DNA of 47,399 bases from positions 1-47,399 of IMG/VR virus record IMGVR_UViG_3300009481_004502, one strand, 5' to 3'. This stretch comes from a virus. The position numbers were made by a program, and so were the translations under genes. Shown in pieces: positions 1 to 47,399 of this stretch. The notes below the pieces were generated by a model, which searched no databases, was not told where the DNA came from, and was given only the letters and a program-made list of their open reading frames with translations. Positions within the stretch are counted from its first letter, which is position 1, and each line of letters opens with the position of its first letter.

Positions 1-1
1 A

Positions 2-898
2 TTTGTTGTTTCTATGGCAATAAATAAATATATTTCCATCACACTAAAGAAAAATATCTTAGAGGACCATATAAGACTTCAATACTTAAAAACTGAAATA
101 GTAAACTCGCCAGAAGAATTGGTCCATGAAAGAGCCAGAGAAGCCCTTATCCTTCATGGCATTAAAAAAGGCATCGAAATATCCAGCATAGCAGATCTTC
201 CAGCACAAGGAGGTCTAGGCTCTTCAGGGAGCTACCTAGTTGCGCTTCTCACTGCAATAAGGAATCATAAAAGGCTCTCCTCTGACCCCGAAACAGTCGC
301 TGAAGAAGCCTGTGATATTGAAATAAATAAACTTCAAGAACCCGTAGGCAAACAAGACCAATACATATCAGCTTTTGGGGGTCTCAAGAGTTTAGAGATA
401 TCGAAAAATGGACATGTGAAAGTAGAAAGCTTGGGTCTATCAGAAAACGACATAAGAGACTTACTCTCTCCAATTCATGTTTATTATACTGGAGTGCTTA
501 GATCTGCATCTGAAATCCTAAAAGAGCAATCCAAATGCAGCCAGAAAGTAGAAGATAGTTTAATTCGCATAAAAGAAATAGGCCACTCAATTAAGAAGGC
601 TATCCAAACAAGAGACTTCGACAAGTTTGGACTGTTAATGGATGAGCACTGGAAGTTCAAAAAATCCTTATCATCTAAAGTTACATTATCTGATATGGAG
701 TTGCTATACGAACACGTTAAAAAAGAGTACGGTGTTTTGGGCGGTAAAATAATTGGTGCGGGTGGAGGAGGATTTATAATGTTGTACGCCCCTCAAAAAG
801 GACGAGAGCTTCAAGAATTTATGACCTCCAAGAGTATGCCTAGATTGAATTACGATTTAGACTATCTCGGCAACAGAACGATAGCGAATTTTGGCTAA
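2..898 (+). CDS. GHMP-family sugar kinase, heptose-phosphate-kinase type (5' end cut by window)
   Basis: ATP-dependent small-molecule kinase of the GHMP superfamily, most like D-glycero-D-manno-heptose 7-phosphate 1-kinase (HddA). The glycine-rich ATP loop reads LPAQGGLGSSGS and the C-terminal GHMP motif GAGGGGFIML is intact. The frame is open to the left edge: codons before the ATG at 14 read FVVS, which continues the family pattern (a GAVLS-like strand before the IDKY-like segment), so the true start and the first substrate-binding strand lie outside the window. The 3' end overlaps the next gene by 8 bases. The family assignment is firm. The exact sugar is an inference, and galactokinase-like or fucokinase-like activity is possible. 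Confidence 0.85.
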   Translation, partial: FVVSMAINKYISITLKKNILEDHIRLQYLKTEIVNSPEELVHERAREALILHGIKKGIEISSIADLPAQGGLGSSGSYLVALLTAIRNHKRLSSDPETVAEEACDIEINKLQEPVGKQDQYISAFGGLKSLEISKNGHVKVESLGLSENDIRDLLSPIHVYYTGVLRSASEILKEQSKCSQKVEDSLIRIKEIGHSIKKAIQTRDFDKFGLLMDEHWKFKKSLSSKVTLSDMELLYEHVKKEYGVLGGKIIGAGGGGFIMLYAPQKGRELQEFMTSKSMPRLNYDLDYLGNRTIANFG

Positions 899-1835
899 CA
901 TGATTGTATCTAAATGCTCAACTAGAATTTCACTTGCAGGAGGGTCTACTGACCTTCAACCGTTTCTAGATAAATATGACTATGGCAAGGTCATAAGTTT
1001 TCCTTGCGATATTTTCAGCTACATAACCTTGTTTCAAGATAAGTATGGGTACAATAAACAAAAAAGATATATTGTAAATTATACTAAAAGAGAGGAGGTG
1101 GACGAGTTAAAGGATATTAAAAATGACATAGCTAGAGTAGTTCTAGAATATTTTAATTGTAAACATATTACTCTGAGTTTTCATTCAGACGTTTTTTCTG
1201 CTGGCTCCGGATTGGCCTCATCTACAGCATATTTGATCGCATGTATAAAGAGTGTTTCCCTCCACATGGGTAAGCTTCTTTCTCATTATGAAATATGTGA
1301 TCTAGCTTTAGAACTAGAAAGAAAGTTTAACCCATTAACCGGATATCAAGATGTGTACGGTTGTGGATTGGATGGTTTTAAAATGATGACCTTCCATAAA
1401 GATGGATTAGAAGACGTACATCAGTATAATATACATTTTTTAAATTCATTTGATATCTACTTAAGGCCAACGGGCATAACTAGAAATTCTACTGAAATTT
1501 TATCATCTGTAGACGTTGATAAATCAAAAGAGCAAATTCAACTAGTTGACGATTTGAGCAGGTCAATAGAAAGAGTTAATACAGGTAGGTTTCTTACTAT
1601 AATAAATCGCTCTTGGTATATTAAAAAGCTAACCTCGCCCCTTATAACTGAAAATGAAAAAATACAAACCATAGATGAAGAATTGGCTAATGATGATGAT
1701 GTATTAGCCCATAAATTGTGCGGAGCAGGAAACGGAGGGTTTTTCTTACTGTTTAAAAACAAAGAATCTAAACAAAACCCTTTAGATATAAAAATAAAAC
1801 CATTTGAAAGCCCACTGTCTTATAAAGAATTATGA
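891..1835 (+). CDS. GHMP-family sugar kinase, second copy
   Basis: A complete GHMP kinase of about 314 residues. It has the N-terminal strand STRISLAGGSTDL, an ATP loop SAGSGLASSTAY and a C-terminal GAGNGGFFLLF. It is divergent from the preceding gene but of the same HddA-like branch, so two kinases act in series or on two sugars. The start could also be the ATG three codons later (900), which lies just beyond the stop of the previous gene. The stop overlaps the next start (ATGA). It probably phosphorylates C1 of a sugar phosphate or free sugar before nucleotide activation. The substrate cannot be read from sequence. Confidence 0.83.
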   Translation: MANMIVSKCSTRISLAGGSTDLQPFLDKYDYGKVISFPCDIFSYITLFQDKYGYNKQKRYIVNYTKREEVDELKDIKNDIARVVLEYFNCKHITLSFHSDVFSAGSGLASSTAYLIACIKSVSLHMGKLLSHYEICDLALELERKFNPLTGYQDVYGCGLDGFKMMTFHKDGLEDVHQYNIHFLNSFDIYLRPTGITRNSTEILSSVDVDKSKEQIQLVDDLSRSIERVNTGRFLTIINRSWYIKKLTSPLITENEKIQTIDEELANDDDVLAHKLCGAGNGGFFLLFKNKESKQNPLDIKIKPFESPLSYKEL

Positions 1836-2569
1836 AATACTGTTTTGATATAGATGGAACAATCTGCTCGACAGATGATTCACGCGATTACACAAAGGCT
1901 TCCCCATATCAAGATATGATAGATGAGGTTAATTCTCTTTATGAGAAAGGGAATGAAATTACCATGTTCACCGCCAGAGGCTCTTCTTCGGGGATTGATT
2001 GGCATAAGTTAACGGTCTCCCAACTAGAAAATTGGGGAGTGAAATATCATAAATTAATAGACCAAGGTAAACCTTCTTGGGACTTGTTTATAGATGATAA
2101 AGCCCTCAATGCAGAAGACTTTAGGAAAAAACTTAATAAGAAGGTTGGATTTGTGGCAAGCTGCTGGGATCTACTTCACGCTGGACATTGCCTATTTTTA
2201 AAAGATGCAAAATCTCAATGCGATCATTTAATTGCGGGACTTCAGACCGACCCCACTATTGACAGGCCTGAGAAAAATAAACCTATCCTGTCATTTGAAG
2301 AAAGAAAAATTTTAATAGAGTCAAATAGGTACGTAGATGAAATAATGGTTTACGAGACTGAGAAAGACCTACAAAAAGCCCTAGAGAATATACGCCCAGA
2401 TGTCAGAATTCTTGGTAATGATTACTACCAAGTAGACACAGGAGGGCCAGCTTACTTTACCGGAATGGGAACCGAAAAAGAAATATACTACCACGACAGA
2501 AAATCTCACGGTTGGTCATCAAGCGGCCTAAGAAAGAGGATATTTGAAGCAGAACTTAATAAATCTTGA
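1832..2569 (+). CDS. Bifunctional HAD phosphatase / cytidylyltransferase-fold nucleotidyltransferase
   Basis: Two domains in 245 residues. Residues 1-100 are a small HAD phosphatase of the capsule-biosynthesis type: the nucleophile motif FDIDGT is at the start, MFTAR is the second motif and the acidic DLFIDDKAL the last. Residues about 105-240 are a nucleotidyltransferase of the TagD/HldE C-terminal kind, with the HAGH signature after SCWDLL, the SFEERK loop and an SSSGLRKRI tail (the ISxTxxR-type motif). Phosphatase and nucleotide transfer are the two steps that follow a GHMP kinase in heptose activation, which suits the neighbours. The nucleotide used (CTP, ATP or GTP) is not known. It is linked to the flanking genes by four-base overlaps. 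Confidence 0.82.
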   Translation: MKYCFDIDGTICSTDDSRDYTKASPYQDMIDEVNSLYEKGNEITMFTARGSSSGIDWHKLTVSQLENWGVKYHKLIDQGKPSWDLFIDDKALNAEDFRKKLNKKVGFVASCWDLLHAGHCLFLKDAKSQCDHLIAGLQTDPTIDRPEKNKPILSFEERKILIESNRYVDEIMVYETEKDLQKALENIRPDVRILGNDYYQVDTGGPAYFTGMGTEKEIYYHDRKSHGWSSSGLRKRIFEAELNKS

Positions 2570-3291
2570 ACATATTCATACATTCTGAAACTGACGAGCT
2601 TAGAAAATCTTTTGTAGATTTTAAGCATAAAGTTTTCTCTACTAGTTGTGAGGGGTGGTCTAATATAAAATATGATCTATGCTATATAGAAGAATGCGGA
2701 AGGTTTGAACCGAGACTTCTTTCAATGTCTTGTTTTTCGAATGCTGTAGTTTTTTACAAAACTCATGACTCTGTAGTTAGCCAAAACGAAAACTACATGC
2801 ATGAAAACGGGCATTTAATTTTTACTTCTAACTGTGATAGCCATAAACAAAAAAAGTTTAACTGGCTTAACTGGTACTCTAAGGTTTTTGATGTAAATAA
2901 AAACAGCGAGCTATGTGAAGTAGACTCAATAGACAATTGCTCCTTAGAAGAAGTGATCAATTCAAAATTTTTAATTATAAAATCGCCCCCAACAAGCGTT
3001 TCTAAAATTTTGTTCCAAGCTGCGGCTGCAAAGACTTTTATAATATGTAAATCTCCCAAAGACGAAGATGTATTCAAGTCTGCGTTTGAGAATAACGAAC
3101 ATATAACTTATTTTAATAATGAAAAAGAAAAAGACCTAAGATACAAGGTTAACTCGTTAAGCGACGAAGACTATAGAGATATAACCTCAAGGGCGCTTGA
3201 GAAAGTCAAAAAGTTTCATACGCCATCAGAACGATGCAAAGAGATAATTAAAATATACAAGAAAAAGGTCAAAAAAAGATCTAATAATTGA
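2566..3291 (+). CDS. Glycosyltransferase-like protein, probably GT-B C-terminal half (TTG start)
   Basis: About 241 residues, starting at a TTG that overlaps the preceding TGA by one step (TTGA). The second half, from about residue 140, has the pattern of a GT4/CgeB-type C-terminal domain: KSPPTSVSKILFQAAAAKTF (in place of the usual E-A-L-A-x-G segment), then a short NNEHITYFNNEKE stretch and a closing helix with FHTPSERCKEI. The N-terminal half is not recognised and lacks an obvious glycine-rich loop. It may be a degenerate or specialised glycosyltransferase serving the sugar pathway around it. The assignment rests on pattern alone and is moderate at best. Confidence 0.45.
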   Translation: MNIFIHSETDELRKSFVDFKHKVFSTSCEGWSNIKYDLCYIEECGRFEPRLLSMSCFSNAVVFYKTHDSVVSQNENYMHENGHLIFTSNCDSHKQKKFNWLNWYSKVFDVNKNSELCEVDSIDNCSLEEVINSKFLIIKSPPTSVSKILFQAAAAKTFIICKSPKDEDVFKSAFENNEHITYFNNEKEKDLRYKVNSLSDEDYRDITSRALEKVKKFHTPSERCKEIIKIYKKKVKKRSNN

Positions 3292-3316
3292 CACACATTT
3301 AAAACCAAATTAACAT
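3288..3316 (+). promoter_or_regulatory. Candidate sigma70-type promoter, leaderless position
   Basis: TTGACA at 3288-3293 (overlapping the stop codon of the previous gene), a 17-base spacer and TAACAT at 3311-3316. The ATG of the epimerase follows six bases later, so a transcript from here would be nearly leaderless. This is a consensus match read by eye. Confidence 0.4.
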
Positions 3317-3322
3317 AAACAG

Positions 3323-4225
3323 ATGAAATCATTAGTTACTGGAGGAGGAGGCTTCATAGGGTCACATATCGTAGACAAGCTCATAGAAAAAGGCCACGAA
3401 GTAATTTGCGTAGATGACGAGTCAGCGGAGTCAAATGACGAATTTTTCTATAATGAAAAAGCTAAAAGCTTAGTTGCGGATATTACCGACCAACAGAAAA
3501 TTGATGAAATTTTTAAGACCGAAAAACCTGATTACGTTTTTCACTGCGCGGCAGAATCAAGAATTCAGCCAACCTTAGAGAGACCCCAAAGAGCTTGCAT
3601 GGTTAATTTCGTTGGTACTTGCAACTTACTGCAAGCCTCCAGAATGAACGGAGTTAAAAGATTAATGTATTCTTCAACTTCTTCTGGCTACGGCTTAATT
3701 AACGAGCCCCCGTTGGTAGAAGATATGCCGCGAGATTGCCTCAACCCATATTCTGTCACTAAAGTTGCAGCAGAAGATCTTTGTAAAATGTATTCTTCTC
3801 TCTGGGATTTGGAGACCGTCACCTTTAGATACTTTAATGTTTACGGTGAAAGACAGCCAGTCAAAGGTCAATACGCCCCAGTAGTCGGAATATTCCAACG
3901 CCAAGTCAAAGATGGCCAATCGATGACCATTGTGGGAAGCGGAGAACAAAGAAGAGACTTCACTCATGTTCAAGATGTTGTTCAAGCGAACATGCTTGCT
4001 ATGGAATCAGAGAATAAAGAAGTGATCGGAGAAGTGTTCAATGTCGGAACTGGTAAAAACCATTCAGTCTTAGAGGTCAGCAAACTTATCGGAGAAGAAG
4101 CCATCCACATTGCAGAGAGGCCCGGAGAAGCAGATAGCACACTTGCCGACATCTCAAAAATCAAATCCATGCTTGGCTATGAGCCAACAATTGAATTAGA
4201 GGACTGGATCGCCTCGAAAAAATAA
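3323..4225 (+). CDS. NAD-dependent epimerase/dehydratase (extended SDR)
   Basis: Extended short-chain dehydrogenase of 300 residues. The Rossmann loop VTGGGGFIGSH is at residues 5-15, the active-site serine/threonine patch SSTSSGYG comes before the catalytic YSVTK, and the substrate-side RYFNVYGERQ is present. This is the pattern of UDP-/GDP-sugar 4-epimerases and related dehydratases. It would alter C4 (or another centre) of a nucleotide sugar made by the neighbouring genes. The stop overlaps the start of the next gene by one base (TAATG). The family is certain; the substrate is not. Confidence 0.85.
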   Translation: MKSLVTGGGGFIGSHIVDKLIEKGHEVICVDDESAESNDEFFYNEKAKSLVADITDQQKIDEIFKTEKPDYVFHCAAESRIQPTLERPQRACMVNFVGTCNLLQASRMNGVKRLMYSSTSSGYGLINEPPLVEDMPRDCLNPYSVTKVAAEDLCKMYSSLWDLETVTFRYFNVYGERQPVKGQYAPVVGIFQRQVKDGQSMTIVGSGEQRRDFTHVQDVVQANMLAMESENKEVIGEVFNVGTGKNHSVLEVSKLIGEEAIHIAERPGEADSTLADISKIKSMLGYEPTIELEDWIASKK

Positions 4226-5199
4226 TGACAAAAGATTCTAAAATATATGTTGCTGGCCATAATGGAATGGTTGGCCGTGGGATATGTAATTCTTTAGCTG
4301 AAAGAGGTTACAATAATATTGTTACCGCAAGCTCAACTATCGTTGACTTGACTATCCAAAAAGAAGTCAATGAATTTTTTCAGGACCATGAAGGTTTTGA
4401 TGTAGTTATTGATTGCGCTGCAAAGGTTGGAGGCATACACGCTAATAATACTTACAGGGCCGACTTCATATATAGAAATCTACAAATTCAAAATAATTTA
4501 ATTCACACATCTCACCTTTGGGATGTCGAAAAACTCCTTTTTCTTGGTAGCTCATGTATTTACCCTAAATTCGCAGAGCAACCGATAAAAGAAGAGTACT
4601 TACTTACCTCTCCACTAGAGTATACCAACGAGCCATATGCTATAGCTAAAATAGCTGGCATAAAAATGTGCGAGAGTTACCACAAACAATACGGAAGAGA
4701 CTATCTATCTGTTATGCCATGTAATCAATATGGCCCATATGATAATTTTCATCCCGAAAACTCTCACGTATTGCCAGCCTTATTGAGAAGGTTTCACGAA
4801 GCGAAAGTTAACAATGACCCAGTTGTTCAAGTCTGGGGTACAGGCAAAGCTAAAAGGGAATTTATGCATGTTGACGACCTAGCTGACGCATGTGTATTTC
4901 TTCTAGAAAAAGCTAACATAGCGTCTATATATGATGAAAAAATTTCCCATATAAATATAGGCAGCGGTGTTGAGCATTCTATAGAAGAATTAGTTTGCAC
5001 TATAAAATCAACAGTAGGCTATAAAGGCGAAATAGTTTTTGACCTATCTAAACCAGATGGAACCCTGAGAAAACTAATGTCTTCCACTAGAATAAGAAAT
5101 TTAGGGTGGGAACCAAAAATAAATCTAATCGATGGATTAAAATCAACCTATGAATGGTATTTAGATTCAGAACAACAAGGCACTTTAAGAGAGATATGA
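4225..5199 (+). CDS. fcl: GDP-L-fucose-synthase-type epimerase/reductase
   Basis: Closely matches GDP-4-keto-6-deoxymannose 3,5-epimerase/4-reductase. Diagnostic stretches are AGHNGMVGRGI (NADPH loop), KVGGIHAN, GSSCIYPKFAEQPI and TNEPYAIAKIAGIKMCESY, which holds the catalytic YxxxK. The length of 324 is normal. With the dehydratase in the next gene it would turn GDP-mannose into GDP-L-fucose. An alternative from known pathways is reduction of a GDP-4-keto-heptose to GDP-6-deoxy-heptose, which the two kinases and the HAD/nucleotidyltransferase upstream make worth considering. Its last codons overlap the following start (ATGA). Confidence 0.9.
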   Translation: MTKDSKIYVAGHNGMVGRGICNSLAERGYNNIVTASSTIVDLTIQKEVNEFFQDHEGFDVVIDCAAKVGGIHANNTYRADFIYRNLQIQNNLIHTSHLWDVEKLLFLGSSCIYPKFAEQPIKEEYLLTSPLEYTNEPYAIAKIAGIKMCESYHKQYGRDYLSVMPCNQYGPYDNFHPENSHVLPALLRRFHEAKVNNDPVVQVWGTGKAKREFMHVDDLADACVFLLEKANIASIYDEKISHINIGSGVEHSIEELVCTIKSTVGYKGEIVFDLSKPDGTLRKLMSSTRIRNLGWEPKINLIDGLKSTYEWYLDSEQQGTLREI

Positions 5200-6242
5200 A
5201 CAAAAAAGTTTTAGTCACAGGAATACTTGGTCAAGACGGTGCTAATATGTGCGAGTACCTTCTTAAAGAGATTGGGGATGTTAAGGTTTTTGGAATGATC
5301 CGTAGATCATCAAACCCTAATTTTTCAAATTGTTCGGAATTTATAGACCATCCTGATTTTCAATTAGTTTACGGTGATTTAGTAGACGAATTTAGCATCG
5401 CCAAATTAGTGCAAGAGATACAGCCAGATTACTTCATTAATTTTGCTGCGAATTCTTTTGTAGGGTGCAGTTGGGATATGCCCATGCAAGTATTTGATAC
5501 CAATGCTGTTGGGGTAATGAGATGCTTAGAAGCTGTAAGGACTTACCAACCTAAATGTAAGTTTTACAGTGCTGGATCTAGTGAAGAGTTTGGTGACGTT
5601 GACTATTCTCCACAAGATATGAAGCACCCCTTAAAGCCAAGAAGTCCATATGGCGCTTCTAAATGCGCTGCAAGACATTTGGTTAAAGTCTATAGAGAGT
5701 CCTATGATCTATACGCTGTTCATGGAACTTTGTTCAATCATGAAGGGACTAAAAGAGGTGAAGAGTTTGTAACTAGGAAAATCACTAAAGGTGTTTCTAG
5801 AATAAAAAAGCAAATAGAAGCAAATGGACACATAGATCCAATAGAACTTGGCAATATTTACGCCAAAAGAGACTGGAGCGACAGTGAAGATTTTATAAAA
5901 GCCGTATGGCTTATGCTGAACCAAGAAACACCTAAAGATTACTTGCTTGCAAGCGGGGAAACTCATACAATCAAAGAGTTCGTAAGCATAGCTTTTCAGA
6001 TAGCGGGAATAAGTGGTAACTGGTCAAAAGGAGAAGACGACCCACTTACTGAAAAGTTCTACCTCAACTCCCAAGTTGGGGAAGTGTTAGTGCAAATAAG
6101 CGAAAAATACTACAGGCCAGCAGAGGTAGACCTGCTTTTAGGAGATGCAAAAGAAATTAAAGAAGAGCTCGGATGGACCCCAGAAGTATCGTTTAGACAA
6201 CTTGTTGCAAAAATGGTTAAGTGGGACATTGAACAAGCGTGA
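5196..6242 (+). CDS. gmd: GDP-mannose 4,6-dehydratase-type enzyme
   Basis: Extended SDR of about 348 residues. The start is taken at 5196 (MNKKVLVTG), where ATGA overlaps the previous stop, rather than the longer in-frame ATG at 5154 that only adds out-of-family residues. It has the NADP loop TGILGQDGANM, the catalytic SSEEFG threonine/serine-glutamate region, SPYGASKCAARH with YxxxK, and FNHEGTKRGEEFVTRKI, which is characteristic of Gmd. The family removes water from GDP-mannose to give GDP-4-keto-6-deoxymannose. GDP-heptose dehydratases such as DmhA are close relatives and cannot be excluded. Confidence 0.9.
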   Translation: MNKKVLVTGILGQDGANMCEYLLKEIGDVKVFGMIRRSSNPNFSNCSEFIDHPDFQLVYGDLVDEFSIAKLVQEIQPDYFINFAANSFVGCSWDMPMQVFDTNAVGVMRCLEAVRTYQPKCKFYSAGSSEEFGDVDYSPQDMKHPLKPRSPYGASKCAARHLVKVYRESYDLYAVHGTLFNHEGTKRGEEFVTRKITKGVSRIKKQIEANGHIDPIELGNIYAKRDWSDSEDFIKAVWLMLNQETPKDYLLASGETHTIKEFVSIAFQIAGISGNWSKGEDDPLTEKFYLNSQVGEVLVQISEKYYRPAEVDLLLGDAKEIKEELGWTPEVSFRQLVAKMVKWDIEQA

Positions 6243-6558
6243 TCAGTATCTATACATGCTGCACAAGTTCTTGGATAAAGAGGCGGAAGTAAATTACCCC
6301 AAACAGTTCAAAATAGCCAAGGGTCTGGTTGAGGAATACGGCTTTTACTTCTTTATAATAGTAGATTGTCACTTTAAACCTTTTTGTTTATCGTACTTCC
6401 TTACTGAAGAAGGTAAGTCTATCCTAGTTAAAAGATTTAAGTATATTGCTCTTGACTTAAACAGGTCTAAAAAGACTACAGTGGGAGATTCTAAGGTGGG
6501 CAAGGACAAAAAAATTAAAAATACAAAACGTAAATTCCTTAATTTTAAAAAGTACTAA
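6229..6558 (+). CDS. Hypothetical protein, small and basic
   Basis: About 109 residues if started at the TTG at 6229 (MNKRDQYLYML), overlapping the dehydratase end by 14 bases. An ATG at 6256, just past that stop, is the alternative. The frame is open further upstream but that part lies inside the dehydratase gene. The middle looks globular (PKQFKIAKGLVEEYGFYFF), and the last 30 residues are strongly lysine/arginine rich (KKIKNTKRKFLNFKKY), which suggests nucleic-acid contact. It sits three bases before the RecA-family gene, so a role in replication or recombination is possible. I do not recognise the family. Confidence 0.6.
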   Translation: MNKRDQYLYMLHKFLDKEAEVNYPKQFKIAKGLVEEYGFYFFIIVDCHFKPFCLSYFLTEEGKSILVKRFKYIALDLNRSKKTTVGDSKVGKDKKIKNTKRKFLNFKKY

Positions 6559-6561
6559 ATC

Positions 6562-7698
6562 ATGCCAAGAAAAAAGAAAGCAACAGCGGAAGAGGTGGAA
6601 GGCTCATCGATAAATCAACTAGGAGACTTGCTAAATCAGTATTCAGACGACCATTACAACTTCAAAGAAGACGTATACTATAAAGTAAGCACCGGAAGCC
6701 TAATTTTAGACATTAGAACCGGAGGAGGGATTATGCCCGGACTCCATAGATTTTGCGGAATCAACGAAGGAGGTAAAACTTCCGAAGCTTTAGAAGTCAT
6801 GAAGAACATGCTTACTAAAGTTGAAAACGCAAAAGCAGTCTACGTTAAATCTGAAGGCAGACTAGATCCAGAAATGGAGAAAAGAACTGGGATAAAGTTT
6901 GTTAAAAATGCCGAGGAATGGAAAACTGGAACATGTTTTGTTCTTGAATGCAATGTGTATGAAACAGTTTTTAAAATCATAAAAGCTCTTATATCTGATA
7001 ATCCAGAAAATATAAGGTATGGGATTATAATTGATAGCGTAGACAGCTTGATACCAAAAGGAGACTTAGAAAAAGACCTAGACGAAGCTACTAAAGTCGC
7101 AGGAGGAGCACTACTAGCATCTAAAATCATGCAAAGAATATCGCTAGACATGTGTAAAGGTGGTCATATTATGATTTTAATAAGTCAAGTAAGGTCAGAT
7201 ATTCAGCTAGACCCTTATGCTAAAAAAACGTTTAAAAACACTAGTGCAACCGGAGGTAACGCACTAATGCACTACGCTAACTTTATTTTTGAGTTTGAGG
7301 GTCGGTACAACAAGGACTTGATCCTTGAAAAACCAAATGAAAGATACGACCCAATAAAAAATAAGATACTGGGTCACGAAGCAAAAATCACAGTCAAAAA
7401 ATCTCCTAATGAAAAAACCAACACGATTATAACATATCCAGTTATGTACGGTAGAGTAGGCGGCAACAGCGTATGGAGAGAAAGAGAGATTAGAGACTTG
7501 ATGTTCGAGAACGGCCTCTTAACCAAGTCTGGAGCTTGGGTAACTGTAAGTCCAGAGGTTATCGAGCAAATGACTCAAGAAGGCATTGAAATGCCTGAAA
7601 AATTCCAAGGCAGAGATTCTATCTTAGATTTCATGGAAAAAAATGAAGGTTTCGTTGATTATTGGTACGACAAATTTAAAGAGGTTTATGTCGCATGA
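6562..7698 (+). CDS. RecA/UvsX-family recombinase
   Basis: ATPase of the RecA superfamily, 378 residues. The Walker A is GINEGGKTS around residues 67-75, in place of RecA's GPESSGKT. The catalytic glutamate follows in VYVKSEGRLDPE, Walker B is GIIIDSVDSLI, and ISQVRSDI corresponds to the RecA NQIR sensor. The loop after it, with TGGNALMHYAN, is the L2 DNA-binding region. The N-terminal MPRKKKATAEE is basic and probably disordered. It is expected to form filaments on single-stranded DNA and drive strand exchange and repair during phage replication. The gene heads the replication block and overlaps the next gene (ATGA). Confidence 0.88.
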   Translation: MPRKKKATAEEVEGSSINQLGDLLNQYSDDHYNFKEDVYYKVSTGSLILDIRTGGGIMPGLHRFCGINEGGKTSEALEVMKNMLTKVENAKAVYVKSEGRLDPEMEKRTGIKFVKNAEEWKTGTCFVLECNVYETVFKIIKALISDNPENIRYGIIIDSVDSLIPKGDLEKDLDEATKVAGGALLASKIMQRISLDMCKGGHIMILISQVRSDIQLDPYAKKTFKNTSATGGNALMHYANFIFEFEGRYNKDLILEKPNERYDPIKNKILGHEAKITVKKSPNEKTNTIITYPVMYGRVGGNSVWREREIRDLMFENGLLTKSGAWVTVSPEVIEQMTQEGIEMPEKFQGRDSILDFMEKNEGFVDYWYDKFKEVYVA

Positions 7699-8120
7699 TG
7701 CTAAGACTGTACAGTGTCACTGGCAGACTTATCTCGAAAAATGTAAATAAGTATAAAATAAAATGGGAGAAACCTTCTAGGTCAAAGCTGCAATTCAGTG
7801 TTAAGCAATTTCTTAAGAAGTACTGGAAATATCAGGTATGCTTTGAAGAATTCCCTGTTTATGGAACTAAAATGTCCGTAGACTTAATAAATTTTACAAA
7901 AAAAATAGCAATAGAAGTAAATGGGCCACAGCATAAGGAGTTTAATAAATTCTTCCACAATAACTCAAAAGCGAATTATTTAAATTCAATCAGAAGAGAC
8001 TGGGAAAAGACAGAGTGGCTCGAAAAAAATGGATTTACCTTGATTGAAATAGAGCATGATGAAGTTAAAAATTTATCTTTAGAGTTTATTGAAAAAAAAT
8101 TCGGTGTGTCAATCAACTGA
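7695..8120 (+). CDS. Small PD-(D/E)XK nuclease, Vsr/DUF559-like
   Basis: 141 residues with the layout of very-short-patch-type or DUF559 endonucleases: CFEEFPVYGTKMSVDLIN gives the acidic residue before the core strand and the conserved Asp, IAIEVNGPQH gives the E-x-x-G-x-Q-H active-site strand, and RDWEKTEWLEKNGFTLIEI is the typical closing helix and strand. It is coupled to the RecA gene by ATGA. Possible roles are resolving branched recombination intermediates, mismatch nicking, or a homing-type nuclease. The fold is likely; the substrate is unknown. Confidence 0.7.
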   Translation: MMLRLYSVTGRLISKNVNKYKIKWEKPSRSKLQFSVKQFLKKYWKYQVCFEEFPVYGTKMSVDLINFTKKIAIEVNGPQHKEFNKFFHNNSKANYLNSIRRDWEKTEWLEKNGFTLIEIEHDEVKNLSLEFIEKKFGVSIN

Positions 8121-8123
8121 TTA

Positions 8124-8137
8124 GTGTAAATAATAAC
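8124..8137 (+). promoter_or_regulatory. GTGTAA-type motif upstream of a small gene
   Basis: GTGTAAATAATAAC directly before the GTG start at 8138. The same GTGTAA(A)ATAA core occurs before the genes starting at 16289, 43127, 44073 and 44143. The role is unknown; it may be a phage promoter element or chance in AT-rich DNA. Confidence 0.25.
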
Positions 8138-8395
8138 GTGGAAAAAAATTTTAAATTTCCTCCTCAAATACTAGAAAACATAAATGAATGTTCCAACGGG
8201 GGGTACGTTCTCTTTAACTTTGACGACCAAGGTCGCCCAAAAGTTTTCTCTAATGCCGACACTCCAATGTGTGCGATGGCTTTGCAAATGTATATATCAA
8301 ATTGGAGTAAAACTCTAGAAACCTACAATCTTGAAGCATCGGTAGAAGAGATGATCAATGAAGATCCTCCCGATGACGGACAAGAAGAGGTTTAG
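8138..8395 (+). CDS. Hypothetical small acidic protein (GTG start)
   Basis: 85 residues from a GTG codon 17 bases after the nuclease gene. The body MEKNFKFPPQILENINEC followed by GGYVLFNFDDQGRPKVFSNA looks like a small alpha/beta fold, and the tail is acidic (NEDPPDDGQEEV). No motif that names a function is visible. It lies between recombination genes and the helicase, so a replication accessory role is a guess from position only. Confidence 0.6.
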   Translation: MEKNFKFPPQILENINECSNGGYVLFNFDDQGRPKVFSNADTPMCAMALQMYISNWSKTLETYNLEASVEEMINEDPPDDGQEEV

Positions 8396-8396
8396 C

Positions 8397-8425
8397 TTGA
8401 CCATCAATCCCACCAGAGTTATCTT
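8397..8425 (+). promoter_or_regulatory. Candidate sigma70-type promoter before dnaB
   Basis: TTGACC at 8397-8402, a 17-base spacer and TATCTT at 8420-8425. The helicase ATG is at 8447. This is a consensus match by eye. It overlaps a hairpin (8422-8440) that could modulate it. Confidence 0.35.
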
Positions 8426-8440
8426 CGTTGTTTACGAAGA
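8422..8440 (+). promoter_or_regulatory. Hairpin in the dnaB leader
   Basis: A perfect seven-base-pair inverted repeat, TCTTCGT (8422-8428) and ACGAAGA (8434-8440), with a five-base loop, ending six bases before the helicase start codon. There is no run of T after it, so it is not a standard terminator. It may be an operator or an RNA structure over the ribosome-binding region. Confidence 0.35.
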
Positions 8441-8446
8441 AATACA

Positions 8447-9952
8447 ATGGAAATATATTCGATACAGACAGAGAAGAGGGTTCTAGGAGGCATAATAAAT
8501 CATCAAGAAGTTTTTCCAGATTTAGATATATTTTTAACTCCAGAACATTTTTTTAATGAAGTTCATAGTACAATTTATATGGTCATCAAGTCGTGCTTAA
8601 GTGAAGGCGACAAGATAGACAAAATTGTACTGGCAAATAAAATTAAAGATATCGGCGTTTCGTTTAAGGACGACATAGATATTTTTGATTATATCGAAGA
8701 TCTTTCTTTTACTCAGGTAACAGAGAAGGGTACTATCGAAAACGCTGAAACGCTTCATCAAATAAGAATGCGGCGAGATCTGAAGCAGGTTCTTAAAGGG
8801 TGCATAAATGACCTAGAGACACCGAAGGAAAGAACGTTCGACGACATAGTTTCCACTCTTGATGGAAGCTTGAATTCAGAGATATCTAAATATGGCTTTG
8901 ATAATGAGCCAGAAGATCTTTTTGATGATCTAGAAGAAGTCACAGAAACCTCCGGTAATGACCCAGATGAAGATACTGGCTTCCTTACACCATACTCTGA
9001 ATTTAATCGCTTATACGGCGGTTTGAGGCCCGGAAACCTATATGCTATAGCTGCTCGCCCCGGTCAAGGAAAGACGACTTTTTTAAGTTATCTTGGGCTA
9101 CATACTCATATATCTAACCCATCAAAACCTAAAGTTCTTTACCTCGACACGGAGATGTCAAAAAAAGAACTACAGATGAGAATCTTAGCTAGTCTCTCTG
9201 GAGTACCCGTTTGGCATATTGAAACTGGTAATTGGCGGAAAGACCCAATGAAAGTAAAAAGCATAAGGGAAACTTGGCCAAAGATTAAAGATTTCTCAAT
9301 GGACCACTATAGGGTAGGAGACAAAACTGTAGAGCAGATCATATCTTTCATCCGTAGGTGGTATTACAAAAACGTTAAAAGAGGTGAGCCAGCATTAGTA
9401 ATTTATGATTATTTAAAACTCACCGGAGAAAGCATTACTAAAAACTGGGCAGAGTACCAAGCTATTGGCGAAAAAGTAAGTAAGCTAAAAAAAATATCAG
9501 AAGAACTTAACTGTGTTGTTTTTACAGCAGTTCAACTAAATAGAACAGGGGAAAACAGCAGGTCTGGCTCAGTAGATGACTCTTCAGCAATAGCTCAATC
9601 AGATAGGTTGCAGTGGTTCGCCTCTTTCGTAGCCATCTTCAGAAGGAAATGGCCAGAAGAGATAGCGGCAGATAACGTTTACCACCCAAATGGCCAGCTT
9701 GCTATTGATTTTGGTACTCATAAATTAATACCGTTAAAAACAAGGTTCCAAGGAAAAGACGCTGCTGGGCATCACGACCTTTTACTCAGGAACATAAACG
9801 GCAATCAAAGATGGGTTTCCAACTTCTTAAACTTCTCCGTAGATAACTTTACAGTCAGAGAACATGGATCTCTCGAAAACATAATCGAGCATGAAAACGC
9901 ACAACACGAAATAGATGATCAAGCCGAAAATGACGGTCAGCTTGAAATCTAA
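8447..9952 (+). CDS. dnaB: Replicative DNA helicase, DnaB family
   Basis: 501 residues in the usual DnaB order. The N-terminal helical domain (QTEKRVLGGIINHQ, then the FFNEVHSTIY segment) is followed by a linker and a RecA-like motor: Walker A AARPGQGKTTF near residues 203-213, the catalytic glutamate in YLDTEMSKKELQMR, Walker B ALVIYDYLKL, and FTAVQLNR with the sensor glutamine. A C-terminal acidic tail (HEIDDQAENDGQLEI) is extra. It would unwind the fork as a hexamer and recruit the primase encoded directly downstream (TAATG overlap). Confidence 0.9.
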   Translation: MEIYSIQTEKRVLGGIINHQEVFPDLDIFLTPEHFFNEVHSTIYMVIKSCLSEGDKIDKIVLANKIKDIGVSFKDDIDIFDYIEDLSFTQVTEKGTIENAETLHQIRMRRDLKQVLKGCINDLETPKERTFDDIVSTLDGSLNSEISKYGFDNEPEDLFDDLEEVTETSGNDPDEDTGFLTPYSEFNRLYGGLRPGNLYAIAARPGQGKTTFLSYLGLHTHISNPSKPKVLYLDTEMSKKELQMRILASLSGVPVWHIETGNWRKDPMKVKSIRETWPKIKDFSMDHYRVGDKTVEQIISFIRRWYYKNVKRGEPALVIYDYLKLTGESITKNWAEYQAIGEKVSKLKKISEELNCVVFTAVQLNRTGENSRSGSVDDSSAIAQSDRLQWFASFVAIFRRKWPEEIAADNVYHPNGQLAIDFGTHKLIPLKTRFQGKDAAGHHDLLLRNINGNQRWVSNFLNFSVDNFTVREHGSLENIIEHENAQHEIDDQAENDGQLEI

Positions 9953-10857
9953 TGGAAAATCTAAGGGAAATATTAGAATCTTTGGGGTATACCTTGTTCG
10001 ACTTTGGCAAGGAGTACAGGGCTAGACCTCTGTATAGAAGCTCAGATAATAATACTGTTCTTAAAATCAACAAGAACACTGGCTGGTATACAGATTTCAA
10101 ACTAAGAACAAGTGGCCCATTAGAAGAGTTGGTGCAGCTAACTCTCGGACTTAAAAATCCAGAAGAAGGCAAAAGCTACCTAAAAGGTAAGCTTGTCTTC
10201 AACAAGACAAAAAGAATCAAGCCAAAAGTAAAGACCTTAAAAGTATTCGACTCTGAAACTTTAAATTTACTTGAACAAGATTCCGCTTATTGGATAGGCA
10301 GAGGTGTAGATGAAGAAATTCTTAGCTTGTTTGGAGGTGGCGTAGCTAAAAATGGAAGAATGAAAGATAGATATGTATTTCCTATTTTTAGTTCAAGGCA
10401 AAAGCTTATAGGTCTTTCTGGTAGGTCAATATTGGGATCGAAAGACAAAAGACCCAAGTGGAAACACATGGGCAACAAATCAGAATGGAGATATCCGTTT
10501 CAATGTAATCTAGGGGTAGTCAGACAAAAGCGCGAGATTATTCTAGTAGAAAGCATCGGTGATATGTTGTCTCTTTGGCAAAATGGTGTTAAAAATGTAA
10601 TGGTAATATTCGGTCTAGACATAAGTGTCCCACAGCTTAATACGCTGATAAGGCTAGACCCGCAAAGAATAATAATTTCCTTAAATAATGACAGTTCTAA
10701 CAATAGCGCAGGTAATCAAGCAGCCGATAAGCTTAATTCGAAACTCAAAAAATATTTTGACTTTCATCAAATAATTACCTGCCTCCCTGATAAAGGAGAC
10801 TTCGGAGAAATGTCTTCAGAGGAAATCGAAGAATGGAAAAATAAATGCGATGTCTGA
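9952..10857 (+). CDS. dnaG: DnaG-type primase with TOPRIM domain
   Basis: 301 residues. The N-terminal 70 residues resemble the CHC2-type domain in order (RARPLYRSSDNNTVLKIN, then NTGWYTDF) but have no zinc-binding cysteines. A DnaG core segment follows (YWIGRGVDEEILSLFGGG, then RYVFPIFSSRQKLIGLSGR), and then a TOPRIM domain: the conserved glutamate in LVESIGDMLSLWQNG and the metal motif in IISLNNDSSNNSAGNQAA, where the first Asp of the usual DxD is Asn. It is shorter than cellular DnaG and lacks the helicase-binding C-terminal domain. It lies between dnaB and a nuclease gene with overlapping ends. Confidence 0.82.
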   Translation: MENLREILESLGYTLFDFGKEYRARPLYRSSDNNTVLKINKNTGWYTDFKLRTSGPLEELVQLTLGLKNPEEGKSYLKGKLVFNKTKRIKPKVKTLKVFDSETLNLLEQDSAYWIGRGVDEEILSLFGGGVAKNGRMKDRYVFPIFSSRQKLIGLSGRSILGSKDKRPKWKHMGNKSEWRYPFQCNLGVVRQKREIILVESIGDMLSLWQNGVKNVMVIFGLDISVPQLNTLIRLDPQRIIISLNNDSSNNSAGNQAADKLNSKLKKYFDFHQIITCLPDKGDFGEMSSEEIEEWKNKCDV

Positions 10858-11890
10858 AATAAAATTTTTATCTGCATCTAAAATTAAAACTCTAGAGAAT
10901 TGCTCTCATCTTTATTGGGTAAAATATGGCTTAGGCTTGCCCGATAAAACTAACTCAGGAGCATTGAGGGGAACAGTCTGCCATAATGTATTTGAGTGCT
11001 TACTTAACCCTAGACACGAAAAGCATTTCAAGGCTATCAAAAATGGAGGATCGATAAAAAAATCCAAAGCAGTTGATAGATATGTATTATCGTACCTAAA
11101 TAGGGTCGATATCGAAAAATATGGAGATACATTTCAATTTAATTATGAACTAGTAGATAAGATGATAGTCGTTGGGCTTAAAAATAACTTTTTTGGAGAC
11201 AAAGGAGCTTATATAGAAAAGCCTGAGATAGGTTTTCAAATTAAAAATAAAAAACCAGCTTACAATATAAGAGGGTTCATCGATAAGCCAGTAGAGTACC
11301 CAGACAAAGGCGAGGTGGTAATTGTAGACTATAAATCCAGCAAAGGTAAATTTAGGGGAGAAGAACTTCATTCAAACGTACAGGCCATGATGTACTCTTT
11401 AGCTGCAAGAGAATTATGGCCTGACCTAGAGCCTTCGGTTGAGTTTTTGTTTTTAAGGTTCCCCAAGTCTCCATTGCAAAGGCTTAAATTCTCTAAAGAC
11501 CAACTAGACGGATTTGAGTTTTATTTAGAGCAAGCAAATAAGGTAATTAACTCATTTACCGAAGAAGACGCTAAATCAAATTACGCAGCAGATAAAAAGA
11601 AGAATTCTTGGATGTGCGCGGCGGGTGCAACTTGGGTATGTCCATACAGAGATCCGTTTGAGTTCTTTTCTCTTGTAGATAAAAATGGGAAACAAATATC
11701 TAGCTCAATGAAGGACGATTTCAGCGAAGAGGATAGAAAATTGGGTTCGGTAAATAAAAAGACCTATGCTGGTTGCCCAAGATTCCACGATCAAGATATC
11801 TCTGGAACAAAAACCACAGCAGGAGATTTTGAAATCTCTTCCACTAAAGTTAATAAGGACAACGATATAGACTTGAACTCATTCAAATAG
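10850..11890 (+). CDS. PD-(D/E)XK exonuclease with Cas4/AddB-like cysteine cluster
   Basis: 346 residues of the RecB/Cas4 nuclease superfamily. SASKIKTLENCSHLYWVKY opens the protein, a GTVCHNVFE helix holds the conserved His, GFIDKP gives the metal-binding Asp, VIVDYKSSKG the D-x-K strand, and NVQAMMYSLAA the motif-IV helix. Cysteines at 18, 256, 264 and 309 (one N-terminal and three C-terminal) are the arrangement of the iron-sulphur staple in Cas4, AddB and related enzymes. It probably trims DNA ends for recombination or replication. The C-terminal 40 residues after the last cysteine are polar and unlike the family. Confidence 0.82.
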   Translation: MSEIKFLSASKIKTLENCSHLYWVKYGLGLPDKTNSGALRGTVCHNVFECLLNPRHEKHFKAIKNGGSIKKSKAVDRYVLSYLNRVDIEKYGDTFQFNYELVDKMIVVGLKNNFFGDKGAYIEKPEIGFQIKNKKPAYNIRGFIDKPVEYPDKGEVVIVDYKSSKGKFRGEELHSNVQAMMYSLAARELWPDLEPSVEFLFLRFPKSPLQRLKFSKDQLDGFEFYLEQANKVINSFTEEDAKSNYAADKKKNSWMCAAGATWVCPYRDPFEFFSLVDKNGKQISSSMKDDFSEEDRKLGSVNKKTYAGCPRFHDQDISGTKTTAGDFEISSTKVNKDNDIDLNSFK

Positions 11891-11908
11891 TCTGTAATTA
11901 TCCTCTAA

Positions 11909-13228
11909 ATGAATTCAATACCGCTTTTCAAAAGTCACTACTCAAAAGGTAGGAGTATACTGACCCTAGAAAAGCCAGACTCGGTAGATCCAAATGGGGC
12001 TCAATCAATAATTAAAATAGCCAAAGACCATAGGCTAAAAGAGCTTTTCTTAGTAGAGGACAATCCTAGCGGCTTTCTTCAAGCTTTCATAAATTGCGAA
12101 GAGCAAAACATACAACTTAATTTTGGATTAAGAATAACCATTGCTGGCAATATGCTTCAAAAAGATGAGGAGACTTTTGCCACTCAATCTAAATATGTCA
12201 TTTTCGCAAAAAACAAAAGTGGCTACAAAAGGTTAATTAAGATTTACTCTAAGGCGGCAAAAGATGGATTTTATTATGAGCCAAGAATAGATTTTGACGA
12301 GTTAAGAAAATTTTGGAGTGAAGAAGACTTAACTCTCTGCATTCCATTCTACGATTCATACGTCCATAAGAACACTCTTCAATATTCTACATGTGTTCCC
12401 TGTTTTGATTTTTGCAACCCCGCTTTCTTTATCGAAGACAATAACATGCCTTTTGACTCTCTCATAAAAGACAGCGTAGAAAAAGCTACCAGCAAAAATA
12501 ACGGTACAGGTAAAATACATGAAGTGATATATACTCAAACTATATATTACGACAAAACAGAGGATTTTAAGGCTTACCTCACGTTTAGATGCATAGATAA
12601 TAGAAGCGCATTAGATAAGCCAAATTTAGATCACATGTGCAGCGATGAATTTTCTTTCGATAAGTGGTTAAAAACTAATAAAAGAAAAAGAAAACAAGAT
12701 CAAAATCCTGATATTTTAAAATCAGAAACAACAGACTCAAACACTGTAATAGTTCTTAACGAGGAAGAGAAAAAGGAAGCTATTAAGTGGGGTAAAGCCC
12801 GAAGAGACACCAATTTAAATGGAGAGCTAAAAGACTCAAGTCACTCCGGTAAACCTATGGGCGGAGACTGGTTAAAGAATGACGTAATAGCCTGTGGTGC
12901 TGAAATTGCCGCTGCAAGATTCTTAGGAAAAAAGTTTACCGGCACTGTTAATACCTTTAATGACGCTGACGTTGACGATGGCTGGCAAGTAAGATGCACT
13001 GATTGCGGCCACGGCTCACTAATCATACGTCCGTGGAAAGACTGCAAAGGAGAAAAACTTAAAGACAAGTTTATCTTGGTGATCTATGAAGGCAATAAAA
13101 CGTACAGGATGGCTGGCTGGAAACTAGGGGAGCAATGCACTAAAAAGAAATATTTAAAAGCTCCGAACAACGGTAAAGAAGCATACTTTGTGCCTCAGAA
13201 AGATTTAAATAAATGGACGGACATTTAA
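11909..13228 (+). CDS. DNA polymerase III alpha N-terminal (PHP) half fused to a nuclease-like domain
   Basis: Residues 1 to about 262 look like the PHP region of a phage DnaE: LFKSHYSKGRSILTLEKP replaces the HxH-bearing start, and KELFLVEDNPSGFLQAF, FGLRITIAG, YVIFAKNKSGYKRLIKI and a closing LDHMCSDEFSFDKW follow. Most PHP metal ligands appear lost, so it is probably structural. After a basic linker (TNKRKRKQDQN), residues about 285-439 form a different domain: CGAEIAAARFLGKKFTGTVN, then DDGWQVRC, SLIIRPWKDC and EAYFVPQKDL. That pattern recurs as a free-standing phage protein and resembles a PD-(D/E)XK fold. The polymerase half is 3.3 kb downstream at 16588. The exonuclease gene overlaps the end by 16 bases. 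Confidence 0.68.
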   Translation: MNSIPLFKSHYSKGRSILTLEKPDSVDPNGAQSIIKIAKDHRLKELFLVEDNPSGFLQAFINCEEQNIQLNFGLRITIAGNMLQKDEETFATQSKYVIFAKNKSGYKRLIKIYSKAAKDGFYYEPRIDFDELRKFWSEEDLTLCIPFYDSYVHKNTLQYSTCVPCFDFCNPAFFIEDNNMPFDSLIKDSVEKATSKNNGTGKIHEVIYTQTIYYDKTEDFKAYLTFRCIDNRSALDKPNLDHMCSDEFSFDKWLKTNKRKRKQDQNPDILKSETTDSNTVIVLNEEEKKEAIKWGKARRDTNLNGELKDSSHSGKPMGGDWLKNDVIACGAEIAAARFLGKKFTGTVNTFNDADVDDGWQVRCTDCGHGSLIIRPWKDCKGEKLKDKFILVIYEGNKTYRMAGWKLGEQCTKKKYLKAPNNGKEAYFVPQKDLNKWTDI

Positions 13229-13851
13229 TAAGATTTGACGAAGATAAGACTTTCGTTTTCATCGACTGCGAAACAGAAAACTTATGTCTCAACAGCTTTA
13301 ATAATTTGCCTTGGCAAATAGCCATGATCAAAACCAAGGGTGGTCAAATACTTGATTCTAAGGACTACTATGTAGGTTGGGACAGAGATGTTAACGTAAG
13401 CGTTGAAGCAGCTAGGATAACACGGTTCAACCCCGTAGATTATGATAAAAGAAAAATAAAATTCGAAGAAATCTTTCCGACAATAGAAGACTGGCTAGAT
13501 AATGCTGATTATATAGTTGGGCACAATATACTAGGCTTCGACATATACTTAATTAAAGATTTTTACAATTATGTCGGCAAAGACTATAGGCATTTAATGT
13601 CTAAAATTATAGATACAAACTGTATAGCCAGAGGTATAAAGTTCGAGCTCCCATACAGAACATCAGAAAATTTTTTAGAGTATCAATACAAATTAGTTCA
13701 CGAAAGACGCAAAGGCATAAAAACTAATCTTACAGCTTTGGGCAGAGAATTTCAAATAGAGCACGACTATGATCGACTTCATGACGCTTTGGTTGACCTT
13801 GAACTAAATTTAAAGGTCTGGAATCAATTAAAGTATCAATTAGAGATGTAG
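13213..13851 (+). CDS. DnaQ-like 3'-5' proofreading exonuclease (DEDDh)
   Basis: 212 residues with the three Exo motifs. Exo I is FVFIDCETENL (Asp18 and Glu20), Exo II is IVGHNILGFDIYL, and Exo IIIepsilon is RLHDALVDLELNLKVW with the histidine and last aspartate, which makes it the DEDDh type. It likely edits mismatches for the phage polymerase, whose two halves lie on either side. It begins within the end of the PHP gene and meets the minus-strand adhesin gene end to end, with the two stop codons abutting inside a 14-base palindrome. Confidence 0.85.
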   Translation: MDGHLIRFDEDKTFVFIDCETENLCLNSFNNLPWQIAMIKTKGGQILDSKDYYVGWDRDVNVSVEAARITRFNPVDYDKRKIKFEEIFPTIEDWLDNADYIVGHNILGFDIYLIKDFYNYVGKDYRHLMSKIIDTNCIARGIKFELPYRTSENFLEYQYKLVHERRKGIKTNLTALGREFQIEHDYDRLHDALVDLELNLKVWNQLKYQLEM

Positions 13852-13858
13852 CTACATC
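13845..13858. terminator. Perfect palindrome at a convergent gene junction
   Basis: GATGTAGCTACATC is a perfect 14-base palindrome holding both abutting stop codons (TAG on +, TAG on -). It could act as a weak two-way terminator or protein-binding site. There is no loop or T-run, so terminator activity is uncertain. Confidence 0.3.
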
Positions 13859-15900
13859 ATTGGCTCTGGCTCTTGCTCTACTGAGCCCTTTATGTCTCCA
13901 GAGTTGAGAATCGAAACTTTCCCCCCTAAAAACCCATACTCCCTAATCGATGAGCCTACGGCTCCACCATTGATAGTTATTGAAGGTAATTGCATAACCT
14001 TACCTCTAACATCAACATTGTATGAATCTACAGTATGAGATTCCCCTAACTCTCCTGCGTCACCACCTTTTCCACCGGAACTTTTCCAACTATTTAACCA
14101 ATGTACTACGCCACTATTAAAAGATACGTTGCTATAATTTGTTCTGTTACTTGCGTAAAGCGCGGCGTAATAAGCTCCGAATGAACTCGTTCTAGGAGGA
14201 TATCCCGTCCTAATTGGGAAATATCCTATGTCAATTTGTGTTGCTTTACTAGTACGCAGTGGAGGATTATCCCAACGAGCGCTTTCGGGAGTCCAATTAT
14301 AAGAAACAGAACCTCCACTCCCTCCCGTAAGCGTACTAATATCGCCCCCAGTAAAACCAGTTGGGTCTATGCTGCTACCAGATCCAAATTTTTCTGCCGT
14401 CGTCTGATGTCTGTCATAGGTTTTAGCAAAATTAAATCTAGGACTTGTTTCATAATCTATGGCGAAATTGGTAATATCAACAGCGCCACTTACCGATCTT
14501 CTTATGGGGTATCTCTCTTGCTGACCAACACCCCATGCGTTTAATAAAGATCCAAAAAAGTAACCAGATTTTATTATCTCCTTGTGGCTACCAAATCCCA
14601 ATGTTCCTGCATTGGTTAATGGTAGAGCATTTTCATCAAAGCCGACTACAGTACCGTCTGTTGCATTATCGTTGGTGTGCCTAATGTGCATGAAGTTGTG
14701 CAACTTAGACAAACTACTTTCCCATATTATGTCAGATAAAAGCTTGGTCCATCTCACACTTAGACTAAGGTTATTGTCTATTACTGAAGCTACTTGATAT
14801 GGACTATGGAGATTAAAATTTATAGAGCTTCGTCCTGCTTTCCCAAGCAAGCCGCCGCCGCCACCACACCCACCATGAAAAACCGCTCCAAAAATAGCTT
14901 GATCAACAGTTGGAAATAGGTTTTGCATAATTGGACCAATCAAGCCCGTATCGCCAAGCAATCCCCATCCCCCAACACGAGTGACACGGGTGCTTATATT
15001 ACCGAATACATCGGTAGTGTAAAAAGTTGCAGCAGCGTTGCACCTCCAACCCCCTACCCAATTATTAGATGTATTAGCTACATGCAAGCCATCTCGCCCG
15101 ATCCATGAATAATTTATTGACTTCCAATTTCCGGGCATGTGAAGACTTTGTTGAAATCTACCGTCTTGGCGAACAGTTTGGCCGAATAAAGAATAGTTAG
15201 CACTTGTTTGATTTCTACAGTGAAAAGCCATACCTCCGGGATATAGTTTTATCACTGGCATACCACCATGACCACCACCACCTCCCCCATATATTTTACC
15301 ATTTTGGTTATCTATAGAAACTTGATTATAAACACGTATAGCATCGTTACCTTTTTTTCCATCTAATTGAGACCAACCTTTAGCGCTGTTAAGATAATCA
15401 TTACTATTGATCGACTGGGCATTAACAGGCATAAGAGACCCGCCTCCTTGGCCCCCTAATCCATATATTTCTCCTCTGTTTATGATTCTAATTTTACTTG
15501 AAGGATCAAACCCCTTAATTACAAGTGGTCCAGTAATTTTTGCTCCAGAGTCAATTGTGACAGTTATACTAAAAGGCGTGGATTCTAATTGAACCAAAGA
15601 ATAAACCGTATTATCAGCTATGTATTCTATTAAATTGAATCCTTTTAATGAGCCATCACCGCTCCGGACTAAATTTTGAGTTCCAACTGATTCATATTCT
15701 CCTGCTGGCACAATAACAGATAATACGATTGTATCCCCAGTGTGAACTATTTGCCATTGGCCATCTACTTTTTTGTATACATTAAGAGCTTCGGCCCAAG
15801 CACCTTCATGTTTTATATAAGGTCTACTTACCCTTGACCACTGGACTTCACCCGTGTCATTTAAATCATTTTTTACGTTTATTGACTTTAGAAATTTCAT
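13852..15900 (-). CDS. Glycine-rich tail-fibre tip adhesin / receptor-binding protein
   Basis: About 682 residues from the ATG at 15900, six bases after the upstream stop. An ATG 24 bases earlier, inside the upstream gene, is possible. The N-terminal 160 residues form a beta-rich region (VYKKVDGQWQIVHTG, later INRGEIYGLGGQGGGS). After it come several polyglycine runs (GGGGGGHGG, GGCGGGGG, GGKGGDAGELG), each following an aromatic- or polar-rich loop. This is the layout of phage adhesins with a polyglycine-II sandwich, such as T4-like gp38 of phage S16, and of the N-R-G-x-I-Y-G-x-G-G fibre tips. It would set host specificity by binding a surface protein or glycan. It forms an operon with the gene at 15906. 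Confidence 0.72.
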   Translation of the reverse strand: MKFLKSINVKNDLNDTGEVQWSRVSRPYIKHEGAWAEALNVYKKVDGQWQIVHTGDTIVLSVIVPAGEYESVGTQNLVRSGDGSLKGFNLIEYIADNTVYSLVQLESTPFSITVTIDSGAKITGPLVIKGFDPSSKIRIINRGEIYGLGGQGGGSLMPVNAQSINSNDYLNSAKGWSQLDGKKGNDAIRVYNQVSIDNQNGKIYGGGGGGHGGMPVIKLYPGGMAFHCRNQTSANYSLFGQTVRQDGRFQQSLHMPGNWKSINYSWIGRDGLHVANTSNNWVGGWRCNAAATFYTTDVFGNISTRVTRVGGWGLLGDTGLIGPIMQNLFPTVDQAIFGAVFHGGCGGGGGLLGKAGRSSINFNLHSPYQVASVIDNNLSLSVRWTKLLSDIIWESSLSKLHNFMHIRHTNDNATDGTVVGFDENALPLTNAGTLGFGSHKEIIKSGYFFGSLLNAWGVGQQERYPIRRSVSGAVDITNFAIDYETSPRFNFAKTYDRHQTTAEKFGSGSSIDPTGFTGGDISTLTGGSGGSVSYNWTPESARWDNPPLRTSKATQIDIGYFPIRTGYPPRTSSFGAYYAALYASNRTNYSNVSFNSGVVHWLNSWKSSGGKGGDAGELGESHTVDSYNVDVRGKVMQLPSITINGGAVGSSIREYGFLGGKVSILNSGDIKGSVEQEPEPMM

Positions 15901-15905
15901 TTGCT

Positions 15906-16289
15906 TTAAGCAATGACGAACCAAAGATCTCCGTCATTCCCAGAGGCTGGATTTGGTGTAGCCACGCTAACAAAATGTTGACTATGGGCTCCATTGGATA
16001 CCTCAGAAGGACTTAAGAAATGACTACCTAAATCCACACTTTGATTAGTGGGTGTGATAACAGAGCCGTCTACAGATATAGATTTTATAGGGATTGAAGA
16101 ATCAGATATGAAAGAAGCACTAGCATTATTAGCCAAAGATAAGTCAATCCTTGGCGCTAAATCATAAGCAAATCCAGTAGGCGCTTGATGGCCATAAAGA
16201 CTTTTTGTTGAGTCGAATGTAACTACGGAACCATCTACAGGAGCCTCGCCGCTCTTTAACCTAACTAAATTTACTTTCGAAAGTGCCAT
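15906..16289 (-). CDS. Tail-fibre-associated structural protein
   Basis: 127 residues, polar and beta-rich. The end NPASGNDGDLWFVIA has the G-D-x-W-F/I pattern that closes many phage fibre domains, and LVRLKSGEAPVDGSVVTFD near the start is typical of small virion adaptors. It is first in a two-gene minus-strand operon with the glycine-rich adhesin, so it may join that adhesin to the tail or act as its chaperone. No family is recognised with certainty. Confidence 0.55.
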   Translation of the reverse strand: MALSKVNLVRLKSGEAPVDGSVVTFDSTKSLYGHQAPTGFAYDLAPRIDLSLANNASASFISDSSIPIKSISVDGSVITPTNQSVDLGSHFLSPSEVSNGAHSQHFVSVATPNPASGNDGDLWFVIA

Positions 16290-16294
16290 ACACT

Positions 16295-16305
16295 TTATTT
16301 TACAC
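16295..16305 (-). promoter_or_regulatory. GTGTAA-type motif upstream of the adhesin operon
   Basis: On the minus strand the sequence reads GTGTAAAATAA, with the ATG of the 16289 gene five bases after it. It matches the motif seen before the tail genes at 43127, 44073 and 44143. Confidence 0.3.
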
Positions 16306-16355
16306 TGGGATAGATAATCTTTGACTTTTTATTAAAAATTAGCCATTTTGAGGAA

Positions 16356-16607
16356 ATGCCTTCATTGGATTATATATACGACTTATCCGAAAAACTTGAG
16401 GCTGAGAACATGGATTATATGATTCTAGCCCTCAGAGAAGGTAAAAAATCAGATAAAGTAGACGTTTTTTTAAATATAAAAAAGACTTCATCTAAAAAAG
16501 CCATACTAACAGTGCTTGAAGAGTTAGCTATTGACATAAAAAGTCAATTAAGGGATGATACAGACCTCGGTGGCCCAGACTTACCAAATGACGACGAACC
16601 TTTCTAA
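16356..16607 (+). CDS. Hypothetical small protein with SSB-like acidic tip
   Basis: 83 residues with a good ribosome-binding site (GAGGAA one base before the ATG). A helical N-terminus (LDYIYDLSEKLEAENMDYMI) is followed by a strand with KVDVFLNIKKTS and a second helix. The C-terminus LPNDDEPF is acidic and ends in Pro-Phe, like the protein-binding tip of bacterial SSB (DDDIPF), though the rest has no OB-fold pattern. The end overlaps the polymerase gene. It may be a replisome accessory protein; this is inference from the tail and position. Confidence 0.55.
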   Translation: MPSLDYIYDLSEKLEAENMDYMILALREGKKSDKVDVFLNIKKTSSKKAILTVLEELAIDIKSQLRDDTDLGGPDLPNDDEPF

Positions 16608-19185
16608 TACAAAGAATTTCTCCAAAAAATTTACGAAAATAGATATGCCTCTCTACGGAGTAAGGCTTCCTAATTTCCAAATTGATTCAAATTTAAAACA
16701 GAAACACAAAGTCAGCGAAGATTGCTCAAATTATGATTTTTTAAGAGCGGTAGCTAGAGAGGGCTTTGATAAGCTTGATGTAGAAAAGGGGTCAGAATTA
16801 CATCAAAAATATATAGATAGAGCAAAATATGAGCTAAAAATCTTAAACGACCTTGGATTTACCGACTATATACTGCTTGTATGGACAGTACTTAATTTTT
16901 GTAGGCAAAATGACATTGCTGTTGGTCTTGGTCGTGGATCTGCCGCTGGTAGCTTAATCCTTTACTTCATAGGCGTTACCGGAATTGACCCTATAAAATA
17001 CGATTTGTTTTTTGAGAGATTTGTATCTAAAGCCAGAGCTAAAAAACAGGTAGTAGATGGAGTAACATACTTAGATGGCTCGCTTATGTGCGATATTGAC
17101 GTAGACGTTTGCTACTACAACAGACAAAAAGTAATTAAACACTTAGAAGAACTTTTTACTGGTAAAACTTCAAAAGTTGTCACATTTAATACTCTAAGCG
17201 GTAAACTCTGCATGAAAGAATGCGGAAAAATTGTAGGCAGCAAAGAAGAAGCTGAGATGACTGAAGTCACCTCTCTTATCCCAAAAATATTCGGCAATGT
17301 AAGCAGCTTAACTGACGCATATGAAGAGGAAGAAAAATTTAAAGAATGGTGCGACCACAATGAATCTTCTTACAAAACCGCTTTAAAGTTAGAGGGCTTA
17401 ATTAAAAACAAGAGCGTCCACGCCTCCGCCATTGCACTGACATACGACAAACTTGAAGATTGCTGTCCAACTGAACTTTCCTCAGATAAAAGCTCTGTAA
17501 CGAGCTATGATATGAATTATGTGTCTATTTCTAATGTAAAATTAGATATACTAGGGCTCAGAAGCGCTTCGGTAGTTGATGATGCATGTAAAAGCATAGG
17601 TATTAAGATTGAAGACATAGACCTAACTAGTCCAGAAATCTATAGAAATTTACAAAACCTAAGAACCCCTCACGGCCTTTTTCAGATTGAGGCAGACACA
17701 AACTTTAAAGTCTGCCAAAAAGTAAAGCCTAAGAATTTAGAAGAATTGAGCGCTGTATTAGCCCTAGCTCGACCCGGAGCATTAGCTTACGTAGATCAAT
17801 ACGCCAATTATACAAATCACGGCACTTACGATGTAGTTCACCCTTTCTTCGATGACATTCTGGCAACAACTGGCGGGGTATGCCTGTATCAAGAGCAGAT
17901 GATGAAAATGGCTCACAAAATTGGCTTTACTCTTGATGAAGCGGAAATTTTACGCCGAATTGTAGGTAAGAAAAAAGTAAAAGAAGTCAAAGAGTGGAAA
18001 AAGAAAATCTCTGAAAAGATTAAAGAAAATAATCTTGATAAAGATATTGGTGAAATGCTGTGGAAAGTGTTAGAGGATTCTGCAAACTACTCTTTCAATA
18101 AATCCCACTCAATCTCTTACGCTGCTCTAGCTGCAATTACGATCTATCTTAAATATAACTATCCAAAAGAATTTTATCTTTCGTTATTAAAGATGACTCG
18201 CAATGAGCAAGACCCAATAGAAGAAATATCTAAAATACATCAAGAGCTTTCTCATTTTGGCATACAACTATTACCGCCTCATCTACTCAAATCAGACATG
18301 GATTTTTGCATTGAGGGAGACAATATTAGATTTGGGCTTTTATCTATTAAAGGTATATCTGATAAATCAATTGAAAAACTGCAAAGTTTCAGAAAGAAAT
18401 ACTCCAATAAGTTTGAAGTATTTCAAGGTGCTCAAGAATCAAAAATAGGTATCGGAATATTATCTGCCTTAATTCAAGCTGGCGCATTGGAGTCAGAAGG
18501 CCAAACCAGAAGCCGAACAGTTCTTGAAGCTCAACTTTGGAATATCCTTACAAGCAGAGAAAGAAGAATAATTTCTAAATATACGCCTAAGTTTAATGAA
18601 AATTTACACGATACGCTTAAATATGTAAGTAACTTGACCGAAGATGGAGCTAAAGGGCAAACTAAGCCTGTTATAAAGGACTCAAGAAAAGAAACCATAA
18701 AGAAAAACTATGCTCCCTACAAAGAAATTTATGATATAAATAAAAAATCAGAAGATCTTGCCAATTGGTATTACGAAAAAAGTCTTCTTGGATTTAGTTA
18801 CAGAAAATCGTTAAGAGAAATATACTCTGAAAAACGTCCTGATTTGTCCAGCATACTAGAAGTCGAAGACATGGACATGAATGAAAATGTGACCCTTGTA
18901 GTGACTATTAATGAACATAGAGTTGGGAAATCCAGAAAAGGAACCAAATATTACAGGGCAAGTATTTCAGATGAGACAGGCACGACAAACGTACTAGTTT
19001 TTAATGAAAAAATAGACGACATGAAGTCTTTAAACAATAATAAATTGCCTAAAGATGGAAATATAGCTATAGTAAAAGGTATTAAAAAAGACGATGCTAT
19101 TTTCGCTGATGTCGTAGCAATCCAAGACCAAAAAATATATACAAGCTTGGCCAAACTTAAGTCAGACAGGAAAACTCTAGATTAA
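16588..19185 (+). CDS. dnaE: DNA polymerase III alpha, polymerase half (DnaE C-terminal part)
   Basis: Catalytic part of a C-family replicative polymerase, about 865 residues, lacking the PHP domain. The start is taken at 16588; 16555 is also possible but overlaps the upstream gene more. Visible motifs are VGLGRGSAAGSLI, then the palm aspartates in LMCDIDVDV (Asp169 and Asp171), the third Asp in KLDILGLRS (about 320), YQEQMMKMAHKIGF, LRRIVGKKK and YSFNKSHSISYAALAA. A helix-hairpin-helix region and a C-terminal OB fold (LVVTINEHRVGKSRKGTKYY) follow. The N-terminal MPLYGVRLPNF is where the protein should continue from the PHP half at 11909. All catalytic aspartates are kept. Confidence 0.88.
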   Translation: MTTNLSNTKNFSKKFTKIDMPLYGVRLPNFQIDSNLKQKHKVSEDCSNYDFLRAVAREGFDKLDVEKGSELHQKYIDRAKYELKILNDLGFTDYILLVWTVLNFCRQNDIAVGLGRGSAAGSLILYFIGVTGIDPIKYDLFFERFVSKARAKKQVVDGVTYLDGSLMCDIDVDVCYYNRQKVIKHLEELFTGKTSKVVTFNTLSGKLCMKECGKIVGSKEEAEMTEVTSLIPKIFGNVSSLTDAYEEEEKFKEWCDHNESSYKTALKLEGLIKNKSVHASAIALTYDKLEDCCPTELSSDKSSVTSYDMNYVSISNVKLDILGLRSASVVDDACKSIGIKIEDIDLTSPEIYRNLQNLRTPHGLFQIEADTNFKVCQKVKPKNLEELSAVLALARPGALAYVDQYANYTNHGTYDVVHPFFDDILATTGGVCLYQEQMMKMAHKIGFTLDEAEILRRIVGKKKVKEVKEWKKKISEKIKENNLDKDIGEMLWKVLEDSANYSFNKSHSISYAALAAITIYLKYNYPKEFYLSLLKMTRNEQDPIEEISKIHQELSHFGIQLLPPHLLKSDMDFCIEGDNIRFGLLSIKGISDKSIEKLQSFRKKYSNKFEVFQGAQESKIGIGILSALIQAGALESEGQTRSRTVLEAQLWNILTSRERRIISKYTPKFNENLHDTLKYVSNLTEDGAKGQTKPVIKDSRKETIKKNYAPYKEIYDINKKSEDLANWYYEKSLLGFSYRKSLREIYSEKRPDLSSILEVEDMDMNENVTLVVTINEHRVGKSRKGTKYYRASISDETGTTNVLVFNEKIDDMKSLNNNKLPKDGNIAIVKGIKKDDAIFADVVAIQDQKIYTSLAKLKSDRKTLD

Positions 19186-19187
19186 AC

Positions 19188-19217
19188 TTGACTACAAACA
19201 CCTAATCATAATATAAA
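19188..19217 (+). promoter_or_regulatory. Candidate sigma70-type promoter
   Basis: TTGACT at 19188-19193, an 18-base spacer and TATAAA at 19212-19217, with the next ATG at 19226. This is a match by eye in the only gap of this part of the + strand operon. Confidence 0.35.
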
Positions 19218-19225
19218 AAACAAAA

Positions 19226-19792
19226 ATGATTCAATTCTATAAACCGAACAAAAAAGTAACCGGAACTGCTTGCAGTTTCTCTTTCAATGAAGTCGAAGGT
19301 TCTTTCTGGGCAGAGTTAGTAAAACAAAAGTCTTGGGATGAATCTAAGCGAGTAGGTAGATTTCATAGCGATGCCGATAAAAAAGTAAAAGTTAAATTTT
19401 CTAGGCTTGAGATCTGCGACATGATTCACGCTCTAAAGAGTAATTCTGAGTTTTCAGCTTATCACTCTAACCCAAAGCAAGTTTGCCAAATTAAATTTGC
19501 TCCATTTTTCAACAAGGAGAAAGTGCAAATGGGCTTCTCTATTGGCGTAAACAAAGAGGCGAAAGACGACTCTACTAATAAACAATTCTTTTCAATTGGG
19601 TTTAGGTTTAATGAAATGGAAGAGCTATTGCTTTGGTTTCAATATGCCGTAAATTTGGACTTTGAAATCAAAAGAAAAGCAAGAATCAAAGAGTATTCTA
19701 AAAAGAAAAAAGAATCTCAAGCTCAACAAGAGCCTCAACAAGAGCCCGAACCTGCAAAAACACAAACCGACGACGACTCTGATATTTGGTAA
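19226..19792 (+). CDS. Possible single-stranded-DNA-binding protein
   Basis: 188 residues. The first 145 are beta-rich with many basic and aromatic residues (IQFYKPNKKVTGTACSFSF, DKKVKVKFSRLEICDM, FSIGFRFNEMEELLLWF), a layout like Whirly/PC4-type phage ssDNA binders. The next part is a Lys/Glu/Gln/Pro linker, and the tail TDDDSDIW is acidic with a hydrophobic last residue, as in SSB proteins that recruit partners. It lies directly after the polymerase. I infer the function from the tail, composition and place, because no diagnostic motif is present. Confidence 0.45.
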   Translation: MIQFYKPNKKVTGTACSFSFNEVEGSFWAELVKQKSWDESKRVGRFHSDADKKVKVKFSRLEICDMIHALKSNSEFSAYHSNPKQVCQIKFAPFFNKEKVQMGFSIGVNKEAKDDSTNKQFFSIGFRFNEMEELLLWFQYAVNLDFEIKRKARIKEYSKKKKESQAQQEPQQEPEPAKTQTDDDSDIW

Positions 19793-21714
19793 TGTCTAAA
19801 AAACTGAAGGTTTTATTTCAAACCGACTCATCTTTAGCAAAGACAGGCTTTGGCAGAAACGCCAAGGCCGTCTTGTCTTATTTGTATAAAACAGACAAGT
19901 ATGACTTAGTTCATTACTGCTGCGGTACAAATTACTCAAATTCAGAGCTAAAAAGAACACCTTGGAAATCTGTAGGGTGCTTACCCGATAGCCAAGAAGA
20001 AGTAAATCAAATCAATAGAGACCCAAATTTAGCTAGATTAGCTGGATACGGAGCCCACTACCTTGACAGGGTTATCAAAGAAGAGAAGCCTGATGTTTAT
20101 ATAGCAATTCAAGATATATGGGGAGTAGATTTTGCAATAAAAAAAATCTGGTTTGATAAAGTAACTCCTGTTATATGGACCACATTAGACTCGCTGCCAA
20201 TCCTACCAAGCGCAGTAGAGGCAGCAAAAAGACTAGATAATTACTGGATATGGTCTGACTTTGCGACAAAGGAGCTAAACAGGGCTGGCTACAAGCAAGT
20301 TAAAACAATGCAAGGAGCCATAGATCCGACATTTTTCTATAAGCTTGATAAAGATAAAAAGCAATCCCTTAGAAAAAAATTCGGCATAGACGAAAAAGCC
20401 TATGTTGCTGGGTTTGTATTCCGAAATCAATTAAGAAAGTCAGTTCCAAATCTACTAGAGGGCTTTAAAAAGTTTCTTAATAAGAATAAAAATTCTAATT
20501 CATATTTACTACTGCATACAAGTTGGGCAGAAGGATGGAACATCCACAGAATGGCTGATGAATATAAGATAGATAAGAATAGAATCTTAACTACTTATGT
20601 TTGCAAGTCATGTAAAGACTACCAAATAAAGCCATTCACTGGTCATGATCAAAAATGTCCTTATTGTGGAGACGAAAAAGGCATGGTTACTACTGGTACT
20701 GGCTTCGGGGTAACTGAAAAGCAGTTAAATGAAGTCTATAATCTCATGGACGTTTACGTTCACCCGTTTACGTCAGGAGGCCAAGAGATACCGATACAGG
20801 AAGCTAAACTAGCAGAACTTATAACGTTAGTGACAAATTATTCTTGCGGTGAAGACATGTGTGTTGATGGCTCTAGCTCTTATCCTTTAGATTGGACAGA
20901 ATATAGAGAGCATGGAACAGAATTCAGAAAAGCGTCCACCAAACCAGAATCAATCGCCGCACAATTAGACAAGGTTTACAACCTTCCAAAAGGCAGGAAA
21001 ACAGAAATGGGAAAGAAGGCAAGGCAGTGGACTATTGAAAGGTTTTCGGTTGACTCCGTTGGGGGCAGAATTGAGCAATTTTTAGACTCATGCGAGCCCA
21101 CTACTTATGAATTCGATCTACAAGAAGAGGAAAGAGATCCAAACTTCCAAGTTCCAGAGATTGAAAACGATAGTGATTGGCTTACTTGCATGTATCACAA
21201 TATCTTGAAGATGAAGCATGTAGACCCTCAAGATGATGGCCATAAATACTGGATGCAGGAGCTTGCTAAAGGCGCTACTAGGCAGACCGTGGAGGATTAC
21301 TTCAGGAAAGTAGCCAGTAAAGAAAATCAAGATATTAAAAATAAAAATACCACTCTTGATTCGCTGTTAGATAAAGACGACGGCAAAAGACTATTGTATA
21401 TTATGCCTGAAAGCGAGCAAGATGTCTTCATGTCAACAAGCTTACTTAAATCCATATCTGAAGAATATAAAGAGTATAAAATATACTTTTGCACAAAACC
21501 TAACTACTTTGGTATTCTTGATGGTAATCCTTATATCCATAAAATAATCCCCTATAATGACCAAATGGAAAACTTTAGAGGTCTTCAAGGCGTAGGGGAT
21601 CATAAAGGGTACTTCGACATCGTTTTACAACCGTATATTACTACACAAAGGACTCCCACTTATTCAAGGAATGGAGAGGATAGAGTTGTATATAAAGACC
21701 TTAAATATCAATAA
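19792..21714 (+). CDS. Glycosyltransferase GT4 with zinc ribbon, DUF4214 and GT9 N-terminal half
   Basis: The start is taken at ATG 19792 (TAATG overlap with the previous stop), giving about 640 residues. Residues 1-420 are a GT-B glycosyltransferase: QTDSSLAKTGFGRN near the start, PVIWTTLDSLPI, and the acceptor/donor side VYVHPFTSGGQEIPIQEA. A zinc ribbon is inserted near residue 273 (VCKSCKDYQ, then KCPYCGDEKG). About residues 465-515 match DUF4214 (MYHNILKMKHVDPQDDGHKY, then YWMQELAKGATRQTVEDYF). From about 528, RLLYIMPESEQDVFMSTSLL to NPYIHKIIPYN is the first half of a GT9/heptosyltransferase fold. The matching second half is in the next reading frame. Confidence 0.72.
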   Translation: MSKKLKVLFQTDSSLAKTGFGRNAKAVLSYLYKTDKYDLVHYCCGTNYSNSELKRTPWKSVGCLPDSQEEVNQINRDPNLARLAGYGAHYLDRVIKEEKPDVYIAIQDIWGVDFAIKKIWFDKVTPVIWTTLDSLPILPSAVEAAKRLDNYWIWSDFATKELNRAGYKQVKTMQGAIDPTFFYKLDKDKKQSLRKKFGIDEKAYVAGFVFRNQLRKSVPNLLEGFKKFLNKNKNSNSYLLLHTSWAEGWNIHRMADEYKIDKNRILTTYVCKSCKDYQIKPFTGHDQKCPYCGDEKGMVTTGTGFGVTEKQLNEVYNLMDVYVHPFTSGGQEIPIQEAKLAELITLVTNYSCGEDMCVDGSSSYPLDWTEYREHGTEFRKASTKPESIAAQLDKVYNLPKGRKTEMGKKARQWTIERFSVDSVGGRIEQFLDSCEPTTYEFDLQEEERDPNFQVPEIENDSDWLTCMYHNILKMKHVDPQDDGHKYWMQELAKGATRQTVEDYFRKVASKENQDIKNKNTTLDSLLDKDDGKRLLYIMPESEQDVFMSTSLLKSISEEYKEYKIYFCTKPNYFGILDGNPYIHKIIPYNDQMENFRGLQGVGDHKGYFDIVLQPYITTQRTPTYSRNGEDRVVYKDLKYQ

Positions 21715-21718
21715 AGAT

Positions 21719-22882
21719 ATGCACTTAGTAGAATCCTACGCAACTAATTGTGGAGTAAAAATCCATGAGCCATACATATATGAGAAGTTTTTTCCTCTAG
21801 ACTTCGATAAGTATATTACTTTCTGCAACTCAAATATTCCCTCTCAGGACTATGATTACTGGGGAGATGTTATAGTCATTCTAAAAGATGAGCTAGACAA
21901 GCAAGGAATTAAGATCCTGCAAATGGGCAACTCAGACTCTAAAAAACCCAATCATGTTTTTTCTGCTTGTGGCACGACGAACAAAAATCAAGATGCGTAT
22001 TTAATTAAAAATAGCTTATTGCATTTTGGAGTTGATGGATATTTAAGTCAACTAGCTGGGTACTATGATAAAAAGTTAGTTTGTATATACTCAAATAACT
22101 ACAAGAATGATGTTAAGCCGTATTGGGGTGATTCAGGCAATCAGATACTAATTGAAAGCGATAGAGGCGGCAGAAAGCCTTCTTTCGCTGCTCAAGAAAA
22201 TCCCAAGACCATAAACTTCATAAAGCCAGAGCAAATAGCTGAATCTATCTCAAAACTTTTAAATTTAAAATATGATTATTCATACCGGACACTTGATTCA
22301 GGATTAAACTACATTAATAAAATAGTCGATAGTGTACCAAATCAAGTAGTTAGCAGTTCTTCGCTGAATATAGCTAATCTAATAGTTAGAATGGACTTTT
22401 TGTTTAATGAAGATAACTTGTCCGAACAGCTTGATGACTGCGTTTGCTCCATAGTCACGACAAAGCCAATAAGCAAAGACCTTCTTTTGAGTAAGAAAAA
22501 TAAAATCAAAGAAGTCATATATTTTATCGAAAAAGATAATGACCCAGAGTTCATAGAGTTTTTACATCACAATGGAATAAAATTCTTAATGATGACCGAT
22601 TTGCCTGAAAAAGAACTCGACCCCCTTAAAATTGACTACATGGACTACGGAATAATCCATGAAAGAAAAGTTCCAGACTTCTCAGAATACAAAAAATTAA
22701 AAGACTTGTATTTCAAATCCTCTAAGCTTACTCTTAGCAACCAGAAGATGTATCTTAGCAAATACCATTGGAAGAATGATATACCCTCTAATGGCCACGA
22801 AGATACAGCCCAAGCATTTGACGATGAAGATTTTTGGATAGAGTCTGATTACTTCATGTTACTACAAAAAACAAATATATAA
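21719..22882 (+). CDS. GT9/heptosyltransferase-like C-terminal half plus unknown domain
   Basis: 387 residues from ATG 21719 (MHLVESYATN), five bases after the stop of the upstream gene. The open frame extends back to an ATG at 21671, overlapping it in the +1 frame. The first 200 residues look like the second Rossmann domain of GT9 enzymes, with a nucleotide-sugar loop and NQDAYLIKNSLLHFGVDGYL followed by KLVCIYSNNYKNDVKPYW. The last 190 residues are not recognised. Together with the end of the previous gene it would make a full GT9-type enzyme, so this may be a split protein, a programmed +1 frameshift or an assembly error. Confidence 0.6.
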   Translation: MHLVESYATNCGVKIHEPYIYEKFFPLDFDKYITFCNSNIPSQDYDYWGDVIVILKDELDKQGIKILQMGNSDSKKPNHVFSACGTTNKNQDAYLIKNSLLHFGVDGYLSQLAGYYDKKLVCIYSNNYKNDVKPYWGDSGNQILIESDRGGRKPSFAAQENPKTINFIKPEQIAESISKLLNLKYDYSYRTLDSGLNYINKIVDSVPNQVVSSSSLNIANLIVRMDFLFNEDNLSEQLDDCVCSIVTTKPISKDLLLSKKNKIKEVIYFIEKDNDPEFIEFLHHNGIKFLMMTDLPEKELDPLKIDYMDYGIIHERKVPDFSEYKKLKDLYFKSSKLTLSNQKMYLSKYHWKNDIPSNGHEDTAQAFDDEDFWIESDYFMLLQKTNI

Positions 22883-22883
22883 T

Positions 22884-23654
22884 ATGCCAAGAAAAGCTGC
22901 CCCCAAAGTCAAAAAAATCGAGAGAGACAGTAATGGCCTTGTTAAAGGTATCGACTACACAATCAATGAAGAGGGATTTGTTGATTGGAGAAAATTAATT
23001 AATCATGATTTTCTTGTCCCTATGGATTCAAAAAATAAGGATAAGAACCCTGATGATTTAAATGATAAAGAGCTACTTGTTTTACTCCACGGATATAAAG
23101 AGCTTGCTCAGATTAGAGGCTACAAAAGCGTTGAGTATACGGTTACAAGCCCTTCCCCTGACTATGTGATTGCCACATGCAAAATTCGCTGGAATCCCAA
23201 CTTTGAAACAGAAGGCGAAGAAGTAGTGTTCTCTGGCATTGGAGACGCATCTATTTCTAATACAAATAAACTAACTAGGCATTTTTTAGCTGCCACAGCA
23301 GAAAATAGAGCATTTGTACGCTGCGTTAGATCTTTTCTTAGGATTAATATTCTCGGCAAAGATGAGCTTGGAGACGCTAAAATAACCGTGCCATTTAATG
23401 CAGATGCAGAGCCTCAAGGAGAGAAAAATGACCTTACTAACCCAAGACATATACTTTCCAAACTCATGAACGATACAGGTATATCTTTCGATGAGGTTAA
23501 GCAGAGGCTTGTTTCAGAAGGCGTTGAGGCTGAAAAATTTGGTTCGTTAGATGACGTTCCAAATTTAAAAGTTTTTGAATACATTCCTAAACTAAAAGCC
23601 CTGAAAGAGAAATTAGTGGAGGAACAAGCCGAGGCGAAGGAACAGGCTAAGTAG
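22884..23654 (+). CDS. Rad52/DdrA-like single-strand annealing protein (probable)
   Basis: 256 residues. The core WNPNFETEGEEVVFSGIGDA, then LTRHFLAATAENRAFVRCVR and FLRINI, follows the Rad52-fold signature in which G-x-G-D-A-S is followed by an (A)-E-T/N-R-A-x-x-R-A-x-R helix. The N-terminus is basic (MPRKAAPKVKKIERD), and the C-terminus is a long helical, glutamate/lysine-rich tail. It would anneal complementary strands and load on SSB-coated DNA. It is separate from the RecA homologue of this phage. It ends at a hairpin shared with the convergent fibre gene. An ERF- or RecT-type identity is less likely. Confidence 0.5.
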   Translation: MPRKAAPKVKKIERDSNGLVKGIDYTINEEGFVDWRKLINHDFLVPMDSKNKDKNPDDLNDKELLVLLHGYKELAQIRGYKSVEYTVTSPSPDYVIATCKIRWNPNFETEGEEVVFSGIGDASISNTNKLTRHFLAATAENRAFVRCVRSFLRINILGKDELGDAKITVPFNADAEPQGEKNDLTNPRHILSKLMNDTGISFDEVKQRLVSEGVEAEKFGSLDDVPNLKVFEYIPKLKALKEKLVEEQAEAKEQAK

Positions 23655-23666
23655 CTTACCAGCTAC
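23651..23666. terminator. Hairpin at the convergent junction with the giant fibre gene
   Basis: GTAGCT (23651-23656) and AGCTAC (23661-23666) with a four-base loop, spanning the two facing stop codons. The other convergent junction (13845-13858) holds the same GTAGCT/AGCTAC arms without a loop. There is no T-run, so two-way termination is only a suggestion. Confidence 0.35.
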
Positions 23667-26600
23667 CTAGCGCTGTCCTTCTCCACCCTGCACCGCTTAC
23701 CTTGATATACAGGTAATTAGAGTCATAAGCGACCTGTCCTGTTTCTCCATAGGTATCAGATGAGCTAGTAGGTATACTTCCGGTGTACTCATATCTGAGT
23801 ACGCCGTGTATTAACGTATCTCCCGTAACTTGATCAAGGGTTACGTCACCATTAATCTGAAGAGTGCCGTAACTTATTACGTCATCATTAATTGTTGGGT
23901 TAACAAATGTGCCTTGAGAACCATTATTAAGATTTAAATCTTGTTGGATTGTTTGGACATTTGAGAATGTACCACTTGTTACGTTTACATCTCCGGAGAT
24001 TGTAAAGGCTTCACCAGAGAAGTTTACATTGCCTCCAGTTACATGGAATGACCCCCCAGATACTGCCTCTATGTTGGTTGCGCCAGTATTTATGTTATAA
24101 ACTACTCCGCTTTGAGATATCCCAGTAATAAAGTTTACGCTGCTATTTAAAGTAACGTCAGAATCAGTTATGAAACCTGTTCCATTGGTTATTGATATAC
24201 CAGAGCCAGTTAAGTTGATAGTGCCTTGGTTATTTATAGTGCTCCCTGTAATGTTTACAGTTGAGCCTGTCACGTTATGGACTCCCCCAGTAAGGAATAT
24301 TGAAGTCCCAGTTATGTTAAATCCAGTGCCTTCAGTGAAGTAAGCGTTTTCAGCATCTATATTCGCAGTCCCAGTAATATCTATGTTACTGATTGTTGTT
24401 CCTGTAACAGAAACTAATGTCGAAGCTTCACTTACTACTATGTCGGCGTTATTACCTGTGATATTAACTATCTGACCAGATATTGTATTGGTTCCATTTC
24501 TTACAGAAACTATGAACCCAGTGATATGCGAGTTTGTGCTATTGGTTACGCTAGTTTCATTACCTGTTATATTTACCGTATCCGCATTTACTGTATGACT
24601 GTCTCCAGTGGTGAAAACAGTACCGCCCGTTATAAATACATCAGCAGCTTTTAAAGTACCATAGTTATTAGAATAACTATTAAAAACATTTGCTTGAGTC
24701 GGAAATACAGATATTGTATGGCCTGTTATATGATGAGTTCCGCTTCCGGTTATAAAGGCATCGCCAGTTATAAAATTCGTACTGCCAGAAATCCCAACTT
24801 CTGATCCAGTTATATAGTTTGAGCCTCCTGTTATATTTACTGTTCCAGTTACGTAAGCTACATTCGCTCCTGAAATATTACTAACACCACCAGTTACATT
24901 GATATCTTGCGTTCCGGTAATGAAGCTCGTTCCGCTGATTACTGTTATTTCATTTCCTGTTGCGAAGTTCGTTCCGCCAGTTATGAAAGCTGTGGTTGTT
25001 GTTGTGAAAGCTGTAGCGCTCGCTCCAGTAATTGTTAATTCGAGTAACTCTACCCCAGTTACATTAATTGTTTCTCCAACTACAGAAGCTATAGAGCCTC
25101 CAGTTATGTCATACGTAACACCAGTCGAATAAACATTTCCTGAACTTATCGTAATGTTGTGTCCACTAGCGTAAATAAATTCGTCTACGCCAGTAATGTT
25201 TATTGTTTCGCCGCTTACATAAGCTTTATTTCCCGTGATGTAATTTACGCCACTATATACATTAAAGTCAGATCCACTTAAATAATTTACTCCTCCAGTG
25301 ATTGTTGGGTTATCTCCAGTTACAAAACTAGTACCAGAAATTATCTCTACCCCAAAGCCTGTTAGGTAAAGAGTACTATTAGTTATAGTTGATCCAGTTG
25401 TAGAAATATTTGTGCCCGTAACAGTATTGGTTCCTCCAGTTACGTAGACCTCGCCCCCTGTTATATTGTTAGATCCATTATTAACTACTATGTTGTGGCC
25501 AGTTATTTCATTTATACCGTTAGTTATTGAAGCGTTGTCGCCAGTTATATAAATGGTATTTCCAGTACCATTCAGTGTATTTGTACCTCCGGTAATACTG
25601 AAGGATTCCCCTGAGTATATTACATTCGAGGAATCGTCTATGAAGAATGTTCCTCCGGTAATGTTTCCGGTGCTGTTATTAAAAGTAATACTGTGTCCAG
25701 TTACATAGACTGTCTCTCCTGTAATATTTGCATTGTTTCCAGTTACGTAAACTGTTTCTCCCGTTATGAAATTCTCTCCTCCGGTTATCGATACTGTTGA
25801 TCCAGTGTTAAGACTTGTCCCTCCGGTGATGTATACTTCAGTCCCCGTAAAGTGGTTCGCACCTCCAGTGATTTGAACGCTTCCAGTTATGTATGCGTTT
25901 GATGGGCTACTTACAGAATTGTTACCACCTGTAATATTTACATTGGTCGCATTTAAGGTAGATACAGTTCCATTTGTTATGTTTACTTCTGTTCCTGTTA
26001 CGTTTGAAGTTCCGCCAGTGATAGTTACTGTAGTTGCTCCAGAAACATTACTAATACCTGAAGTAATACTTCCGATTGTTCCAGTAGCGTGAATAACGCC
26101 TCCAGTAATTTGAGCATCACCAGTTATATTAACTGTAGATCCAGTTATATAATTTATTCCCCCAGTAATCTCGAATGAGTTACCTGTTAAGCTATTAACG
26201 CCACCGCTTACATATACATCAGTTCCAGTTATATAATTAGTGCCCCCGCTTAAGCCTATGCTCTGACCAGTAGCAGAAACAGTTAACCCTGTCGCAAAAA
26301 TATTACCCCCTGTTGCGAATATATCTCTACCAGTTACAAAAGAAGTTCCGCCAGTTATAAATACGTCGCTATTTTGACCAGAGAATGTATTGGTTCCGCC
26401 AGTAATACTTATGTTATTACCTGTTATGCTATTTACGCCTCCATCAACACTAGCCACCGGAGCATCAATTGTTAGGCTTGCACCAGCTTGATTTGTAATG
26501 GAGTTATCGCCGCTTTGGATCGTAATTGTAGATCCTGTTATTGTGTTTGTGCCGCCAGTTAAACTAAATGTTACTCCGGTTAAACTATTTGCTCCTCCAG

Positions 26601-29600
26601 TTATACTTACGCTCTGTCCGGTTATATAGTTAGTACCGTTTGTTACGTAAAAGTTTTCGCCAGTTAAATTATTTGTTCCCCCAGTTATGTTTGCGGTTCC
26701 AGTTACGTTTACATTATTACCATCGGTATTTAGGGTAAAATTTGATACTCCACTAGTTATATTGATTACTCCAGTGGCGTTAGATCCAGTGAGTATATAA
26801 TTATTTCCTCCTGTTACAGTAAAGGACTCGCCAGTCGCAAACAGCGAAGAATTATTAGATATATCTGAGTTGCCCGTTATATAAACCGTGCTATTTGATG
26901 TAAGAGTTACCAACTCGTTACCCGATACGTTAACCGAATTATTTTCTGAGGTTATGGTTATATTACCGCCTGTTACGTGAGCAGGGCCATTTAGAGTGTG
27001 AGTACCTCCAGTTATTTGCACCAAGCTATTGCCAGATATAGTATTCGATCCACCCGTAATGTATATGTTATTACCTGTTACGCTATTAGTCCCACCCTGA
27101 ACGATTAAACTTGTTCCCGTTATAATTACATTGTCACCGCTATTAACTAGAGTTCCATTGGTGATACTAACATTTTCACCAGTTAAGAATATTGTTCCTC
27201 CATCTGCACCAGTGACGCTGAAGGAATTTCCAGTTAGATTAATTTCTCCGCCATTTGAATTTGTGATCGTATTTGTTCCAGAAGTAATCGTGGCAACACC
27301 GCCAGCGCCAATCGTCAACTGACTTACGGTTAAATTAGATCCAGTAAACGAAGTAGTATCTAGGGTTTGAATTGACCCGCCAGTAATAAATACATCCCCA
27401 GTGGAGTTTATAGATGCTCCAGTTCCACCAGTTATAAATATGTCCCTTCCGGTAATATTTGTTCCCGTGGAGTTTTGGACGAAATTTGTACCACCAGTTA
27501 TAAGGATTGTGCCGCTCTGAATGGTATTTACTGTATTTTGAGCAATATTTACTGAATCAGCATTTAGTACAGAGTCAAATATAGAGTTCTCGTTACCCGT
27601 GAATTCGGTTATTGTAACTCCAGAAATAGTATTTTTATCACCTTGGACATAAACTGTGCCTCCGGTAATTTCAGTTTGCTCAGAGAAGTTTACATAGATT
27701 GCTTCTCCAGTATGAATTGTATTTACGCCATTGGTTATCGTAATTGAATTTCCGGTGAACTCACTAGTACCGCTGTTTATACTAACAGACTCTAAGTTAG
27801 AATTATTAAATGATACTGTATTACTTGTACCAGTAATAGAAAGCGTAGCATCTCCCGTTATATTAAGAGTATTACTACCTGTAGCATTTACAGTGTTTGT
27901 CCCAGATATATTCGCTACATTTGTAGTTATTGTGGTGTCGCCTGAGTAAATATTTACAGCGTCTCCAGTTGAAATTGTATTTGTTCCACCCGTTATTGTG
28001 ACTATCGCGCCTTCCACTACAACTGAATCGGCAGATATTGTTCCTCCATTATTGGTAACGCTAGTGCCACTTACTACATTTAAAGTGCTGTTGCTTACAT
28101 TAAAGGTTGTTCCTGTTGCCCCAGATACAAACCCACTTTGTATAGTAACATTTTCGCCAGTTACAAACGCATTCCCAGAAACATGGGTTGTTCCTCCAGT
28201 AATCCCTATGGAACTTATGGTATTTCCAGTTATAGAATTAGACCCACCAGACGTAAATAGTCTTTGTACGTCTAATATTAAAGTAGCATTATTCGTTATG
28301 CTGTTTTCGCCACTTGTTATAGTTACTGTTCCAGAATTTGCTATGGTCGTATTACCACCAGTAATTGAAACTAAGGATATACTTGAACCAGTAATATTAC
28401 CGCTGCCACCGTCACTAATTTGAACGCTCGATATTGTTTGGCCAGTTACATTTAATGAGCCAGATCCAGTTGCAGTTATAGATATTGATGTCCCAGTTAG
28501 ATTATCTATTTCAGAGCTTGATATTGTTATCGTTTCTCCAGATACAGAAACATTACCCGATACATAATTAACTCCCCCAGTTACAAAAGTGTTCGCTCCA
28601 GTCCAATTATTTTGACCTCCGGTAATATATACATTTGATATCGCAGCGCCGGAAAAATTGTTAGTACCAGTGTTAGAAGTAACATTATCTGGAGTTAAAG
28701 CCAAAGTTCCTGAGTTTGTTATGTTCGTAACACCACCAGCAATTGAAACGCTCCCAGAGGTGGAAATCGTGGAAGTACCAGAATTTATAGTTATATCACC
28801 TGTATTATTAGATATTGTGGTATCGCCACTTGTTATAGATACATTAGAGCTTTCGACAGTATTTACGCCCCCAGTAACAGTTGCAGATTCTGCGAATCTA
28901 ATAAATGCATATCCTAAGTCACTAAGAGTTAGATAATTTTCGCCCCCTGTTATGTGGTAATTACCATCTAAGCCTGTGACGTTAAAAGTAGATCCAGTTA
29001 CGTTATACGTACTTCCATTAGAGGTGATTATGCCTGTTCCACCAGTAATATTTATAGTACTACCTGTGATATAATTAGTACCACTTTGGACAGTTGAGTT
29101 ATCGCCAACAATACTTACGTCGCCGTTAATTGTCGGCGTAATTAAATTATTTGTTCCACCACTAATTTCTAATTTATCTAAATTTGGGAAATAGTTTTCG
29201 CCACCAGTGATATTTAATACAGCGCCAGAGTTATTTTCTCCAGTAAGATAAAAGTTTCCACTCTTTACGGTTATTGTATTATTAGCACCAGTAAAGAACG
29301 TATTTCCGGTATTAATATTAATCGTCAATCCAGTTTCAAGACCTGTGAAATATGTTTCACCAGAATTTACTGAGATCTCATTACCAGTTATATAATTAAT
29401 TCCAGAATTAACTGTAGTAGTACCAGTTATGTATACGTTATTAGAAGAATTTTCATTACTGTGAACACTATTGGTTCCACCAGTTATGTAAATATGACCA
29501 GTTCCAGTATTAAACGAGACATTTGTTGTCCCATTTTGTATGGCAATATCATTATCGCCAGTTATTTGTAGGTCGAAACTTCCGCCGTCTATAGTTAAAT

Positions 29601-32600
29601 TCTCTGCATTTACCGTAGAAGCGCCCAAGGCTGTTAGGCTTATAGTATTGCCTGTTACCCCAAGGTTGTCAGAAGTTAGATTAAGGTTATTTAAGTTATC
29701 TCCCGTAACCGTAGCACCACTAGAATTAATAGTGTTCGTTCCACTATTTATTGTTATTCCTACACTAGCTGTAGCAGTGACCTGAGAAGAAGCTTCGTTT
29801 GCTGAAGCAAGAGCGTATCCACCAGTAATATAATTTGTGCCTCCAGTTATATTTATATTGGAGGTCATAACTCCAGAGGCATTTGCCGTGGAGGCATATC
29901 CATTAGCGTTTGCAATACCAACTGCCCCGCTAATATTATTAGTACCACTAGATATGTTTACCGTAATTCCAGTTATGGTGTTGGTGGACGGATTGCTAAA
30001 GTTAATGGTAGAGTTATTAATATCTCCAAGCTCAATCCCAGATGCTAAATTGACTGTTCCATCAGATATTGTAATTCCAGTACCAGTAACAGAAACTTGA
30101 GTTCCATCACTATTGTATAGCTGGACACTTCTTCCTGTATAAACATTTACCGTTCCACTTTCTGGATAGATAAAGTTTGTGCTTTCTCCGCTAATAGATA
30201 TAGATGAAGATGCCCCAGTTAAATTATTTGTACCTCCCTGTATACTAATTGGCACTGTAGAATTAGCAGATGTAAACGTCCTTACCTCTACTTCTTCGCC
30301 TTCTGCTGGAGCTTCCGCTAAATGTACAAAATTTCCACTTATTTCATAATCCTTAAAAGGACTCATCAAGACACCACCAACAGAAACCAATAAACTTTCT
30401 TCTCCTGTTGGCACTGAACCTGAAATTAAATAATCTCTTCCATCGGGGTCATATATCGAAGTGCCAATTGACTTATTGTCAGAGACAGTAGTTATATAAT
30501 TTGTGCTATTGTTTGTGGAGAGACCAGTAGTGGAAACATTATCTAAGCTTCCACTATTTAAAGTCAAAACTGAATTATGAGCAGTAACCGTATTGCCGGA
30601 GCTAATTTCAACATTAGATCCAGTTAAATTAATTGTACCCGTTGCAAAAATATTAACGCCTGTTGCGTTGGATATATTGCCAGTTAAATTAATTGTATCA
30701 CCCGTTACATTCGTTATAGATCCAGTTACGCTAAATGTTTGACCACTAGCGCTTGTAACGTTTCCGGTTATATTTGTTGAAACTCCAGTTATTTCATTAG
30801 TTCCACCAGATACATATACATTTGTACCAGTTGTTGTAGTTATAATGTTCGAATCGTGAACATTCTGGATTGTTCCGGTATAATTTACAGTTGCCCCTGA
30901 AATACTAGCGTTGTTTCCAGAGACACTTATGTTTCCACTATTTACGGTGACGTTGTTAACGCCGCCAGTAAGACTTAAATCATTTGAGCTTATAGTTACA
31001 TAATTTGTTCCGCTCAATAAAGAGAATGACCCCGGCTCTTTTCCGGTAATGTAATTTGTTCCACCTGTTACCGTTATTGAAGATCCAGTTATGTATCCAG
31101 TACCGTAATTATTAACCGATATATTATCCCCTGTTAATTCAAGACCACCAGTAACATTTATGGTGTTTGTACCACCTGAAATAATTAAATCACCACTTAC
31201 TTCATTTGTGCTATTGATTACTCCACCAGTTACATTAAATGTAGCGTTAGCATCCTTTATTGTTATTTCGGAGTCATGAATCGACGAAATGGTAGAGTCT
31301 TCTATATCTAAAGTTCCATTATATATATCCGCATTGCCCGTAACTTGGAGAGAGCTTATTGTAGCTACTCCAGAGTTTTGCAGTACGAAAAATCCCGGAT
31401 CTGATACTGTAACTGCATCTTTTTTAACGGTGTCAGCCGCAATATCTAAAGATACAGTTTGCCCACCAGTTATGGATATATTTCCAGAATGAGAACCAGA
31501 AAATGTAACTTGAGTAGACTCTCCAGTTATGGTCGTATTTCCAGATAAAGAATCTATATTTATGGTTTCGGCAGATAATGAACTTACATCTCCAGTTAAA
31601 TTAAATATAAAATCCCCAGATATGTCAGAAATTTCTACATCTACTTCTGAATTATTAAACGTATTTAAAGTGCCGCTTTCTTGAATTAAGGTGGCGGTAG
31701 CCCCGCTATTAACATTAACTGTACCGCCAGTTACGTAAACTAAGTTTGTTTCACCGCTATATATATTTGCAGTATTTCCAGTCCCTGTAATTGTAACAGA
31801 ATTTACTCCTCCAGTTATTGTTAAATCGCCTGATAAATTTCCGCCGTTAAAATACTGATTAACTTCTGTAGTGCCATTATTAACTATAGTGCCGCCAGTT
31901 ACATTAAAGGTGCTATTATTACCATCTACTGTAAACGTACCGCTTTTGGTGTCATTAAATACGTTTATACTATCATCAATGTCGAAAGAAGCTCCGCTGA
32001 ATCCTGTAATTGTGGTAAACGTACTACCAGAGATAGAAATGTTTTGGCCTGTAATATACTGATTAGAGCCACTTCCAGTAATAAATATATCATTTCCAGA
32101 TACAAATAAGTTTCCACTCTCCTTATTGTAAATATTTATATTATTAGGAGAATTAAAAGTAAAATTACCAGTGGAATTAATTATGGCTGTTCCAGAGTTT
32201 ACAGTTACCCCAGTGCCTAAATTGCCATTTATATTTGTTGTTCCGCCAGTAGCAAAGACGCTGCCAGACACATTTCCAGTAAGATCTACTTGCCCAGTGT
32301 ATATATGAAGATTTTCTGGGGCGGGTAAAGTCAACTGATCATAATCAGAAGAATCTAAATTTATTGTAGCTCCAGATGCTACATCTACAGAATTACCGCT
32401 TCCAGTTATGTATATACTAGCGTTTGTGCCATTATTAAAGGTAAAGCTTCCGGAAGTAGATTGAGAAAACGAGGATGTCCCTCCGGTAATATTAACAGTA
32501 CTTCCAGTGACGTAATTAGTGCCAGAATTAAGCTGAATGTTTTGCCCGGTTACGTAACCAGTTGTTGCGTTGACTGTATTGTTTGTCCCGGTAATATTTA

Positions 32601-34296
32601 CTGAAGCAGAATTTACAGTTATTGTGCTGCCAGTTACAGAAAGTACATCTCCTGTTATATTTACAGTTCCAGAATTTATTTGATCTACTGATCCAGTTAC
32701 ATAAGCATTCTGTCCGGTAGCATTTAAAGTGATAGCGAGATTGTCGCCTGACGCGCTAAGATCTCCAGAGATATAATTTTCTCCAGAGTATATATTTATA
32801 TTTCCACTACTAATTGTATTTACTCCACCAGTTAAGTATCCAGTCTGGAAACTTACAGTGCCTGAGTTTGAAACGGTTACTTCTCCTCCTGAAAATATTA
32901 CTGTCCCAGTATTATTAACGTTTCCGCCAGATCCAGTTATATAAACTTGATCGCTAGACAAATTAGTAATATCAGAGCTACTGATATTTATAGTGCTATT
33001 TGATCCTGTTATGTCAGTTACAGAGCCACTTACTATTGAAACTGTACCCGCTAAATTTGTAACGTCTGTATCTCCAGTTATTGAAACTGTATCTGAGTTT
33101 ATAACTGTTATTTTTTTAGATCCAGTGATAGACGCATGAGCAGAGCTCGAAAGAGTAACTTCATCTGCATTTACGTCTACTGTTGAGCTATTTATAGTAT
33201 TAGTTCCAGAGTAAACATTTAAGCCTGTGCCTATAACAGTTACTTCTCCAGAGTTTATTATATCCCCGGTTACATTTGCTGTTCCCGTTATATAAACGTC
33301 TCCGCTGTTACTAATTGAAACAAAATCAGATTGATTTATGTTTGTGGTTCCACTTACGGAATTTGTTATGCTGACGTTATCGCCAGTAAAACTTAATGTA
33401 GAACTATTGTTTATTGTATTTCCATCTCCAGTTAAATTTAAAACTGAAGTATCTCTCATATTAAATGTAGAGAAGTTGCCTGTGGCTACTAATACTTGAG
33501 ACTCATATATATTAGCTGGATTTGGCTTGTAAACTAATGGCGACCCACCAGTTAAATTCAAAGTGGCAATTGTATTATCGGTAAGTACTTCTACAGTCCC
33601 ATTTACATTTACATCAGATGAGTTTGTTACTGTCGTTGTACCTCCATTTATAGTTACTGAATCACCTGTTACATTATTGTTTTCTCCAGTAATATAGAAA
33701 GTTTGCCCCGATACAGTAGTAGTTCCTCCAGTGATTTGAACTAATGTTCCGGTAACACTAGTGTTCGTGGAGTCAATTATCTGGTTGTATACATTTGATA
33801 CATCTCCTGATATCGTAGCCGCTCCAGAGTATACGTTTACATTAGAGTTGCTTACCCCTGTAAAGTAAGCGTCTTGACCAGAAGCTAAACTTATTGTGTT
33901 GGTTCCACTGAAAACACTAATGCTATTTCCGGTTACATTAGATTCACCACCTGTAATTATTATTTGAGATCCTGTAGCATATACAGTAGACCCAGAAATT
34001 GTATTATTATCCCCAGTTACAGAAACACTGCTAGAGCTATTGATGTAACCAATTCCGCTATCGGTTATGTAAACACTTCCAGTTACATCTCCTGAAATTA
34101 TACCACCGCTAGTTACATTAACATCTCCAGTTACTGAGATGTTGTTGGCCCCAGAAACAAACGTAGTACCCCCACTAATATCTAAATTTAGATCGCCACC
34201 GACATTTAATTCCTCAATGACACTACCGCTTACTGATACATTATTGCCCGTAATGTATCCTGTTGAGAAATTTAATTGTACTAAATCTATATTCAT
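23656..34296 (-). CDS. Giant repetitive tail-fibre protein (3546 residues, ITG beta-solenoid)
   Basis: Nearly the whole protein is a repeat of about seven residues, x-x-V-x-I-T-G, doubled into 14 (for example TVSITGGENFITGE). It is rich in Thr, Gly, Asn, Ser, Ile and Val, has almost no Cys or Lys, and is suited to a beta-solenoid or trimeric beta-roll. Residues about 1273-1343 are a different module (YLISGSVPTGEESLLVSVG, then SPFKDYEISGNFVHL). The C-terminus GETGQVAYDSNYLYIKVSG ending WRRTALGSW matches the end of phage fibres. It would form a long shaft with a compact tip. It is the last gene of the minus-strand tail operon and starts two bases after the 2309-residue gene. Few phage proteins are this long. 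The fold is inferred from the repeat. Confidence 0.85.
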   Translation of the reverse strand: MNIDLVQLNFSTGYITGNNVSVSGSVIEELNVGGDLNLDISGGTTFVSGANNISVTGDVNVTSGGIISGDVTGSVYITDSGIGYINSSSSVSVTGDNNTISGSTVYATGSQIIITGGESNVTGNSISVFSGTNTISLASGQDAYFTGVSNSNVNVYSGAATISGDVSNVYNQIIDSTNTSVTGTLVQITGGTTTVSGQTFYITGENNNVTGDSVTINGGTTTVTNSSDVNVNGTVEVLTDNTIATLNLTGGSPLVYKPNPANIYESQVLVATGNFSTFNMRDTSVLNLTGDGNTINNSSTLSFTGDNVSITNSVSGTTNINQSDFVSISNSGDVYITGTANVTGDIINSGEVTVIGTGLNVYSGTNTINSSTVDVNADEVTLSSSAHASITGSKKITVINSDTVSITGDTDVTNLAGTVSIVSGSVTDITGSNSTINISSSDITNLSSDQVYITGSGGNVNNTGTVIFSGGEVTVSNSGTVSFQTGYLTGGVNTISSGNINIYSGENYISGDLSASGDNLAITLNATGQNAYVTGSVDQINSGTVNITGDVLSVTGSTITVNSASVNITGTNNTVNATTGYVTGQNIQLNSGTNYVTGSTVNITGGTSSFSQSTSGSFTFNNGTNASIYITGSGNSVDVASGATINLDSSDYDQLTLPAPENLHIYTGQVDLTGNVSGSVFATGGTTNINGNLGTGVTVNSGTAIINSTGNFTFNSPNNINIYNKESGNLFVSGNDIFITGSGSNQYITGQNISISGSTFTTITGFSGASFDIDDSINVFNDTKSGTFTVDGNNSTFNVTGGTIVNNGTTEVNQYFNGGNLSGDLTITGGVNSVTITGTGNTANIYSGETNLVYVTGGTVNVNSGATATLIQESGTLNTFNNSEVDVEISDISGDFIFNLTGDVSSLSAETINIDSLSGNTTITGESTQVTFSGSHSGNISITGGQTVSLDIAADTVKKDAVTVSDPGFFVLQNSGVATISSLQVTGNADIYNGTLDIEDSTISSIHDSEITIKDANATFNVTGGVINSTNEVSGDLIISGGTNTINVTGGLELTGDNISVNNYGTGYITGSSITVTGGTNYITGKEPGSFSLLSGTNYVTISSNDLSLTGGVNNVTVNSGNISVSGNNASISGATVNYTGTIQNVHDSNIITTTTGTNVYVSGGTNEITGVSTNITGNVTSASGQTFSVTGSITNVTGDTINLTGNISNATGVNIFATGTINLTGSNVEISSGNTVTAHNSVLTLNSGSLDNVSTTGLSTNNSTNYITTVSDNKSIGTSIYDPDGRDYLISGSVPTGEESLLVSVGGVLMSPFKDYEISGNFVHLAEAPAEGEEVEVRTFTSANSTVPISIQGGTNNLTGASSSISISGESTNFIYPESGTVNVYTGRSVQLYNSDGTQVSVTGTGITISDGTVNLASGIELGDINNSTINFSNPSTNTITGITVNISSGTNNISGAVGIANANGYASTANASGVMTSNINITGGTNYITGGYALASANEASSQVTATASVGITINSGTNTINSSGATVTGDNLNNLNLTSDNLGVTGNTISLTALGASTVNAENLTIDGGSFDLQITGDNDIAIQNGTTNVSFNTGTGHIYITGGTNSVHSNENSSNNVYITGTTTVNSGINYITGNEISVNSGETYFTGLETGLTININTGNTFFTGANNTITVKSGNFYLTGENNSGAVLNITGGENYFPNLDKLEISGGTNNLITPTINGDVSIVGDNSTVQSGTNYITGSTINITGGTGIITSNGSTYNVTGSTFNVTGLDGNYHITGGENYLTLSDLGYAFIRFAESATVTGGVNTVESSNVSITSGDTTISNNTGDITINSGTSTISTSGSVSIAGGVTNITNSGTLALTPDNVTSNTGTNNFSGAAISNVYITGGQNNWTGANTFVTGGVNYVSGNVSVSGETITISSSEIDNLTGTSISITATGSGSLNVTGQTISSVQISDGGSGNITGSSISLVSITGGNTTIANSGTVTITSGENSITNNATLILDVQRLFTSGGSNSITGNTISSIGITGGTTHVSGNAFVTGENVTIQSGFVSGATGTTFNVSNSTLNVVSGTSVTNNGGTISADSVVVEGAIVTITGGTNTISTGDAVNIYSGDTTITTNVANISGTNTVNATGSNTLNITGDATLSITGTSNTVSFNNSNLESVSINSGTSEFTGNSITITNGVNTIHTGEAIYVNFSEQTEITGGTVYVQGDKNTISGVTITEFTGNENSIFDSVLNADSVNIAQNTVNTIQSGTILITGGTNFVQNSTGTNITGRDIFITGGTGASINSTGDVFITGGSIQTLDTTSFTGSNLTVSQLTIGAGGVATITSGTNTITNSNGGEINLTGNSFSVTGADGGTIFLTGENVSITNGTLVNSGDNVIITGTSLIVQGGTNSVTGNNIYITGGSNTISGNSLVQITGGTHTLNGPAHVTGGNITITSENNSVNVSGNELVTLTSNSTVYITGNSDISNNSSLFATGESFTVTGGNNYILTGSNATGVINITSGVSNFTLNTDGNNVNVTGTANITGGTNNLTGENFYVTNGTNYITGQSVSITGGANSLTGVTFSLTGGTNTITGSTITIQSGDNSITNQAGASLTIDAPVASVDGGVNSITGNNISITGGTNTFSGQNSDVFITGGTSFVTGRDIFATGGNIFATGLTVSATGQSIGLSGGTNYITGTDVYVSGGVNSLTGNSFEITGGINYITGSTVNITGDAQITGGVIHATGTIGSITSGISNVSGATTVTITGGTSNVTGTEVNITNGTVSTLNATNVNITGGNNSVSSPSNAYITGSVQITGGANHFTGTEVYITGGTSLNTGSTVSITGGENFITGETVYVTGNNANITGETVYVTGHSITFNNSTGNITGGTFFIDDSSNVIYSGESFSITGGTNTLNGTGNTIYITGDNASITNGINEITGHNIVVNNGSNNITGGEVYVTGGTNTVTGTNISTTGSTITNSTLYLTGFGVEIISGTSFVTGDNPTITGGVNYLSGSDFNVYSGVNYITGNKAYVSGETINITGVDEFIYASGHNITISSGNVYSTGVTYDITGGSIASVVGETINVTGVELLELTITGASATAFTTTTTAFITGGTNFATGNEITVISGTSFITGTQDINVTGGVSNISGANVAYVTGTVNITGGSNYITGSEVGISGSTNFITGDAFITGSGTHHITGHTISVFPTQANVFNSYSNNYGTLKAADVFITGGTVFTTGDSHTVNADTVNITGNETSVTNSTNSHITGFIVSVRNGTNTISGQIVNITGNNADIVVSEASTLVSVTGTTISNIDITGTANIDAENAYFTEGTGFNITGTSIFLTGGVHNVTGSTVNITGSTINNQGTINLTGSGISITNGTGFITDSDVTLNSSVNFITGISQSGVVYNINTGATNIEAVSGGSFHVTGGNVNFSGEAFTISGDVNVTSGTFSNVQTIQQDLNLNNGSQGTFVNPTINDDVISYGTLQINGDVTLDQVTGDTLIHGVLRYEYTGSIPTSSSDTYGETGQVAYDSNYLYIKVSGAGWRRTALGSW
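23980..34270 (-). repeat. Coding tandem repeat, 21/42-base period
   Basis: The DNA under the solenoid shows a recurring core that reads on the + strand as CCAGTTAT(A/G)T and variants (the complement of ITGG codons), spaced in multiples of 21 bases for about 10 kb. It is interrupted near 30265-30480 by the non-repeat module. Third positions vary freely, so the copies are old and kept by selection on protein. Confidence 0.75.
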
Positions 34297-34298
34297 TA

Positions 34299-37200
34299 TT
34301 AGCTTGCAGCCCCAGTTAGGTAAACTGTTGAGTAATAAATGTAGTAATTAGTGCCTGTAGCTTGTACAGTATTCGCACCACTTATTACATTTGTCGAGTT
34401 GGCGTTACCTGTAAAGCTCAGGTCTCCGCTGTTTAAATCTATATTTGTTATTTGGCCAGACCCAGTTATCGATATGCTATCTATGCTGTTGCCTGTAATA
34501 TTAACGCCAGTAGAGTTATTTACCGTTACATTACTGGTGAACACATCTACGTTTTCACTGTCAGTGATCGTAGCATCATCACCAGTTATGTTGAATTGAG
34601 TTTGCCCATATCCTTGAGCCGTAAATGAGGCGTTTGCTGTAATTGTGTTGTTGTATTCTTGCGTATTAATCGACATTGGGTCGATTTTGTATCCGAAGAA
34701 GAAGGATTGATCCGGATCATCCTTTACTTTTCTATTAGCGGAGGAGTCTGTGATCGCAAAGATTTCAAAATAATCTCCGGATAACGCATCTACAACCGAT
34801 GACACGGTTGGAGTTAAAAAGTAGTTAGCAACATCGTCTGTATTGTAGACTTTACTAGCGGCAATTTCACTATTGTGGTGAGTTGACGATGTGGTTCCAT
34901 TAATTGATGTGGCATTTTTATGGATTTGAGCCTCAACGAAATCCCCTGCGGAAATCTTACCCATGTAAAGAGATGCGGATAAGAAATACTTTCCTGATTC
35001 TGGCGCTATGAATCTAAAGTTGGATTCATCATATCCTGTAATATAATTTTCTCCAGATCTTTCATGGTTAAATTCTACAATTTCGTATTTGTTTTGAGCT
35101 ATAGTCAGGTCACTTCCAGATCTGTAAGCGTGGAAATGAGGTACTTTAATACTACCGCTATCAGACATTGCGCCTGAGAAAATATAATTAGCAGTACCAT
35201 TATTTTGAGTAACATGAACCCCAGATGCAAGCCCAGTTATATTTGCGGTTGAATTACCCTGTATTGTTATTCCAGTTCCAGAGTAGCCAAAGTTACTTAC
35301 TTGACTGTCTGTAATTGTTAAAGTCTGCCCAGAAAGAGTTGGAATAATTCCAGAGTTTGTTACTGTTACATTAGTGCCTGTAACTGATGCGGTTCCAGTA
35401 TACCCAGATAGGAAAAATACGTCATTAGTGCTTTCATATATTCTAACGTCTGTTCCGCTTACTGAATTAGTGCCGCCAGTAATATGTGCAATTCCAGTTA
35501 TTTGATTGCTTCCGCCAGTAACATGAACTTTACCTGCTCCAGTTTCTGCGTATACGAAAGTTTCAGAATTGTTTGTTATGTAGTTAATAGTTCCTTCATT
35601 GGCTACTACTACATTTGAATTAGTGGAAGTTACGCTAGAATCACCACCCGGCTCAGTATATACATTAACTGCGGTAGCTGCTGCGTTGTTGTCGATGCTA
35701 ACATCGATTCCTGTAAACTGGTTATATATAGATTGACCGCCACCAGTAATGCTTACATTACTATCGTAAATATTATAGTTATCTACGTTCAACCCAGATA
35801 TATCACCAGAAAAAGTAATGTTTGTTCCTGTTGAAAGATCGGTGAAGTTAAGACTTCCAGATCCCTCCATAGGAATAGTAATGTTGTACTCGGTAGGTTG
35901 AGCTACAACACTATCTGATATTTGTCTTATTAAGACTTCTTCACCTACGCTTGGAGCAGAAGCTATCTTTACGCCAGTAGTTCCTGATAATACATAATCT
36001 ATGCTAGGTGAAAGCTCTATGCCGTCAAGAGACACAAAGACTCGTTCTACGTCATTTTCTGTATACTCCATTAAGAACGAATCTTGATCTCCGTTCCCTG
36101 TGTAAATTGCTGTTCCTATTACAGAACCTATCCCAGTGTTAGGCTGAAAAGTAAGAGATGCATTACCGTGAGTTGTAATTTCAAAACTCGCAGCACCACT
36201 ACCGCTATTGAAAGTACCTACAGCGTACAAACTTCTACGGCTTGCTACATCATCATCGGAATGCGTTGATCCAAGTCTTGCGTATACGTCAAGGTTAAGC
36301 GGCGAATCCCCATTGTGCGCTGATGGATAACCTTCCGTGACATAACTAGCTAGAATATTATCGCTCTCACTATTTGTCGTTTCTACTTGAGCGGTAGTAA
36401 CGATTGGCCAATCCATTTCATCACTGCCGACTTTAATTTTTACGTCTTGTAAATTATCCGCTGTTTGTAAAAAGGTAGTAAAATGAACTTTAACGTGCTC
36501 CCACACCGAAGAAGGGGGAAGATTTAAAGCTATAGACCCAACAAGTGTATCCGTAGAGGTTAAAGTGTTTGAAGTCGCGGTTCCCTGCACTCCAGTAAAG
36601 CCTAAGTGATTGCCAATACTTACATTCTCGAAATTGTAAGTGTCTGTTGTAGGATCTACCGAGTGGCCGTTTATGTTGATACCTGCTCCATCGCCAGTTA
36701 AGGTTATAAAGTTGTTCTCTATAACGGCTGATTTTGAAGTATCATCTTTCTCGTAAGCAATTATTTTCCCACCAGAAATAATTAAGTCCCTGTCAAGTAA
36801 AGTAGCTCTAGTAATATTTTCATATATTTCTAAAATATCGTCGGAGCTTTTTGCTCCGCTGAACATATGAATATCTCTCAAGTTTCCTTCAACAAATCTA
36901 GCTGCTGACGTATTTGAGAGTATGTTGATTTGCTGATCTGTATATGAAATGGTTTTTGAACCTACAGATTCAGAATTAGCTTCCTCACCACTAATATATA
37001 TTTTGTGGGTTGACCCATCCCAAGTCGAATTAACTAAATGGTACTGACCTGTGTCAACGGGATTAGTAAATACCGTGGAAGAACTAAGATCAGTAAATGT
37101 CAGAGTAGAAAAGAATCTTCTGCTAGAGTCATAACTTATCTGAAAACTTACGAGCTCAGTAGGCACTAAGTTTGGAGCTTCAAAAATTGGTGTCGCTATT

Positions 37201-40200
37201 GTTCCGCCAGCCTCTTTTGGATTAAATAAAATACCAATCGTAAAGTCTTGAGCCTTCAAGTCTTCAGACATCGGCATTGTTGCGTACTGATCCGAGCCGT
37301 TGAACTGAAGTTCATTTATTGAGAACGTTGGGGAATTAACTAGAGTGGCAGTATTTTTACTCTTTGATACATCTACCCAACTTGAACCTGCTCCAGAATA
37401 ACTAGCTTCGTTTGAAGCATCTAAATGCAAAATTTTATTTTTTCTAGGAAGACCTTTAACAAGCGTATCAGCCTCAAACGGAACACCATCTAATAAGTAT
37501 TCTCCCGATACGTCTATATCCCCATGAACAAAAGTGTTGCCTGAAGAAACTAATTTATCCTGTACGAAAGCACTTTCATGTACTCTTAGATTTCCAAATA
37601 CATCTAAGTCTCCTTCTACGATTTTGAATGTACCTATTCGATCTGTATTATAAGGAGAAGTTAATTTAAAATCAAAATCTTGAGGTAATGGCAATATTCC
37701 CGTGGGAGTTAATCCAGATATGCCTGTAGTTCCATTTGATAATCCTGTGAACGATGTAGTTAGAGTTATTAAATCGTCTGTATCTTGCGAATCAATCTGA
37801 AGACTATTGGCGTATTCGAGATTTATACCGCCTACTGCAAATATGGTTTCTCCTTGAATTCCTACTGACGGAAAAAAACCTGTGATTTCAGGAGGCCTAG
37901 AAACTATTAAATGACCGCTTCCACCTTGAATGTCTTGAGAAGATGTTTCACTATAGTTGCTAGAGATCTTTATTGTACCAGACTCTCGGAAATTTCCATG
38001 AGAAAAAGAAACGCTAGGTATAACAGCTTCAATCCCAGTAATAGAAGTAGAAGATATAGTAATTGGATACTCTGCACCACCACTTATAGTACCGCCGCTA
38101 ACTACTAGGTCAACGCCTGTTATGTTTGTTAGGCCTGTGCCCTCTATAAATAAACTTTGATTAGGGAAGCCAGACAAAGTAGAAATTCCGCTTATGTCTA
38201 TGAGCTCTGGCAGAATTACAAGCTCATGGCCCTTAAATCTTATATCTTCAAATTTATTACTAGTAAAACTTCCAGTAAATCCAGAGTAAAAATGGCTTTT
38301 ATGTTGATAAGCAGTGCCGGTTGTTTTTCCGCTCCAGAAGAAGGGGTCTACCACGCCATCTGAATCAACATCTATGTTACTAAATAATCTACCTTGTTGC
38401 CCAGCCGCTGAATCAGGTCCAGCTTCAACAACATGACTTCTATAAGTATGCAGTAAGCCAGTTTCATTTAAAAAGAAGAATAACTGACCAGTACCTACAA
38501 AATTATCTCCAATTGTTATTGGAAATACATAAACTCCTGTCTCATCGACATTTGCAATCCCACTTTGGAAGTGGTCTCTTCTTATTTCAGCATTATATTT
38601 GTGAGCTTGAGGATCATTATTACTTATTAATGTCTGAGGTTGATTAGGTATAAATATATCACCTAGGTTAAACCAACTAGCATCACTTCCATCCTCAAAG
38701 AAACTAGCTTTTGTATTGTAGTTACTTAAAAATTCTAATTCTTTATAAGAGCTAGGCTCATGATTAGCTCCTACTCCCGTACCAGATATACCAATGGAGT
38801 TTTCAAAGGTGTTGAATGCGTTTACACCAGTCACATAAAGAGTATCCCCTACCCTTATCTCTGTATGAGATATTCCAGTTATGACTGGCCAAATATATAA
38901 CTTAACTCCAATTGGCCTATAATCACTTGCCGAAGGAGAAGTGACCTCTTTTCTTGTGGTGTATACTGAAACCTGATCTGGTAATCCACGAGGAATTTCA
39001 AAAGTGACATACTGCTCACCATCTCCTGAAGTAAGATACTGAGTATTAGTTGGCTCTACAAATGCTCTGTTAGGATTAGTATTAAGAGTCGAATTCCCTA
39101 TTACCGGATTGTCTAAATCAAGACTTCCACCTGTATATCCCGGATAAAGATAAAACTTTGAGTTATGTAAATCATTGCCCCTCAAATAGACAGTCTCTGC
39201 ATAAATTCCGGTAGATGGGTTAGCAGTTACATTTGTCGGCGCAGCATCAATGGAGAAAATATCGGATGTAGTGCAAGAAGAATATTCAGTTACTAGCTTT
39301 AACGGTCCACTTGTTGCATCTCCGGGAACTCTAACCATTATGCCAGTTTTGGGACTTGATCCCGTTGGCAATATTTGAGTCGTGAAACCATCATTCTGAA
39401 CTTTAACAACGCTTGGAGCAGAAGAGCTAGTTCCAGAAAAATGAACTCCAGTGACTACCTCTAAATTACCCCCAGTAATTGTTATGGTCCCTCCTCTTAA
39501 CTGAGAGGCTGGATAAAACCCACTGCAAACTACGTCATCAGGAATTGTAAGAAACTTACCGCTGTAATATGCCGTTCCATTAGGGGTAGTGAGAGTTAAA
39601 GACTCGTATCTATTCCTAAATAAATTATCGTATGTTAAGTAAGAACTTCTGGCAGGAACAGTGAAAGAAAGTCCAGTAGGATTAAATGGATTAATTTCAG
39701 AATAAGTCGTTACTGGAACTGAGCCATGCTTAAGACTTGTAACTCCAGCTAGTGAAGTACCACTTATAACAACTGTATCTCCATGAGAGCCAGATTCTGG
39801 CGTAACTGAATTTATTGTTGGAGCACCAAGAAAGCTAAATGAGCCTTCACTCATTCCACCAGTTGCAACTCCGTTTTCTACCAAAAGCCTATAACTAGCA
39901 GAGCTAGAAAGACCGGGAATTTGAACAGTCATTGTCTGCTGTTCGGTTCTCGGATCTCCAACTACTCCTGAAATTGTCGCTGGAATTTTTCTAGATAAAT
40001 GAGCTACATCGCTTTGACCAGAAAAGAAAACTTTTAAATCGTCAGTGAAGAAGCCGCTACCAGTTATAGTAACCGCTTCATTAATTCTTCCTATGCTCGG
40101 AGTAAAGCCAACTATTTCCGGTTTGTACTTTGCGTAAAAGGCTCCCTCAGACTGGCCTGTTCCATGACTGGTCTGAACTACCAGATTCATGTATCCAGTA

Positions 40201-41228
40201 CCAGATGGAGAAGATATAGTTAAGTCAGTGCCACTTACGTTATCGTAAGATATTGTTTGAGGGCTTAATAAGTTATCTGCTGAATCTATATCAAAAGCAG
40301 AACCACTCTTATAGGCGTATATACCAGTAACTGAACTAAAGTTTGCTCCTTTTACATCGTAAAATGAAACGTTACTGTTTCCTGCTGGAATACCAGATTG
40401 CGGAGTTACAGAAGTTATAACTGGTGGACCGACTAATAAATTAAAATCTATGCCACCTGTATGAGGAACTCCATTCGGAGCAAGTAAATTTACGTTTCCT
40501 GATACAGCATCAACTGGGATGAAGCCAGTTAATATACCAGCGCCACTACTTAAAGTAGGATATCCGAAACCAGTTACTCCTCCATTAAATGAAACCTCGA
40601 AGACATTGTAGTCGGGATTAGTATTATCTTCGGATACTCTTTTTAGAGCTTGAGGAATAAAGTTTTCTCCAGAAAGAGTGACCTGACCCCCTACGATTCC
40701 AGAGGTTGGCGATATACCAGTTATTCTTGCGCCAACGCCTATACCGCTTATTGAGTCAGACAATCCAGACTGACCTACTATCTTTAAAACTCCACTTATA
40801 TTTCCCGTGGGAACTTCTATGGGCAAGGACTGTATATTAGTAATATCACCAGTTCTTGTATAACCTGTTACTTCATTATCTCCAAAGTACGCGCCAGTAA
40901 CTCCAGATAAACCCAAGCCGCTTACATTAATTATAGTATTCGGTAATGGATTAAAATTACTTACTGATATAATTTCTGGTTTCGGAACAAAGCTAAAGCT
41001 AGACTCCCCTGAAGAATTAATAAGGTCCGATGCAACAGTTATAGGCCCAAATTGAGAATTAACAGGAATAGTTGCCTCAATTAAATTAGGAGAGAGAATA
41101 GAAAATGGAGCACTAGATTCATGTTCTGGCTGTTGAGCAAAGAACACCTTATTGACAGCAGAGTAACCTTGGCCAGAAAGAACGATTGACTGACCAATAA
41201 CTCCTGTTGTTACTCCTGATAAAGCCAT
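34299..41228 (-). CDS. Giant tail protein: IPT/TIG repeats, lectin, C1q-like and solenoid parts (2309 residues)
   Basis: About residues 1-1200 hold a chain of some ten immunoglobulin-like IPT/TIG domains, seen from openings such as ITGISPTSGIVGGQVTLSG, IVGFTPSIGRINEAVTITG and INSVTPESGSHGDTVVISG. Residues about 1258-1480 look like a concanavalin/LamG lectin fold (KILHLDASNEASY, FNGSDQYATM, YHLVNSTWDGSTHKIYISG). About 1715-1755 repeats the module seen in the 3546-residue protein (VFVSLDGIELSPSIDYVLSG). A stretch of ITG repeats comes next, then about 2025-2183 a C1q-like jelly roll (FIAPESGKYFLSASLYM). ITG repeats return at the end. It is probably the base or connector of the giant fibre, with possible glycan binding. 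Start: AAGGG precedes the ATG. Confidence 0.85.
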   Translation of the reverse strand: MALSGVTTGVIGQSIVLSGQGYSAVNKVFFAQQPEHESSAPFSILSPNLIEATIPVNSQFGPITVASDLINSSGESSFSFVPKPEIISVSNFNPLPNTIINVSGLGLSGVTGAYFGDNEVTGYTRTGDITNIQSLPIEVPTGNISGVLKIVGQSGLSDSISGIGVGARITGISPTSGIVGGQVTLSGENFIPQALKRVSEDNTNPDYNVFEVSFNGGVTGFGYPTLSSGAGILTGFIPVDAVSGNVNLLAPNGVPHTGGIDFNLLVGPPVITSVTPQSGIPAGNSNVSFYDVKGANFSSVTGIYAYKSGSAFDIDSADNLLSPQTISYDNVSGTDLTISSPSGTGYMNLVVQTSHGTGQSEGAFYAKYKPEIVGFTPSIGRINEAVTITGSGFFTDDLKVFFSGQSDVAHLSRKIPATISGVVGDPRTEQQTMTVQIPGLSSSASYRLLVENGVATGGMSEGSFSFLGAPTINSVTPESGSHGDTVVISGTSLAGVTSLKHGSVPVTTYSEINPFNPTGLSFTVPARSSYLTYDNLFRNRYESLTLTTPNGTAYYSGKFLTIPDDVVCSGFYPASQLRGGTITITGGNLEVVTGVHFSGTSSSAPSVVKVQNDGFTTQILPTGSSPKTGIMVRVPGDATSGPLKLVTEYSSCTTSDIFSIDAAPTNVTANPSTGIYAETVYLRGNDLHNSKFYLYPGYTGGSLDLDNPVIGNSTLNTNPNRAFVEPTNTQYLTSGDGEQYVTFEIPRGLPDQVSVYTTRKEVTSPSASDYRPIGVKLYIWPVITGISHTEIRVGDTLYVTGVNAFNTFENSIGISGTGVGANHEPSSYKELEFLSNYNTKASFFEDGSDASWFNLGDIFIPNQPQTLISNNDPQAHKYNAEIRRDHFQSGIANVDETGVYVFPITIGDNFVGTGQLFFFLNETGLLHTYRSHVVEAGPDSAAGQQGRLFSNIDVDSDGVVDPFFWSGKTTGTAYQHKSHFYSGFTGSFTSNKFEDIRFKGHELVILPELIDISGISTLSGFPNQSLFIEGTGLTNITGVDLVVSGGTISGGAEYPITISSTSITGIEAVIPSVSFSHGNFRESGTIKISSNYSETSSQDIQGGSGHLIVSRPPEITGFFPSVGIQGETIFAVGGINLEYANSLQIDSQDTDDLITLTTSFTGLSNGTTGISGLTPTGILPLPQDFDFKLTSPYNTDRIGTFKIVEGDLDVFGNLRVHESAFVQDKLVSSGNTFVHGDIDVSGEYLLDGVPFEADTLVKGLPRKNKILHLDASNEASYSGAGSSWVDVSKSKNTATLVNSPTFSINELQFNGSDQYATMPMSEDLKAQDFTIGILFNPKEAGGTIATPIFEAPNLVPTELVSFQISYDSSRRFFSTLTFTDLSSSTVFTNPVDTGQYHLVNSTWDGSTHKIYISGEEANSESVGSKTISYTDQQINILSNTSAARFVEGNLRDIHMFSGAKSSDDILEIYENITRATLLDRDLIISGGKIIAYEKDDTSKSAVIENNFITLTGDGAGININGHSVDPTTDTYNFENVSIGNHLGFTGVQGTATSNTLTSTDTLVGSIALNLPPSSVWEHVKVHFTTFLQTADNLQDVKIKVGSDEMDWPIVTTAQVETTNSESDNILASYVTEGYPSAHNGDSPLNLDVYARLGSTHSDDDVASRRSLYAVGTFNSGSGAASFEITTHGNASLTFQPNTGIGSVIGTAIYTGNGDQDSFLMEYTENDVERVFVSLDGIELSPSIDYVLSGTTGVKIASAPSVGEEVLIRQISDSVVAQPTEYNITIPMEGSGSLNFTDLSTGTNITFSGDISGLNVDNYNIYDSNVSITGGGQSIYNQFTGIDVSIDNNAAATAVNVYTEPGGDSSVTSTNSNVVVANEGTINYITNNSETFVYAETGAGKVHVTGGSNQITGIAHITGGTNSVSGTDVRIYESTNDVFFLSGYTGTASVTGTNVTVTNSGIIPTLSGQTLTITDSQVSNFGYSGTGITIQGNSTANITGLASGVHVTQNNGTANYIFSGAMSDSGSIKVPHFHAYRSGSDLTIAQNKYEIVEFNHERSGENYITGYDESNFRFIAPESGKYFLSASLYMGKISAGDFVEAQIHKNATSINGTTSSTHHNSEIAASKVYNTDDVANYFLTPTVSSVVDALSGDYFEIFAITDSSANRKVKDDPDQSFFFGYKIDPMSINTQEYNNTITANASFTAQGYGQTQFNITGDDATITDSENVDVFTSNVTVNNSTGVNITGNSIDSISITGSGQITNIDLNSGDLSFTGNANSTNVISGANTVQATGTNYYIYYSTVYLTGAAS

Positions 41229-41229
41229 A

Positions 41230-42300
41230 TTAAACCCTTAAAAATACCCCTCCAATAGAAACGGTTGGTCTTATAATTTCAAAATTATCTTCAGTCCTAG
41301 AAATTATCTCTCCATCATCTGGTCTTTTTGCTAATATGTTACCACTTGGTATTATTACATCTGGTAATACAATTTTTACTGTTTTGTCATCAACGTAAAT
41401 TACCTCTAAGTCACAATAACCTCCTATGCAAAACGTTGGATCTAAATGAAGGTTTTCTCCTGATACTGTTATTTCGTCTCCCGGAGATCCAGATAAAACG
41501 CTTATACTTGATATTGTTGAGTCTTCGCTTGGAGCAGATTGCCTTATGGAAAAACTATTGGACAGTACGTTATCTGAGGAAGTCGAAAGTTGCTTTGAAG
41601 AAGTTCTGCCTTTTACTACGTATTCGGTTTGCTTAACGCCCTCTTTATTACTTAACTCAAAAGATATTTGGGCTGAGTCCCCAAAGATACTTAAGTCACC
41701 GCTGTAATTATCGAAATTTACTCTAGTATTTAGTATTTTCTTACCAAATAAAATTCGATCTGGCTTTATATTTGTAACTCCAGAGCCAGTAATTACTTCG
41801 TAGTTGGCCTTTGTATCATTCCTGAAAGAGAGCGAGGCGCTTCGTACTTTAGTGAGATCCCCTAATCCTGTTCCATCTATTGAAATGTCACATACATTTA
41901 ATAAATTTTGAGATTCGAGAGTTTGAGTTTGGGGAGTAAAGTCTCCAGAGAAATGATCAAAGAAATTTATCTCTGCACTTATGTATACTGGCTGGTTTGG
42001 ATTCAGCCTTACATCATATTGAGTTAGATATCCACTTGGAAAACTTACTCCGCCAAAACTACCACTTATCCCAGACTGCTCATGGTAAATATGTTTCTTG
42101 ATTGGGTCTTCACCACTTAAGTAGTAGCCTACAGATAAAGTGCCCCCGACTGCTTGTTCTGGATATTGCTGACCTTGAGAAAATTTTCTATTCGCTAAGT
42201 ATCTATCATTTATACTGCCGTTTACATTTATGCTAACATTATCCGCTATAATGCCGCTTCCATTTAAATCAATTATACAGTTTTTGTAGCTACTGTACAT
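41230..42300 (-). CDS. Tail-tube-like protein with C-terminal IPT/TIG domain
   Basis: 356 residues. The N-terminal 270 share their plan with the two genes upstream (IIDLNGSGIIADNVSIN, then SGYLTQYDVRLNPNQPVYIS), which is that of phage tail-tube-type beta-barrels. Residues about 272-340 form an IPT/TIG domain (ISSISVLSGSPGDEITVSG) of the kind repeated in the next gene. It starts at an ATG overlapping the upstream stop (TAATG), with a strong AAGGAGG site. It may be the ring that carries the fibre at the tail tip, with the IPT domain as the joint to it. Tube family membership is by pattern. Confidence 0.6.
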   Translation of the reverse strand: MYSSYKNCIIDLNGSGIIADNVSINVNGSINDRYLANRKFSQGQQYPEQAVGGTLSVGYYLSGEDPIKKHIYHEQSGISGSFGGVSFPSGYLTQYDVRLNPNQPVYISAEINFFDHFSGDFTPQTQTLESQNLLNVCDISIDGTGLGDLTKVRSASLSFRNDTKANYEVITGSGVTNIKPDRILFGKKILNTRVNFDNYSGDLSIFGDSAQISFELSNKEGVKQTEYVVKGRTSSKQLSTSSDNVLSNSFSIRQSAPSEDSTISSISVLSGSPGDEITVSGENLHLDPTFCIGGYCDLEVIYVDDKTVKIVLPDVIIPSGNILAKRPDDGEIISRTEDNFEIIRPTVSIGGVFLRV

Positions 42301-43127
42301 TAGTCAATCCTCCTTATTTCAAAAGTGGATTTAACATAATCATTAGTATCCAATGTAGTATTGTTAGAAACAATTCTGTACCCAGAAACATCAAAGTCCA
42401 TACTGTCAGTTAAAGAGTCATCACATAAATAACCTAGCTTAAATATTCTTACTCTCGGATTTTGAGCACAGGCATCGAATAAAGCGCACCCGCTTTCTCC
42501 GTAGAAATTCATTTGCCTACTATTATCTCTTTCTATCCTAATTCTTTCCTCGGAGCTTAAATTGGCTACTTGCATAGGGTTCTTGCTACCAACTCCATAA
42601 AGAGGCTGAACCTTGTTGGAGAAATTATAATCAAATTTAAAAACAGGAATATCTAAGTCGCCAGCATCCGATTGAACAAAAGTGGTCCAAGCGTGAGCTA
42701 AACCACTAAAGCTTTCTGGGTATGATGCGTCACTAGTCTTACCAGTGACATTTCCACTAATCTCACCAAAACCTTGATAGGTTACGTTAGCCTTGATAGC
42801 GCTGTTCTCTTGAATTGAAAGAGAATAGTTAGTCATATAAAAAGCGCCGGATATGCCAGCGACTTCTATAACTTGAGCTTCTGCTTGCTCGAATTCTGTG
42901 GAATTTTTAATTCTAGTCGTTTCAGGAAAACAGGGGTCACTTGTTAGATCGACATAATAGGTTGCAGAAAATTGATTTCGTATAGCCCCGTTAGGAGAAA
43001 GTTCTAGGGCATCAGATCTACCGACAGGCCTAATGGCTTGAAGTGAATTAGAAGAATTAATGGAAGCATTCTGAGCCATTAACCCAGTTCCATTTACCCT
43101 AATGTCACATTCGTTAAAAAAAACCAT
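42300..43127 (-). CDS. Tail-tube-like structural protein, second paralogue
   Basis: 275 residues with the same order as its neighbours: DIRVNGTGLMAQNASINS at the start, SATYYVDLTSDPCF, then ISGAFYMTNYSLSIQENSAI and YQGFGEISGNVTGKT. It has several cysteines in the last third (ESGCALFDACAQNP). A GTGTAAAATTAAC motif lies 19 bases upstream of the start. It is probably one of three tube-like proteins stacked at the tail end or forming parts of the tail tip. It could also be a decoration protein. The paralogy is visible; the exact place in the virion is not. Confidence 0.6.
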   Translation of the reverse strand: MVFFNECDIRVNGTGLMAQNASINSSNSLQAIRPVGRSDALELSPNGAIRNQFSATYYVDLTSDPCFPETTRIKNSTEFEQAEAQVIEVAGISGAFYMTNYSLSIQENSAIKANVTYQGFGEISGNVTGKTSDASYPESFSGLAHAWTTFVQSDAGDLDIPVFKFDYNFSNKVQPLYGVGSKNPMQVANLSSEERIRIERDNSRQMNFYGESGCALFDACAQNPRVRIFKLGYLCDDSLTDSMDFDVSGYRIVSNNTTLDTNDYVKSTFEIRRID

Positions 43128-43145
43128 CCCTTAAACCTTTTTCCA

Positions 43146-43158
43146 GTTAATTTTACAC
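43146..43158 (-). promoter_or_regulatory. GTGTAA-type motif upstream of the second tube-like gene
   Basis: On the minus strand it reads GTGTAAAATTAAC, with the ATG at 43127 following 18 bases later (AAGG close to it). It belongs to the set of GTGTAA motifs in this window. Confidence 0.3.
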
Positions 43159-43164
43159 CAAAAT

Positions 43165-44073
43165 TCAAGAAGTTTCAGTTTTTAATTCATTAGTATTCAT
43201 ATTGTTATTCAGGGTTTGAAGGTCGGATATATAGCTTTTGTAAGTAGCTGATATTTTTGCGTTTTCGTCAGTATTCACAGTATAGTTCTCGGAAACTAAA
43301 GTCGCTCCAGAAAAAGTAAATTTCGTTAGTACCTCTCTTGTTTTATGATCTTTTAGTCTGATTTCAAAATCCTTTAATTTTTGTTTACAGGGGTAAGATC
43401 TAATTAAGTTCCCAGAGTAGTCGTTTATTTCTATTGTGAAATTAGTTGTTACTGCAATAGGGTAGTCTATCTTCACCTGATGCGGTTGCCTGTTCCCCAG
43501 TTTATAGTAGTCTTTTCTGGGGATAGTTATGTTCACGCTGTAATTATCCACTAAATTTGTCTGAAATTCATCTAAAGTGATCTCAATCGTTGAAGCGGTA
43601 GGGATTTTGAATGCTGGGTCAACTTTTGTGGTATTTTTTATGTTACTTACCTCTTCTTGAGCATCTGTAGCCATATCTCCAGTTGGTATTCTACCCATAT
43701 CTCCAACAACCTTAAAAGCGGCTTGAATACTGGGAATTTCCCCAACAGAACAAGAATTAGAATAAGATTCTAAATACCCGGAATTAAAAGAATAATGAAA
43801 ATCATCAAAATTCGTATTATCTTTCACTAAATACGCATTGAAACTATTCTCGGATATGCATTGTATAAACGGATCTGTATCTATAGCCAAAGCCTCAAAT
43901 TGCATTTGGCCAACTTGAGAGCTAGTCGGCACAGGAATTATTTTCGTAGAGCCAATAAACTCCATAGGTTGCTCTGGGACCGTGTAAGAGGCGTTAGCCG
44001 ACTGTATCCCAAAAACCTGACCAGAACCTATGAAAACCTGTTGGTCTTCTCTATTCAGAACCGAAAAAGCCAT
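43165..44073 (-). CDS. Tail-tube-like structural protein, first paralogue
   Basis: 302 residues, first gene of the 20-kb minus-strand tail operon. IGSGQVFGIQSANASYTVPE corresponds to the NGxG-x-x-A-x-N-x-S-I start of the next two proteins, IDTDPFIQC to their SDP step, and SGYLESYSNSCSVGEIPSIQ to their central strand. The C-terminal third has a basic beta region (KDYYKLGNRQPHQVKIDYPI). It likely packs into the tail tube or tip. The divergent M-like gene begins 69 bases away, and the gap holds GTGTAA motifs on both strands. Confidence 0.6.
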   Translation of the reverse strand: MAFSVLNREDQQVFIGSGQVFGIQSANASYTVPEQPMEFIGSTKIIPVPTSSQVGQMQFEALAIDTDPFIQCISENSFNAYLVKDNTNFDDFHYSFNSGYLESYSNSCSVGEIPSIQAAFKVVGDMGRIPTGDMATDAQEEVSNIKNTTKVDPAFKIPTASTIEITLDEFQTNLVDNYSVNITIPRKDYYKLGNRQPHQVKIDYPIAVTTNFTIEINDYSGNLIRSYPCKQKLKDFEIRLKDHKTREVLTKFTFSGATLVSENYTVNTDENAKISATYKSYISDLQTLNNNMNTNELKTETS

Positions 44074-44078
44074 ATATA

Positions 44079-44088
44079 GTTATTACAC
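44079..44088 (-). promoter_or_regulatory. GTGTAA-type motif in the divergent tail region (minus strand)
   Basis: On the minus strand it reads GTGTAATAAC, and the ATG of the 44073 gene follows after five bases (CTATAT lies between). It pairs with the plus-strand copy at 44119 in the same gap. Confidence 0.3.
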
Positions 44089-44118
44089 TGACTTATTTCT
44101 TAATCAATCGCTAAATAT

Positions 44119-44129
44119 GTGTAAATAAC
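44119..44129 (+). promoter_or_regulatory. GTGTAA-type motif in the divergent tail region (plus strand)
   Basis: GTGTAAATAAC, followed by an AGGAAAAAGGT ribosome-binding site and the ATG of the M-like gene at 44143. It faces the minus-strand copy at 44079-44088. Confidence 0.3.
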
Positions 44130-44142
44130 ATAGGAAAAAGGT

Positions 44143-44673
44143 ATGGTTAATATTTACGAAATAAAAGAGTGGTCTTCAGGGACGACTTACAATAAGTTCG
44201 ATATTGTATTCTATAATTACCTAGATACGAAATATTTTTGGTATTCTATGGTAAATGGCTCTACTACTAGCGCTCCTACCATTTCTAACCCCCAATGGGG
44301 CGGTGCAAAATTTTCACAAGAGCTAGGGAAAGTTAAACCTAGCTTTATATGGAAGCCTTCTTATAATTTTTCCGTAGCGTCGAACCCTAAATCTCAAGTC
44401 CTTAAATTTGGAGATGGCTACGAGCAAAGAACTTTAACTGACATACACCCAGACTTAGTTAAGGCGACTGTATCTTTTGAAGGCAGGACTAATAACGAGG
44501 CAAAAGCCATAGCTCACTTTTTTGCCGCAAGGAAAGGAACGGAATCTTTTATTTTCAAACTACCTCCTCCATATGCGGTTGAGAAATTATTTGTATCAAG
44601 AAATTGGAATTACTCCATGAAGTTTTTTGATAATAATACTATTTCAACTACTTTTGAAGAGGTAACAGTATAA
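44143..44673 (+). CDS. Lambda gpM-like minor tail protein with N-terminal CBM5/12-like module
   Basis: 176 residues. The C-terminal 120 follow the Phage_min_tail (gpM) pattern: VLKFGDGYEQR, then DLVKATVSFEGRTNNEAKAI, HFFAARKGTESFIFKLPPPY and a closing TTFEEV. The first 55 residues are additional and read like a small chitin-binding-type module: W10, Y16, D20, V22 and Y31 around KFDIVFYN and a last W52 in NPQWGG. gpM works at the tail tip with gpL, encoded next (ATG overlaps, GAGGTAA site). The M assignment is good; the module is a pattern match. Confidence 0.75.
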   Translation: MVNIYEIKEWSSGTTYNKFDIVFYNYLDTKYFWYSMVNGSTTSAPTISNPQWGGAKFSQELGKVKPSFIWKPSYNFSVASNPKSQVLKFGDGYEQRTLTDIHPDLVKATVSFEGRTNNEAKAIAHFFAARKGTESFIFKLPPPYAVEKLFVSRNWNYSMKFFDNNTISTTFEEVTV

Positions 44674-45932
44674 TGTCTGTCAAAAAAATAGATGAATTTC
44701 CGGATCTGCCCACTTCAGTTTCGCTTGAATCAAACAAGAAGGTTATAAGCGAACTACAAAGAGCAAATCCTTCTCAAATCGTTACTTTGTTTGAAGTAGA
44801 TGCAGAAGATTTGTTATTAGATCAGCATGTTCCATTCGATAGGATTACCAAGTCTGATGCGGTATTTAGATTTCATAATAATCTGAAGCTTTCTAAGCAA
44901 GATATAATATGGAAAGGCCAAAAGTACATAGCTTTGCCGATAATCGTACAAGGCTATGAAGCAAACACTAAAGGTTCTGCGCCATCACCAAAATTAAGTT
45001 TGTTTTCAGACGAAACAAGAGTAGAAGAATTTAAAAATTTTAAGTTACTGCTAAGAAAAGCAAATGATCTAACTGGAGCAAAAGTCACAAGAATAAAGAC
45101 ATTTGCTAAATACTTAGACGAAGATAATTTTTATATAAACATAGGGGGAAAAAAGAATTACATAGGTGATCAAAGTTTAGTTCCAGATGGATTTGAGCCT
45201 GACCCTAATGCAGAATTCCCAAGAGAGATTTACTTTATAGAAAGAAAAAGCGTAGAAACAGCAAACTCTATAGAATTTGAATTGTCTTCTTTTGTAGACT
45301 TCGAAAATAAAAATTTGCCAAACAGGTTAGTAATTTCAAGAAGTTGCCAATTTGAATATAGAGGCGAGGGATGTCTATACGAGTATGCTCAAAATTTTTC
45401 GCCAAACGATGCCCCTAATAGAGACAAAGCCCAAGCTGCTTTCAACTGCGATAACTTAAAATCTTTAAATTTACCAAGCAAAGCTCCACCCATAGCAGAC
45501 AGTCAAAATACATTAATTAAAGACGCTATACCTGAATACGACTTTAATAAAATGTCTAAGCCTCCAGTTAAATGGTCTGAATCAGAAGTCTATTTTAAGG
45601 GCGATTTTGTATACATAGAAAAAAACGGAAGAAAATATTATTTTGTAGCTAAATCAAATGACATACCAAAAGGTATAATCGATCAATACGCTGCTCCACC
45701 TAATTTAACATACTGGGTTCAAGACTCCTGCTCTAAAGATGCCGTTGGCTGCAAACTTAGATGGTCTGACGAATATAAAGACCAAAAAGGACTTAGAGTT
45801 GGTGGTGAATTCTCAACGGGGTCTATAACTAGAACTGATAGCGCAGCAGTTCCGGGCAATGGAAAAACACATGACGGTCACTTACCTTTTGGGGGCTTTC
45901 CTGCAACAATAAGACTGGAGGAAGGATCATAA
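44673..45932 (+). CDS. Lambda gpL-like minor tail protein with Fe-S cysteines and inserted CBM5/12-like module
   Basis: 419 residues, against about 230 in lambda. The family core is seen in VTLFEVDAEDLLLDQH, the VEFELSSF-type strand ending the first domain, and CQFEYRGEGCLYE (Cys225 and Cys234) with CSKDAVGC (Cys353 and Cys360), the four ligands of the lambda gpL iron-sulphur cluster. An insert of about 110 residues separates the cysteine pairs. Inside it, VKWSESEVYFKGDFVYIEKN, then KYYFVAKSND and a last W348, resemble a CBM5/12 module. It starts at an ATG with a GAGGTAA site. It would assemble with M and K at the tail tip. Confidence 0.8.
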   Translation: MSVKKIDEFPDLPTSVSLESNKKVISELQRANPSQIVTLFEVDAEDLLLDQHVPFDRITKSDAVFRFHNNLKLSKQDIIWKGQKYIALPIIVQGYEANTKGSAPSPKLSLFSDETRVEEFKNFKLLLRKANDLTGAKVTRIKTFAKYLDEDNFYINIGGKKNYIGDQSLVPDGFEPDPNAEFPREIYFIERKSVETANSIEFELSSFVDFENKNLPNRLVISRSCQFEYRGEGCLYEYAQNFSPNDAPNRDKAQAAFNCDNLKSLNLPSKAPPIADSQNTLIKDAIPEYDFNKMSKPPVKWSESEVYFKGDFVYIEKNGRKYYFVAKSNDIPKGIIDQYAAPPNLTYWVQDSCSKDAVGCKLRWSDEYKDQKGLRVGGEFSTGSITRTDSAAVPGNGKTHDGHLPFGGFPATIRLEEGS

Positions 45933-46639
45933 TGAACCTCAAAAAGAAAATTTCTGAACACGCAAAAAGAGAAGCTCCAAATGAATGCTGCGGGTTTATA
46001 ATTCAAAAAGAAAAAGAATTAGATGTATTTGAATGTGTTAATCAATCAAATTCAAAAAATAAACATTTTAAAATCTCTCCGAACGATTATTTGAAAGCTA
46101 CATCCTTGGGAACAATAGCTTCAGTATATCACTCTCATGCAGACGGCAACTTAGATTTTTCTCATTTCGATAAAGTTCAAAGTGAAGTAGAGAACATGAG
46201 GTATCTAATGTATCACTTGGAAACCGATTCATTTACTGAATACATCCCAAAAGGAAAAAAAGATGATCTACTTGGAAGAAGTTATCAACTTGGCGAAAGA
46301 GACTGTCTTTCTCTAATAAGAGATTATTATAGAACTAGACATGGTGTTAATATTAAAGACTATAAAAGGGACGAGTCGTTTAATTACGGGGGAGAGGATC
46401 TTTATAGAAAAAACTATAAATCTGAAGGTTTTTTTGAGGTAGATAAAAATGATTTAAAAGAAGGCGACATGCTCTTCATAAACAAGTATGGAGAAGATTT
46501 TTTATCTCACGCCGCCGTATACATGGGCAACGATACCATATTGCATCATCCAATGAATAGATTCTCATGTGTGGAAGAATACTCTGAGCCCCTAAAATTA
46601 AGAACTCTTGCCGCTGTAAGGCACAAATTTGTAAGATGA
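45932..46639 (+). CDS. Lambda gpK-like tail protein: JAB/MPN protease plus NlpC/P60 hydrolase
   Basis: 235 residues. The N-terminal JAMM/Mov34 domain has Glu18 in PNECCGF and the zinc motif YHSHADGNLDFSHFD (His67, His69, Ser77, Asp80). The C-terminal NlpC/P60 domain has Cys125 in GERDCLSLI, His193 in FLSHAAVYMGN and a polar third residue near ILHHP. In lambda the K protein is needed at the tail tip, and the P60 domain is of the cell-wall peptidase kind. GGAGGAAGG is a strong ribosome-binding site. The next gene is a second copy and overlaps the stop (ATGA). Confidence 0.87.
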   Translation: MNLKKKISEHAKREAPNECCGFIIQKEKELDVFECVNQSNSKNKHFKISPNDYLKATSLGTIASVYHSHADGNLDFSHFDKVQSEVENMRYLMYHLETDSFTEYIPKGKKDDLLGRSYQLGERDCLSLIRDYYRTRHGVNIKDYKRDESFNYGGEDLYRKNYKSEGFFEVDKNDLKEGDMLFINKYGEDFLSHAAVYMGNDTILHHPMNRFSCVEEYSEPLKLRTLAAVRHKFVR

Positions 46640-47399
46640 ATCTCACAGAAGAAATAAAAAATAAAATTATTTCTCACTCAAAACGGGAGTACCCAAATGA
46701 GTGCGGGGGAATTATTCTAACGTCCATAGACGAAGATGTCACAATGGTGAATGATAGCCTTGCTGTAATTGAGTCAAAAAATCTTTCGTCAAACCCACAA
46801 GAAGAATTCGTAATGGCGAAAGAGCTTATCAATCGCTATCACAGCAACATAAAATTTATATATCACTCGCACACTAAAGGTCAAAAGTCTTTCAGCACAA
46901 GAGACAAAATTGTAAGCGAGAAGCTAGAAGTTCCTCTAGTATTATTTGATCATAAAAATAAAACTTTTGATTTTTATTATCCCAATGGTTTTATACCCTC
47001 ACTAACAGGTAGGTCTTGGGAAGACACTAATTCTTGTAATAAAATTGGCTGTTTTTCTGTTGTAAGCGATTACTATAAAAAAATTCTCAAAATAGAAATG
47101 TCTGATTATGAGAAAGTGGAGATAGTAAAAAATGTTAATTTATCTGAATCTGACATAACCACTATGCTTGCTGGTACAAAGTCTAATAAAAGACTAATAG
47201 AAATGATAAACGCTTATAGAGAAAACCAATCCTTTGACTTGTATCTAGAGCAGAATAGTTTTGTTGAAGTTAGTGATCTTAAAAAGCATGACATTATTGG
47301 GATGAAGGGAACCGATAAAAAATTTGCTCAAAAGTTAAATATAGATTTTTCAATACATTTTGCAATTTACCTTGAAGGCGGAGTTATATTACATCAACC
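46636..47399 (+). CDS. Second gpK-like protein, JAB/MPN plus NlpC/P60 (3' end cut by window)
   Basis: Translated here by eye: at least 254 residues with no stop before the window end. The layout repeats the gene before it: Glu22 in PNECGGIIL, JAMM motif YHSHTKGQKSFSTRD (His77, His79, Ser87, Asp90), Cys139 in NKIGCFSVVSDYY, and His241 in SIHFAIYLEGG. Both catalytic sets appear intact, so this is a working duplicate and not a pseudogene. The middle part is longer and unlike the first copy. The protein continues to the right, where I would expect tail genes of the I/J type. Confidence 0.8.
   Translation, partial: MNLTEEIKNKIISHSKREYPNECGGIILTSIDEDVTMVNDSLAVIESKNLSSNPQEEFVMAKELINRYHSNIKFIYHSHTKGQKSFSTRDKIVSEKLEVPLVLFDHKNKTFDFYYPNGFIPSLTGRSWEDTNSCNKIGCFSVVSDYYKKILKIEMSDYEKVEIVKNVNLSESDITTMLAGTKSNKRLIEMINAYRENQSFDLYLEQNSFVEVSDLKKHDIIGMKGTDKKFAQKLNIDFSIHFAIYLEGGVILHQ

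Follow-up and report, generated by a model that had tools for sequence, protein, structure and literature searches.

Most phage fibres described so far are trimeric beta-helices or coiled coils, several hundred residues long. In marine phages, metaviromic islands include tail fibres that bear lectin, C1q or YadA domains, and one report describes a pelagiphage whose tail fibre contains a YadA domain (PMC3909814). Like the system studied here, these tail genes carry C1q- and lectin-like host-recognition modules; they were compared with the 553-aa fibre of T7, and none was described with a beta-roll shaft of 3,500-5,300 residues.

The heads of YadA-type trimeric autotransporters (YadA, BpaC) are beta-rolls with a 14-residue layer and with Asn and Thr positions, as in our fibre, and in the BpaC head Asn forms a ladder at one position, the core is rich in Thr and the rise is 4.8 A (PMC9543794). 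The ryegrass protein LpIRI/LpAFP (PDB 3ULT, PF21300 LbR_Ice_bind) also shares with the fibre a coil of 14-15 residues in which N-x-[V/I]-x-G recurs at 7-residue intervals; the antifreeze repeat of grasses has the register NxVxG (PMC5744647).

Here, we analyse a 47,399-nucleotide stretch of DNA (the window) from an uncultured marine virus of bacteria, IMG/VR record IMGVR_UViG_3300009481_004502, together with related records. Judging from its sequence, a 3,546-residue protein of this virus is probably a tail fibre. While the ryegrass protein is found in the plant apoplast and has 8 coils in 114-133 residues, the fibre is the product of a phage tail operon and runs to thousands of residues.

The fibre gene

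The 3,546-residue protein claimed in the preliminary description corresponds exactly to a single unbroken ORF on the minus strand with an ATG start (23656-34296), Table 1. The gene has a pN/pS of ~0.14 when compared with a 96%-identical relative (G010), and a more distant phage (G007) contains a collinear homologue of 3,774 codons with 42% identity. Because of these two observations the ORF is a selected protein, under purifying selection, and a frame artefact is excluded.

Whole-protein scans of the fibre against Pfam and PHROGs gave no match, probably because correcting for composition masks the repeat when a protein is this long, and profile matches required cutting the protein into shorter pieces. 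No match was found with tblastn against isolated phages, a result that the low-complexity filter may partly explain. When bacterial and archaeal genomes were scanned for a DNA pattern, eight matches were obtained, none of them in a repeat protein of the fibre type, so the scan revealed neither a prophage nor a host source. The 302-aa gene of the operon is unmatched among 50,697 phage records, i.e. no isolate is known with the fibre system.

The non-repeat island of the fibre recurs as a module in the 2,309-aa neighbour (a 69-residue match between the neighbour and the G007 fibre, E 4e-6). The C-terminal ending is found in cyanophage structural proteins and in a baseplate wedge/tail pin protein, with 36-47% identity. 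The cyanophage records (syn9, ACG-2014b, S-SCSM2R) have this module of ~40-50 residues in common with the fibre, but no ITG beta-roll relative was found in them by tblastn of the fibre.

Table 1. Features of the fibre locus. In the columns: the feature, its position in the window, the strand and the evidence.
Feature	Position	Strand	Evidence
Giant repeat fibre protein, 3,546 aa	23656..34296	-	ORF, ITG-like triplets, homologue, pN/pS
C-terminal module, last 52 aa, ending ...GQVAYDSNYLYIKVSGAGWRRTALGSW	23659..23814	-	common to cyanophage proteins
Best PF21300 (grass antifreeze beta-roll) stretch of the fibre	24727..24996	-	E 4.5e-7, below 30-bit cut-off
Further PF21300 stretches, first four of seven	25387-25632, 25717-25998, 26182-26442, 26518-26772	-	
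Further PF21300 stretches, last three of seven	26869-27096, 27028-27186, 33928-34194	-	
Residues 2643-2726, 12 consecutive perfect heptads, segment folded by prediction	26119..26370	-	AlphaFold2 pLDDT 93.0, pTM 0.78
Non-repeat island, residues ~1303-1348, resembling T7 tail-fibre N-terminal domain	30253..30390	-	PF03906 E 0.04, weak
2,309-aa protein: TIG/IPT repeats, LamG-type lectin domain, divergent C1q-like segment, then ITG beta-roll repeats to the C-terminus	34299..41228	-	
356-aa tail-tube-like protein, paralogue of the 275-aa gene	41230..42300	-	27% identity over 137 aa, E 3e-7
275-aa tail-tube-like protein	42300..43127	-	weak: Phage_tube_2 E 0.026 (Pfam), tail tube 8q01 E 0.23 (PDB)
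302-aa conserved structural protein, first gene of the fibre operon	43165..44073	-	homologues in 25 IMG/VR loci
Lambda M-like minor tail protein, divergent neighbour	44143..44673	+	phrog_14 E 1.5e-21
Lambda L-like minor tail protein	44673..45932	+	phrog_18 E 4e-51
Lambda K-like tail protein	45932..46639	+	phrog_30 E 4e-72

Regularity of the repeat

The fibre contains 250 ITG-like triplets ([IVFLY][TSN]G) versus 62 +/- 7 in shuffled sequence, and their commonest spacing is 7 (73 pairs). The identity autocorrelation peaks at lag 7 (0.161) and lag 14 (0.163), where 0.107 is expected. By segmentation we obtained 317 repeat units, covering 62% of the residues (shuffles give 106 units); gap-free runs of three or more units make up 25% of the fibre, compared with 0.06% in shuffles, and the longest has 10 units. 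The repeat x-x-V-x-I-T-G every seven residues, first described for almost the whole protein, is thus real but less extensive. It is most regular in the C-terminal third, approximately residues 2100-3450, and the rest of the fibre consists of degenerate repeat with loops, the non-repeat island and the C-terminal module. The consensus is GTNxITG, and the conservation of Thr in the repeat is 0.62, versus 0.30-0.37 at the neighbouring outward positions.

The pairing of heptads into 14-residue units that had been noticed earlier is borne out. GGTN-type motifs recur at 14, 15 and 28 residues, with 7 and 21 missing among the common spacings, and in four related fibres V/I and N take turns at the core position (-5), the period being exactly two heptads. 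In the window fibre, the identity at this position is 0.03, 0.34, 0.05 and 0.33 at lags of one, two, three and four units. The alternation of the V/N classes in the four fibres gives a z of approximately -5 to -6 at lag 1 and of +2.8 to +5.5 at lag 2. As the alternation has a two-heptad period, it indicates a two-sided coil of 14 residues; the lag tests and the consensus agree with a two-sided coil of 14-15 residues in the NxVxG register.

A three-sided beta-helix with a 21-residue coil (hexapeptide, bactofilin/pectate-lyase type) was also considered, since ITG triplets are frequently 21 residues apart and many such folds are among the weak Foldseek matches. However, the core identity at lag 3 is under expectation in the fibres of the window (expected 0.18), G007 and G003, the V/N class test has its minimum at lag 1 and is raised at lag 2 but not at lag 3, and the profile matches point to a two-sided roll. 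We regard the three-sided helix as improbable and rejected it on the lag tests.

At the DNA level, fresh tandem arrays of 18-39 nt are present in G003, and almost none in the window.

Structure prediction

For a segment of 84 residues AlphaFold2, given an alignment of register-matched repeats put together, predicted a 4-5-residue strand every seven residues (pLDDT 93.0, pTM 0.78). Of five runs, only two gave a high confidence (pLDDT 93 and 82), and the remainder reached ~60 or less. No solved structure superposes on the model, the best listed TM-score being ~0.38; 3ULT ranked third by E-value, yet its TM-score is 0.16. A model of 350 residues, made from a gapped paralogue alignment, was poor (pLDDT 52), and the Foldseek search with it is meaningless.

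In this kind of structure prediction, proposed as a check in the preliminary description, regularly spaced strands were obtained for the 84 residues. For the YadA-head-like beta-roll suggested there, the fold class is favoured by the lag analysis and the 84-residue model, while the assignment to the YadA family is not upheld. A beta-roll with a two-sided 14-residue coil is the predicted fold of the fibre that sequence and model support.

Comparison with known beta-rolls

Profile searches of the PDB with the fibre matched 3ULT with E-values of 1.1e-10 and 6.9e-10, and composition bias inflates profile scores of the 3ULT and PF21300 type. The 3ULT fragment score was reached by none of 500 shuffles and by five of 500 within-heptad permutations, and the reversed sequence was negative. 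PF21300 matches in nine of the 11 records, above the curated cut-off in G003 and G004; the best score in the window is 25.6-26.9 bits, under the cut-off of 30 bits. Reversed and shuffled segments gave no PF21300 match. We put PDB matches with E-values of about 0.01 (M protein, dehydrogenases, designed WRAP propellers) down to composition.

In the profile check against YadA heads that was proposed earlier, the Pfam family YadA_head (PF05658) had no match in any of the 11 records. It is absent from the Pfam scans of the fibre at E-values up to 10, and no trimeric autotransporter chain was found in the PDB profile searches down to E = 10. The fibre has a 14-residue layer with a conserved glycine turn, as YadA-type proteins do, with the register off by one residue: YadA-type layers read V-x-I-G, whereas the fibre reads N/V-x-I-T-G, one residue longer, as the grass NxVxG. 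Unlike YadA-type proteins, the fibre shows no stalk or membrane anchor domain. If the rod were a trimeric left-handed parallel beta-roll of the YadA-head type, with three chains per rod, the common layer, the Asn ladder, Thr-rich core and rise of BpaC (PMC9543794) and the YadA domain of the pelagiphage fibre (PMC3909814) would fit. The missing profile matches and the shifted glycine argue against it, and Foldseek lists a YadA-like head (3s6l, TM-score 0.11) only with the poor 350-residue model. We therefore consider such a trimer quite unlikely.

The best family match to the sequence pattern of the fibre is the ryegrass antifreeze beta-roll, not YadA, and convergence is a plausible origin of the likeness. 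It is very improbable that the fibre binds ice or another crystal lattice like the ryegrass protein. The nearest pattern is that of an ice-binding roll and the Thr rows are regular, but the fold pattern alone is in common, a need of the phage is not evident, and the conservation of Thr is the sole hint of a functional row.

Gene neighbourhood

The fibre gene is the last of a conserved operon, which includes the tail-tube-like genes and the 2,309-aa TIG/LamG gene and is divergent from lambda-like M, L and K genes. In the 2,309-aa protein LamG (PF13385) is found with an E-value of 1.3e-13 and TIG (PF01833) with 5.5e-4, and the G003 fibre has a C1q domain above cut-off. In the loci with a homologue of the 302-aa protein the downstream order is conserved wherever the contigs are long enough. 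The five-gene order is conserved in G000, G010, G007 and G004 and more loosely in G006, the order of the 356-aa protein is kept in G007, G004 and G006, and G007 has a J homologue beyond the M, L and K genes. The gene is thus part of a tailed phage's tail module, and the tail-fibre role proposed earlier, predicted from genes, is supported by this context.

The position of the gene next to tail-tube-like genes would also suit a protein that decorates the virion surface or tail, or that coats the tail as a long flexible tether, and both Ig-like (TIG) and lectin-like domains serve as decorations. The C-terminal module, however, matches proteins of the fibre or tail-pin type, and more distant relatives have a fibre-like 474-aa protein downstream of the 302-aa homologue. 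A decoration or tether in place of a receptor-binding fibre is therefore unlikely.

Split and fused genes and the proposed fibre

In the window, the 2,309-aa and fibre ORFs are 2 nt apart, and in G007 a single in-frame TAA divides the two giant ORFs. In G004, G017 and G018 the TIG protein and the fibre form one continuous ORF. The C-terminus of the 2,309-aa protein and the N-terminus of the fibre align to the fused ORFs as one stretch of ~430 residues, unbroken across the junction. A programmed frameshift was rejected, as no slippery site was seen at the window junction and the G007 split is one in-frame stop.

With a probability of about 0.72, we read the protein as belonging to a lambda-like marine siphophage and forming a very long tail fibre or adhesin shaft, in which a beta-roll rod is joined to the TIG/LamG protein. 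The polypeptide would wind into a thin parallel beta-roll rod of ~76-122 nm, exposing rows of Thr and Tyr/Asn. The ~120 nm given in the preliminary description holds as an upper bound, and the rod would measure 76 nm if only the detected units form coils. The 2,309-aa protein would anchor the rod to the tail, its C-terminal coils stacking onto the N-terminal coils of the fibre to give one continuous rod, and the lectin-like inserts and the distal C-terminal module may contact the host surface. Such a long fibre would seek the receptor with two polypeptides end to end, and relatives would build the same rod from a single fused chain.

We give somewhat less than an even chance to the full form of this proposal, a split solenoid fibre in which the 2,309- and 3,546-aa proteins stack by their beta-roll ends as one rod, split and fused genes interchange, and the only proteins so far described with this type of roll are ice-binding proteins of plants. 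With more than 3,500 residues, and at least 5,267 in a relative, a 14-residue beta-roll would rank among the longest repeat proteins of tailed phages, and the pattern of the grass antifreeze roll would be seen again in phages, where convergence is the presumed cause. Split and fused versions, both present in nature, would offer a direct test of end-to-end solenoid stacking of two chains, and would also bear on the adjustment of length by added coils (the G003 arrays compared with the window).

The fibre gene and its repeat

The fibre carries units of the form x-x-[N or V]-x-I-T-G and is encoded by an intact gene (see table). It contains 250 [IVFLY][TSN]G triplets, compared with 62 +/- 7 in shuffled sequence, most commonly spaced seven residues apart, and its identity autocorrelation peaks at lags 7 and 14. 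When a unit may be 5-9 residues long, segmentation identifies 317 of them, almost all of seven residues. The preliminary description, according to which a seven-residue repeat fills nearly the entire protein, identified the repeat correctly but put its extent too high, since the units cover 62% of the protein and only 25% of it lies within gap-free runs of at least three units. At the DNA level tandem repeats are nearly absent from the gene (one row), so the protein repeats are old. The pN/pS of about 0.14 against the 96% identical fibre of the related contig G010 implies that the fibre is under selection.

Positions of the features discussed, in the window and in related contigs
Feature	Sequence	Positions	Strand	Remark
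Fibre ORF	window	23656-34296	-	intact, 3,546 codons
12-heptad modelled segment	window	26119-26370	-	within fibre
TIG/LamG protein	window	34299-41228	-	2,309 aa
Three adjoining genes	window	3323-6242	+	apparently paralogous
DnaE-like ORF, first	window	11909-13228	+	phrog_405 positions 63-289
DnaE-like ORF, second	window	16555-19185	+	phrog_405 positions 305-1090
690-aa protein	window	13852-15924	-	no family match
6,041-codon ORF	G004	about 72835-90960		parts of L029, L030
Fibre-like protein	L072	14911-16332		474-475 aa
Fibre-like protein	L073	14866-16290		474-475 aa

Coil geometry and predicted fold

Equivalent residues should stack at every second unit in a two-unit coil and at every third in a three-unit coil. 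For the window fibre, the N/V position shows an identity of 0.03, 0.34, 0.05 and 0.33 at lags of one to four units (expected 0.18), and V and N alternate as classes in each of the four fibres that could be tested (z about -5 to -6 at lag one, +2.8 to +5.5 at lag two). These tests, which are independent of any structure prediction, indicate a two-sided coil of 14 residues. Between the window and the related contig G007, the turn glycine is identical in 75% of cases, Thr in 62%, Ile in 51% and N/V in 49%, while the two outward positions are less conserved (30-37%).

Using a register-matched alignment, AlphaFold2 models the 12-heptad segment with a pLDDT of 93 and a pTM of 0.78 (two of five models above 80); a strand about five residues long recurs every seven residues. 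Modelling of a 350-residue segment failed (pLDDT 52). Among the Foldseek matches listed for the 12-heptad model, no solved structure exceeds a TM-score of about 0.4, and the ryegrass ice-binding protein 3ULT ranks third by E-value, yet has a TM-score of only 0.16. Some predicted phage proteins reach 0.66-0.72. With the rise of 4.8 Å per layer of BpaC, a YadA-type head (PMC9543794), the estimated length lies between 76 nm, counting just the detected units, and 122 nm, counting every residue.

Comparison with antifreeze and YadA repeats

The fibre had been proposed as a possible YadA-head-like beta-roll. The 14-residue beta-roll is supported, but the YadA head is not: YadA_head (PF05658) matches none of 11 records, which were also scanned with the grass antifreeze family PF21300. 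PF21300 matches 14 of 16 repeat segments (loose threshold E 10, best 1.7e-5), and it does not match reversed or shuffled segments. On the window fibre PF21300 finds eight stretches (best 4.5e-7), under the curated cut-off, which is passed in the related contigs G003 and G004. The repeat profiles also match 3ULT (E 1.1e-10 and 6.9e-10). A 3ULT fragment scores 35.4 bits, compared with at most 6.4 when shuffled and -6.7 when reversed, which shows that the match is not due to composition alone; the real score is also attained by five of 500 permutations made within heptads, and some of these may preserve the pattern. The published grass repeat, NxVxG (PMC5744647), has the register of the fibre's N-x-I-T-G, whereas in YadA's SVAIG the glycine comes one residue earlier. 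BpaC is an example of 14-residue layers carrying Asn and Thr (PMC9543794). The grass fold is right-handed according to a review (PMC5744647), while its name in Pfam implies left-handed.

Relatives, split and fused forms

Homologous fibres were collected by pattern and protein scans of IMG/VR and by reading whole records. The G007 fibre (3,774 codons) is collinear with the window fibre at 42% identity, that of contig G019 has 4,456 codons, and that of G006 is partial. The G003 fibre has at least 5,267 residues and hexad units, TTYATG. Unlike in the window, these are encoded by 18-, 36- and 39-nt tandem arrays throughout the gene (locus L028, whole repeat region), a sign of recent expansion. Neither the fibre nor the 302-aa first protein of its operon is encoded by any isolated phage in the INPHARED copy searched.

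The TIG/LamG protein ends with the same repeats that begin the fibre, with no separate anchor domain. Two bases lie between the two genes in the window and a single in-frame TAA divides them in G007, while in G004, G017 and G018 they form one ORF. When joined in silico, the window proteins align unbroken through the junction to these fused ORFs. In the simplest reading the two proteins would stack end to end into one rod, the most testable new claim. Beta-roll adhesins and phage fibres are already known as kinds; what sets this one apart is its size, its repeat of grass-antifreeze type and its occurrence in split and fused forms. G004, a 116-kb relative, has a single ORF of 6,041 codons beyond its tail genes.

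Tail-gene context

The best reading is a tail fibre or adhesin shaft, for which we infer presence in the virion and receptor binding. The grounds are as follows. The window has lambda-like M, L and K tail genes, with a J homologue beyond them in G007. A conserved operon, divergent from M, encodes proteins of 302, 275 and 356 aa, then the TIG/LamG protein and the fibre; the 275- and 356-aa proteins are paralogues and weakly tail-tube-like. The last 52 fibre residues match the termini of structural and tail-pin proteins from cyanophages, and the G003 fibre contains a C1q domain. In more distant phages, a fibre-like protein with x-G-N-x-T-V repeats is encoded downstream of the gene for the 302-aa homologue. 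Host recognition in marine phages typically involves lectin, C1q and tail-fibre genes (PMC3909814).

Other genes

A DnaE-like DNA polymerase is apparently split into two ORFs with other genes between, and G007 shows the same separation. The 690-aa protein is 33% identical over part of its length to that of G007, compared with 60-80% for many neighbours, and evolves much faster than these. Among the three adjoining, apparently paralogous genes, matches to a nucleotide-sugar epimerase family occur in the first and the third, which suggests that the phage encodes sugar modification.
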